Assembly (NCBI GenBank): GCA_020073185.1
Contig: JAIQFT010000061.1
Location: 1-43,840 of the forward strand
From: Terriglobia bacterium
GTDB taxonomy: Bacteria; Acidobacteriota; Terriglobia; Terriglobales; Acidobacteriaceae
Length of the DNA: 43,840 nucleotides
Direction of reading: 5' to 3'
Within the stretch, counting starts at the first letter, position 1, and each line of letters starts with the position of its first letter. The position numbers and the translations under genes were made by a program. Under the pieces are notes generated by a model that saw only the letters and a list, made by a program, of their open reading frames with translations, was not told the origin of the DNA and did no database searches. Of this stretch, positions 1 through 43,840 are shown in pieces.

Positions 1-115
1 TTTTTCCCAAAGTGCTGAGGGTGTGGTAGCTTCGCTTCAAGGCGGTTCTCCTTTCGTTGAGAAAGTTTCCAACCCGACTCTATCAAGAGCCGGGTCGAGA
101 ACCGCCCCTCAACCT

Positions 116-905
116 TCAACTATGGATGGGACACCCTCTGCTCGTCCAGATAGCGGAACAGACGTAGGTTTCCAGATGATTCATAACCCGGTGAACAAAC
201 GGGTGCTCATTGAGGCTTTGGTACGCACTGGACTGATCGGTATAGAGATTTGTGTGATGCGCGACGTGCTTGAAAACCTGACTCTGCAGGACCACGCGTT
301 GAAGTGGTCGGCACAATTTTAGTGCGAATCTTACGGAGATCACGATCTAGAAAGCCCATCACAACAGTTTTTGTTTCCACAGCGCCAGAGGTGCCAGCCT
401 TGTGGACGATGCGGTTGCGCTTCCGCGAGTGCATATTCTTCATCTTCCCGCCGATGAAGCTCTCGTCCACTTCTACCTCGCCGCCAGGACCGCCCAGTTT
501 GTGAGTGTATGGGCCATCCTGCATCGCCAGCCGAATCCGATGCAGCATGAACCACGCACTCTTTTGTGTGACGCCAACGGCGCGATGAATCTCATAGCTG
601 CTCACGCCGTTTTTGCAATTCGCAATCATCCACATCGCGGTTAACCACTTGTCCAGCGGAATCGCGGAATCTTCCATCACAGTGCCGACCTTCACACTGA
701 ATTGCCGCTTGGGGTGTTTGCTTTTGCACTCCCACAGGCGGCGGGTGGGAATGAAGCTCACATCGCTGCTTCCGCAATTTGGACAGACCACCACGCCATC
801 GCGCCAGCGACGTGCTGAGATATACTTCAGGCAATTGTCGGGATTTGTGAAGTAGCGAATCGCTCCTTGCAGGGTAAGTGGCTCTTTCTCTTGCTGTTGT
901 TTCAT
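116..905 (-). pseudogene. IS1595-family transposase, frameshifted and internally deleted
   Basis: The N-terminal part (ATG at 905) reads as an IS1595-type transposase: an N-terminal helical region, a zinc ribbon (CPNCGSSD with a later Cys), then the DDE domain with first acidic residue in VDESFIGGK. Near position 300 the reading frame shifts; the neighbouring frame continues with LYTDQSSAY, which carries the second Asp. After NHLETYV the next recognisable piece is LFRYLDEQ (complement of 138-161), again in another frame. The segment expected between them, containing the catalytic Glu in an ENFWSLLKR-like motif, is missing. The gene is therefore dead by at least one frameshift and one deletion. 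No convincing terminal inverted repeats were found. The family call is confident; the exact ends are not. Confidence 0.85.
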
Positions 906-1055
906 GGCAAGAATAAGGTAGCACACTCAGTGAACTGAGTCAAGTATATTATCGCCAAATATATATTCGGGGACTGTAAAGAAAGTGCCGGCCTGATTCG
1001 TCCTTGCTACTTGGTCCTGGCCGGCGACCCGAGGAAAAACCTGGTAAGCCTTGAG

Positions 1056-1084
1056 TTGACGTTGCCCTCAAACGCCGTTAGAGT
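1056..1084 (+). promoter_or_regulatory. candidate sigma-70 type promoter for the secreted protein gene
   Basis: TTGACG (1056-1061) is separated by exactly 17 bp from TAGAGT (1079-1084). This lies 34 bp before the chosen GTG start at 1118. The -35 box is close to consensus and the -10 box is moderate. Confidence 0.45.
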
Positions 1085-1117
1085 CAAATTCTACGGAACG
1101 ACCTCGAGGTGACCCCG

Positions 1118-3112
1118 GTGAAAGCTACCCGTGCGCGTGTGCGTGTGTGGTGGTTGGCATGTCTGTTGGTAGTTATCGCGATCCCGACATTGGCGGAGGA
1201 CGGAAAGCAAGAAGTCAGCCTGACGCATGACTGGAGCCATCGTCACGTCGTTTACACGAATACACCCACTCAGATGAACGCGGCCATGGCAGCCACCAGG
1301 GATCCGCGCGCGCTCTCGTCTTACTTGAGGAGAGTGGTAGCGGCGCGCAACGCGAGAGAACGGCAGGAGGGGAGGCAGGAGAGGAGAACGGAGAAGCCGT
1401 TCGAGGTGGACTGGGCGTTTTCCATGGGCACGCCCAACACGGCGACGCCGATTGCCGCCAACCAGTACCCGGCAATCTTTACCCAGAACTTTGCTTCTCC
1501 AAGCTGTACCGCGGACTACCTGGTGATGCCGGTGAATGTCGCGGGCACGGCCACGGCAGCAAACCTGATCGGGGTGAACCAGTTGTACTCCAACGCCGCC
1601 AGAACGGGCTTGTGCAACACCGTAAGCGGGCCCTCCGTCCGGTTCGCGTACTTCAACGCGAGTGCAAATACGACTTCCGTTTCGACGTCTCTGGATGGGA
1701 CGAAGATCATCTGGGTGGAAAACTCCACACCCGCCAAGTTGCACGTTCTGGCCTGGAGGGCCGAAGGCACGGTGGCAGGACCGATCGCCCCAGCGGCCGC
1801 GGCGGGGGCACCGGTAGCAGGATCGGGCACCATGGCCACGGTGACCTTGAGCGGCAATGTCACCAACTCCTCGCCTTTCGTGGACTACGATCATGACGTG
1901 GCCTATGTCGGCGATAACAGTGGGAACCTCTACTGGATCACGAATGTGTTCTGCACGACACCGACCTGCCAGGCCGCACCGGTCGCACCCAGCCTGGATA
2001 CCACCGCTTGGGCGCCCAACGGCTTCGTCAACGTGGGGGCAGCAACGATATTGACCGCACCCGTGGCGGACGGTGTCACTGGCAACATCTATGTCGGCGG
2101 GGCAAACGGAACGCTATACGTGCGCAAAGGATCCGACGGAACTTCCGTGGGTACGGTTGCGGTGGGAAACGCCAACCAGGGTGGCATCAATAGTGCACCC
2201 ATCGTGGATGGCACCGGCGCCAGCGGCAACGAGTTGGTCTATGTCTTCGCGGGTGACGATCAGGGCGTGACAGGCGCGTTGAGCGCCGCGGTCGCAGTTC
2301 AGATCCAGGTCAGCCTGAGCACGGGAACGATCGGCACCGTCACTCGACAGAACATCGGACCGAGGAATGTGCAGCCCGCTCGCATGGGGGCGCTGAATGA
2401 TGCCTATTACACGGGTTCCGGCACGCCCCGGTTGTACGCCTGCGGGACGTTGGCCGGTGGTACCAGGCGGCGCCTTTACCGCATTCCTTTTAATGCCAGC
2501 AGGGTCATCGGTACTCCTGTCTCCGTCGGTAATCTGGGCACTAACACCAACCAATCCTGCTCGCCGCTCACCGCCTTCAACAACGGCACCAACGACCGGC
2601 TTTTCCTGACCCTGGGCACTAACAGAGTGCTGGATGACTTTGTCATCACCACCGATCTCACGAGCGCGACCTGCCCCAATGCGCCCACATGCATTCAGCA
2701 GTCCACGGGCACCGCCGGCACCGTCCTTACCAGCGGCGTCATCATTGATAACGGCGCCACCGGCACCGCCCAGGGCGCGAACATGTACTTTGGAAAGTCT
2801 GCCAGCGGCAACATCACGAACGGCAGTTGCTGGACCGGCACCAATAGGGCCCTGAGCGGCACCTCAACCAAGACGAATGGAGTCGGGACCTACTCGACGG
2901 GCGCCACCAACCATGGGCTGGCGATCGGCGAGACGGTTGCGATTGCCCTCAATACCAACGCTAACGTGAATGGCAACTGCACGGTGACAGCGACACCGAG
3001 CGCAACCACGTTCACTTGTACTTACACGACCATTAACAGCGGCTCAGGCACCGGCGGCAACGTCCGACTGGGCACTTGCGCCTTCAAGTTGACCCAGAAT
3101 GCTCTGCAGTGA
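1118..3112 (+). CDS. secreted hypothetical protein, probably beta-rich (propeller/Ig-like)
   Basis: This is a 664-residue protein with an N-terminal export signal: basic KATRARVRV, then a hydrophobic WWLACLLVVIAIP stretch ending near LAED. The rest is rich in Gly, Thr, Asn and Ala, with short repeated motifs such as DYDHDVAYVGDNSGNLYW and ADGVTGNIYVGGANGTLYV. These resemble blades of a beta-propeller, and the C-terminal third looks like an adhesin or Ig-like domain with paired cysteines. I infer an exported or surface protein; no enzyme motif is visible. The GTG at 1118 is preferred over the GTG at 1109 because GAGGT (1106-1110) then sits at normal ribosome-binding distance. It ends 60 bp before the RiPP precursor, so it could be co-transcribed with that operon, but a functional link is not shown. 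Confidence 0.7.
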   Translation: MKATRARVRVWWLACLLVVIAIPTLAEDGKQEVSLTHDWSHRHVVYTNTPTQMNAAMAATRDPRALSSYLRRVVAARNARERQEGRQERRTEKPFEVDWAFSMGTPNTATPIAANQYPAIFTQNFASPSCTADYLVMPVNVAGTATAANLIGVNQLYSNAARTGLCNTVSGPSVRFAYFNASANTTSVSTSLDGTKIIWVENSTPAKLHVLAWRAEGTVAGPIAPAAAAGAPVAGSGTMATVTLSGNVTNSSPFVDYDHDVAYVGDNSGNLYWITNVFCTTPTCQAAPVAPSLDTTAWAPNGFVNVGAATILTAPVADGVTGNIYVGGANGTLYVRKGSDGTSVGTVAVGNANQGGINSAPIVDGTGASGNELVYVFAGDDQGVTGALSAAVAVQIQVSLSTGTIGTVTRQNIGPRNVQPARMGALNDAYYTGSGTPRLYACGTLAGGTRRRLYRIPFNASRVIGTPVSVGNLGTNTNQSCSPLTAFNNGTNDRLFLTLGTNRVLDDFVITTDLTSATCPNAPTCIQQSTGTAGTVLTSGVIIDNGATGTAQGANMYFGKSASGNITNGSCWTGTNRALSGTSTKTNGVGTYSTGATNHGLAIGETVAIALNTNANVNGNCTVTATPSATTFTCTYTTINSGSGTGGNVRLGTCAFKLTQNALQ

Positions 3113-3172
3113 TACTGCAGGAAATTCGCGGATGGGTTATACAATCCGAAGAAGGGTGAAGTCCGGTGGGAT

Positions 3173-3340
3173 ATGTCTGAAAAAGCGGTGACTCGGCCAC
3201 ACGAATCAGCTCCGGCCGCTCGCAAGCCATACCAGAAGCCCTCGTTTCGCTACGAGCGGATCTTCGAAACCATGGCTCTGTCCTGCGGGAAGATCGATCC
3301 CACTCAGTTGCAATGCAGGAGCAATCGCAAGAATTCTTAG
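3173..3340 (+). CDS. RiPP precursor peptide of the radical SAM operon
   Basis: This 55-residue reading frame begins MSEKAVTRPH and lies directly before the peptidase, kinase, PqqD and radical SAM genes (10 bp gap to the next start). A charged leader contains KPYQKPSFRYERIFE, an Y-x-x-P-x-aromatic pattern like those bound by PqqD/RRE domains. It is followed by a compact region, TMALSCGKIDPTQLQC, and a polar tail ending NRKNS. The two cysteines (residues 38 and 48) are ten residues apart and are the natural candidates for thioether or other radical SAM crosslinks. It is too small to be an enzyme, and its position and composition fit a substrate. From memory, acidobacterial small proteins with an ETMALSCGK-like motif occur beside such genes; this was not searched. 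The product class is unknown. Confidence 0.72.
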   Translation: MSEKAVTRPHESAPAARKPYQKPSFRYERIFETMALSCGKIDPTQLQCRSNRKNS

Positions 3341-3349
3341 AGTGGAGAA

Positions 3350-3862
3350 ATGGTGGTGTCTACCGTATTGGCCGCGGACCAGCGGTGCAAGTGCAGCCTG
3401 GCGTCGGAAGTCCTCGGGCGTTTTGGTGAGCTTCGTCTTCAGGTCACCGGTTCAAGCATGTTGCCTTCGCTTTGGCCCGGTGACCTTCTGCTTATCCGCC
3501 GAGCCCAGTTGTCCGAGATCACCACGGGAGAGTTGGTGCTGTTCACGCGCCAGGAGCGTTTTTTTGTTCACCGGGTGGAGCGCGCCTTGGGAACCTGCCT
3601 ACTGACTCGGGGCGATTCGCTGGCCGCCACCGACGCTCCGGTGGGAGCTGACGAGTTCCTCGGCCGCGTGGTTTTCATCTCCCGTGAGGGCGCAACGCGT
3701 ACGCCAGCGGTTCTGAGTCCTTGCGGCCGCTGGCTCGCGGGTGCGGCGAGCCGCAGCACAATCTTCTGCAATTTCCTGCTGCGCCTGCGCGCGTTGTTCC
3801 TCCGCATTCCGCGGGTTTCCCTTTTCACGAGCATGCATCCGGAGGAAGTGTGCCCCAGCTAG
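3350..3862 (+). CDS. S24/S26-family peptidase, ER/SipW signal-peptidase type
   Basis: The 170-residue protein has the S26 signature VTGSSMLPSLWPGD with candidate nucleophile Ser36. It is followed by FFVHRV, where His74 stands at the position used as general base in ER/SipW-type signal peptidases, and by the later box TRGDSLAATD. No Lys general base of the bacterial LepB type is seen. There is no clear N-terminal membrane anchor, but a hydrophobic basic segment (FCNFLLRLRALFLRI) near the C-terminus could associate with the membrane. Placed between the precursor and the modifying enzymes, it is a good candidate for leader removal, which is inference. The ATG at 3350 is 10 bp after the precursor stop. 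Its 3' end overlaps the next gene by 13 bp. Confidence 0.8.
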   Translation: MVVSTVLAADQRCKCSLASEVLGRFGELRLQVTGSSMLPSLWPGDLLLIRRAQLSEITTGELVLFTRQERFFVHRVERALGTCLLTRGDSLAATDAPVGADEFLGRVVFISREGATRTPAVLSPCGRWLAGAASRSTIFCNFLLRLRALFLRIPRVSLFTSMHPEEVCPS

Positions 3863-4662
3863 CGACACCGCCAGCCTATGCGGTAGCGGTGGAAGTCGGA
3901 GGGATCCCAGTCCTGCTGCGCACCTCAGATGCAGACTTCGCACGGATGTTGGAGGAGCGCTACTGCGGCTTCGTGAACCCCGCTGCAGGCGCCGGATTCG
4001 AATTCGACGTGGACCTTGCTTCTCCCAGCGGGATGGGTCCGGACGATGGGGTTCAGGTCCGCTGCCGGAACCGGCGTTGGTCGTTCCAGCGCGGCGATTT
4101 CAGGGCAGAATGGGAGCCGGGTTGCGGACGCGGCCACATCCGCCAGTCACCGAATCCGTATTCGGTCGACTCGGTCCTGCGCATCGTCCACTCCATCATC
4201 CTGGCCGGGGAAGGTGGTTTTTTGCTCCATGCCGCGAGCGTGGTGAGGGACGGCCGCGCGTTCCTGTTCTCCGGGCTCTCGGGAGCAGGCAAGACCACGA
4301 TCGCACGCCTGGCGCTGCCCGATGTCACACTGTTGACCGACGAGGTCTCGTATGTGCGGCGCCGTCCCCAGGGATACGACGCCTTCGGCACCCCATTCGC
4401 GGGCGAGCTGGGCCGCGTGGGAGAAAACGTCTCCGCGCCCATCAGCACGGTTTACCTGCTGGCCAAGGGCCCGGAGAACTGCATTGATCCCGTGCCACCG
4501 TCCGAAGCCGTGCATCGGCTGATGCGCAACATCCTGTTCTTTGCCGAGGAACCGGCGCTGGTGCAGCGCGTCTTCCATGCTTGCTGTGAATTCGTGGCCA
4601 GGGTTTCGGTCCAACGCCTGACGTTTTTTCCCGACCAGCGAGTCTGGGAGTTGATCCGATGA
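3850..4662 (+). CDS. HPr kinase/phosphorylase-like P-loop protein of the RiPP operon
   Basis: The 270-residue protein carries an HprK-type C-terminal domain: LLHAASVVRDGRAFLFSG, a P-loop GLSGAGKTT (about residues 142-150), and LLTDEVSYV, a Walker-B-like Asp-Glu. It lacks the N-terminal domain of true HPr kinases. HprK-like proteins are recurrent in RiPP loci, and in paeninodin-type lasso clusters a member phosphorylates the peptide. Here its substrate is unknown, and a phosphorylating or nucleotide-dependent chaperone role is inferred. The GTG at 3850 follows GGAGGA closely and overlaps the peptidase gene. The stop overlaps the PqqD start (ATGA), implying translational coupling. Confidence 0.75.
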   Translation: MPQLATPPAYAVAVEVGGIPVLLRTSDADFARMLEERYCGFVNPAAGAGFEFDVDLASPSGMGPDDGVQVRCRNRRWSFQRGDFRAEWEPGCGRGHIRQSPNPYSVDSVLRIVHSIILAGEGGFLLHAASVVRDGRAFLFSGLSGAGKTTIARLALPDVTLLTDEVSYVRRRPQGYDAFGTPFAGELGRVGENVSAPISTVYLLAKGPENCIDPVPPSEAVHRLMRNILFFAEEPALVQRVFHACCEFVARVSVQRLTFFPDQRVWELIR

Positions 4663-4973
4663 CGGCGAAGTACATCGCCCACAGCAGGGCCATCGCCGCC
4701 CGCAAACTCGGCGACGAGTTGGTCATCATGTCCGCTGTGGACTCGACCTTGTACACGCTCAACCCGGTCGCGACCGCGATCTGGCAGGCGGCCGATGGCC
4801 GCACTCCACTTTCCGAGATTGTCGAGGCGGCGGTGTGCGGCCAGTACGAGGTGGAACCGGAGATCGCCTACGCCGACGCGGAAGCGCTGGTGAACGAACT
4901 GGCCAGCCATGGAATCCTACTGGTTTCCGAACAGCCAATCGCCGAGGCGCGCGCCCCCCAGGAGACCCGATGA
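4659..4973 (+). CDS. PqqD-family peptide-binding chaperone (RRE)
   Basis: This 104-residue PqqD-like protein has the typical pattern of a short beta region (DELVIMSAVDSTLYTLNPVATAIWQ), then helices with LSEIV and a C-terminal ELASHGIL helix. PqqD-family proteins bind the leader of a RiPP precursor and present it to a radical SAM enzyme. It overlaps the kinase gene by 4 bp and the radical SAM gene by 4 bp (ATGA at both ends), so the three are translated as a unit. Its likely ligand is the Y-x-x-P region of the 55-residue peptide at 3173-3340. The two lasso-like precursors at 42.8-43.4 kb also carry Y-x-x-P motifs, but use in trans is speculation. Confidence 0.88.
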   Translation: MTAKYIAHSRAIAARKLGDELVIMSAVDSTLYTLNPVATAIWQAADGRTPLSEIVEAAVCGQYEVEPEIAYADAEALVNELASHGILLVSEQPIAEARAPQETR

Positions 4974-6073
4974 GCCTGATGGCGGAGCTGAACGCGAAGG
5001 CGCTGGGGCTGGGAGTGCCCCTCGCCGCTCATGTTGACGTTACCTACCGCTGCAACGAGCGTTGCGAGCACTGCTACCTGGAGCACGATGACAAGGGCGA
5101 GATGACGACGGCGGAGATCGTGGACATCCTCGGCCAACTCGCCGATGCCGGCGTGTTGTTCCTGACGATCAGCGGCGGCGAACCGCTGCTGCGCCGCGAT
5201 CTTTTCGAGATCCTGGAACGCGCCCGCGCTCTTCTGTTCAACGTGAAACTGAAGACCAACGCGGTCATGATCCGCGAGCCCGAGGCACAGCGCATCCGGG
5301 CACTCGGCGTGGAGCAGGTGCAGATCAGCGTTTATTCGCACCGCGCGGAGGTCCACGACGGCATCACCAAGCTGCCGGGCTCGCTCCAGAAGACGCTGCG
5401 CGCCATCGAGTTCCTGCACTCGCAAGGGGTCAAGGTCACGATAGCAAATGTTCTCATGCGCCCCAACTTGCCCGACGCCAGCGGCGTGCAGCGCCTGGCC
5501 GCGGCGATGGGAGTGGGGTACACGCTCGACCCGACCATCACGCCCATGATGAACGGCGGCACCGGCGTGCTGGCCCTGCGCGTACCTGGCGAGGCGCTGC
5601 GCAAGGCGTTTCACGATCCCGCGCTGGTGGGCAACGTGGACGAGTACTGCGCTCCGCCGCCGGTGGCCGACGAAGACGCGCTCAGCCAGATCCCGTGCGG
5701 CGCCGGCCATACTTCCTGCTACATCTCGCCCTACGCGGAGGTTTATCCTTGCGTGCAGTTTCCGCTGCCCAGCGGCAACCTGCGCCGGCAAAGCTTCCTC
5801 GACATTTGGCGCAACTCAGCGAAGCTGAATCAAGTGCGCTCCATCACGGCGCGCGACCTGCCCACGTGCTCATCGTGCGTGCACGTCTCATCGTGCACGC
5901 GGTGCCCGGGGCTGGCGTTTCTGGAAGGCAACATGCGCGGCCCGTCCACCGCCGATTGCGAGAAGTCGTTTGCGCGGACGGGAATCCCATCGGCGAACAT
6001 GTTGGCCAAGCAAGGCGCGAAGCAGCGGCCCACCTTGCCGGGCCTGGTGCAGATCGATATGGCCGCCGCCTGA
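4970..6073 (+). CDS. radical SAM/SPASM peptide-modifying enzyme
   Basis: The 367-residue enzyme has the radical SAM cluster motif CNERCEHC (Cys28, Cys32, Cys35) after VDVTYR, and the GGEP motif in TISGGEPLLRRD. Its C-terminal SPASM-type region has many cysteines: IPCGAGHTSC, YPCVQF, then CSSC-x5-C-x2-C and a final DCEKS. SPASM enzymes of this group bind auxiliary Fe-S clusters and install C-C or C-S crosslinks in ribosomal peptides. With the upstream PqqD protein and the two-cysteine precursor, a crosslinking role is the best inference; the exact bond cannot be read from sequence. The ATG at 4970 overlaps the PqqD stop. An upstream in-frame extension into the PqqD gene is unlikely to be translated. 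Confidence 0.88.
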   Translation: MSLMAELNAKALGLGVPLAAHVDVTYRCNERCEHCYLEHDDKGEMTTAEIVDILGQLADAGVLFLTISGGEPLLRRDLFEILERARALLFNVKLKTNAVMIREPEAQRIRALGVEQVQISVYSHRAEVHDGITKLPGSLQKTLRAIEFLHSQGVKVTIANVLMRPNLPDASGVQRLAAAMGVGYTLDPTITPMMNGGTGVLALRVPGEALRKAFHDPALVGNVDEYCAPPPVADEDALSQIPCGAGHTSCYISPYAEVYPCVQFPLPSGNLRRQSFLDIWRNSAKLNQVRSITARDLPTCSSCVHVSSCTRCPGLAFLEGNMRGPSTADCEKSFARTGIPSANMLAKQGAKQRPTLPGLVQIDMAAA

Positions 6074-6171
6074 CGCGTCGGGCGAAGTCAATCGATCCAG
6101 ATTCTGTTGGCCGCCGCGCGGTCGCTACCGAGAAAGCCGGCACTACACCCGCGGGCCGCTGATCTGGCAGC

Positions 6172-7773
6172 TCAGCGCCACTCCCACTCAATGAAGCCGG
6201 GCTTCACGTCCGCCATCGCATTCACGATCAGCTCCACGAGACCGCCATAGAGAATCCGGTTCTGTTCCCACAGCTTGTAGTGCGCCAGCATGTCGCGGAA
6301 CTGCCCCTTGCAGTTGCTGCAGGGCGCGCAGAGATACTTGGGAGTTTCCGGTTCCAAGCAGTCGGAAAATGCGTTCAGCACCTGCTCCAGCTTTTTGCGC
6401 CCAGCCACATGAAACCGCCAGTCGGGAAAATTGTGTCCGCTCATGATGGCAAAGCCGCTGCCGCCGCCGCAGCAGTAATTGTTCACACCGTGCGGCTCCA
6501 TTTCCCGGAACTGCGGGCACAAAGCGCGCACCACTTCGCGTTGCGGCTCGACCACGCCCATTAACCGCACCAGATTGCAGGGATCGTGCAAGGTCACGGG
6601 AAAGTCATTGCGGGAAGGATCGAACTGGATGCGCCCGCTCATGACGATGTCGCGCAGCAAGGTGAGGGAACTCTCGCGCGGAACGTTCAGGTCACCGCTC
6701 AGCAGGCGGTCGGCGATCACGCACAGCGCCTTGTGCGCGTGGCCACATTCCCCGACGACGATCTTCTTGACCTTGAGCTGGCGCGCGATTTCCGCGTGTT
6801 GCAACGCGACGCGGGCGAATTGCACGTCGTCGTACCACAGGCCGTAATTGATGGAATCATAGCCCGCCAGCTCCGACGACATGGTCCACTTCACTCCCGC
6901 CACGTTCAGGATCAGCGCGAAGGCGCCCGGATTCTCCGGCCACGCCATGATCTCGCCGGCATTGTGAATCAGCAGTACATCCGCGCCTTCGACGTCCCAC
7001 GGTGTGCGCACCTCGATGCCGGTCCTCTCGCTAATGTCCTCATCAATGAAGGCGATATTGTCCTTCACCACCTCCGGGCTCATGCCGGTTGACGAGCCGA
7101 CCTTTAACTGCAGCATGGACCCTTGCTGGTGCAGTTCCTTGGCTGCGATTCCCATTTCCTGGCTGAACAGCTTTCTGAGCTCGTGGGCGACCAGGCCGTT
7201 GTCGGCCCCGATCGGGCAGGTCTGCGCGCAACGGCGGCACAGGTTGCAGCGATACGACAATTCAATCAGCCGCGCCACCAGCGGCCAGTTCAATTCGATT
7301 TCGCCGTGCTGCCACGCCGATAGCAGGCCGCCGTGCTTGACGTATTTGAAGTAGAGCCGCCGCAGGATTTCCGACCGGAACACAGGGCGGTAGAGCTCGT
7401 TCCGGCCGCTGGCTTCAAAGATGTGGCACGATTCCGCGCACGTCTGGCAGCGCGTGCAGTGCTCCATGGTCAGCAGCAGGGGCTGCAGAAACGTCCAGTT
7501 GTTTTCCCGGCTAAACAACTTTTCCAGACCGGAGAGAAACTGCGCTACCAGGCGCCGCTCTTCGGCCGCCGTTGGCGGGTGCGGGACGCTGACCGCGCAA
7601 GTGTCATCCAGCCCACATTCGTACTTGTCCCGGATCTGCGGTGCGAGCGCTCCCCACGCCCGGTCATGGCCGTCCAGCGGGTGAGGCAGGGGCATCAGGT
7701 CACGGTTCTCGAGATGAGCGACAGGTTCGCGATCGGGGCGAGAAAGATCCGCGATGTTCAACCGGCCTTTCAC
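6172..7773 (-). CDS. DsrK/HdrD/TmcB-like Fe-S oxidoreductase
   Basis: The 533-residue protein has two 4Fe-4S motifs, CTRCQTCAESCH and CNLCRRCAQTCP. These are followed by two cysteine-rich CCG-type domains ending in VNNYCCGGGSGF and YLCAPCSNCKGQF, the signature of heterodisulfide-reductase-like catalytic modules (HdrD, DsrK, TmcB). It should sit on the cytoplasmic face and exchange electrons with the membrane cytochrome b encoded just upstream. Translation is coupled: the GTG start overlaps the stop of the cytochrome gene (GTGA), with AGGAGG at good distance. No DsrJ, DsrO or DsrP partners are present, so this is a two-subunit quinone-linked module rather than a full Dsr complex. Its cytoplasmic partner is unknown. 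Confidence 0.82.
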   Translation of the reverse strand: MKGRLNIADLSRPDREPVAHLENRDLMPLPHPLDGHDRAWGALAPQIRDKYECGLDDTCAVSVPHPPTAAEERRLVAQFLSGLEKLFSRENNWTFLQPLLLTMEHCTRCQTCAESCHIFEASGRNELYRPVFRSEILRRLYFKYVKHGGLLSAWQHGEIELNWPLVARLIELSYRCNLCRRCAQTCPIGADNGLVAHELRKLFSQEMGIAAKELHQQGSMLQLKVGSSTGMSPEVVKDNIAFIDEDISERTGIEVRTPWDVEGADVLLIHNAGEIMAWPENPGAFALILNVAGVKWTMSSELAGYDSINYGLWYDDVQFARVALQHAEIARQLKVKKIVVGECGHAHKALCVIADRLLSGDLNVPRESSLTLLRDIVMSGRIQFDPSRNDFPVTLHDPCNLVRLMGVVEPQREVVRALCPQFREMEPHGVNNYCCGGGSGFAIMSGHNFPDWRFHVAGRKKLEQVLNAFSDCLEPETPKYLCAPCSNCKGQFRDMLAHYKLWEQNRILYGGLVELIVNAMADVKPGFIEWEWR

Positions 7774-8693
7774 TTGCGAACCTCCTGCGCGGGACGCATC
7801 GCCGCAATCTCCGCCCAGGTCCTGTGCCCGTCGGCCCCGATGTGCGCCGCCGCCCAGGTCGGCTGGTAGGCCAGTTGCTTGGCGAGTTTCGCTTCGATCG
7901 GCCCGCCGCGCAGGTTCTCTCGGTCATCCCAGCGCACCGCGTGGTAGGTAAAGTACTTCGCGATGAAGTGCGCCATGTGCGTGAACGGTATGTAGGCCAC
8001 CAGCGCCGAGGCGAGCATGAGGCCAACCGCGAAGCCGGTGCTGAGGACCAGGGAAGTGTCAAACGTTGCCAGCCCCCGCAAGACCGCGCTGGCACTGGCG
8101 GTTCCTGGGCCGCGTACGAGATATCCGGCGGCGACGAGGCCGTACGTCAGGATGAAAAAGTGCAAATTGAAAATGTCGGCCGCGCTGGTGTAGTTCTTCA
8201 GTTCAGGATCGGTAAGCCGGTGGAACAACAGAGCTACCGCTCCGGACAACGTCATCACGACGCCGGCGTAAGCCGTGGCGTGATACAAGCCGCGCATCCA
8301 GAAAACGAAGCTCGCATGCGAAGGTCCGCCCAACGACGCCCCAGCGGCGATCAGCAACCCAGTAGCGATCGTCAGGTAGAGGCCGGCATGGAACAGGAAC
8401 GACGCGTACCACAGCCGGCGGTTGAATTCCCACAACCCTCTCAGGAAGGCGATTTCCGGGAGCGTGGCACGCAATTCGCCGCGCCAGTTGAAGTGTGGCG
8501 GCCTTGTCGACCGGTTGCTGGTTTCGAACGAGGAACCTCCGTATGCGGCGCGTTCCGGGTTCTCATGCGGAACCGGATACAACTCCCATCGCAGGTGGAT
8601 TGGCGCTCGGGCGTACCGCACCACACGGAGAAGGCATCCGGCGAGAAAGATCAGTAAGCTAAGATAAATGCCGAGGTAAACTGCAATCGTCAT
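7770..8693 (-). CDS. NarI/DsrM/TmcC-like membrane cytochrome b
   Basis: The 307-residue membrane protein has an N-terminal segment (MTIAVYLGIYLSLLIFLAG), a soluble loop, and four further hydrophobic helices. Histidines lie within or next to them (SFLFHAGLYLTIATG, YHATAYAGVVM, FNLHFFILTYG, FTHMAHFIAKYF), as expected for a di-haem NarI-type subunit. Such subunits oxidise or reduce membrane quinone and pass electrons to a cytoplasmic Fe-S partner, here the downstream DsrK-like protein. It is the first gene of its unit. A GTGA-N6-TCAC palindrome lies 79 bp upstream. Confidence 0.8.
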   Translation of the reverse strand: MTIAVYLGIYLSLLIFLAGCLLRVVRYARAPIHLRWELYPVPHENPERAAYGGSSFETSNRSTRPPHFNWRGELRATLPEIAFLRGLWEFNRRLWYASFLFHAGLYLTIATGLLIAAGASLGGPSHASFVFWMRGLYHATAYAGVVMTLSGAVALLFHRLTDPELKNYTSAADIFNLHFFILTYGLVAAGYLVRGPGTASASAVLRGLATFDTSLVLSTGFAVGLMLASALVAYIPFTHMAHFIAKYFTYHAVRWDDRENLRGGPIEAKLAKQLAYQPTWAAAHIGADGHRTWAEIAAMRPAQEVRK

Positions 8694-9061
8694 ACCTGCC
8701 TCCGGACAGTGCTGGGGTCCGGACCACCATTGCTTCTCCTACAGCGTACCTCCCTGACCTCTCCCCGCCGTGTGACCTGCATCACGTGCCGTGGCCCAAG
8801 GCCGTCCGCCACCCAGGGCGGGGCAGACTGGTTGCGATTTCGCTCCGCTGGCCAGCCGCTGACGGGCACAAGATCGCCCTGGCTACAGGGTTGTGCTGGA
8901 AGTCTGCTCGACAATTCTCCAGCGCGCTGACGGAAGCAGAGTCAGCCGTCCCTGCGTCGCTCTGCTGCCCGCATCGAAGGGCGGAAGCTGTGGCACCGCA
9001 AAGCTGCTCAAGTTGCGGCGCGGCATCCTGGAGGCCAGCGGCGACACCGACTCTCACTTCA
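8694..9061. other. non-coding interval upstream of the NarI-like gene
   Basis: No gene is supported in these 368 bp; open frames here lack ribosome sites and family features. The interval contains the palindromic operator candidate at 8772-8785 and the untranslated end of the ArsR transcript. Confidence 0.6.
8772..8785 (-). promoter_or_regulatory. CRP/FNR-type operator candidate upstream of the NarI/DsrK-like pair
   Basis: GTGACCTGCATCAC is a GTGA-N6-TCAC palindrome 79 bp before the start at 8693. On the + strand it continues as CATCACGTG, the same 9-mer found at the second site at 15557-15570. The half-sites match CRP-type recognition. The binding protein is not in this window. Confidence 0.5.
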
Positions 9062-9400
9062 TCACACCGCCAGCGAATGGCGCTTCTCAATTTGCGTTCG
9101 CAACACGTCGCGAATGATCCGGCAGGCGCTCTTGACCTGCGGCATGGCTAGGGAGCAGAGCATTTGCTTGCCTTGGCGACGGGTGGCCACGACGCCGGCG
9201 GTGCGCAGGACCGCCAGATGCTGCGACAGGTTCGGGTTACTGATGTGCAAGCGCTGCTGGAGCTCGGAGGCGAACCAATCGCGTTCGGCCAGCAGATCGA
9301 GGAGTTGGAGGCGGATGGGATTCGCGAACGCTTTGCAGATGCGGGATTGAAGGACGTAAATCTCCGGGTCAACCGGTTTGCCGTTGCTGTTCTGCACTAT
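9062..9400 (-). CDS. ArsR-family transcriptional regulator
   Basis: The 112-residue protein is a winged-helix ArsR/SmtB regulator: KAFANPIRLQLLDLLAE, then the recognition helix ISNPNLSQHLAVLRTAGVVATRRQG. The arsenic-binding ELCVCDL motif is absent. Its cysteines are Cys21, Cys81 and Cys92, so a thiol- or redox-based signal is possible but unproven. The GTG at 9400 is chosen because it lies 1 bp after the cytochrome b stop with GAGGTGA at proper distance. It yields a normal family length and avoids a long overlap with the preceding gene. It is the last gene of the cytochrome c/molybdoenzyme unit and may feed back on it. Confidence 0.83.
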   Translation of the reverse strand: MVQNSNGKPVDPEIYVLQSRICKAFANPIRLQLLDLLAERDWFASELQQRLHISNPNLSQHLAVLRTAGVVATRRQGKQMLCSLAMPQVKSACRIIRDVLRTQIEKRHSLAV

Positions 9401-9401
9401 C

Positions 9402-10247
9402 TCACCTCGCCCCGTTCGCAGCGCTGGCTTCCGGTTTCGACCCGTTGCCCGTTTCGAGCGTGTCATGCGAGCGGTCCTCCTCTGGGGATATTGTGTGTGC
9501 GCCATCTGCTTGCTGCATTTTAACTTCACGCCACCATTTGTAGTGGTGGCGAAATGCATACAGCTCGCTGACCATGCCGGTGATCATCGAATAAAACGCC
9601 GGACGCTCCTCGGGAAAAACCGCGCCCATGTAGACGTGGATCATCAGGCCGGAAACGACCATGCCCACGGCGACGAAATGCAGCACCATCGCCCACTGCA
9701 CCAGGAAGGCGCTGAACAGGTGAAACGTCATGATGGCGCCGGTAACCATGATCAGCGGCACCATGGCGTACACCATTACGGCATAGAGTTTCTGCCCGGC
9801 ATTATAAGCTCCCTGCGGCGGGAGACCCTCGGAGGAGCGGCCGACGAGACGCAGCACGCGAATGCGCAACCAGCGGAAGTCATCTGCGTCGAGACCGATT
9901 TCTTTTTTCAGGACTTCGGTGTGCAGGTAATTGCGCCAGCCGAAGATAGCGTAAACGCCGAAGACGATCATCCAGGTGAGGCCGGCGGCAATGTGCACCC
10001 GCAGCAGGTTGGCACGCGAGCCGAAGATGCTCTCCATCATGACCAGGTACCAATGCGGCATGAAAGCAAACGGAGGCGTGACTACGATCGCGGAGCCAGT
10101 TGCCAGTTCGATGAGCCATACGAGCGCATTGAACCAGTGAAGCAGGACGATGGCTACCTGGTGCTTCTTTACCTGGCGTAGCGCAAGAGTCTCGGCTTGT
10201 TCGGCGGTAAGCGCGTAGGGAGAAGTGGAAACGATGTCGGTGGCCAT
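9402..10247 (-). CDS. FdnI-like cytochrome b membrane subunit
   Basis: The 281-residue protein has four hydrophobic helices with histidines placed as in formate-dehydrogenase gamma subunits: VAIVLLHWFNALVWL, LLRVHIAAGLTWMIVF, a third helix MVYAMVPLIMVTGAIM, and VLHFVAVGMVVSGLMIHVYMG. It would carry two b haems and link the quinone pool to the periplasmic ferredoxin/molybdoenzyme pair encoded just upstream. It replaces the NrfD-type subunit common in polysulfide and thiosulfate reductases. The ATG at 10247 lies 7 bp after the ferredoxin gene. The C-terminal tail is polar and variable. Confidence 0.83.
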   Translation of the reverse strand: MATDIVSTSPYALTAEQAETLALRQVKKHQVAIVLLHWFNALVWLIELATGSAIVVTPPFAFMPHWYLVMMESIFGSRANLLRVHIAAGLTWMIVFGVYAIFGWRNYLHTEVLKKEIGLDADDFRWLRIRVLRLVGRSSEGLPPQGAYNAGQKLYAVMVYAMVPLIMVTGAIMTFHLFSAFLVQWAMVLHFVAVGMVVSGLMIHVYMGAVFPEERPAFYSMITGMVSELYAFRHHYKWWREVKMQQADGAHTISPEEDRSHDTLETGNGSKPEASAANGAR

Positions 10248-10254
10248 GTGACCT

Positions 10255-10986
10255 CTATTCGTCAGACTGCTTTTCGCCGACTGACAACTGGTGGAAGAAT
10301 GCGCCTGCCTGTCCGAGGAACGTTGTACCCACAGCAAGGTAGACGAGCTTCTTCGCCAGCCTCGTCCATACGAAGGCCGCAGCAACAGTTCTGGGTGGTG
10401 TGGGAGCGAATGAAGCGGCAGCCATCTCCAGGTGTTCGGGCTTGCCGGTGTAATAGACGTTGGGTCCGATGGCTATATCGGCAGTTTCCATGCGCTTTGC
10501 GCCCGCGCGATAAACCAGGCGGAACACTTCGCTGCTGGGGTCCTCCATGTCACCAAACACTTTGGCCTTAGCCGGACATGTAGCCACGCACGCGGGTTCG
10601 AGCCCATGTTCCAGGCGGGGCGCGCAGAAGTCGCACTTGTCCACCACACCGCGATCGGGGTTCACGTAGCGTGCGCCATAGGGACACGCCGCCACGCAAC
10701 TACCGCAGCCGATGCAAAGGTCGCGGTTGACGCGCACGGCGCCGTTGGCATCCTGCCAGGTTGCGCCCGTCGGGCAGGCGGGAAGACAGGAGGGACGCTC
10801 ACATTGGTTGCATTGCGAGACGAAGAACGCCGAGGTGAAGTTCGGATACGTCCCGCGCAACCCGGCCGGGCGCACGCGGGTTCGGGCATAGCCATTGGGC
10901 ACATCCCACTCCGACTTGCACGCCACCGTGCATGACTGGCAACCTACGCAGCGTTCCTGATCGATGACCATCGCATATCTGGCCAT
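10255..10986 (-). CDS. four-cluster ferredoxin subunit with C-terminal membrane anchor
   Basis: The 243-residue protein has four cysteine groups of the FdnH/PsrB/DmsB type: CVGCQSCTVAC, CNQCERPSCLPACP, CIGCGSCVAACP and CDFCAPRLEHGLEPACVATCP, enough for four 4Fe-4S clusters. A hydrophobic segment near the C-terminus (KLVYLAVGTTFLGQAGAFF) is a probable single membrane helix as in FdnH. It should connect the molybdoenzyme to the cytochrome b. The start ATG at 10986 is 5 bp after the molybdoenzyme stop; an upstream in-frame start inside that gene is less likely. It probably travels with its Tat-exported partner because it has no signal of its own. Confidence 0.88.
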   Translation of the reverse strand: MARYAMVIDQERCVGCQSCTVACKSEWDVPNGYARTRVRPAGLRGTYPNFTSAFFVSQCNQCERPSCLPACPTGATWQDANGAVRVNRDLCIGCGSCVAACPYGARYVNPDRGVVDKCDFCAPRLEHGLEPACVATCPAKAKVFGDMEDPSSEVFRLVYRAGAKRMETADIAIGPNVYYTGKPEHLEMAAASFAPTPPRTVAAAFVWTRLAKKLVYLAVGTTFLGQAGAFFHQLSVGEKQSDE

Positions 10987-10991
10987 GCTTG

Positions 10992-13205
10992 TTAACCTTT
11001 CTCCACCGGCAGCACGCACACAAAATTGACCCGCATGCCGGTCGTACCGGTGAGCGGGTCGATGGCAACACGCGTCATGAGGGCATTATCAGAAAACCCG
11101 TGCTGGTAAGCCTTTTTGAGACCGGGCGCCTGCGGGCCGAAACCATGCACGGTGTAGGCGACGTCGCTGCGGATGGCCGGCGTCACTTTGACCGTCACCT
11201 CGGGACTCTTCACGCTATCCTGGTTTTCCAGAACGACCTTCTGCCCGTCGTGCACTCCGATTCGCTTCGCGGCTTGGCTACTGATCCACACCGGGTTCTC
11301 AGGCATGAGATCGTCGAGCCAGGCATTATTCGCCGAGCGCGAAAACGAATGCACCGGCGCGCGGCCGTAAATCAGCCGCAAGTATCCGTCGGGCGGGTCC
11401 GGCACCGCCTCGTACTTGGGCAGCGCATCGAGCTTCAAGTCCTTCAGGACCGACGACACCAGTTCGATCTTGCCGCTCTGCGTCGGAAAAAGAGGAGGAT
11501 CGGTTTCGCTGCGGCCCTCGATGTAGGGCTTGCCGGGAAACGAAACTGCGCCTAACGATTTCAGTTCCGTCTCGCTGATATTGAGAGGAGCGATCAGTTG
11601 GCGGAGATGATCGTCGGGGTCACGCCACGGAAAGTAGTCCTCGAGTCGCAAGCGCTTGGCCATTTGCTTGGCAATCCACCAGCCCGGCTTGGACTCGTAC
11701 ATAGGCTCGACCGCGGGTTGACGGATTGAAATATAGGGCCGCTTATGGGTGGTGACGATCGCCGGCGGATCGTAGCGCTCCAGGTAGGTCGCCTCGGGTA
11801 GGACCAGGTCGGCGTAGCGGGTCATTTCCATGGGCAAAACGTCCACCACCGCCATGAACTCCAGGTTCTTGATTGCTGCGACGGTCTTCTGGCGCATGGG
11901 GACGCTTTCCAGAATGTTCTGCCCGTATACCACCCATCCTTTAATAGGATACGGGTTGCCGGTCCGGGTAGCTTCGATGAGGCCGTGTGTGAGGCCATAG
12001 GCGTCCTCGGTAGCCAGCGGATAGACATTTCCGACGCGGTCGGCAGCGCCTTTTTCGGACTCCGGCATGGGTGGCAGGGGAATCTTGCCCGTGGAGAGTT
12101 TGGTGGGCAGGTAAATTCCGCCTTTGCGGCCGTACGCGCCGAGCAGCGCCGTCAAGATCGCCATCGCCCGAGCACGCTGCGTGTCATTGCCATACCAAGT
12201 AACGTGCCGTCCGGGATGAATCGCGACTGCGGGTCTGGCTTCCGCCATGAGGTGTGCCGTTTCGCGAATTTGCGCGGCAGAGAGTTCGGTGATGGGCGCC
12301 GCCCACTCAGGAGTGAACTGCTCTGCGTGCTTCGCCAGTTCCGCGAAGCCCGTGGCGTATTGATCGAGGTAGGCTTTGTCGTAGAGCTTCTCGGAAATGA
12401 CAACATTCATCCACGCCAGCAACAACGCGGTATCGGTGCCCGGCTTAATCGGCAGCCAGAAGTTCGCCTTCGATGCGGCGGTGGAAAAACGCGGATCGAC
12501 AACGATGAGCTTGGCGCCGCGCGCCAGGCCCTCGGCGAAGGCAGTGACCTGCGACGTAAAGACGTTCTCGCCGATGTGGCTGCCGATGAGAACGATGCAT
12601 TGGGATTCTTCGAGGTCCACCGGCTCCGGCGAATTCACGGGGCGACCGAAGGTAAGCTGGTAGCCGATATCGCGGGGCCCCCGGCATTGCGCAAACGCCG
12701 GCTCCGCCGAGTTGGGCGTGCCATAGGCTTTCATCAGGGTGGCAAAGAAACCCGAGTGGACGCCGTGGGGAAAGAGCGCGACGCTCTCCGGACCGTACTT
12801 CTGCTTTAGGTCTTGGAGACGTGTGGCAAGAAAGTCCAGCGCCTCGTCCCAGGAAACGCGCTTGAACTTTGCTTCGCCGCGATTGCCGGTACGGATCTGC
12901 GGATACTTCAGGCGGTCGGGATCGTTGAGCAGCGCCACGCCGGCGTTGCCGCGAGCGCAGAGCTTGCCTTTGGTCATGGGGTGATGAGGGTTGCCCTGCA
13001 GCTTGAGCAGCTTGCCGGCAACGACTTCCGCCATCACGCCGCAGCGCCAAAAACACATCTCGCAGTTGGTCGCGATCTGCTGGACGCGCGTCTCTCCGCG
13101 CCAGCCGGGCGGATGCACGTCAGCCACGGAGGTGGTGGCGGTAGTTATTCCGGCCGCAAGCGCAGTTCCCTGCAGAAACCTGCGGCGCGTGAACCTGGTA
13201 GCCAT
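10992..13205 (-). CDS. Tat-exported molybdopterin oxidoreductase (PsrA/PhsA-like, DMSO reductase family)
   Basis: The 737-residue protein begins with a twin-arginine signal, TRRRFLQGTALAAG. An N-terminal 4Fe-4S motif follows: CEMCFWRC with CARG (Cys48, 51, 55, 83). A Cys at about residue 174 (FAQCRGPRDIG) sits where Psr/Phs-type enzymes ligate molybdenum. Later molybdopterin-binding blocks include GSHIGENVF, VVDPRFSTAASKA and GRKGGIYLP. The family covers polysulfide, thiosulfate, tetrathionate and arsenate reductases, so the substrate cannot be named. Neighbours supply a ferredoxin, quinone-linked cytochrome b, cytochrome c and porin, giving a complete periplasmic respiratory module. The ATG at 13205 is chosen because it places the Tat motif at the N-terminus; the preceding 71 bp hold a strong hairpin. 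Confidence 0.87.
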   Translation of the reverse strand: MATRFTRRRFLQGTALAAGITTATTSVADVHPPGWRGETRVQQIATNCEMCFWRCGVMAEVVAGKLLKLQGNPHHPMTKGKLCARGNAGVALLNDPDRLKYPQIRTGNRGEAKFKRVSWDEALDFLATRLQDLKQKYGPESVALFPHGVHSGFFATLMKAYGTPNSAEPAFAQCRGPRDIGYQLTFGRPVNSPEPVDLEESQCIVLIGSHIGENVFTSQVTAFAEGLARGAKLIVVDPRFSTAASKANFWLPIKPGTDTALLLAWMNVVISEKLYDKAYLDQYATGFAELAKHAEQFTPEWAAPITELSAAQIRETAHLMAEARPAVAIHPGRHVTWYGNDTQRARAMAILTALLGAYGRKGGIYLPTKLSTGKIPLPPMPESEKGAADRVGNVYPLATEDAYGLTHGLIEATRTGNPYPIKGWVVYGQNILESVPMRQKTVAAIKNLEFMAVVDVLPMEMTRYADLVLPEATYLERYDPPAIVTTHKRPYISIRQPAVEPMYESKPGWWIAKQMAKRLRLEDYFPWRDPDDHLRQLIAPLNISETELKSLGAVSFPGKPYIEGRSETDPPLFPTQSGKIELVSSVLKDLKLDALPKYEAVPDPPDGYLRLIYGRAPVHSFSRSANNAWLDDLMPENPVWISSQAAKRIGVHDGQKVVLENQDSVKSPEVTVKVTPAIRSDVAYTVHGFGPQAPGLKKAYQHGFSDNALMTRVAIDPLTGTTGMRVNFVCVLPVEKG

Positions 13206-13227
13206 TGGTCCTCCACAACATTGCGAA

Positions 13228-13268
13228 CCTGAGGCGGCGCGTGGGACGCAGGTCCCACACGCCTCAGG
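13228..13268 (-). repeat. strong intercistronic hairpin between porin and molybdoenzyme genes
   Basis: Two nested perfect arms occur: CCTGAGGC (13228-13235) with GCCTCAGG (13261-13268), and GTGGGAC (13241-13247) with GTCCCAC (13252-13258). There is no run of T, so it is not a standard terminator. It may protect the porin mRNA end or lower expression of the downstream gene. Its core resembles the hairpin after gvpA at 21654-21678 (shared GGGACRCAG), suggesting a dispersed palindromic element. Confidence 0.65.
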
Positions 13269-13276
13269 AGGTCTGC

Positions 13277-15115
13277 CTAGAAGCGCGCTGTCAGACCCAA
13301 GGTGAACATGTTCGCCGCGTCGTAGGTCGGGAATCCGAGCAAAGGCACCGAATCCAGCCGCTTGGGAGCGCCAAGATGCCAGCCGGAGCCGGACCACGTG
13401 TAGTTGTAGCGTTGAAACGCGGCCTTGAAGATGAAGCGCTCGTTGATGCGGTGCGTCAGGTACGTTTCATACACTTCGCCGCGCGTGTTCGTCTTGGGCG
13501 CAATGATGTCGTCTTCGGCATTGGCAAAGTTGAACCAATACTTGGAACCGTGGTTCATCTCGAAGCCGACTTTGGTTTTGCCGTCGTTTTGCGGGAAGCT
13601 GTAACGCAGTCCCACGTAGATCATCTGGCCTTCGTGATTGGTGGGAACATCAAATGGATCGCTGCCCATGCCGCCGAAGGGTGTGGTGACGCCATTGGGG
13701 CGCAGGCTGCTCCAGTTGCCACTCACGAACATATCCACCGGGCCAAACTTCTTTTGCGCGACAATTCCGTACAGGTTGATTCCGCCCAGGTTCGCCGATG
13801 GTGTGTAACGCATGATGACCGGCGCTCCGATGGCGTCGCCGGTGATGGGGTTGTTGGGAAGGACGATTTCTCCGTTGAACCCGTCGGTGACATTCCACGC
13901 GTGTGCGGCCAGCGCCTGAACAAATGCGGTGTCGCTTTCATACAGGTCGCTCATGACACCCAAGAGGTGAACGTCCTTGAGACGGTCGGCCGGCGTTTTC
14001 AGCAGGTTCCCATTGCCAAAGCCGGAGGAATAGCCGACGCCGTAGCACGCCCGGACCGTGGTTTTTTCGGTGATGTGATACCCCAAGGTCATGCCGTCGT
14101 ACTGGTAATCGAACAAAGCGCCGGTGGGCGTGCCGCCGCGGGGTTCGTCTTGCCGGAAATTGAGCGGCGGGCCATCGGTGGACGGGCGGCGTCCGATGGA
14201 GAAGTACATCTTCGATCCGCCGATATTGGTCCAGTTGAAGAACGCGCGCTCGACGCGCAGCATGTCGCCGGAAGGGACGCGCGTGGTCGTGCCGTCAATC
14301 GCCAGCGTGTTGGGCTGGCCATTGAACATCTGCACGCCGGTGGAGTCCCCGAATACCTTGTACATGCTGAGTCGTGCATCCACGCTGACGTTGTCGGACA
14401 CCTTGCCGTTGAAGCGCAGCCGCAGGCGATTGGTGAAGAGGGCGTCGGTGTTGTCCGAGTACCCGGGGGTGTACACCCCGGGAGCTTGCATCAGGTAACC
14501 CATCAACTGCTGTTGCATGGCCGGCGGGAACTGTCCCATCGATTGCTTCAACTGGTTGAAGGTCAGGTTGTTGGTGAAGTATTGGTACGAGCCGTAGTTG
14601 CCCGCCACCTGGCTATCCAGGAGCCCCTTAAACTGTGCGGGCGTCATGGTTTGCAACATGGCTGGGTCAAAGGGCATGCCGAGCCCGCCCTGGGCGGTGG
14701 GCGCGGTCAACCACAAGGTGCGCACCACCAGGTTCTGGAGGTTCATGCCGTCATAGTGAGCCGGCACGTTGCCGCGGATGGTGTGCGCTTCGAAGCGATA
14801 GTCCCCGCTCCAGTTCAGCCGGTCGAGCGCGGATTTCTTCTCGGTGCTGTTGACCCGGTCATCCAAGTCCTTGACCTGGTCTTTGAGGTCCGCCGCCGAT
14901 ACCGTGCCTTCGGCAGGCGTCTGCTGCTTCGATGCTGCGGTTTTCTGTCGCTCCTGGGCGGCGATGCGCGCCTCCAGGGCAACAATGGTTTTCTTCAGGT
15001 TATCGACCTCCTGGCGGAGCTCGGAGGAATCGTTGCCGGGCGCTGTCTGTTGCGCCCACGCTCCGGGTCCCGCCAGCAGGACGACCGATAAGAGACTGGC
15101 AAGAAATGTACGCAT
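13277..15115 (-). CDS. outer-membrane porin, DUF3373-like
   Basis: The 612-residue protein has a signal peptide (MRTFLASLLSVVLLAGPGAWAQ) and a coiled-coil segment (SSELRQEVDNLKKTIVALEARIAAQE) followed by a second short coil. A long beta-barrel region follows with alternating aromatic strands (GDYRFEAHT, KMYFSIGRRP, MTLGYHITEKTTVRACYG). It ends in Phe, typical of outer-membrane proteins. The coil plus barrel plan matches DUF3373-type porins. It lies second in the respiratory unit, between cytochrome c and the Tat molybdoenzyme, so substrate entry or support of electron flow across the outer membrane is plausible inference. The family assignment comes from overall pattern, not a search. Confidence 0.72.
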   Translation of the reverse strand: MRTFLASLLSVVLLAGPGAWAQQTAPGNDSSELRQEVDNLKKTIVALEARIAAQERQKTAASKQQTPAEGTVSAADLKDQVKDLDDRVNSTEKKSALDRLNWSGDYRFEAHTIRGNVPAHYDGMNLQNLVVRTLWLTAPTAQGGLGMPFDPAMLQTMTPAQFKGLLDSQVAGNYGSYQYFTNNLTFNQLKQSMGQFPPAMQQQLMGYLMQAPGVYTPGYSDNTDALFTNRLRLRFNGKVSDNVSVDARLSMYKVFGDSTGVQMFNGQPNTLAIDGTTTRVPSGDMLRVERAFFNWTNIGGSKMYFSIGRRPSTDGPPLNFRQDEPRGGTPTGALFDYQYDGMTLGYHITEKTTVRACYGVGYSSGFGNGNLLKTPADRLKDVHLLGVMSDLYESDTAFVQALAAHAWNVTDGFNGEIVLPNNPITGDAIGAPVIMRYTPSANLGGINLYGIVAQKKFGPVDMFVSGNWSSLRPNGVTTPFGGMGSDPFDVPTNHEGQMIYVGLRYSFPQNDGKTKVGFEMNHGSKYWFNFANAEDDIIAPKTNTRGEVYETYLTHRINERFIFKAAFQRYNYTWSGSGWHLGAPKRLDSVPLLGFPTYDAANMFTLGLTARF

Positions 15116-15153
15116 GAAATCCTTCCTCTATGAAAAGCGTTCCAAAGCCGTTG

Positions 15154-15489
15154 TTAGCCGCAAGTCGCCGGCGCTTCCGAGTCGGCGGCGTGATCGATGC
15201 AGAAGCGCTGGATCGCCTTCATCTGTTCCGGTGTCAGCGATTCGAACAGCTTCTTGCCGGTATTGGGATGGATGACAGTCGCGTGCGAGGCGGCGAGCTT
15301 GGCGCTGTAGAACTTGCGCCACTGCGCCTGGGTCATCGTCATGGGGGTGTACTGCTTATGGGGCGACCCCTTGTCGTGACAAACCTTGCAGTTGTTTCGG
15401 TACAGGGTCTTGCCGTCCTGGCCGGAAACCGGCAGGGCGAGCAGAACCGCGGAAGTCAGAACGAGAAGGACGATTTTCGCGCAACGCAT
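15154..15489 (-). CDS. small periplasmic mono-haem cytochrome c
   Basis: The 111-residue protein has a signal peptide (MRCAKIVLLVLTSAVLLALPVSG) and one haem motif, CKVCH, after DGKTLYRNN. The downstream Met in PMTMTQAQW is a possible axial ligand. A second cysteine pair lies near the C-terminus (FCIDHAADSEAPATC). The ATG at 15489 is chosen because it places the signal at the N-terminus. It opens the transcription unit, with the palindromic operator 68 bp upstream, and is a likely electron carrier for the molybdoenzyme or a link to the outer-membrane porin. Confidence 0.82.
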   Translation of the reverse strand: MRCAKIVLLVLTSAVLLALPVSGQDGKTLYRNNCKVCHDKGSPHKQYTPMTMTQAQWRKFYSAKLAASHATVIHPNTGKKLFESLTPEQMKAIQRFCIDHAADSEAPATCG

Positions 15490-15556
15490 GAGTGGCCTTC
15501 CTGGCAAAGAATGAATACGCCGGGAACGATGGTGCGCCGGAAAGCCTGCCCGCGCA

Positions 15557-15570
15557 GTGATACACATCAC
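15557..15570 (-). promoter_or_regulatory. CRP/FNR-type operator candidate upstream of the cytochrome c unit
   Basis: GTGATACACATCAC is a GTGA-N6-TCAC palindrome 68 bp upstream of the start at 15489. It continues as CATCACGTG like the site at 8772-8785. A weak -10-like GTATTCAT (complement of 15511-15518) would put the palindrome near -60, the class I activator position; this promoter assignment is tentative. Confidence 0.55.
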
Positions 15571-15772
15571 GTGTTGCTGTATTAAGCATATTCGCAATTA
15601 AGAATGTTACTAATATAGAACGGTCGTTCGTTCCGGCGGCGCGGCCCCGAAGATCGCCGGCGGAAGGCGGAGCGCTTGCTCAGCGGAGCACTCCTAACGA
15701 AGAAGTCCAGGTTTTACGGGTATGACTTCACGGCGAGTGGAAGCCGCTGTGGCCACTGACCCCTCGGCGCTC

Positions 15773-16096
15773 TCAGCTTGCCGGCACAGGCACTTTGTGC
15801 AAGGAAGCTTCCAGCCGGGACATCCTTTCCTCGATGCTGGCCAGAGGGCCGGGCGCGATTTCCGCCTGCTTGTCGGCACGGAAGATGGGATTGTTCACCC
15901 ACCAGTCCATGCCCATTTCCTGGGCCTTCTCGACCGAGCAGATGACCAGGCGGATCTGGATCGAAAGCAGCTCGATGTCAACCAGCTTGACCCTGATATC
16001 GCCGGCGATGACGATGCCTTTGTCCAGAACTCGCTCCAGGACATCCGACAGGGTGGAAGTTTGCAGCGAGTGTGGCGGACCGTGTTGTTGCGCCAT
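15773..16096 (-). CDS. gvpJ: gas vesicle protein, GvpA/GvpJ family with C-terminal extension
   Basis: The 107-residue protein contains the GvpA-family core: LSDVLERVLDKGIVIAGDIRVKLVDIELLSIQIRLVICSVEKAQEMG. A polar extension (ADKQAEIAPGPLASIEERMSRLEASL) follows, of the kind seen in minor GvpJ-like proteins rather than the major shell protein. It is the last gene of the gas-vesicle cluster. Minor GvpA homologues help nucleate or shape the vesicle tips. The gvpJ label is by family resemblance; gvpS/gvpM naming is also possible. Confidence 0.85.
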   Translation of the reverse strand: MAQQHGPPHSLQTSTLSDVLERVLDKGIVIAGDIRVKLVDIELLSIQIRLVICSVEKAQEMGMDWWVNNPIFRADKQAEIAPGPLASIEERMSRLEASLHKVPVPAS

Positions 16097-16105
16097 GATT
16101 GCTCC

Positions 16106-16483
16106 TTACAGAAGTCTTCCCAGCGGGCCAAGGTCGAGGTTGAGATCCTCTTCTTCCAGGCCGAATTCCTTTCGCAGCCGCTCAATTTCCCGACTTTGCT
16201 GCATCAGGGCCAGGCCCAGCCTTTCCACCTGCTGGCTGCTCAGGGAACCGGACTCCACCCGACGGATGGCTTGCCGCTCCAGCAATTCGTGCAGCACTTT
16301 GACCAGAGTCAGCACCAGTTGTCCCAGCCCGTTCTTCTGCTGGTTGCCGTCGAGGTTCAGGCGCGGGGTCCGGCAGCGCCGCATCTGGTGTAACTCGGAG
16401 CCGGGGAGTCTGTCGACCTCCATCACCCGAGCGAATTCGCTCAGGTTGTCGGACTCCACCCGCGCCGGGTCACAAGGCTGCAT
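16106..16483 (-). CDS. gvpK: gas vesicle protein GvpK
   Basis: The 125-residue protein matches GvpK strongly over its C-terminal two thirds: RLNLDGNQQKNGLGQLVLTLV, LLERQAIRRVESGSLSSQQVERLG, and the terminal DLNLDLGPLGRLL. The ATG at 16483 overlaps the upstream GvpA-family gene by 14 bp. GvpK is a conserved minor protein needed for vesicle assembly. Confidence 0.93.
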   Translation of the reverse strand: MQPCDPARVESDNLSEFARVMEVDRLPGSELHQMRRCRTPRLNLDGNQQKNGLGQLVLTLVKVLHELLERQAIRRVESGSLSSQQVERLGLALMQQSREIERLRKEFGLEEEDLNLDLGPLGRLL

Positions 16484-16748
16484 CTGTCATCTCCCCAGTC
16501 CGCGCTCCGGAATCCGCCGCGGCGCCATGCCAGCCCAGGCGCGCCGTTTCGATGGAGGTCAGCACCAGTTTCAGCCCCAGATAGATGAGGTCGATTCCGG
16601 CTACCGCAATGGTCGCTTCCCCATCCACCACCACGCCCTTGTTCAGCACTCGGTCCAGCACCTCGCACAAGGAAATTCGCTGCGAATCATTCAAGGTCAC
16701 CCGTGGCGCCGTCACAAGGTCGGCTGCGGTTGTATTCTCAATCGGCAT
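16470..16748 (-). CDS. gas vesicle protein, GvpA/GvpJ family
   Basis: The 92-residue protein has the GvpA-type core ISLCEVLDRVLNKGVVVDGEATIAVAGIDLIYLGLKLVLTSIETA with a short polar tail. A Cys in the first helix and the Tyr-Leu-Gly substitution distinguish it from the major GvpA in this cluster, so it is probably a minor GvpJ/M/S-type component. The ATG at 16748 is preferred over one 9 bp upstream. It overlaps the 3' end of the ArsA-like gene and the 5' end of gvpK, consistent with a tightly packed operon. Confidence 0.85.
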   Translation of the reverse strand: MPIENTTAADLVTAPRVTLNDSQRISLCEVLDRVLNKGVVVDGEATIAVAGIDLIYLGLKLVLTSIETARLGWHGAAADSGARTGEMTDAAL

Positions 16749-18717
16749 GGACCACACTCGATTCCGTCGCCGTGCGCTGATACAGCGCCTCTCCCAGGTC
16801 GCGCAGCCCGTGCAGTCCGCGAATCTCTCCGTGGCGGTAGACGCGGGTGATTCGGCCGAGAAAATTCCTTTTGAATCTCTCGCAGATCAGCGATTCCTGG
16901 CGGCTCAGGGAGGAGCACAACCCGCAATCGCTGGGTGGCGTGAGCAGGTTGATGAACAGTCCCGGCACCGAGATCCGTAAACGTCCGCAGGCCGCCAGCA
17001 GGTCGCGCGTCTCCTCAAAAGCCATTGCGGTCGGGATGCTCACCGCGTAGAGGGCCGAACCAGTCGGATCCTTCAGCAACCGCCGCAGCATTTTCAGATT
17101 CTTGGACATCTCCACCAGCTTCTGGGAAAACGCAGTTAGCCGGAAAAGCTGCCGGTACCTCAGCAGCACGTCAAAAAACGCTTTCAGCCATTGATCGATG
17201 ACCTCTGGGAGCTCCAACAGCCGGATCAGGTGGCCGGTGGCGGCCGAATCCAGCACCAGCACGTCATAGTCCCGCGAAGCCAGCAGCGCCATAACCCGGG
17301 TCAAGCCCATCACCTCGTCCAGACCTGGCGGAGAAAGGTCCAGGGCCCGTTCCAAGACCTCGCGGTCGTAAGACAAATCAAAGTTGCCGGAGACCGACTC
17401 CAGGAACTTCTCGATATCCCCCGCGTACTGCCGCTTCATCGCCTCAAACTCCGCCTCCGAATCGATTTCCAGGGCGGTCAAGCCGGGCAGGATGCGTCTT
17501 GGCTTGGAGTCAATCGCCTGGTCCAGGCACCCCGACAGTGAGTGGGAGGGCCCGGTAGAAACCAGGAGAACTCTTCGTGATGAACATTCCGCCAAGTGAA
17601 GGGCAGCGGCGCAGGCCAGGGTTGTCTTGCCCACGCCGCCCTTGCCGGCAAAAATCAGCAGCGCAACTCCCGGCCCGGGAACCTGCATCCCTTCTCCTTC
17701 CTGGACTGCCGGCAGCGCCATTTCCTCCGCCACCTCCGCCGGAGGCTCGCGGATGGGCCGGGCCGCATCCCAAAATGGCTCCAGTGCGCTTGCTCCTCGG
17801 ACTTCTTCGGCGTGTAGGGGAATGCCCCACAGCGCGAACCTGGGCAGGCAAGTCTCAAGAAATAGTTTCCGGAGAGAGCGGGCCTGCAGGAAGTACTCAT
17901 GGCGGCAGACGCTGCAGTCATTCACCGGGTACAGCTTGTTGACGATGATGTCGCGCACCGGCAGCTGGAGATAATCCGCCTCCTTCACAATCGAGACCGT
18001 TTCTCGGAGGCTCATCGGCTCCGCCAGCATGACCAGAACGAAACTGCAGCGCTGGGAATCCACCAGGACTTCCTCCACACGTTTCACCGAGCCGGCCAGG
18101 TCATCCAGGAATGCGTCCAGTTCGTCGCGCTCGCGGGAGCGAGAAAACTTCCATCTCATGTAGCGGTGCTTGGCGAGCAGGGTCTCCAGCATGGCCAGCC
18201 ACTTGCGCAGGAATTCCGGCATGGTCAACAGGCGCAGGGTGTGACCGCTGGGAGCGGTGTCAACAAGGATGCAGTCGTACAGGCGATGTTCTACCCAAGC
18301 CGCAATCTCCAGAAACGCGATCAACTCGTCCAGGCCCGGCAGAGACAGGTCGAGGAAGCGGTTGATCTCGTCGTCGTCCAAGAAAGTTCCGCGCGAGGCG
18401 ATCTCGCGCAGATGGTGGTTGTGCTTCTGCTTGAACTTCAGCAAGTATTTCTCGGAGTCCAGTTCCAGAACCTTCAGGTTGTGCGGCGGGACCAGATCCG
18501 CCAGGCTGTCGGCCAGAGAGTGCGCCGGGTCGGTCGAGACCAGCAGAAACGATGACTGGGGCGCGCGCCTCGCCAGGCGCAATGCCGAGGCGGTGGCACA
18601 GGTGGTCTTGCCCACACCGCCTTTTCCGCCGAAGATCAGCAACTGCAAGCCGCGAGGCGCCAGAAAGCTCGGCTCTGGCTCCTTCACTTTCCCTCCCCCT
18701 GCGATGCTTCCTGCCAT
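16738..18717 (-). CDS. ArsA/GET3-like two-domain ATPase of the gas vesicle cluster
   Basis: The 659-residue protein is two fused ArsA-type ATPase halves. The first has GGKGGVGKTT (about 30-39), STDPAHSL with Asp63, and VDTAPSGH. The second has AGKGGVGKTT (about 357-366) and LDSAATGH, but its switch motif reads STGPSHSL, so the catalytic-type Asp is replaced by Gly at about 389. The second site may therefore bind but not efficiently hydrolyse ATP. No arsenite-binding Cys triad or arsenic genes are nearby. A CxxC pair (NDCSVCRHEY) recalls the GET3/ArsA zinc-type site. Its place inside the gvp operon suggests a chaperone for hydrophobic gas vesicle proteins, by analogy with GET3; this is inference. 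Confidence 0.85.
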   Translation of the reverse strand: MAGSIAGGGKVKEPEPSFLAPRGLQLLIFGGKGGVGKTTCATASALRLARRAPQSSFLLVSTDPAHSLADSLADLVPPHNLKVLELDSEKYLLKFKQKHNHHLREIASRGTFLDDDEINRFLDLSLPGLDELIAFLEIAAWVEHRLYDCILVDTAPSGHTLRLLTMPEFLRKWLAMLETLLAKHRYMRWKFSRSRERDELDAFLDDLAGSVKRVEEVLVDSQRCSFVLVMLAEPMSLRETVSIVKEADYLQLPVRDIIVNKLYPVNDCSVCRHEYFLQARSLRKLFLETCLPRFALWGIPLHAEEVRGASALEPFWDAARPIREPPAEVAEEMALPAVQEGEGMQVPGPGVALLIFAGKGGVGKTTLACAAALHLAECSSRRVLLVSTGPSHSLSGCLDQAIDSKPRRILPGLTALEIDSEAEFEAMKRQYAGDIEKFLESVSGNFDLSYDREVLERALDLSPPGLDEVMGLTRVMALLASRDYDVLVLDSAATGHLIRLLELPEVIDQWLKAFFDVLLRYRQLFRLTAFSQKLVEMSKNLKMLRRLLKDPTGSALYAVSIPTAMAFEETRDLLAACGRLRISVPGLFINLLTPPSDCGLCSSLSRQESLICERFKRNFLGRITRVYRHGEIRGLHGLRDLGEALYQRTATESSVVHAD

Positions 18718-18729
18718 GGTTCCTTCTCG

Positions 18730-18972
18730 CTATTCGATCGTCGGCGCCGGCCTTTGGATCTGGTCCAGCCGGTCCAGCAGGAGCTTCTCCTGCTGGGCGA
18801 ATTCTTGTTCGGTGATCTTCCCCGTCTCCAGCATCATGTAGAGAGTGCTGAGCTCCGCCGTGATGGATTCGGCGCCGTTCGCTATCTCCTCGTGGGCGGC
18901 GTGATGTATCTCCTCGAAAATCCAGCGCAAGCCGCGAAACGGAGCCAGCAGGATATCGTCCACCAAAATCAC
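18730..18972 (-). CDS. gvpG: gas vesicle protein GvpG
   Basis: The 80-residue protein has the family pattern: ILVDDILLAPFRGLRWIFEEIHHAAHEE, then a helical ELSTLYMMLETGKITEQEFAQQEKLLLDRLDQIQ. The start is a GTG at 18972 with GGGAGG upstream. It sits between a GvpF/L gene and the ArsA-like gene. Confidence 0.9.
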   Translation of the reverse strand: MILVDDILLAPFRGLRWIFEEIHHAAHEEIANGAESITAELSTLYMMLETGKITEQEFAQQEKLLLDRLDQIQRPAPTIE

Positions 18973-18993
18973 CGGCAGCCTCCCCTTTGGCGC

Positions 18994-19791
18994 TTACAGC
19001 AGCAGTTCCACATCCACGAAGTTGTGCGGCGCCCAGGGCCCGTTGTAGTCGAGGGCAAAATTGTTGTCGAACTGCTTCGCCAACTCAAATACCGACGACT
19101 CAAAGCGGGCCATCGCATCTTTTCGAATCAGGCAAGCCAGGTTCATCACCTCGCGCTCGTTGCGGCATTTCAACGGCCGGATTTCGCACTCCCGCGTCTG
19201 GAGCATTTCCATCGCCCGCGTCTCGTAGGCTTCCCGGTCCCGGGTGAGCAGGCGGTCGAACATGCTGCCAACCTCGATCTTGTGCTCCTGCGTGGGCGCG
19301 CAGTTCACCCCCAGCAGCCGGTCACGCGCCAGCCCCAACTCGGGATGCGTGTTGACGAAATACTCGAAGATATTGGGAACGTCCCAGGTCACCCGCAGTC
19401 CCATCTCTACCTTGCCTGCTAGGCGCTCCAGTTGCCCCACCAGAGACTGGTGGTTGCGCGCCAGCATTCGCCGTACGGTCGCCGGGCTCTCGGCGACGAT
19501 CCCAAATTTCATGGGCAAAGGAGTGCTCTCCGCCATGAGCCGCTTCAAGACTTCGTGATGGGCGGTCAGGCGTGCACGTTCCGGGCGCACTCCCTCGCCC
19601 GAAAAGGCGCTGACCACGGCCGCCACCTTCCCCGCCGCAATCGAATACACGTTTTGTCCGTCGATGCCGAACCCGCCGTAGACGCGCTCCCGCCCGCCGG
19701 TGATGATGGCGTACAGGTAAGTCTTCTGGCGCGCGGCGGGCCCCGGCGCATATTGCGTCGTCGGCCTGGGAGTCACACTATGGCTAGGCAC
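18994..19791 (-). CDS. gvpF: gas vesicle protein GvpF/GvpL, paralogue 1
   Basis: The 265-residue protein has GvpF/L hallmarks: an N-terminal YLYAIITG strand, LTAHHEVLKRLMAESTPLPMKFGIV in the middle, and the C-terminal NGPWAPHNFVDVELLL. The GTG start at 19791 has a strong AAGGAGA site. GvpF/L proteins are accessory assembly proteins that contact GvpA. This copy is more typical than the two at 22-24 kb. F versus L cannot be decided here. Confidence 0.9.
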   Translation of the reverse strand: MPSHSVTPRPTTQYAPGPAARQKTYLYAIITGGRERVYGGFGIDGQNVYSIAAGKVAAVVSAFSGEGVRPERARLTAHHEVLKRLMAESTPLPMKFGIVAESPATVRRMLARNHQSLVGQLERLAGKVEMGLRVTWDVPNIFEYFVNTHPELGLARDRLLGVNCAPTQEHKIEVGSMFDRLLTRDREAYETRAMEMLQTRECEIRPLKCRNEREVMNLACLIRKDAMARFESSVFELAKQFDNNFALDYNGPWAPHNFVDVELLL

Positions 19792-19864
19792 AAATTTTCT
19801 CCTTGGCGTGCATGCGGGCGCGGGGAGATAGAGGCTGGACCCGCGCCGTCATTTTCCACCCCGG

Positions 19865-20167
19865 CTAGTACCGGATGCGGAACGGCTGCGCCCGTACCCG
19901 GGACGGCGGCTTGGCTCCGGCTCCCGCGTTTTTTTCCTTGTGCGCCGCCAGAGCCTGCAACAAGCGCGCCTGCTCCGAATCGATCTCCCGGAGCCGGGCG
20001 TCCAACTCTGCCACCCGCCGCACCGCACTGGTTCGCTCTGTCGCCCGCCGTGTCTTTTCGAGCTCCAGGCAGGCAACCTGCAGATGCGCCCGGTGCGGAA
20101 CCGTGATGGGGTCCACTTTCCCTGCCATGGTGCGGATCGTCCTGAGCCCTCGCAGTGGAATCGCCAT
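19865..20167 (-). CDS. small conserved protein of the gas vesicle cluster
   Basis: The 100-residue basic protein begins MAIPLRGLRTIRTMAGKVDP at the ATG at 20167, 2 bp after the gvpN stop. A helical region with coiled-coil character follows (ACLELEKTRRATERTSAVRRVAELDARLREIDSEQARLL). No catalytic motif is visible. Spacing shows it belongs to the gvp operon, and I recall similar small proteins in other gvp clusters. Its function is unknown. Confidence 0.7.
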   Translation of the reverse strand: MAIPLRGLRTIRTMAGKVDPITVPHRAHLQVACLELEKTRRATERTSAVRRVAELDARLREIDSEQARLLQALAAHKEKNAGAGAKPPSRVRAQPFRIRY

Positions 20168-20169
20168 GG

Positions 20170-21234
20170 TTACTCCTTCTCCCGTTTCCGCCCGCGCTCG
20201 TTGCGGCGCCGCGGCAGGACTGCGCTGCACACGTTGTGAATCGTTTCCTCCACCTTGTCCCCCATGAGCGATTGGCCCTCGTGAGTGACTTTCGCGGTGT
20301 CGGTGTTGAGCACGTCATGGCAAATCGTCTTGAAGGTGGCGTCGTCGGGACTGGCCGAGCCCTTCCCGTGAGCCAGAATGCGGGCGATTGCGATGCCGGC
20401 CCGGATGCTGGGCCGATGATTGTTAACGCCAATCCCGCGCAGCTCGCGGATGATGTCGATGATGATTTCCGCGTCCCGCCGTCCCAGGCCCGATTTGGCC
20501 ATGGCGATCTCGATCTCGGTCTCGCGGTCGAAGTGTCCCAGGTTGAGGGTGATCAGTCGGTCCAGCAGCGCGTCCTGAGTTTTGTGCACCCCCGCATACT
20601 CTTCCGGATTAGAAGTCAGGATGGCCCGAAAGCCAGGGTGCACGTGCAGGTTGCCCTCCCCGGAGCGGCGCAGATTGGGCAAACTCAGGATCTTGCCCTC
20701 CAACACTCCGAGCAGGACATTGTTCGCCTCCGGGCGGGAGCGGTTGAATTCGTCGTAGATCAGGGTGTAGCCGTTGAGGCAGGCGGTAGTCAGGCGGCGG
20801 TCTTCCCAGACCGTGCTCAGGCTCTCCTCCGTCTTCACTACCGAGTGAATGTAATTGTCCACCAGCTTGGACTTGTGGTAGCCCGAGTCCTTGCCCACCA
20901 GGTCGGAGCTGGCGTACTCGTCGTCGCCATGGATGAGAATCACCGGCCGGCCGCGCTGGCTGGCCACGTGCAACGCCAGCGTCGTCTTGCCGGTGCCCGC
21001 CGGACCCGCAAAGTGCAGCGCGTATCCCACATCCATGTAAGTCAGCGCGCGGCTGGTCAGAGCGTCGATATAGGGGGTCACCACGAAGCTATCGCTGGGC
21101 TCGGGAACAACATGGCTTTCTTCAGTCAATATCTTTAGCTCGGCCTGCGGGATCAGCTGATGTCCATCGCCGTTGCTGGGCGGCCTAGGGCCGGCAGCGG
21201 TGATTGCGGTTGCGGGATCAGAAAGTGACGCCAC
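20170..21234 (-). CDS. gvpN: gas vesicle AAA ATPase GvpN
   Basis: The 354-residue AAA/MoxR-like ATPase has Walker A GPAGTGKTT, Walker B LIYDEFNRSRPEANNVLL, the family segment VLEGKILSLPNL, and a sensor region AILTSNPEEYAG. GvpN is required for gas vesicle maturation. A GTG start at 21234 is preceded by AAAGGAG. The C-terminus is unusually basic (RRRNERGRKREKE). Confidence 0.94.
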   Translation of the reverse strand: MASLSDPATAITAAGPRPPSNGDGHQLIPQAELKILTEESHVVPEPSDSFVVTPYIDALTSRALTYMDVGYALHFAGPAGTGKTTLALHVASQRGRPVILIHGDDEYASSDLVGKDSGYHKSKLVDNYIHSVVKTEESLSTVWEDRRLTTACLNGYTLIYDEFNRSRPEANNVLLGVLEGKILSLPNLRRSGEGNLHVHPGFRAILTSNPEEYAGVHKTQDALLDRLITLNLGHFDRETEIEIAMAKSGLGRRDAEIIIDIIRELRGIGVNNHRPSIRAGIAIARILAHGKGSASPDDATFKTICHDVLNTDTAKVTHEGQSLMGDKVEETIHNVCSAVLPRRRNERGRKREKE

Positions 21235-21305
21235 GGTTCCACTCCTTTCGAGCTTTGGGGTCAGGGCTGGCGCCGGACGCTACCGCCACGGCGCCCGCCC
21301 GCCGG

Positions 21306-21599
21306 TTAGGCCTGTACGCGTCTGCCCCAAACGCGCCGCACCATCGCCAGATCATCCCGCATTTCCCTGGCTTGCTCACTCACCCCGTGCTTGAGGTCGT
21401 TCAGGAAAGTCGTCCGGCTATCGTGGGCGCGCTGGGCTTTGCGCGCCAACGCGTCCGCAAAAGTGGCACAGCTTTCCACCACCTCTACCTGACGCGCTTT
21501 GCTCGCCGCTGCCAGTTCTTTTTTCAACTGTTCGCGGTCCGCCCGCAGCGCCTGGATCTCTTCGCATAGGCGAGTCATGTCTTCGGTCATCTTGGGCAC
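21306..21599 (-). CDS. coiled-coil protein between gvpA and gvpN
   Basis: This protein of about 97 residues is almost wholly helical: MTRLCEEIQALRADREQLKKELAAASKARQ forms a clear coiled coil, and a second helix ends DDLAMVRRVWGRR. The GTG at 21599 gives a normal distance to AAGGAGG; the in-frame GTG at 21605 would be too close to it. No family is recognised. Its position suggests a vesicle assembly or regulatory role. Confidence 0.65.
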   Translation of the reverse strand: MPKMTEDMTRLCEEIQALRADREQLKKELAAASKARQVEVVESCATFADALARKAQRAHDSRTTFLNDLKHGVSEQAREMRDDLAMVRRVWGRRVQA

Positions 21600-21653
21600 G
21601 GTCACCCTCCTTATTCTGTGTGTTGTTCCGTCACTAAGGCCGCCTGAACCAAA

Positions 21654-21678
21654 GGGAGGGCCGGGACACAGCCCTCCC
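21654..21678 (-). repeat. hairpin after gvpA (attenuator or mRNA-stabilising element)
   Basis: Perfect arms GGGAGGGC (21654-21661) and GCCCTCCC (21671-21678) enclose a 9-nt loop; partial pairing extends outward (CCAA with TTGG). It lies 33 bp after the gvpA stop without a T run. Placement after the major structural gene fits partial termination or 3'-end protection that makes gvpA mRNA more abundant than the distal genes. It shares GGGACRCAG with the hairpin at 13228-13268. Confidence 0.6.
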
Positions 21679-21710
21679 GACTTGGTTGCGGCTGCTGGCC
21701 TCGGTTACGA

Positions 21711-21929
21711 CTAAGCCGGAGCCGCGGCGTTTGCCGTCAGGCCGATGGCCTCGGCGTACTTCAGGTAGGTTTCGACAGAGGCGATCACTACCCGGGCTTC
21801 GACCGATAGCAGCTCGATCCCAACCAGCGAAACCTTCGCCCACACGTCGATGACGATGCCTTTATCAAGAATCCGATCTACCACTTCGGCCAAACTGGAG
21901 GAATCGGTAGACTTTTGGACCTTCGCCAT
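21711..21929 (-). CDS. gvpA: major gas vesicle shell protein GvpA
   Basis: The 72-residue protein has the canonical GvpA sequence: [54 protein letters not shown], with a short alanine-rich tail. GvpA forms the ribbed amphipathic shell. An excellent ribosome site (AAAGGAGATACAAC before ATG) supports strong translation. It is preceded by a 385-bp non-coding interval with promoter candidates and followed by a hairpin, as expected of a highly expressed structural gene. Confidence 0.96.
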
Positions 21930-22084
21930 GTTGTATCTCCTTTCAAATTAGAACGACGATTAACCTTCTTTCGCAGTCGACCATTGAACCGACGCTGCGA
22001 TCCCGTCTCCCGTGCTAGAGCAACGCGGCTGCCACGAACTGTGCGAAACGGAAGGTTTTTCTTTTGCCGCGGCAGAAAGCTGTC

Positions 22085-22100
22085 CGCGAGTAGGGAGCCA
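22085..22100 (-). promoter_or_regulatory. weak sigma-54 promoter candidate upstream of gvpA
   Basis: On the - strand TGGCTC-N5-TCGCG has the -24 GG and -12 GC at the correct spacing, with three mismatches to TGGCAC-N5-TTGCA. A sigma-54 activator gene is in the same cluster, which makes the match worth testing. Confidence 0.3.
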
Positions 22101-22154
22101 CCTGGCAACGGTGTGCTGGCCGGCCCGCGTACGCCCCTGCAATGCTGGACTTAG

Positions 22155-22171
22155 GCTTGAAGGGTTCAAGC
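22155..22171. promoter_or_regulatory. inverted repeat upstream of gvpA, possible activator or operator site
   Basis: GCTTGAA (22155-22161) and TTCAAGC (22165-22171) form a perfect 7-bp inverted repeat with a 3-bp centre. It lies about 55-70 bp upstream of the sigma-54-like element, a plausible enhancer position for an NtrC-type activator. Confidence 0.35.
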
Positions 22172-22314
22172 GAACAACCGTGGCCCGAACCGAGTGACTT
22201 TGGTTTGCTAACTGGGCATGCTGCACCAGCGTTCCTAGCGCGCGGGCGCGGACTATGGAGCACAAGGGTCACTAGTGAGGCATGGTGTCCACAGAATGAG
22301 GTATGGTTTTGGTG

Positions 22315-23046
22315 CTATAGAATCGCGCCGCCATCACTGCTATCGACGAAGTTGTACGGCGGCCATGGCCCGCTCAACAGCAGTCTGAACGACTGGTTTT
22401 TCAGACTCAAGCTCGCCTTGCGAAACTCTTCCACGGACGATTGCGGCACCAGAAAGTAGAGAGAGAGAAGGCCCTCGCTCCTGGCAGAAGACCGTTCCAC
22501 TTTGCGGCGGCGGAACAGCCCGGCAAGGGAAGCGCATAACGCCTCCACCAATTCGCTCTCCCACTCCGCCATGCGGTCAGCGTTGCGGTAGGAGAGCTTC
22601 TTGGCCAATAAATAGGAAGCGCCTGGCGGCTGGGCGGAAGGAAGCTGCGGCGGCGAAACCGCCGTCGAGCCCACCTTGGCGCGGTCAGGAGCGCCGTCGA
22701 TCAGAAGTTGGATTCCCATCTCGGCGAAGCCGTCGAGTGCCTGTAGCAAGGCTCGGTATTCCGCCTGGCGCGTTTCTAGGAGCGCCGTGACCTCGCGCCG
22801 CTCGCCTGCCATGGCTCCGAAGCGCAGCGGGATCACCGTCCGAAGTCGGAAGAAGAACTCGACCACCTGCTCGTGCGCGACCAGGCTAGGCACATCCGCA
22901 GGCGGCTCCAGTCCGGGCAGCTCGGAAACCGCCACGCCCAGGTCCAGGTAGCTAACCACCTCGACCGGCAGCCCGGCTACGCCAGTGGGCAGCTCCACTC
23001 CCAGCCGCAGTGGAGGGCCGAAGATTGCGTACAGCAGGCAGCTCAC
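22315..23046 (-). CDS. gas vesicle protein GvpF/GvpL, paralogue 2 (divergent)
   Basis: The 243-residue protein has GvpF/L features: LLYAIFGPPLRL, LVAHEQVVEFFFRLRTVIPLRFGAM, and the C-terminal SGPWPPYNFVDSSDGG. The GTG at 23046 overlaps the stop of the previous GvpF/L gene by 4 bp (GTGA), so it is preferred over an upstream ATG. It is shorter and more divergent than the paralogue at 18994-19791. It probably contributes to vesicle assembly. Confidence 0.85.
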   Translation of the reverse strand: MSCLLYAIFGPPLRLGVELPTGVAGLPVEVVSYLDLGVAVSELPGLEPPADVPSLVAHEQVVEFFFRLRTVIPLRFGAMAGERREVTALLETRQAEYRALLQALDGFAEMGIQLLIDGAPDRAKVGSTAVSPPQLPSAQPPGASYLLAKKLSYRNADRMAEWESELVEALCASLAGLFRRRKVERSSARSEGLLSLYFLVPQSSVEEFRKASLSLKNQSFRLLLSGPWPPYNFVDSSDGGAIL

Positions 23047-23861
23047 GGCGCGACCACCGGAGCCAGCGGAGGAACGAAACGGAAGGGAGGCCAAGGGCCA
23101 GAGGCTTCAAACTGCAGTCCTTGCCCAGCGTGGGCCAGATTGGCTCGGTCCACGTCTTTCAGAAACGGAGAAAGGGTGCATTGCGGCAGCAGGAAGACCC
23201 AATGCAACGCTTCCTCAACTCCTTCATCGGAGCGCTCCGCGGGAAGCGGAACGCATTCGCGGAAGTCGGTGGCGTGCTGGGCCAGATTGTGCGCAACCCG
23301 CCGCAGGGTCTGCTCCAGCCAACTTCCCAGCTCACGCTCCGCGTACTGGTGGAGGCGCCGCTGGGTCAAGTAGCGGGCGCCCTCGGAGAGCCCGGACAAC
23401 TGTTCCCCTTCCCCAGTCTGCCTTTCTGAAGCCAACGCCTGCTGGGCTCGCTTCCGGTCGAGCCGGCATTTCACCGACCATTCTCGGTGGCCCGTCACCC
23501 GCTGGAGAAACCGGGAAATGGCTTCCTGGTGCGCATCCATGAATTCGGTGAGGGCCGGCAATGACGAGAACAGCGTGCCAAAGCGCACCGGCAATACTGG
23601 AGAGTGTTCCATCACTGCTTCAATGACCGCTTCGTGGCGCAGGGCGCGCGGCCCCACCCAGGACAACTGCTGCATCTGGCGCTCCGCCACCGGGCCGCAG
23701 AACTCTTCCCGCGCCACTTCGCCTATGACCGCGCACACTTCTGCCGAGTGGCGGAAAATACGCACCGGGTTGTGCTCGTCGACGACGACGCCGGCCATCT
23801 GCCGGGCCTGCTCGGGGCGGGCAAAGCAGAACAGGTAGAGAACGACTTCGCTTTCCTGCAT
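23043..23861 (-). CDS. gas vesicle protein GvpF/GvpL, paralogue 3
   Basis: The 272-residue protein has the GvpF/L pattern: VVLYLFCFARPEQ, LRHEAVIEAVMEHSPVLPVRFGTLF, and the C-terminal SGPWPPFRFVPPL. Its ATG at 23861 overlaps a TGA (23861-23863) that ends a frame holding the remnant C-terminus of the upstream CDC48 gene. This shows the two genes were once coupled. It lies immediately upstream of a second GvpF/L gene. Confidence 0.88.
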   Translation of the reverse strand: MQESEVVLYLFCFARPEQARQMAGVVVDEHNPVRIFRHSAEVCAVIGEVAREEFCGPVAERQMQQLSWVGPRALRHEAVIEAVMEHSPVLPVRFGTLFSSLPALTEFMDAHQEAISRFLQRVTGHREWSVKCRLDRKRAQQALASERQTGEGEQLSGLSEGARYLTQRRLHQYAERELGSWLEQTLRRVAHNLAQHATDFRECVPLPAERSDEGVEEALHWVFLLPQCTLSPFLKDVDRANLAHAGQGLQFEASGPWPPFRFVPPLAPVVAP

Positions 23862-23921
23862 CAGGTTCGTTGCCCGACCCGGCGGCCGGCCTCCTCCATG
23901 GCCGCCTCGAGGTCGGCGGAC

Positions 23922-25907
23922 TCAATGGCCACCTGCGGCAGAGCGCCTCCGCGACGCCAGGTCCTGCGCGCTCACCTGAGCGGCCAGGGGTTTGTTCCGC
24001 AACTGCACCTGGAAGATCTCCCGGCGCCCGGCTTCGTCGGGAAGCGGGATCTCCACGATTTCATCGAAGCGGCCGGGCCGCACGATGGCCGGATCCAGCA
24101 TGTCTGCGCGGTTAGTGGCGCCCAGCACCAGCACCCCCCGCAATTCTTCCACCCCATCCATCTCGGCCAAGAACTGGCTCAGAACTCGCTCCGAGACGTG
24201 CGCGTCGGAGCCGCCGCCACCGCGGCTGGGCACCAGCGCGTCGATCTCGTCGAAGAAGATAATGCAGGGGGCCGCCTGCCGCGCCTTGCGAAAAATGTCA
24301 CGCACCGCCCGCTCCGACTCCCCCACGTACTTGGAGAGCAGCTCCGGCCCCTTGACCGAGATGAAATTCACCTTGGTTTCGCTGGCCATGGCTTTGGCCA
24401 GAAGGGTCTTGCCGCATCCCGGAGGCCCCGACAACAGGATCCCCTTGGGCGGCTTGACGCCGGCCTGATGGAACAGGTCGGGGTAGCGCAGCGGCCACTC
24501 CACCGCCTCCACCAAGCGCGTCTTGATCTCCGCCAGCCCGCCTACATCTTCCCAGCTCACGTTGGGGACATCGACAAACACCTCGCGCATGGCGGAGGGC
24601 TCGATGGTCTGCAGCGCGGCCAAGAAATCGTCCATCTCCACTTCCAGCTTGGCCAGTTGATCGTAGGGGATTCGGGCCAAGCCGAAGTCCACGTCGGGCA
24701 GGATGCGGCGCAGGCAAATCATGGCCGACTCCCGGCACAGCGCTTCCAAGTCAGCACCCACGAAACCGTGGGTGATCGCCGCCAGGTGGGGAAGATCGAC
24801 TTTGTTCCCCAGCGGCATGCCGCGGCTGTGGATCTCGAGAATCTGCTGGCGCCCTTGGCGGTCGGGAATGGGAATGGAAATCTCCCGGTCGAACCGCCCG
24901 GGCCGCCGCAGCGCCGGGTCCAGCACTTGCGGCAGGTTGGTAGCGGCGATCACGATCACTTTGCGCCGGGAGGCGAGCCCGTCCATCAGCGCCAGCAACT
25001 GCGCCACCACTCTTTTTTCCACGTCGCCCACCACCTGCTCGCGGCGGGGGGCGATGGCGTCGATTTCGTCCAGGAAGATAATGCTGGGGGCCTTGCGGTC
25101 GGCCTCCTCGAAGATTTTCCGCAGGTGCGCTTCGCTCTCGCCGTAAAACTTGTGGATGACCTCTGGGCCGCTGACGGAGAAGAAGCTGGCTTGGGTCTCG
25201 TGCGCGATGGCGCGAGCGATCAGCGTCTTGCCGCAGCCCGGTGGCCCGTACAACAGCACCCCTTTGGGGGCATCGATCCCCAGACGCTCGAACACCTCGG
25301 GGTAGCGCAGGGGAAGCTCGATCATCTCCCGGATGCGGACCAGGTAGTGCTTCAGTCCGCCAATGTCCTCGTAAGAAATCGCGCGCTCGGCGGCTCCCTG
25401 CGGCTTGGCCTTGGACATCAGCAACTGGGTGTCGGCTCCGATCAGCACTGGGCCTTTGGGTACCGTGCTCTCCACCTTGAAGTCGGCCCAGCGCGATCCG
25501 AACAACGTGGCCCGAATGCGGTTTTCCGCCAGCACCGGCAACCCGTCCAGGCGACTGCCGATGTAGTCCATATCCCGCTCCGACGGGACGATGTTGGTCG
25601 GGACCAGGACCACCCGCTCCGCCGCCGGGCAGGCAATCGGTCGTACCACGACATGTTCATCCAGCCCGATGGCCGCGTTCTCCCGCGTCAGCCCATCCAG
25701 TTGCACCTGGGACTGGCCGCGCATCTCCTTGTATGCCGGCATGGCCTTGCAGACGGTCCGGGCTTTGCCGGCGACTTCCACGATGTCTCCGACCTCCACC
25801 CGCAGCCGGAGCAGGTCCTCCGGCCCCATGCGAGCGTAGGCCCGACCCACGTCCTTGCTGAGCGCCTCGCTGACTTTCAGCTTCAGTGGCTTGTCGCCCA
25901 TTTCCAT
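23922..25907 (-). CDS. CDC48/VCP-type AAA ATPase, 3' end damaged
   Basis: The 661-residue protein has an N-terminal CDC48 domain (LKLKVSEALSKDVGRAYARM) and two AAA modules. Each has GPPGCGKT and a Walker B (IIFLDEIDA and IIFFDEIDA) plus sensor/arginine motifs (LRRPGRFDREI, VRPGRFDEIV). The second lid stops abruptly: after QDLASR the frame runs into RRSAAGGH and a stop. In another frame the expected C-terminal helix, VAIESADLEAAMEEAGRR, continues to a TGA overlapping the next ATG at 23861. A segment with the usual EGFSGAEI-type motif is missing, so a deletion with frameshift has removed the D2 lid. CDC48-like ATPases occur in other gvp clusters. Whether this version is functional is doubtful. 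Confidence 0.85.
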   Translation of the reverse strand: MEMGDKPLKLKVSEALSKDVGRAYARMGPEDLLRLRVEVGDIVEVAGKARTVCKAMPAYKEMRGQSQVQLDGLTRENAAIGLDEHVVVRPIACPAAERVVLVPTNIVPSERDMDYIGSRLDGLPVLAENRIRATLFGSRWADFKVESTVPKGPVLIGADTQLLMSKAKPQGAAERAISYEDIGGLKHYLVRIREMIELPLRYPEVFERLGIDAPKGVLLYGPPGCGKTLIARAIAHETQASFFSVSGPEVIHKFYGESEAHLRKIFEEADRKAPSIIFLDEIDAIAPRREQVVGDVEKRVVAQLLALMDGLASRRKVIVIAATNLPQVLDPALRRPGRFDREISIPIPDRQGRQQILEIHSRGMPLGNKVDLPHLAAITHGFVGADLEALCRESAMICLRRILPDVDFGLARIPYDQLAKLEVEMDDFLAALQTIEPSAMREVFVDVPNVSWEDVGGLAEIKTRLVEAVEWPLRYPDLFHQAGVKPPKGILLSGPPGCGKTLLAKAMASETKVNFISVKGPELLSKYVGESERAVRDIFRKARQAAPCIIFFDEIDALVPSRGGGGSDAHVSERVLSQFLAEMDGVEELRGVLVLGATNRADMLDPAIVRPGRFDEIVEIPLPDEAGRREIFQVQLRNKPLAAQVSAQDLASRRRSAAGGH

Positions 25908-25928
25908 GCTGCTCCCTTGGCTTTGGAA

Positions 25929-26441
25929 CTACTTCGCCCACCGGATTTCCAACACCCCGTTGTTGCAGTTGACCTGCATCTTCTCTTTCGGGACGCTGCG
26001 CGGCAGGAGAACTTCTTTGCGGTACTTCTTGTCGCCGCGCTCGGCGGCGATGGTTAGAACATCGTCCTCCAGTTCGATCTGGACATCTTCCTTGCTGATG
26101 CCGGGCAACTCGGCCAGCACCAGCAGGTGCTCCTCTTCGTCGAAGACATCCACCATCGGCTCGCGCACCTCCTGTACCTCGGTGCGCCCGGAGCTGGCAT
26201 CTCGGCGAAGATTCCCAAACGGCTCGATGCGCGGCCCCTGATCTCCCAGGCCTACTTTCACGGTGAATCCGTAGATGCCCCGGACTTGTTCTCCCGAACC
26301 GCGAATGGTCCCGGTCTTGGATACCACGCCCTGCTGTTCCAGGTCGGCCAGTTTCTCCACCAAGTCTCCCAGGCCGCGGAGGATTCCGCCTATGCCGCCT
26401 TCCAATCCGCCGTGTGTGTCTTTCTCTCTCCTCTTTTCCAC
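25929..26441 (-). CDS. Hsp20/alpha-crystallin protein, GvpH-like
   Basis: The 170-residue protein has a polar N-terminal region (GIGGILRGLGDLVEKLADLEQQG, then TVKVGLG), as in GvpH-type proteins. A C-terminal alpha-crystallin domain follows: EPMVDVFDEEEHLLVLAELPGISKEDVQIELEDDVLTIAA, then NGVLEIRWAK. It lacks the C-terminal IxI motif. A GTG start at 26441 is preceded by AAGGAGA and overlaps nothing; the upstream regulator ends 1 bp away. It probably keeps vesicle proteins soluble during assembly. Confidence 0.88.
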   Translation of the reverse strand: MEKRREKDTHGGLEGGIGGILRGLGDLVEKLADLEQQGVVSKTGTIRGSGEQVRGIYGFTVKVGLGDQGPRIEPFGNLRRDASSGRTEVQEVREPMVDVFDEEEHLLVLAELPGISKEDVQIELEDDVLTIAAERGDKKYRKEVLLPRSVPKEKMQVNCNNGVLEIRWAK

Positions 26442-27881
26442 TTAGAACTCTCCTTTTCTCGTTCTCTCAGCGGGAATGCCGTACTCTTTGAGTTTGAGGT
26501 GAATGGTCTTGTAGTCGATGTGCAGCAAGCGCGATGCCCTGGCTTTGTTGCCGCCGGTTTCCCGCATCACGCGCAGCAGAATCTCCCGCTCCAGGGCAGC
26601 GATCCTCGGTTGCACAATGTCTTTCAGGGATAAGCCGTTCCAAGGCTTCTGCCCGGCCGCCGCATAACCCGCATCGTCCTCCGAAATCGCCGCGACCTGC
26701 GGCGGAGCGGTGGGAATGGCCAGATGGTGCTCGTCGATGGTGTCATCCGCCAGAAGAACCGCCCGCCGGATCATGGAGCGCAGCTCGCGGACGTTGCCTG
26801 GCCAGTGGTAAGCCAGCAGGGCATCGGCCGCACCCTGGGTAAAGTTCTCCACCTTCTTATGCAGTTCGGCGTTGGTGAGGTTCAGAAAGCGCTGGGCCAG
26901 ATACGGGATGTCCTCGCGCCGCTCCCGCAGGGGGGGGAGTTTGATGGTGTATTCGTTCAGACGGAAGTACACATCACGGCGAAACAGACCTTGTTTGCTT
27001 TCCGCCGCCCGGTGCAGATCCTGATTGCTGGCCGCAAGAATTCGCACATCCACGGGGATGTGCTGCGTACCGCCAATGCGACAAATGGTTCTCTCCTGCA
27101 GCACGCGCAGAAGTTTGGCCTGCGATCCCAGGGGCATATTGGAAACTTCGTCCAGGAAGAAGGTTCCACCCGAGGCCATTTCGAACCTCCCAATCCGGCG
27201 GTGGTCCGCCCCGGTGTACGCCCCTTTCTCGTGTCCGAAAAGCTCGCTGTCCAGCAGCGTCTCCGGGACGGCGCCGCAGTCCACGGTCAGCAGCGGATTC
27301 TGCGAGCGGAAGCTGAGAGCGTGAGTGGCGCGCGCGACCAGTTCCTTGCCCGTTCCGGTTTCCCCCAGAATGAGCACGCTAAAGTTGGTTTTGGCTACGC
27401 GAGCGACCTCCGAGGCCAAGCGGCTGATGACGCTGCTGGGACCCATCGACTCCCGCAGCGAGGCCTCGTCTTCCACCTGTGAGGACAGGCAGCGCAGCTT
27501 GCGCTTGAGGGAGCGCTCATTCAAGGCGCGGAACACAACCCGCAGCACCTCGTGGTGCTTAAGCGGCTTCTCCAGGTAGTCGTGGGCGCCGGCCCGCATG
27601 GCGGCCACCGCTGCCCGAATCTCCGGTGTGTGAGTCATCAGAATCACCGGCAGATCCTCATCCAGCGCCTTGGCTGCCTTCAGGGCCTGCATCCCGTCCA
27701 TGTCCGGCAATCTGGAAGCCAGGATCAGCGTGTCGGGAACCTCGGAGCGGATTTTCTCCAGCCCAGCTTCCCCGGTGTGGGCGATGACCGCGGTTAGGCC
27801 TTCGCGCCGCATGTACTCGGAAAGCAGGCTGCACGCCTCCGCTTGCTCGTCCACAATCAAAATCTTGCTTCCCGCAGGCAT
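26442..27881 (-). CDS. NtrC-type sigma-54 activator with degenerate receiver domain
   Basis: The protein is about 479 residues from the ATG at 27881. It is built as receiver, AAA+ sigma-54 interaction domain (Walker A GETGTGKE, GAYTGA loop in place of GAFTGA, Walker B GTFFLDEV) and a Fis-type HTH (NKARASRLLHIDYKTIHLKLKEYG). In the receiver, the phospho-acceptor position reads LILASRLPDMDG where a normal receiver has Asp two residues before RLP; here it is Ala. The conserved Thr and Lys (LMTHTPE, YLEKPL) remain. It is therefore a pseudo-receiver that cannot be phosphorylated in the usual way. Encoded at the head of the gvp operon, it probably activates gvp transcription, perhaps at the element upstream of gvpA. 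Confidence 0.88.
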   Translation of the reverse strand: MPAGSKILIVDEQAEACSLLSEYMRREGLTAVIAHTGEAGLEKIRSEVPDTLILASRLPDMDGMQALKAAKALDEDLPVILMTHTPEIRAAVAAMRAGAHDYLEKPLKHHEVLRVVFRALNERSLKRKLRCLSSQVEDEASLRESMGPSSVISRLASEVARVAKTNFSVLILGETGTGKELVARATHALSFRSQNPLLTVDCGAVPETLLDSELFGHEKGAYTGADHRRIGRFEMASGGTFFLDEVSNMPLGSQAKLLRVLQERTICRIGGTQHIPVDVRILAASNQDLHRAAESKQGLFRRDVYFRLNEYTIKLPPLRERREDIPYLAQRFLNLTNAELHKKVENFTQGAADALLAYHWPGNVRELRSMIRRAVLLADDTIDEHHLAIPTAPPQVAAISEDDAGYAAAGQKPWNGLSLKDIVQPRIAALEREILLRVMRETGGNKARASRLLHIDYKTIHLKLKEYGIPAERTRKGEF

Positions 27882-27904
27882 GATGGCGTTCTGTCTCCCA
27901 ACTT

Positions 27905-28555
27905 CTAAAGATGGCAAATGGTGCGAACTACTCGGATGTCCTTGGCCAGGCAGGACTCCACCGAGTGCAGCATCCCCAGCAAAAGCAGGCCGGTTTCACC
28001 CTTCCGCAGCGTGGCGTTGATCCTGGCTCCGAGGTACTGGTCGCGCCGCTGGAGCAAGGAATCTTGCACACTCCTTCCCCGAGGCGGGACCTGCGCCGGG
28101 ACTTTCGACCGCGGTACGGAGAAGGCTTGCTGCAGGAGCTGATACTCCTCGACCAGCAACTCGGGTGATTCCGTGCCCATGATGGTGGCGCCCTTTTCCT
28201 TCAGCTTCAACAGCAGTTGATGGTTGCGGCTCCCCGCCTTGGCCAGCTCGCTGACGATTTCCAACTCGTGGCCGCACACCGGCAACCCGTCCTGGTAGAC
28301 ACGAACCCGCTCGTAGGAAAGTGCCAGGCTCTCCAGGGTCTGTTCGATATGGGACCACAGCTCGTTGACCAGCTTGAGGTTGCGCGCCCAGTTCTTTTTG
28401 CCCAGCTTCGCCACTTTCAGGCGCTGGATTGGCTCGCTGAGCGCTCCCAAGTCGGCTTGGGTGTGAATGATGGGAATCAGGATCAGAGTGCGCTGGCCCG
28501 CTGGGGTGGGGGGGTCGGGAGGCAAATTGGCTTTTTTTCTCCATGTTTCGCGCAA
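27905..28555 (-). CDS. conserved hypothetical protein at the start of the gas vesicle cluster
   Basis: This protein of about 216 residues starts at a doubtful TTG. Recognisable features are an N-terminal strand RTLILIPIIHTQADLGALSE, a helical middle (LGKKNWARNLKLVNELWSHIEQTL), VRVYQDGLPVCGHELEI, and a C-terminal GETGLLLLGMLHSVESCLAKDIRV. I recall related bacterial and archaeal proteins beginning with the PIIHT pattern but cannot name a function. The final segment resembles the end of TraB-type folds only weakly. It lies just upstream of the sigma-54 activator on the same strand and is the probable first gene of the cluster. Confidence 0.62.
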   Translation of the reverse strand: MRETWRKKANLPPDPPTPAGQRTLILIPIIHTQADLGALSEPIQRLKVAKLGKKNWARNLKLVNELWSHIEQTLESLALSYERVRVYQDGLPVCGHELEIVSELAKAGSRNHQLLLKLKEKGATIMGTESPELLVEEYQLLQQAFSVPRSKVPAQVPPRGRSVQDSLLQRRDQYLGARINATLRKGETGLLLLGMLHSVESCLAKDIRVVRTICHL

Positions 28556-29166
28556 GGTATGTGTATCTCTGGAGCGTACCGCAGAAGAGAGGGGAGCAAC
28601 GGCGGCAGGGAGTGTTTTGTTAAGCCCTCAGTGCCAAACTGGGTCGAGTTTCAAATTAGGACCAGCCGTTGTCATCGCTTGGCATCCGGCGACCATTTCG
28701 GAAATCGCCACGCCGAGCGCGTAGTGTTGGCCGCGCTGTGATCTCGCTCCCCAGCCCAGGATCAAAAAAAGGAAGGCGGCAGGTTTGCCGCCTTTCCTTC
28801 CGTCGCAGCCGCATCCCCCTTGCGGTCGCGATTGAACTTGATTGTCCAGCGCCGGACCTTACGACCTCCTAGCAAAGCAATTGGCATTCCAATTTGGAGC
28901 GAGGTAAGTCCATTAGCTAATATCGACTTACGCTGGCGGTTTGAAATGATTCCACGAACAACTGCAAAGCTTTGCGACTCTGAACTGGCATTTGCCCAAA
29001 GACCGCTTCGCACCTGGGGGACTAGTCTAACGGCGCAGATTTGGGAAATTGACGAAGCTCGGGAGGGAATCAGTGCCCGATGAGGTTGAGACTCCGCGAT
29101 GCTGGTCCAACGTCCACCGCTGATTTCTGTAAACGTGTGCAGCGGCGGTGTTTATCAGCGGAGCGG
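28556..29166. other. non-coding interval between gas vesicle and polysaccharide regions
   Basis: These 611 bp contain the terminator at 28764-28799 and no gene I can support. Short frames on both strands lack ribosome sites and protein features. The gvp cluster promoter should lie near 28560-28650, but no convincing box was found. Confidence 0.55.
28764..28799 (-). terminator. rho-independent terminator of the ABC permease transcript
   Basis: On the - strand a GC-rich stem (GGCGGC with GCCGCC, extended by GGAAA/TTTCC-type pairs) is followed by seven T. It lies 368 bp after the permease stop and before the gas vesicle cluster, separating the two same-strand transcripts. Confidence 0.85.
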
Positions 29167-30045
29167 TCAAACAATGTCGGCGAAAGTGCGTTCCACACGA
29201 CGGAAGTAGTGCAGGCCAGCGATCAGCAAAAGCAGCACGACGCCGACGGAGATGCCGAGCATGATGCCGGGTTTGTCGCCGCGGCCAAGTAGCGCCCATC
29301 GAAAACCCTCGACCACGCCGGCCATGGGATTGAGCCCCAAGACCCAGCGCCAGCGCGCCGGAACCACGGAGCTGGGATAGCCCACGGGTGTGGCCAACAT
29401 CCAGAATTGAACGAGAAATCCGAGCGTGTACTGGACGTCACGATAGCGAACGTTAACGGCGGAGAGCCAAATGCCGGCGGTCAATGCGGTGAGCACGGCG
29501 AGCAGCACAAACAGCGGGAGAAGGAACACGCCGTAGCCGGGCGGGACGCGATAGTACACCATCATGCCGAGCAGCAGGACGAAGGCGATGGCGAAGTCGA
29601 GCAGGCCGGCAATAACGGAGGCGATGGGAATCACCAGGCGCGGGAAATAAACCTTGCTGATGAGGTTCTGGCTTTGCACCAGGCTGTTGCTGGATTGTCC
29701 GAGTCCAAAGGCGAACAGTTGCCAGGGCAGGAGGCCGCAGAAGGCGAAGATTGGATAAGGCACCGGCACCGGGACTTTAGCGACGCGTCCGAACAGAAAG
29801 GTGAAGATGACCATGAGAAACAGCGGTTGCAGAAGGGCCCAAGTGGCGCCGAGCGCAGTCTGCTTGTAGCGCACCTTGATGTCGCGCCAAGCGAGGAAAT
29901 AGAGCAGCTCGCGGTTTTCCCAAAGCTCGCGCAGGTTGACCGCCGAGAGGCCCCGGGATGGGGCGATCAGGGTGACTGTGGGGGCAGCGGCGCCGCGATT
30001 CGGCGCTTGGCTGAATTTCGCTGCGCTCAGGCCGGGGGCCGACAC
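29167..30045 (-). CDS. ABC-2 polysaccharide export permease (Wzm/TagG-like)
   Basis: The 292-residue permease has a cytoplasmic amphipathic start (NLRELWENRELLYFLAWRDIKVRYKQTALGATWALLQPLFLM), then six hydrophobic segments. It has the typical PVPYPIFAFCGLLPWQLF and NPMAGVVEGFRWALLG motifs of ABC-2 exporters for O-antigen or teichoic-acid-like glycans. The GTG at 30045 with GGAGG upstream is chosen; this overlaps the preceding fusion gene by 19 bp and discards a basic, non-homologous extension. No ATP-binding subunit is encoded in the window, which is unusual for this family. Confidence 0.83.
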   Translation of the reverse strand: MSAPGLSAAKFSQAPNRGAAAPTVTLIAPSRGLSAVNLRELWENRELLYFLAWRDIKVRYKQTALGATWALLQPLFLMVIFTFLFGRVAKVPVPVPYPIFAFCGLLPWQLFAFGLGQSSNSLVQSQNLISKVYFPRLVIPIASVIAGLLDFAIAFVLLLGMMVYYRVPPGYGVFLLPLFVLLAVLTALTAGIWLSAVNVRYRDVQYTLGFLVQFWMLATPVGYPSSVVPARWRWVLGLNPMAGVVEGFRWALLGRGDKPGIMLGISVGVVLLLLIAGLHYFRRVERTFADIV

Positions 30046-33000
30046 AGGACCTCCTCGAGCCGATGGCGGAATGCGGAAAAAGAAAAGTTGGTTTCGAGTC
30101 GACGCAGTCCGGCGCGACCCATGGCTTGGCGGAGGGCTTCGTCGCTGAGCAGGGCGGTGATGGCGAGCTCCAAGCTGCGGGCGTCGCCAGGGGCAGTGAG
30201 CAGGCCGCTCTCGCCGTCCACGATGACCTCTGGAACGGCGGCGGCGCGCGCGCCGATGCACGGCTTTGCGTACTGCATGGCCTCCAGGAAAACGATGCCG
30301 AACCCCTCTTTCAGGCTGGGGAGGACGAAAACGTCGCATGCCTGGTAATAGAGCGGCAAGTCCTCCTCCGAAACGCGGCCGGTGAACCTCACTCTATCAT
30401 CGAGGCGGAGTTGGGCTGCAAGCCGTTGCAGGCGGGCGCGGTCTCTGCCCTCGCCCACTACCACGAGGAAAACATCGGGCGCCTGCTTAAGCACCGCCGG
30501 CATGGACTCCAGGATGAGGTCAATCCTCTTATAAAACTCGGTCTCGTGGAGGCGCGAGACGCTCAGCAGCATGCGACCGGCAGGCAGGCCGAGCCGGGCG
30601 CGTGCGTCGCCAGCATCGGCTCCGCCATAAAAAGGATCGAGCGTGTCAGGAAAGGTGGTGAAGGACAGCCCGTTGACCTGATTATGCAGGCGCATCTCGT
30701 CGCGGGTAAAGTCGCTGACGGTCAACACTTCATTCAACTGCCGCACGCCCCAGCGCTGCAAGAGGGAGAGCGGCTTCCACACCTCAATGCCGTGCACGAC
30801 GAGGATGAAATCCACCGCCGTGGCAGAGACCTTCATGAGCGGCAACACCGGGCAGAAGTTGACGTGGCCAATGATAGCGGTGGTGGCGCGGGAGGCGGCG
30901 CGCACGGCAGCGCTCACGAATTGAGTCGAGTTGCGCTGGAACGACCGGTAGGCGACCGCCTCGGGATCGAAGTAGGGAGACTCGCAATGGGCACGACGGC
31001 GGTCGTTGAGCACCAGCAACTCGACAGGCCAGCGGCGCGCAACGGCGATGCCGTCGAGCGCCTTGACCAGGGAGCGGTTGAAGGTCTGGATGCCGCCGAA
31101 GGCGTCGAGCAGATCGGTGAGCAGCACCAGCACGTGTTGCTGTCCGGCGCGGAGCGCGCCGCGCCTCATCCCGCCGGGCCCGGTGCTGCGCGCCGGCGCA
31201 GGTGCGGGCAGGGATGCCGGGGCCACTTCCGCCGGAGCACGTAAAGAAACCGCAGGCACCGCAGCAGCGCGGGCGGCCGCGACCGGTTGCTCGGCTTCCA
31301 TAGCACGCGTCAACACCGACAGCGCCCATGGCCGCGACCAGTGCACTCGGCCCTGGCGAAACTGCGCCCACAGTTCTTGCACGGCGTGCGATTCAAACAA
31401 CCGACGCGCCTGCACATCGGCTTCGAGGGAGCCGCGATCGGAGCGCAACCATTCGCCGAACGGGAAACTGAAGCCCTGCTTGGGACGGTCCCACACACTC
31501 TGCGGCAAACGGTCGCCCAAGGCTTTTACCAACAGGGGCTTCGGCGTGTGCCCTTGCAGCCGACGCCGAGCAGGGACGCCAAGCACGTACTCGACGACAC
31601 AATTATCGAGGTAAGGAACACGCGCCTCGATGGAGTGGCTCATACTCATGAAATCCGTGTCTTTGAGCAACTGGTTCTGCAGATAGTGGTGGAACTCGAG
31701 GCTGACCATGAAATCGGCAAAGCTGGTGTCGGGCGTCTGGTGGGATGCGGGGATGCAGAGGCCGAGATCGCGCACCTCGCGCTCGGTGATGCCGAGAAAT
31801 TGTTGGATTTGCTGCGGGGCGAAGAGCCCGCGGATTAGGAGGTACATGTTCTCCCAGGTGGGTCGGTTTAAGTAGGTGAGCCGTTCGCGGCGCCCGTAGG
31901 GAATGCCGACGTTGTAGGCGGTGCGGACGATGCGCGAGCGCAGGGGTTTGGGGATGCGCGCCATCACCTGGGAGATGCGCCCGACGGAGGCGGCTTGCCG
32001 CAGATGTTGATATCCGAGAAAGATTTCGTCGGCGCCGGTGCCGGCGAAAACCACGGTCAGCCCCAGCGCCTTTGCCGCCTTGGAGACGAAGTAGGCATTT
32101 ACGCCGTCCACCGTGGGCTGGTCCATGGCGCCGAAGATGCGGGGTAATTCCTGGAAGAAATCGCCCTGCGTGAGGCGGACTTCGCCATGTTGCGTGCCGT
32201 ACTTGCGGGCCACGGCGCGCGCATAGAGGGACTCGTCGTACTCAGGCTCCTCGAAGGTGAGAGTAACGGTCTTGACCGGACGCTGTCCGGCCAGGCTGGC
32301 CAAGGCCACCAGGGCTGAGGAGTCAATGCCGCCGCTGAGAAAGATTCCCAGGGGAACGTCGCTGACCGAGTGGGCACGGACGGAGTCGGTCAGTAAGCGC
32401 AGGACACGGTCCTCCCCTTTGTCCGCTTCTTTGCGATTACGGAAACACTGGCCCAGGTCCCAGTACTGGCGCACACGAATCTTGCCGTCCTCGGTGGCGA
32501 GCAGGTGCGCGGCAGGCAAGGCGCATACGCCACGCACCGTGGTCAGCGGCAGCGGTACGGATCCCAATTGCAGGAAACGCACCATGGCCTCGAGATCATG
32601 CCGCTGCGGAACAAGACCGCTGGCCAGCAGCGAGCGGACCTCGGAGGCGAACAGCAGGCGCTCATCGTCAGCAAAGTAGTAAAGCGGCTTGATACCGAAG
32701 CGGTCCTTGGCGAGCAGCAGCGCGGGCCGGGCGCCGGTCCGCAGCACGGCGAAAGCAAACATGCCGTGCAGGCGAGGGATCAAATCCTCGCCCCACTCTT
32801 CGTAACCGTGGAGCAGCACTTCGGTGTCGGATTCGGAGCGGAAGGAGTAGCCGCGCCCGATCAGTTCGGCGCGCAATTCGCGAAAATTGTAAATCTCGCC
32901 GTTGTAGGTGATCCAGGTGCGGCCGTCGTGGCTGCCCATCGGCATGCGCGCCTTTTCCGACAGGTCGAGGATGGAGAGACGGCGCGTGCCCAGCACCGCC

Positions 33001-33221
33001 GATACTCCCGATCCGCTGGCGCGATAGGAAAAATCGTGGCCGCGGCCGCGGGCTTCGATCTCGCGCAGCACCTGGGCATCGTTGGCGACCGAGTCGGGAA
33101 ACAGAATGCCCCAATCGTTGGGGCCGCGGTGAATCTCGGCGTCAAGCATCCGGAGTACCGCGGTTACTTCCTGCGATGTCACCGGCCCGGACAGTTTGAG
33201 GATTCCCGCGATGCCACACAT
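30027..33221 (-). CDS. fusion: asparagine synthase (AsnB type) + family 4 glycosyltransferase
   Basis: This is one uninterrupted 1064-residue reading frame. Residues 1 to about 620 are a class-II glutamine amidotransferase/asparagine synthetase: MCGIAGIL with catalytic Cys2, RLSILDLS, YNGEIYNF, and the synthetase motif SGGIDSSALVALAS. An Ala/Pro-rich linker of about 50 residues follows. The C-terminal 390 residues are a GT4 glycosyltransferase (LDAFGGIQTFNRSLVKAL; LLSVSRLHETEFYKRIDL; SLKEGFGIVFLEAMQYAKPCI). Both activities look intact. The enzyme could amidate and extend a sugar or glycan precursor; asparagine synthases are common in EPS loci, but this fusion is unusual. It is transcribed divergently from the Wzc-like gene. 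Confidence 0.85.
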   Translation of the reverse strand: MCGIAGILKLSGPVTSQEVTAVLRMLDAEIHRGPNDWGILFPDSVANDAQVLREIEARGRGHDFSYRASGSGVSAVLGTRRLSILDLSEKARMPMGSHDGRTWITYNGEIYNFRELRAELIGRGYSFRSESDTEVLLHGYEEWGEDLIPRLHGMFAFAVLRTGARPALLLAKDRFGIKPLYYFADDERLLFASEVRSLLASGLVPQRHDLEAMVRFLQLGSVPLPLTTVRGVCALPAAHLLATEDGKIRVRQYWDLGQCFRNRKEADKGEDRVLRLLTDSVRAHSVSDVPLGIFLSGGIDSSALVALASLAGQRPVKTVTLTFEEPEYDESLYARAVARKYGTQHGEVRLTQGDFFQELPRIFGAMDQPTVDGVNAYFVSKAAKALGLTVVFAGTGADEIFLGYQHLRQAASVGRISQVMARIPKPLRSRIVRTAYNVGIPYGRRERLTYLNRPTWENMYLLIRGLFAPQQIQQFLGITEREVRDLGLCIPASHQTPDTSFADFMVSLEFHHYLQNQLLKDTDFMSMSHSIEARVPYLDNCVVEYVLGVPARRRLQGHTPKPLLVKALGDRLPQSVWDRPKQGFSFPFGEWLRSDRGSLEADVQARRLFESHAVQELWAQFRQGRVHWSRPWALSVLTRAMEAEQPVAAARAAAVPAVSLRAPAEVAPASLPAPAPARSTGPGGMRRGALRAGQQHVLVLLTDLLDAFGGIQTFNRSLVKALDGIAVARRWPVELLVLNDRRRAHCESPYFDPEAVAYRSFQRNSTQFVSAAVRAASRATTAIIGHVNFCPVLPLMKVSATAVDFILVVHGIEVWKPLSLLQRWGVRQLNEVLTVSDFTRDEMRLHNQVNGLSFTTFPDTLDPFYGGADAGDARARLGLPAGRMLLSVSRLHETEFYKRIDLILESMPAVLKQAPDVFLVVVGEGRDRARLQRLAAQLRLDDRVRFTGRVSEEDLPLYYQACDVFVLPSLKEGFGIVFLEAMQYAKPCIGARAAAVPEVIVDGESGLLTAPGDARSLELAITALLSDEALRQAMGRAGLRRLETNFSFSAFRHRLEEVLCRPPA

Positions 33222-33385
33222 AGTTATTTAGTTAAGCACACCTTGCGCCGGGACAAGGATTGCACCCGATGGCTCGCTGCAGACCGGCAGCTTCTGAATC
33301 TATGATTGAGGCCACCCGCTACGCCACTCGCGCATCACATACAGAAAGTACCTGGGACAGATAGTACCTATGTTTGTTGCCGAAG

Positions 33386-33406
33386 AGGTGACATTTCGTG
33401 TCACCT
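33386..33406. promoter_or_regulatory. perfect palindrome in the divergent promoter region
   Basis: Arms AGGTGACA (33386-33393) and TGTCACCT (33399-33406) with a 5-bp centre form a perfect 8-bp inverted repeat. It lies 165 bp from the start of the fusion gene and 85 bp from the Wzc-like gene. It is a good dimeric-regulator operator candidate. Direct repeats AGTACCT (33348-33354, 33363-33369) lie beside it. Confidence 0.5.
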
Positions 33407-33490
33407 GACCAGGAAAGCTGCTACTATCGTCGTTCATAACAAAGCGGCCTACATTAATTTAATTGCTACCTGGGCCGTCAGGAGCGGTGG

Positions 33491-35770
33491 ATGGATCCGA
33501 GGCAGTTGACCTCAGGGAGCAGCGTACCCGCTCCCTACGAGCCGCAATCGGTTGAATTCCCAAGCATTCCCTTAACATCCGGTTATTACCCGTTCCAGCA
33601 GGAAGGTATTTCCGTTTGGGAATACCTGCGGACGCTGTACAAGCACCGCTGGTTGATCCTGGCTTCCCTGGTCATCATGGGAACGCTGGCGACCATCGCC
33701 ACCCTGAGGATGACGCCGATCTACGAGGCCTCGGGACGAATTGAGGTCAACAAGCCTGCCCAGAACATTCTTCCCTTTAAGGAGTCTGGCACTTACGGTG
33801 GCGGCGGGGACGACGACACGGTCGAAATCGAGACGCAGGTCAAGATTTTACAAAGTGACGCGCTGGCGGCGGACGTCGCCCGGCGGCTCTCTCCGACAGC
33901 GGCAGCTTATCTGGGCCTCAAAGGCACCCCGGGACTCGGCGCCGGTGAATACGTGAAACTCGATGTGACGCAGGCGGCGCGCTCGGCAGGCCGGATCAAG
34001 GGGGGATTGAGCGTAACCACGGTGCCGCGCACGCGGCTGGTGGAGATCCGTTATGCCAGCGCCAATCCGCAGGTGGCGGCGGAAGTCGTCAACACGATGA
34101 TCGACGCCTACATCGAACACAACATCCGCAGTCACTTCGAGTCCACGATGCAAGCCTCGGAGTGGCTCTCGAAGCAGCTCACCGACTTGCGGGTGAAGTC
34201 GGAAACGACGCAACAGAAGCTGGTGGATTACCAGAAGCAGAAGCAGATCGTCGGGGTTGACGAAAAACAGAACATCACGCTGAGCAAGCTCGACCAGTTG
34301 AACAAGGAACTGACGACTGCCGAAGCGGAACGGATCCAGAGGGAAGCCACCTACCGCATGACTCAGGCCGACGACCCGGAGCAGATCCACAACCTGGCCA
34401 AGAGCGCCGATTCCAACAGCCTGCTGATTGGGTTGAAGCAGCAGCAGGCAACGCTGAGGACGCACATCGCGCAGTTGCAGGTGCTGTACGGGCCGTCGCA
34501 CCCAAAGATGGTGGAGGCCCGCAACCAGTTGGCGGCGGTCGAAAGCTCCATCCAGACCGAGTTGAAGCGCAACGCGGCGCGGCTGAAAAGCGATTACGAA
34601 GTGGCCTTGCAGCGCGAGAGCATGCTGCGGCGGGAGTTCGAGAATCAAAAGTCTGAAGCCAACAAGCTCAACGAGGACGCGATTGAGTACACCATGCTCA
34701 AGCGCGACGCCGACACCAGCCGCCAGCTCTACGACGGCTTACTGCAGAAGCTGAAGGAAGCGCAGGTATCGGCGGGATTGAATTCCAGCAACGTGCGCAT
34801 TGTGGACGCCGCCGCGGTGCCCGCAAGCCCGTCGCGGCCGAACAAGCGGCTGAACATCATGCTGGGCCTGCTGCTGGGACTGGGGAGTGGCATCGGCCTG
34901 GCATTCCTGATCGAGTCCCTGGATACGACCGTCAGTTCGCCGGAAGAGGCGGAGTCGGCGGCCGCCCTGCCCTCGCTGGGCGTGATTCCGCTCAGCGCCC
35001 GCGCACCGGTACGCAAACTGCTGGCGCGCTCCAGCGGAGCGACGGCTGAGGCCGACAACGAGTCGCACATGATCGCGCACTTCCGGCCGCGCTCGCAGTC
35101 GGCAGAGGCCTACCGCGCTCTGCGCACTTCGCTGTTGCTCTCCGGCTCGGGCACGCCGCCCAAGACCATCGTTATCACCAGCCCGCTGCCGCAGGAGGGC
35201 AAGACCTCCACGGCGCTCAACAGCGCGGTAGTGCTGACGCAGATGGGCGCGCGCGTCCTGCTGGTGGATTGCGATCTCCGCCGTCCCAGCATTCACCGGG
35301 CGCTGGGCATGCCCAACCGCTCCGGGCTGAGCACGCTGCTGGCGACCGGCCAGGGCTTGGAGAACATCATCCTGAAGTCGCAGCAAATCCCGAATCTGTG
35401 GGCGGTGCCGGCGGGCCCGCCGCCGCCGCAGCCAGCGGAGCTGCTCTCGACCAAGTTTTTCCAGGATTGCCTAGCGAAATGGAAAGAGGAGTACGACCAC
35501 GTCATCATTGACACGCCGCCGGTGCTGTCGGTGACCGACGCGGTGGTGCTGTCCGTCTACGCCGATTCCGTGGTGTTGGTGGTGCGCTCCGACGTGACCA
35601 CCAAGAATGCGCTGCGGCAGGCGCGCGACCTGCTGTTGCAGGTGAATGCGCGTGTCACCGGCACGTTGCTGAACGGGGTGGACCTGACCTCGCCCGGGTC
35701 ATACTACTATTACTATTCGTACGGTTACGGGCAGAAGAACCGCTACTACAGCGAATCGCGGCATAGCTGA
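33491..35770 (+). CDS. polysaccharide co-polymerase / tyrosine autokinase (Wzc/GumC-BY-kinase)
   Basis: The 759-residue protein has a Wzz domain with a first membrane helix (WLILASLVIMGTLATIATL), a long periplasmic coiled coil, and a second helix (LNIMLGLLLGLGSGIGLAFLI). A cytoplasmic BY-kinase domain follows: SPLPQEGKTS (Walker A), VLLVDCDLRRP (A') and VIIDTPP (B). The C-terminus is a tyrosine cluster (YYYYYSYGYGQKNRYY), the autophosphorylation tail. It controls polymer length and export of an exopolysaccharide. An AGGAG ribosome site precedes the ATG at 33491. It heads the + strand export/polymerisation operon. Confidence 0.92.
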   Translation: MDPRQLTSGSSVPAPYEPQSVEFPSIPLTSGYYPFQQEGISVWEYLRTLYKHRWLILASLVIMGTLATIATLRMTPIYEASGRIEVNKPAQNILPFKESGTYGGGGDDDTVEIETQVKILQSDALAADVARRLSPTAAAYLGLKGTPGLGAGEYVKLDVTQAARSAGRIKGGLSVTTVPRTRLVEIRYASANPQVAAEVVNTMIDAYIEHNIRSHFESTMQASEWLSKQLTDLRVKSETTQQKLVDYQKQKQIVGVDEKQNITLSKLDQLNKELTTAEAERIQREATYRMTQADDPEQIHNLAKSADSNSLLIGLKQQQATLRTHIAQLQVLYGPSHPKMVEARNQLAAVESSIQTELKRNAARLKSDYEVALQRESMLRREFENQKSEANKLNEDAIEYTMLKRDADTSRQLYDGLLQKLKEAQVSAGLNSSNVRIVDAAAVPASPSRPNKRLNIMLGLLLGLGSGIGLAFLIESLDTTVSSPEEAESAAALPSLGVIPLSARAPVRKLLARSSGATAEADNESHMIAHFRPRSQSAEAYRALRTSLLLSGSGTPPKTIVITSPLPQEGKTSTALNSAVVLTQMGARVLLVDCDLRRPSIHRALGMPNRSGLSTLLATGQGLENIILKSQQIPNLWAVPAGPPPPQPAELLSTKFFQDCLAKWKEEYDHVIIDTPPVLSVTDAVVLSVYADSVVLVVRSDVTTKNALRQARDLLLQVNARVTGTLLNGVDLTSPGSYYYYYSYGYGQKNRYYSESRHS

Positions 35771-35820
35771 CGTTACCCGCGGGCCCTGCGCTGCTCGGAA
35801 CGCGCAGCCGCGAATTGTGC

Positions 35821-37101
35821 ATGCGCATCGAGCTGCATTCTGCGCGACGAAAGCTCCTGTTCGGCGCCCTTTGCCTCGGCCTGATCGCCGGGTACGTGTA
35901 TCGCGCCGGACGGAGTTACCTCGTCTCGCGCGCCGCCGACAGCACCGACCCGGAAGTGCTCGAGCGTGCCGTGCGCCTGGAACCGGGCAATGCGCAGGCG
36001 TGGTACCGGCTTGGGCGAGTGCGCTCGGTGTTCATGCAGGATGTTCCGGGGTCCATTCCTCTGTTGCAGCGGGCCCTTTCCCTCGATCCTCACCACGCAC
36101 GATACTGGCTCGACTTGGGCCTGGCATACCAATACACCGGCGATGCGGCGGCGCAGCGCAACGCGATTCATCAAGCCGTCCGCTACGATGCGCACGACCC
36201 CGACATCGCGTGGGAGGCGGGAAACTTTTATCTCGTGGCCGGGGACACCGACCGCGCCCTGTCGCTGTTTCACAACGCCCTGGAAGGCGACACCACGGGC
36301 AAGAATCTGGCGCGTGCCGTCTTGCTCAGCTTGCGGGCCACGAACAACGATTTCGTACGCGTGGTTGACCAGGTGCTGCCGCGGAATCCCTATTACTGTC
36401 TCCAGTTTGCAGAGCTGCTGACCGACGCGCGCCAGTACCAGGCCGCCGATATGGTGTGGTCACGCGCCGTCGGGCTGGGCAAGCACATCCCAATCCGCTT
36501 CGCCGCCAATTACCTGGCGAGCCTGGTGGAGCGCAACAACTCCGCCCGGGCGCGTTCGGCCTGGAACGACCTGGCCAAGCTGGACCCTGAACTTCAGCCG
36601 TACGCTTACTCCGCCGACAATCTGATCGTGAACGGCCGCTTCGAACACAACATCCTGAATGTCGGTTTCGACTGGCACTACACGGTCAGCGAGAACGTCA
36701 CTCTGGAGGTGGACAACTCCACCATTCACGGGGGAACGCATGCCTTGCTGATCACCTTCAACGGGCAGCCGGTGAGTGACCTCGGGCTGCGGCAAACCGT
36801 GCCGGTGGACGGGGACGAGTGTTACGAGTTCTCCGCGTTCCTGCGCACCAGCGAATTGGACAGCGTCGGCGGCCCGCGGTTCTCGCTGCAGGATGTGAAG
36901 ACGGCGCACGCTTACGTGCTCACCGAAGACATGACCGGTACCCACGGCTGGGAAGAGCGGCGGCAAACCTTCCGCACCGAACCCGGCACCCACTTCCTAG
37001 AATTGAAGATCGTGCGTAACAAGCCCGATACTGCGATCCGCGGCCGGGCATGGACCGACGATCTACGGCTGACGCGCGCCGCGCCGGAGGCATGCCGGTG
37101 A
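35821..37101 (+). CDS. TPR-repeat protein with C-terminal jelly-roll-like domain
   Basis: The 426-residue protein has an N-terminal membrane anchor (KLLFGALCLGLIAGYVYRAG) and about four TPR-like units, such as PEVLERAVRLEPGNAQAWYRLGR, IPLLQRALSLDPHHARYWLDLGLAYQ and DRALSLFHNALE. A C-terminal region of about 170 residues starts NLIVNGRFEHNILNVGFDW and resembles a carbohydrate-binding jelly roll. I infer a scaffold tethered to the inner membrane in polysaccharide export. The ATG at 35821 is preferred over the TTG at 35815. It overlaps the next gene by 4 bp when that gene starts at its GTG. Confidence 0.75.
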   Translation: MRIELHSARRKLLFGALCLGLIAGYVYRAGRSYLVSRAADSTDPEVLERAVRLEPGNAQAWYRLGRVRSVFMQDVPGSIPLLQRALSLDPHHARYWLDLGLAYQYTGDAAAQRNAIHQAVRYDAHDPDIAWEAGNFYLVAGDTDRALSLFHNALEGDTTGKNLARAVLLSLRATNNDFVRVVDQVLPRNPYYCLQFAELLTDARQYQAADMVWSRAVGLGKHIPIRFAANYLASLVERNNSARARSAWNDLAKLDPELQPYAYSADNLIVNGRFEHNILNVGFDWHYTVSENVTLEVDNSTIHGGTHALLITFNGQPVSDLGLRQTVPVDGDECYEFSAFLRTSELDSVGGPRFSLQDVKTAHAYVLTEDMTGTHGWEERRQTFRTEPGTHFLELKIVRNKPDTAIRGRAWTDDLRLTRAAPEACR

Positions 37102-38477
37102 AAACTCCGGTTTCCGTCGTTGTCCGTCACGCACCCTCGGGCCTGACTTGGCCGGATGCAAGCGATCGTGTCGAGTTGTGGGACAACCTGCTGTTGTTCG
37201 GCCTGGGATTGGTGCTGGGGTTCGCCGCGCTGGCGTTTGGCACGACAGAGCCGTGGTCGGAGTTCATCCTGGAGTGCGGCGCGGCCGCGTTGTTCCTGCT
37301 GTGGGCGGCCCGCCAGGTGGTGGGGGGCAAACTGGAACTGCGGCCCAGCCCGCTGTACTTCCCTACCCTCGCCTTCGCTCTGCTGGTTGCCGTGCAACTG
37401 GTGTTCGGGATCTCGGTTTACCGCTACGCGACCGTGCAGGAGAGCTTCCGCTACCTGGCGTACGGGCTGCTGATGTTTGTCGCCATCCAGAGCTTTCATA
37501 GCCGGCAGCAGATCCAGAGGTTTCTGTTCGGCATGAGCGTGTTTGGGTTTCTGCTGGCGGTGTTTGCCATCCTGCAGGACCTCACGTCAAACGGCAAGCT
37601 CTATTGGGTCCGGACGCCGACGGTCAAGGCGTGGGCGTACGGTCCTTACGCGAACCACAGCCACTGGGCGGGCCTGATGGAGTTGCTGACGCCGCTGCCG
37701 CTGGCGCTGATGATGCGGCAGCGCGCCACGCCGCCGCAGAAAGCGCTGCTTGGATTCGCCATCCTGATGATGGGAAGCACCATCTTCCTGTCGGGTTCGC
37801 GCGGAGGCATGATTTCGTTCGCCGTGCAGGTCGTATTTGGTGCGACCTTGATGTTGCTCCGTGGACGCTCCAGCGAGCGGCTTCGCGATCTCGCCATCCT
37901 GGCCGTCATCGGCGTGGCGTTTCTTACATGGTTGGGCGGCTCCCGGGTTTCGCAGCGCATCGAGAGCGCCTATACCGAGGGCGGAGCCACCATGAGCAAC
38001 ACGCTGGACGCGCGCTTCCGTTTGGCGCTGGACAAAGATACGTTCGCGATGGCCAAGGCGCGTCCCATCCTCGGTTGGGGGCTGAACTGCTTCCCCGCCG
38101 CGTTCCCGCAATTTCAGACGTTTTATACCGATCGTTTCGTCAACGCCGCGCACAACGATTTCCTGCAATTGCTGGCGGAGACGGGTGTGATCGGGTTCGC
38201 GATCATGCTATGGTTCCTGATCGGCATGTTCCGCTCGGCGCTGCGCCGCACCAGGCCGGCGGGATTTGTCTCCTCGGCAAAACTGTCGGCCCTGGTGGCA
38301 TGTGCCGGTGTGCTGGTGCATGGGCTGGTGGATTTTAACCTGCACGTAGCCGCCAATGCCGCGCTGTTCTATGTCTTGGCTGCGCTGGCGAGCGCTGAGG
38401 AGGTAGAGGGGGCGTCGCGCAACGTCGTCCGCCGCGAACAGGGCCCCGTGCTGGTTCATGACATCACGTTGAACTAG
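37098..38477 (+). CDS. O-antigen ligase/polymerase-like membrane protein (Wzy_C type)
   Basis: The 459-residue integral membrane protein has about 10-12 hydrophobic segments and the family loop WAYGPYANHSHWAGLMELLTPLPLAL. A later AHNDFLQLLAETGVIGF motif is also typical of O-antigen ligases. It would polymerise or transfer the glycan exported by this locus. The GTG at 37098 is 7 bp after GGAGG and overlaps the TPR gene stop as GTGA; an ATG at 37092 is too close to that site. Its 3' end overlaps the convergent nucleotidyltransferase gene by 4 bp. Confidence 0.83.
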   Translation: MKTPVSVVVRHAPSGLTWPDASDRVELWDNLLLFGLGLVLGFAALAFGTTEPWSEFILECGAAALFLLWAARQVVGGKLELRPSPLYFPTLAFALLVAVQLVFGISVYRYATVQESFRYLAYGLLMFVAIQSFHSRQQIQRFLFGMSVFGFLLAVFAILQDLTSNGKLYWVRTPTVKAWAYGPYANHSHWAGLMELLTPLPLALMMRQRATPPQKALLGFAILMMGSTIFLSGSRGGMISFAVQVVFGATLMLLRGRSSERLRDLAILAVIGVAFLTWLGGSRVSQRIESAYTEGGATMSNTLDARFRLALDKDTFAMAKARPILGWGLNCFPAAFPQFQTFYTDRFVNAAHNDFLQLLAETGVIGFAIMLWFLIGMFRSALRRTRPAGFVSSAKLSALVACAGVLVHGLVDFNLHVAANAALFYVLAALASAEEVEGASRNVVRREQGPVLVHDITLN

Positions 38478-39718
38478 TTTCGGCTTTGTTTGGGAATGGG
38501 GAGCAACCGGCGCGCCAAACGCGGCAGGTAGCGCATGGCGCGCGCGACTCGCACCAGCGGATACAGCCACGCAAGCGACCCTGGCAGCGAGACGCTGAGC
38601 CAGTCCGGCGGGCCGGGATTGAAGGCCAGCCGGAGCGCGATCAGGAGGACGTCGGACCAGCGCTCGCGACAGCGGAGCAGCAACAGGTTCTCAGCCAGCT
38701 TGTCAGCCGGCGCGTCGCCGGTATACAGCGACTGTGCCATGGCCTCAAGCAGAGGCGGCACGGCAGGGTCCCGCCGTACGGCGTCTGCTATGGCGGGTGG
38801 CAACTCCAGCTGCAATATGCGGGCGGCGAGCGCGACGGAAACCAGCACGATGCGGCGCACGCCTTCCCGTTGAGAAACGTCGAGTAAGTGCTGCGCGGCG
38901 GCGGCGCGCTCGCGCAGCAATAGCGCGACATCCACCAGCCAAAGGAGGCGGTACCAGAAATGCTTCGTGCCGTGAGCACACAACAGCAGGAACAGATCGT
39001 CAGGGGCGGGCACGGCGACCTGCCGCCCGGCGACGGTTACGCTCACGCTCGCGCGTTTCAAGTCCACGACGGGAAAATCGAGAGAAAAGTACTTGCGGAA
39101 GGGCGCCCAGTGGAGCTCGACCACAGTGCCCGATTCCCTTCCCACGAGCTGCCATTCAGATTGTGTACGTAGAAAAGCCGCGAAGAGTGACGGACGAAGC
39201 GGGAGCCGGTCGCTGTAGCCGGCGTTGTGCAAGGCTTCCAGCGCGCGCGACACATCGGCCGGCGCGACCAGGATGTCGAGGTCGCACGACTGGCGAAGCG
39301 TCACATTGCCGTACAGTAGCTGCGCCATGGCGGGACCTTTGTAGGCGAGGGCGTCAATCCCGCCAGCCTCGAGGACGCGCATGATGTCGAGAAGCTCCGC
39401 CGAGAGGCGCAGATTGTCCAGGGCGACCTGGCGCGCGCGCTGCCGAATGGCATCGACGGCGGGAGAGCCTATGCGGGCGTCTTGCTGGGCACGCGCCAGC
39501 AGCGGAAGGACTCCGTGCCGGTCGGCGACGGAAGCGAGGAAGGCCAGGTCGGGATAGGCCGCCAGTTCTCCGGCAGCTCCGCGGTTGCGGCCGGAAACAT
39601 ATTCGCCGCACATCAGGCCAAGCAAATCCACCGCGCGGCGGGCATTCTCCGCCGCATTCGCGGGCGGCAAACCAACCGTCGTGGTCGGACAAAAGGATTG
39701 TGCCGGGGGCAGGTTCAT
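38474..39718 (-). CDS. nucleotidyltransferase-like protein of RiPP/lasso loci
   Basis: The 414-residue protein has the pattern of the uncharacterised nucleotidyltransferase family found in RiPP and polysaccharide loci (PF14907-like): LAYKGPAMAQLLYGNVTLRQSCDLDILV with an Asp-x-Asp pair, then long helices. Such genes recur in paeninodin-type lasso clusters beside a kinase. The ATG at 39718 is chosen because the upstream sequence is not conserved. It is divergent from the FkbM-like gene, with 142 bp between them. A tailoring role for the lasso-like peptides is inference. Confidence 0.78.
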   Translation of the reverse strand: MNLPPAQSFCPTTTVGLPPANAAENARRAVDLLGLMCGEYVSGRNRGAAGELAAYPDLAFLASVADRHGVLPLLARAQQDARIGSPAVDAIRQRARQVALDNLRLSAELLDIMRVLEAGGIDALAYKGPAMAQLLYGNVTLRQSCDLDILVAPADVSRALEALHNAGYSDRLPLRPSLFAAFLRTQSEWQLVGRESGTVVELHWAPFRKYFSLDFPVVDLKRASVSVTVAGRQVAVPAPDDLFLLLCAHGTKHFWYRLLWLVDVALLLRERAAAAQHLLDVSQREGVRRIVLVSVALAARILQLELPPAIADAVRRDPAVPPLLEAMAQSLYTGDAPADKLAENLLLLRCRERWSDVLLIALRLAFNPGPPDWLSVSLPGSLAWLYPLVRVARAMRYLPRLARRLLPIPKQSRN

Positions 39719-39860
39719 GCGGACTGGGCGGCTCGATGCGCGTGTAAAATAAACTGAGAACAGCGACTCCGAAATTCTTTCCCCATATGCTTGTTGGCAT
39801 CTTAGCGCAGTTCGACTGGCGGGCGGCGGCTGTCTCTCCGGATTGCGTGACGAGGATCCA

Positions 39861-40874
39861 TTGAAATCTGCGTCCAGCAGCAATATCGCGGCAGAACACG
39901 CGCTGGCCATGGCCGGCGCCCATCCCGTGCTGCTGGAATTAGGTCCCAGAGGACGACCGGCGGCGATCTGGGACAACCTCGCGTCGCAGTCCACGTACAT
40001 CGGCGTGGGATACGAAGCCGAGCAGATGCGCGCTGCGTGCTCGCATTTTGCGGGCGTCCATCTGGTGAATGGGATCGTGGTACCGCAGACCATGCTTGTT
40101 CCCGGTACTTCGGTGACGTTTCACACTACACGGGATCCCTTATATTGCTGTGTTTTGGAGCCATCCAGCGGTTGCGCCGAGTATCTGGATGGTGCCGCGC
40201 GAAAAACGGGGCAATTGAGTTGTTCCCCAACCAGCGTCGATTCCGCCTTGCAGCGCTGTGGAGTGGATCGAGTCGATTGGTTCCATGTGTACGTAGGCGG
40301 TGTTGATCTGCGCCTGTTTACCAGCAGCAGCGAGCATTTGCAGGCACACGTGCTGGCGCTGGACACAGGCTTCGATATCGTGGATCTGTGGCCCGAGCCG
40401 GGATCGAGGCTCACGGCATTCGACGGCATCTTGGCGCGCGGTTTTTGGCTATCGCGGCTCAGCTCGCACGGGTTCGTCAGGATGCGCGCAGCCACGCTGG
40501 AGCGCCTCCGCCAGTCAGGCGCGGCGATCGATGAAGGGTTCCTGGAGCGCTGGCACCGGGTCTCCCCGGGTTGGCTGTTCGCCCGCTTCCTCAGGACGAT
40601 TGCGTTTCTCGCCGAGACCGATGCCGACCGCCACGACTATGTAAAGCTGTGGAGTTTTGCCCTGACCGACCAGCAATTCGGGTTCGCCGCCGATGTGGCG
40701 TGCGACTATGAGCGGCGGTTCGGCAGCGACCAGGTCAGCTCGGCCATGCTGGAAGAGGTGCGCCGGCGGTTCAAACTGCTTCCGCGCAAGCCGCCGCCGC
40801 TCGGCTTTCTACGACAAATGCTTCCCCACCCCATCAGAAGGCGCTTGCGCCGTTTGGTATTCGGAGATTCGTAG
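39861..40874 (+). CDS. FkbM-like methyltransferase-fold protein, degenerate motifs
   Basis: This protein of about 337 residues has a Rossmann-like N-terminal segment (VLLELGPRGRPAAIWDNLASQSTYIGVGYE) and the FkbM-type pattern SVDSALQRCGVDRVDWFHVYVGGVDLRLF, where classical members read KxDvEGxE. The SAM-binding glycine motif is weak, so catalysis is uncertain. It ends 6 bp before the lasso cyclase, so it is in the same operon. The start is uncertain: TTG at 39861 with GAGGA upstream, TTG at 39843, or ATG at 39909. The transglutaminase-like Cys/His/Asp pattern of a B2 protease is absent. Confidence 0.6.
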   Translation: MKSASSSNIAAEHALAMAGAHPVLLELGPRGRPAAIWDNLASQSTYIGVGYEAEQMRAACSHFAGVHLVNGIVVPQTMLVPGTSVTFHTTRDPLYCCVLEPSSGCAEYLDGAARKTGQLSCSPTSVDSALQRCGVDRVDWFHVYVGGVDLRLFTSSSEHLQAHVLALDTGFDIVDLWPEPGSRLTAFDGILARGFWLSRLSSHGFVRMRAATLERLRQSGAAIDEGFLERWHRVSPGWLFARFLRTIAFLAETDADRHDYVKLWSFALTDQQFGFAADVACDYERRFGSDQVSSAMLEEVRRRFKLLPRKPPPLGFLRQMLPHPIRRRLRRLVFGDS

Positions 40875-40880
40875 GGTTCC

Positions 40881-42827
40881 ATGAGTGCAATTTTCGGGAT
40901 CGTCTATTTCGATGGCAAGCCGGTGGAGCGCAAGGTACTTGCGGCCATGGAGGAGAGCCTCGCGCCGCGAGGGCCCGACGGCCGGGGCACGTGGCTTAAA
41001 GGACCGGTGGGCCTTGGGCATCGCCTGCTGTGGGTCACGCCGGAATCGCTGCACGAGAAGCAGCCGCTGGCAAATGCCGACGGAACCCTGGTCATCACCG
41101 CCGATGCGCGGGTTGATAACCGCGATGAACTGATTGCGGAACTTGGCACCGGCGGCAAGGCGCGCGAGTCGCTCACCGACGTTGAGCTCATCCTGCGCGC
41201 CTATGAACGCTGGGGAGAACCGTGCGCGGAAAAACTGCTGGGAGACTTTGCGTTTGTCATCTGGGACGAGCGCAGGCAGCAACTGTACTGCGTGCGCGAC
41301 TGCGTCGGCGTCAACCCCTTTTATTACTACCATCGGCCCGGCCGGTTCTTCGCCTTCGCTTCCGAGATTGGTGCGCTGTTCCAGGTGCCCGGTGTCCCGC
41401 GCGAACTGAATGATGCGATGGTCGCCACGTACTTGCTGCAGGATTTTAACAACCGCATCACTTTCTATAAGGACGTGCTGCGGTCCCCCCCAGCACATAC
41501 TCTCACCGTTGCCGCAACCGGCGTGACGTCGCGGCAGTATTGGGAGTTGGATCCGGGCCGCGCGATAACACTGTCGAGCGAGGAAGCATACGCGGAGCGC
41601 CTGCGCGAAATTTTCACCGAGGCGGTGCAGTGCCGCCTGCGCAGCGCGTTTCCGGTGGGCTCCTATCTCAGCGGCGGGCTGGATTCTTCCTCCATCGTCT
41701 GTTTTGCGCGGCAGATGCTACAGCAGGCGGGCGGTCCCGCGCTGCACACATTTTCCCGCATCTACGAGAACTTCCCCGAAGCCGACGAGCGGGAGTACAT
41801 ACAGGAGGTACTGGCGGGTGGCGGTGTCGTGCCTCACTCCGTGGCTGTCGATTCGCTCAACCTGTTCGAGGACTTGGATAGGCTGCTTCGCGACGTCGAG
41901 GAGCCGCTTTGGACGCAGGCTCTGCTGGTTTACCCTCCCCTTGAACAGGTGGCTCGCGACTGCGGCGTGCGCGTGCTGCTGGACGGGGACGATGGGGACA
42001 ACGCCGTCGGCTACGGCGATGACCTGATTTTGGAGCATCTCCGGACAGGACACTGGATCTCAGCCTGGCGGAAAATGATGCAGTTCGCCACCGTTAGCCG
42101 GTTCCCCCGGTGGCTTATGTTCAAGGGTTACGTTCATCTCGCTCTTCCGCATCCGCTCATCACCGCCTGGAGGCGGCTAAAAAGGACCTGGGATGCGACG
42201 CCGCATACGCTGATTGATCGGGCATTTGCGCAGCGAGCAGGTATCAACCTCGAACTCTGGCCGCCAAGACTGAAGCAGGTGCCGCTGAACCGGCCAGTGA
42301 TGAGTCAATGGCAGAACCTTACGGCAAATGCGGTGGCGCTGTCCTTCGAGATCGTCGGAAAGCATGCCGCCAGGCTAGGTTTGGAGTGCCGGTACCCGTT
42401 TTGGGACAAGAGACTGCTGGAGTACTGCCTGGCGGTGCCGGCGACGCAAAAATTCCAGAAGGGTTGGAACCGCGTGGTCATGCGGCGCGCTGCGGCGGGC
42501 ATCGTGCCGGACAAGATTCGCTGGCGGGGCACGAAAGCCAATCCCTCCCGCTTCCTTGCCCACGCCGTCCTGTCTTGCGGACAGGACCTTCTCGAAGACG
42601 TCATCTACGGCTCCCCTTCTATCCTGGAGGAATACGTTGATGTGGAGGGGCTGCGGACTCTGTACGCCGAGTGCTTGTCGGGGTCGACCACTAAGTTCAA
42701 CCTTCTCTGGAAGACCGCTAACCTGGGCTTATGGCTGCGCTACACCGGCCTTCATCTTGGCTGTTCTTCGGCCAACTCGATTGATGATAAGCTCGCGCCA
42801 ACAGCGGAGGAGGAGCACCAACAGTGA
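40881..42827 (+). CDS. lasso cyclase (asparagine-synthase-like, C protein)
   Basis: The 648-residue protein has the asparagine synthetase fold: an N-terminal amidotransferase-like part and the synthetase motif SGGLDSSSIVCFARQ. The first residues are MSAIFGI, so the catalytic Cys2 of AsnB (MCGI) is Ser: glutaminase activity is lost, as in lasso cyclases. By family, such proteins adenylate an Asp/Glu side chain and close a macrolactam with the peptide N-terminus. Two precursor-like genes follow immediately, the first overlapping its stop. This is clearly different from the complete AsnB half of the fusion at 30027-33221. Confidence 0.85.
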   Translation: MSAIFGIVYFDGKPVERKVLAAMEESLAPRGPDGRGTWLKGPVGLGHRLLWVTPESLHEKQPLANADGTLVITADARVDNRDELIAELGTGGKARESLTDVELILRAYERWGEPCAEKLLGDFAFVIWDERRQQLYCVRDCVGVNPFYYYHRPGRFFAFASEIGALFQVPGVPRELNDAMVATYLLQDFNNRITFYKDVLRSPPAHTLTVAATGVTSRQYWELDPGRAITLSSEEAYAERLREIFTEAVQCRLRSAFPVGSYLSGGLDSSSIVCFARQMLQQAGGPALHTFSRIYENFPEADEREYIQEVLAGGGVVPHSVAVDSLNLFEDLDRLLRDVEEPLWTQALLVYPPLEQVARDCGVRVLLDGDDGDNAVGYGDDLILEHLRTGHWISAWRKMMQFATVSRFPRWLMFKGYVHLALPHPLITAWRRLKRTWDATPHTLIDRAFAQRAGINLELWPPRLKQVPLNRPVMSQWQNLTANAVALSFEIVGKHAARLGLECRYPFWDKRLLEYCLAVPATQKFQKGWNRVVMRRAAAGIVPDKIRWRGTKANPSRFLAHAVLSCGQDLLEDVIYGSPSILEEYVDVEGLRTLYAECLSGSTTKFNLLWKTANLGLWLRYTGLHLGCSSANSIDDKLAPTAEEEHQQ

Positions 42828-42877
42828 GTGACTCGAGCCTAGATCAACAAGTGAGTAACTCGAGGCCAGATCAGCCG
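42824..42877 (+). repeat. 27-bp tandem duplication at the start of precursor 1
   Basis: Two adjacent 27-bp units (42824-42850 and 42851-42877) are identical at 21 of 27 positions, and each begins GTGAGT. They encode MSDSSLDQQ and VSNSRPDQP. The duplication keeps frame and offers a second GTG start, though only the first has a Shine-Dalgarno sequence. Confidence 0.7.
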
Positions 42878-43000
42878 CCCAACGCAGACCAGAAGAAGCC
42901 TTACGTGGCACCCGAGCTTAGGCCTTACGGCGACGTCGTCAGGAACACGCACTCCAAGGCAGGCGGGTCTACGGACGGACCAAGTAGGTCGGCCGCTTAA
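42824..43000 (+). CDS. lasso-peptide-like precursor 1
   Basis: The 58-residue protein starts at a GTG that overlaps the cyclase stop (GTGA) with GGAGGAGG upstream. Its leader contains YVAPELRPYGDVVRNT, an exact match to the lasso signature YxxPxLxxxGxxxxxT. Taking the conserved Thr as the second-last leader residue, the core is SKAGGSTDGPSRSAA. Its Asp lies at position 8, allowing an 8-residue Ser1-Asp8 macrolactam; Ser as residue 1 is less common than Gly. The tail GPSRSAA has no bulky aromatic plug, so how the thread would be locked is unclear. The N-terminus contains an internal tandem repeat. It was missed by normal length cut-offs. Confidence 0.75.
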   Translation: MSDSSLDQQVSNSRPDQPPNADQKKPYVAPELRPYGDVVRNTHSKAGGSTDGPSRSAA

Positions 43001-43269
43001 CGTCATTCATGGAAATCCGGGTCTGGATCCAGCCGTGAGAGACTTGTATGCGGAGTTGCTCGTCGAGGATCTCTCTTGCTGAACGCCGCCGGTGCGTTCT
43101 GCTGATTCTTGCTTCCGTATGAATTCCGCCTGCCAAGCAAAGAGACCGCGCTCCGCGCGTGAATGAGAATTCAGTGACGCGGATCGAAGCAGTCGCCGGG
43201 AGCCAGCGCTTGGGGATACTCCCTCCGTACATTGGTCGATGTTAGACTTATGCAGGAGGAGCGCAGGGC
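43001..43269 (+). other. interval between the two precursors
   Basis: I see no third leader signature in this interval. A strong AGGAGG (43253-43258) before the second precursor is its ribosome site. Open frames on the opposite strand have no features. Confidence 0.5.
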
Positions 43270-43428
43270 ATGAGTGCTGCGAACGGAGAACATCAGCCCA
43301 CGGCGAAAGGCAGACGGCCTTACCAACCACCGGAGCTAAGATTCTACGGCGACGTCGTAAAGAACACCAAGCGCGGCGCCGGCAGAACCCCCGGGGCTGG
43401 GGATGGGCAGTTCAGGTCAGCCGCTTGA
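43270..43428 (+). CDS. lasso-peptide-like precursor 2, non-canonical core
   Basis: The 52-residue protein begins with an ATG and has the leader YQPPELRFYGDVVKNT, again a perfect YxxPxLxxxGxxxxxT match. It also shares with precursor 1 the GDVV block and the C-terminal DG-x2-RSAA. With the Thr-minus-2 rule the core is RGAGRTPGAGDGQFRSAA, whose only acidic residue is Asp at position 11, not 7-9. Cleavage two or three residues later (before Ala37 or Gly38) would give ring sizes of 9 or 8. Either cleavage differs, the ring is larger, or the peptide is not a lasso. No degenerate codons or stops suggest decay. Confidence 0.68.
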   Translation: MSAANGEHQPTAKGRRPYQPPELRFYGDVVKNTKRGAGRTPGAGDGQFRSAA

Positions 43429-43787
43429 CGGTAACCGGTAGAGTACTGCTTCTCCGCTTCCTTGCGATTCACTGTAGGTTGGTGCTCAAGGGCGTCGCCT
43501 GGCAAAGGGCCACTAACATCGCCTGTGCTCCTTCCAGTTTTCCCACCCCATGACCTCTGCTTGCCGGAGGAACGAAACTGAGCCGGGCCCGGACTTCGAG
43601 AGTGGAATCTTTCTGTGATTATTGCGCATACGGATTGCGCGTGCGCGTTGACCGGCCGATTCCGGGCCTTTTGCCCTCGCCGCCCGCCGCTGCGGTAGAC
43701 TTCTAGAGCGGTTCCCGAGTAGATATACCCGCGAATGAGTGTTTGGACGTAAGCTGCTGGTGCTGGCGGTCTCTGCGAATACAGCTG
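43429..43787. other. non-coding interval before the partial IS630-like gene
   Basis: No gene is supported here. The segment may include the left end of the insertion sequence whose transposase starts at 43788; a stretch such as CTAGAGCGGTTCCC (near 43704) is a tentative end, but no partner repeat lies in the window. Confidence 0.4.
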
Positions 43788-43840
43788 ATGGCACGAGCCT
43801 TTTCCGACGATCTGCGGCGGAGGATTTTGGTGGCGTACGC
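43788..43840 (+). CDS. IS630-family transposase, N-terminal fragment cut by the window end
   Basis: Only 17 codons are visible: MARAFSDDLRRRILVAY. This matches the usual beginning of IS630-type transposases (M-A-R-x-x-S-x-D-L-R), which leads into a helix-turn-helix. The remainder lies outside the window. A single match of this length is suggestive, not proof. Confidence 0.55.
   Translation, partial: MARAFSDDLRRRILVAY

What the first reader, a model, noticed from the sequence alone, without database searches (positions are those of the whole stretch)
3173..6073. Five-gene RiPP operon with an unusual enzyme set: S26 peptidase, HprK-like kinase, PqqD and radical SAM
The small precursor carries a two-cysteine patch (Cys38, Cys48) and a Y-x-x-P leader motif. 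The four enzymes overlap one another. Combining a SipW-type peptidase and an HprK-like protein with a SPASM radical SAM enzyme does not match a characterised class I can name, and could give a crosslinked and phosphorylated product.
Basis: partly seen in the sequence, partly recalled or inferred. Interest (0 to 1): 0.85.

Follow-up and report, generated by a model that had tools for sequence, protein, structure and literature searches.

The report
Acidobacterial peptide operon with propeller partner
A soil-bacterium operon makes a small chemically modified peptide with an unusual set of enzymes, and in its relatives the same peptide genes travel with genes for large secreted propeller-shaped proteins, hinting that peptide and protein work together.

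Summary
Five genes (precursor, Ser-His S24/S26-type peptidase, HprK-like kinase, PqqD-type recognition protein, SPASM radical SAM enzyme) lie at 3173-6073; the enzyme genes overlap. In 65 aligned precursors (window included) Tyr20, Pro23, Cys38, Cys48 and C-terminal Ser55 never vary. Of 399 genomes of the window's class, 55 have the precursor, 57 the rSAM, 53 both.

UP is in 35 of 36 genomes of the main rSAM clade, sometimes on another contig; 39 of 43 UP genomes carry rSAM or precursor. Elsewhere in the phylum, 8 of 17 loci place the rSAM (usually with kinase and PqqD) beside large proteins related to a second propeller family, and four PqqD proteins end in a two-Cys tail resembling the core.

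Best reading: a RiPP family joining a phosphorylated-lasso-type chassis (recognition element, C-terminal-Ser kinase, sometimes a nucleotidyltransferase) to radical-SAM chemistry, whose product works with a secreted propeller. The chemistry and the partner's role are inferred. No tested family model covers the combination.

The parts
1109..3112 (+). UP: beta-propeller partner (667 aa, GTG start; signal-peptide-like N-terminus by eye)
   Evidence: No Pfam/NCBIfam hit at E 0.1. AlphaFold2 model pLDDT 81, pTM 0.85; Foldseek hits include many BamB chains, TM by target up to 0.69. Homologues in 33 of 76 relative loci; 33 of 34 copies on the rSAM strand, 25 upstream and 8 downstream. Co-occurs with the operon
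3173..3340 (+). precursor peptide, 55 aa
   Evidence: 65-row alignment A3
3230..3241 (+). leader recognition motif Y20-Q-K-P23
   Evidence: Tyr and Pro 65 of 65
3275..3340 (+). putative core region A35-L-S-C38-G-K ... C48 ... S55 (leader cut inferred after residue 37 or 34)
   Evidence: A35 64/65; residue 37 is S/A/T/G in 59/65; C38, C48, S55 65/65
3350..3862 (+). S24/S26-type Ser-His peptidase (putative leader peptidase)
   Evidence: Ser36, His74, Asp89, Asp95 77/77
3850..4662 (+). HprK/ScmC-like putative kinase (GTG start)
   Evidence: P-loop region G142 and S144 83/83, K148 82/83, Asp164-Glu165 83/83
4659..4973 (+). PqqD-type RiPP recognition element
   Evidence: PF05402 4.7e-16
4970..6073 (+). 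radical SAM/SPASM peptide maturase
   Evidence: Cys27/31/34 and Cys242, 260, 299, 302, 308, 311 (numbered from residue 2) invariant in 16 rows

Best explanation
A RiPP system, widespread in the window's phylum, whose product acts together with a secreted beta-propeller protein. PqqD binds the YxxP leader. The SPASM radical SAM enzyme modifies the core, most likely using the two invariant cysteines (thioether or other crosslink). The HprK-like kinase phosphorylates the invariant C-terminal serine; where an NTP_transf_5 protein is present (29 of 76 loci) it may add a sugar to that phosphate. The Ser-His S26-type peptidase cuts the leader, most likely at A-L-[S/A] / C38, which fits the -3/-1 small-residue rule of signal peptidases (recalled). 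The product is exported, in some loci perhaps by the neighbouring ABC-2 transporter, and meets the secreted propeller (UP), for which it is a ligand, cofactor-like group or structural partner. Shown by computation: gene content, conservation, linkage and co-occurrence. Inferred: every chemical step, the cut site, export, UP's secretion and the peptide-propeller contact.
For: Precursor and rSAM co-occur in 53 genomes (precursor in 55, rSAM in 57, of 399). UP is in 35 of 36 genomes of the main rSAM clade; 39 of 43 UP genomes have rSAM or precursor. G031 and G287 have an ABC-type locus with no UP beside it, yet a UP on another contig. 26 of 66 precursor hits have UP within 1 kb, all 26 on the same strand, 25 with UP upstream. 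Genome G346 has two extra UP-precursor pairs with none of the four enzymes detected in the 14-16 kb fetched. In eight second-clade loci (L130, L131, L137-L142) a different large protein with a PQQ-like propeller (Pfam seen in L130, L131; homology in the rest) lies downstream of the precursor, two tandem pairs in L131 and L140. In other classes 8 of 17 loci carry a related large protein; of 13 propeller-query hits in 18 genomes, 8 lie within about 6 kb of the rSAM. PqqD carries a C-x9-C tail in L163, L168, L169 and L172. C-terminal-Ser kinase precedent: PMC8498205, passages.
Against: No chemistry is shown. Distances of precursor core and UP do not covary beyond the rSAM distance (29 loci, partial r 0.06; 227 of 999 permutations reach it). 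17 second-clade genomes lack UP (0 of 17), and six loci of genus g45 (L111, L132, L143-L146) show no propeller homologue of either kind. Four genomes have UP but neither rSAM nor precursor, one of them 95% complete (G242). Several genomes have more UP genes than precursors. The C-terminal Ser is not universal outside the window's class: L158, L160, L162, L167, L169 and L170 end otherwise. In BsfA the kinase target is Ser3, not the C-terminus (PMC10368454, passages). S26 was detected in only 2 of the 17 other-class loci. Fisher p-values ignore shared ancestry.
Confidence: 0.6

Rival explanations
1. An ordinary secreted bioactive RiPP (antimicrobial or signal); the propeller is an immunity, receptor or capture protein, or simply a frequent neighbour.
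For: An ABC-2 permease homologue is present in 19 of 76 loci, in 18 of them on the same strand just upstream; only L058 has both it and UP, and there it is distant and on the other strand. Presence is patchy: 57 of 399 genomes. No precursor-UP covariation.
Against: The core is strongly conserved (C38, C48, S55 65/65; A35, L36, K40 64/65), unlike most arms-race peptides. UP also occurs in ABC-type genomes on other contigs (G031, G287).
Confidence: 0.22
2. The peptide is only the scaffold of a small redox cofactor (PQQ or mycofactocin logic) used by the propeller as a quinoprotein-like enzyme.
For: PqqD + SPASM rSAM + a propeller partner resembles PQQ biosynthesis plus quinoproteins. The mycofactocin maturase model and PqqE are among the nearest rSAM matches. 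One precursor can coexist with several UPs.
Against: The stretch from Cys38 to Ser55 is 18 residues in 52 of 65 precursors with both Cys and the last Ser invariant, suggesting a larger peptide survives. The kinase has no counterpart in PQQ biosynthesis (recalled). The 50 Foldseek matches listed for UP include many BamB chains and no PQQ dehydrogenase.
Confidence: 0.1
3. A degenerate or unusual lasso peptide.
For: YxxP leader, PqqD, HprK-like protein and C-terminal Ser as in paeninodin-type clusters; the precursor profile weakly matches the two lasso-type precursors of this window (E 0.007 and 0.008).
Against: No lasso cyclase or Cys-protease B2 among the genes scanned at 1109-8693. No Asp/Glu among the two commonest residues at positions 41-46 (Glu at 45 in 5 of 65). 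An rSAM and a Ser peptidase take their place. The window's lasso cyclase is about 35 kb away with its own precursors.
Confidence: 0.04

Closest known systems
Phosphorylated lasso peptides (paeninodin, pseudomycoidin, BsfA)
   Same: YxxP-type leader, PqqD-like recognition protein, HPr-kinase homologue, C-terminal Ser (paeninodin type); in some clusters a nucleotidyltransferase (here an NTP_transf_5 protein in some loci) and an ABC transporter
   Different: no lasso cyclase or B2 protease found in the operon; an rSAM/SPASM enzyme and an S26-type peptidase instead; two invariant Cys; propeller partner
SPASM radical-SAM RiPPs (SkfB sactisynthase, SuiB, CteB; PqqE, mycofactocin maturase)
   Same: radical SAM plus SPASM domain, small precursor with Cys; nearest solved structure by sequence SkfB 1.2e-24, then PqqE 1e-18
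   Different: below the cut-off of each of the 25 NCBIfam models shown (of 69 matched); accompanied by a kinase and a Ser-His peptidase
SynChlorMet cassette (ScmC, ScmD, ScmE, ScmF; names from NCBIfam)
   Same: HprK-like ScmC, PqqD-like ScmD and rSAM proteins in one named system; detectable similarity
   Different: all below cut-off (ScmC 33.7 vs 125, ScmD 27.9 vs 100, ScmE 95.7 vs 400 bits). No paper in the held library contains 'SynChlorMet', so its own layout was not compared
GeoRSP system
   Same: PqqD-like plus rSAM/SPASM; best NCBIfam hit of this PqqD
   Different: 31 vs cut-off 100 bits for PqqD, 111 vs 400 for rSAM

Membership tests
RiPP biosynthetic cluster | small precursor encoded beside its modifying enzymes and conserved with them | tested here: met
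   precursor and rSAM both in 53 genomes of 399; 53 of 66 precursor hits within 4.5 kb of rSAM
RiPP biosynthetic cluster | recognition element | tested here: met
   PqqD PF05402 4.7e-16; PqqD with core-like tails; binding itself not tested
RiPP biosynthetic cluster | modified core released from its leader | not testable with these tools
   needs expression and mass spectrometry
Lasso peptide | Asn-synthetase-like lasso cyclase in the cluster | tested here: not met
   none among the eight genes scanned at 1109-8693; the relatives' flanks were not scanned for it
Lasso peptide | transglutaminase-fold B2 leader protease | tested here: not met
   the protease in the operon is S24/S26 type
Lasso peptide | acidic ring acceptor about 7-9 residues into the core | tested here: not met
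   no conserved Asp/Glu at positions 41-46; the core start is itself inferred
Sactipeptide / SPASM RiPP | CxxxCxxC plus SPASM cysteines in the maturase | tested here: met
   invariant in 16 rows
Sactipeptide / SPASM RiPP | Cys-to-alpha-carbon thioether in the product | not testable with these tools
   needs mass spectrometry
SynChlorMet cassette | ScmC, ScmD and ScmE/F above NCBIfam cut-offs | tested here: not met
C-terminal-Ser HprK-like kinase (paeninodin type) | C-terminal Ser in the substrate and a conserved P-loop in the kinase | tested here: met
   Ser 65/65 in alignment A3; P-loop conserved
C-terminal-Ser HprK-like kinase (paeninodin type) | phosphorylation of that Ser | not testable with these tools
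   needs an assay

The most novel reading that the evidence does not exclude
A ribosomal peptide that is not a free natural product but a dedicated extracellular partner (ligand or prosthetic peptide) of secreted propeller-bearing proteins. The same kinase-PqqD-rSAM toolkit equips different secreted effectors across the phylum: a stand-alone propeller, CBM96- and Ig-domain proteins, a subtilase, and C25-type peptidases.
Probability: 0.35. Interest if true: 0.9.

Novelty: new variant of a known kind. Interest (0 to 1): 0.72.

Why it matters
If right, this is a phylum-scale RiPP family in a poorly studied soil group. It combines a C-terminal-Ser kinase module known from lasso peptides with radical-SAM chemistry. 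It also suggests a role rarely proposed for RiPPs (my own knowledge): a genetically encoded, modified peptide that serves secreted propeller proteins. The conserved stretch with two Cys and a terminal Ser, and the PqqD proteins that carry a core-like tail, make the biosynthesis directly testable.

Tried and rejected
Lasso peptide: rejected, since cyclase and B2 are absent from the genes scanned around the operon. SynChlorMet or GeoRSP membership: rejected on score cut-offs. UP and precursor as one fused protein in L041: they share one stop-to-stop frame, but by eye the stretch between them resembles non-UP frames upstream of the precursor in relatives, so a frameshift or chance frame is likelier; not pursued. 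Specific UP-precursor covariation: tested, no signal. First UP model was poor (pLDDT 59); a deeper alignment gave 81. Promoter/terminator scan: one promoter-like site at 3089-3116 just before the precursor (3 such sites in 900-6300, 1.4 expected by chance) and no plus-strand terminator-like site at 3112-3173, so co-transcription of UP is undecided. The main/second clade split was made after seeing the scores; four rSAM-positive genomes (G059, G180, G215, G380), with low-ranked hits that are mostly fragmentary, were left out of both groups (G180 and G215 have UP, G059 and G380 do not). Records are related to each other, and part of the 65 precursors come from near relatives.

Literature: no paper in the held library contains both 'HprK' and 'PqqD'. 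The listings show no paper whose title or abstract opening describes this system; of the listed papers I read only passages of PMC10368454, PMC8498205 and PMC11705953.

Full report
OBSERVATION. The five ORFs exist at the stated coordinates. Domain searches support each enzyme: S24/S26 peptidase, HprK/ScmC-like P-loop protein, PqqD, and radical SAM + SPASM. The enzyme genes overlap by 13, 4 and 4 nt, and the rSAM starts at ATG 4970.

CONSERVATION. One scan of the genome-contig collection returned 76 loci, titled almost entirely as Acidobacteria/Terriglobia. The precursor profile hits 59 of the 76 at E < 1e-10. Of the other 17, six (L027, L051, L059, L076, L083, L087) start inside the operon, L082 is interrupted, and two (L090, L091) are remote rSAM matches. 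In the 65-row alignment Y20, P23, C38, C48 and S55 are invariant. Other positions: A35 64, L36 64, K40 64, T33 59; residue 37 Ser 33, Ala 20, Thr 5, others 7.

ENZYMES. The peptidase keeps Ser36 and His74 in 77 of 77 sequences, consistent with a Ser-His signal-peptidase type. The kinase-like protein keeps its P-loop and Asp164-Glu165. The rSAM's CxxxCxxC and the SPASM cysteines listed in the parts are invariant in 16 rows; its nearest solved relatives by sequence are SkfB, then PqqE. [quoted passage not shown] BsfA, by contrast, is phosphorylated at Ser3 of the ring (PMC10368454, passages), so a C-terminal site is likely but not certain here.

NEIGHBOURS. Among the 76 loci: UP family in 33; NTP_transf_5-type family in 29 (Pfam checked on one member); ABC-2 permease in 19, in 18 of them just upstream on the same strand; a GGDEF/HD regulator in 28.

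THE MISSED PARTNER. The gene that ends 60 nt upstream (1109-3112) encodes a 667-aa protein with a signal-peptide-like start (by eye) and no Pfam/NCBIfam hit. The model (pLDDT 81, pTM 0.85) gives propeller matches, with BamB chains among the best Foldseek hits. Profile searches of 399 genomes of the class gave rSAM in 57, UP in 43 and precursor in 55. Overlaps: precursor and rSAM 53; UP with rSAM 37; UP with rSAM or precursor 39. Four genomes have UP only: G242 (95% complete), G211 (84%), G342 (65%), G378 (85%). The 36 genomes with the highest-scoring rSAM include 35 with UP; 17 with the second clade include none. In an earlier search of 41 relatives UP was in 6 genomes, all with rSAM; a seventh, G017, has a broken rSAM and no UP. 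UP is often not adjacent: G031 and G287 have ABC-type loci and a UP on another contig. The genomes share ancestry, so the Fisher values overstate the significance.

SECOND CLADE. In L130, L131 and L137-L142 HprK, PqqD, rSAM and precursor are followed by a large protein with a PQQ-like propeller. Its other domains, where scanned, are CBM96/DNRLRE in L130 and a Disaggr-repeat match in L131 (below cut-off; its propeller match is also below cut-off). An NTP_transf_5-type homologue precedes HprK in several of these loci, and S26 follows where the locus extends far enough (L131, L138-L141). L131 and L140 have two tandem precursor-propeller pairs. Six genus-g45 loci have no propeller homologue of either kind.

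REST OF THE PHYLUM. In 297 genomes, 18 of the 23 with an rSAM hit score only 1e-71 to 1e-87, and UP appears only in five genomes, all with the main rSAM. I fetched 17 of those 18 loci. HprK was detected in 15 of 17; S26 in 2 of 17 (L157, L167). 8 of 17 (L158, L160-L163, L168, L169, L172) have a large protein similar to the second-clade propeller proteins. Pfam sees a propeller in five of the eight (L161, L163, L168, L169, L172) and none in L158, L160, L162. Other domains include Ig-like (L158, L161), subtilase (L163), RGI-lyase (L172) and InhA-MAM (L169). L164 and L171 instead carry a C25-peptidase + fn3 protein next to the rSAM; L165 looks alike by eye. As a chance control, a propeller query in the 18 genomes gave 13 hits in 9 genomes, 8 of them within about 6 kb of the rSAM. 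In L163, L168, L169 and L172 the PqqD protein ends in a core-like tail with Cys-x9-Cys spacing; three of the four end in Ser. Other precursor candidates vary: L158, L160-L162 have W-x-x-P or a similar W-containing motif and a closer Cys pair, and one of those four ends in Ser. Phosphorylation of a terminal Ser is therefore well founded only for the window's class.

MECHANISM. PqqD presents the leader, the rSAM modifies the two-Cys core, the kinase phosphorylates Ser55, the S26 enzyme removes the leader, and the product is exported to act with a propeller protein. The linkage results support the partnership. Against a sequence-specific match, precursor-core and UP distances do not covary beyond the rSAM distance (partial r 0.06), and some genomes hold more UPs than precursors. 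A generic ligand or cofactor-like use is therefore at least as likely as one-to-one pairing.

NOVELTY. No family model tested covers this combination. Literature searches listed no description, within an open-licence library only. I rate it a new variant of a known kind (RiPPs), with a bolder reading about the propeller partner left open.

Noticed in passing
38474-43429: A lasso-peptide cluster in the same window: NTP_transf_5 protein (38474-40093, -), lasso cyclase (40881-42827, +; NF033535 691 vs cut-off 525 bits) and two lasso-type precursor candidates (42824-43000 and about 43270-43429, +) with Y-x-x-P-E-L leaders.
   Followed up: partly
18994-23861: Gas-vesicle genes on the minus strand: three GvpL/GvpF proteins (Pfam), a GvpN-like AAA ATPase (20170-21234) and a GvpA-like ORF at 21711-21929 (the last two named by eye), between ArsA-type and CDC48-type ATPase genes.
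   Followed up: partly
6172-13397: Minus-strand genes resembling DsrK/HmcF (below cut-off), a nitrate-reductase gamma subunit, a ferredoxin-type protein (by eye) and a molybdopterin oxidoreductase: possibly an anaerobic-respiration electron-transfer module.
   Followed up: no
L117 (G000:C29), 6208-6690: A second precursor-like ORF in the window's own genome that departs from the family before the second Cys; none of the four enzymes detected in the 13 kb fetched.
   Followed up: partly
G000:C5:23839-25743 (L101): A second UP gene in the window's genome with no significant precursor hit within the 14 kb fetched.
   Followed up: partly
207-926: IS1595-type (ISXO2-like) transposase on the minus strand at the window's left end.
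   Followed up: no
L076: An rSAM-operon relative on a contig titled Ramlibacter MAG, outside the Acidobacteria: transfer or mis-binning.
   Followed up: no
28 of 76 loci, e.g. L026:7330-10290 (-): A GGDEF/HD/GAF/PilZ regulator lies on the opposite strand downstream of the operon in 28 of 76 loci, mostly where UP is not adjacent.
   Followed up: no
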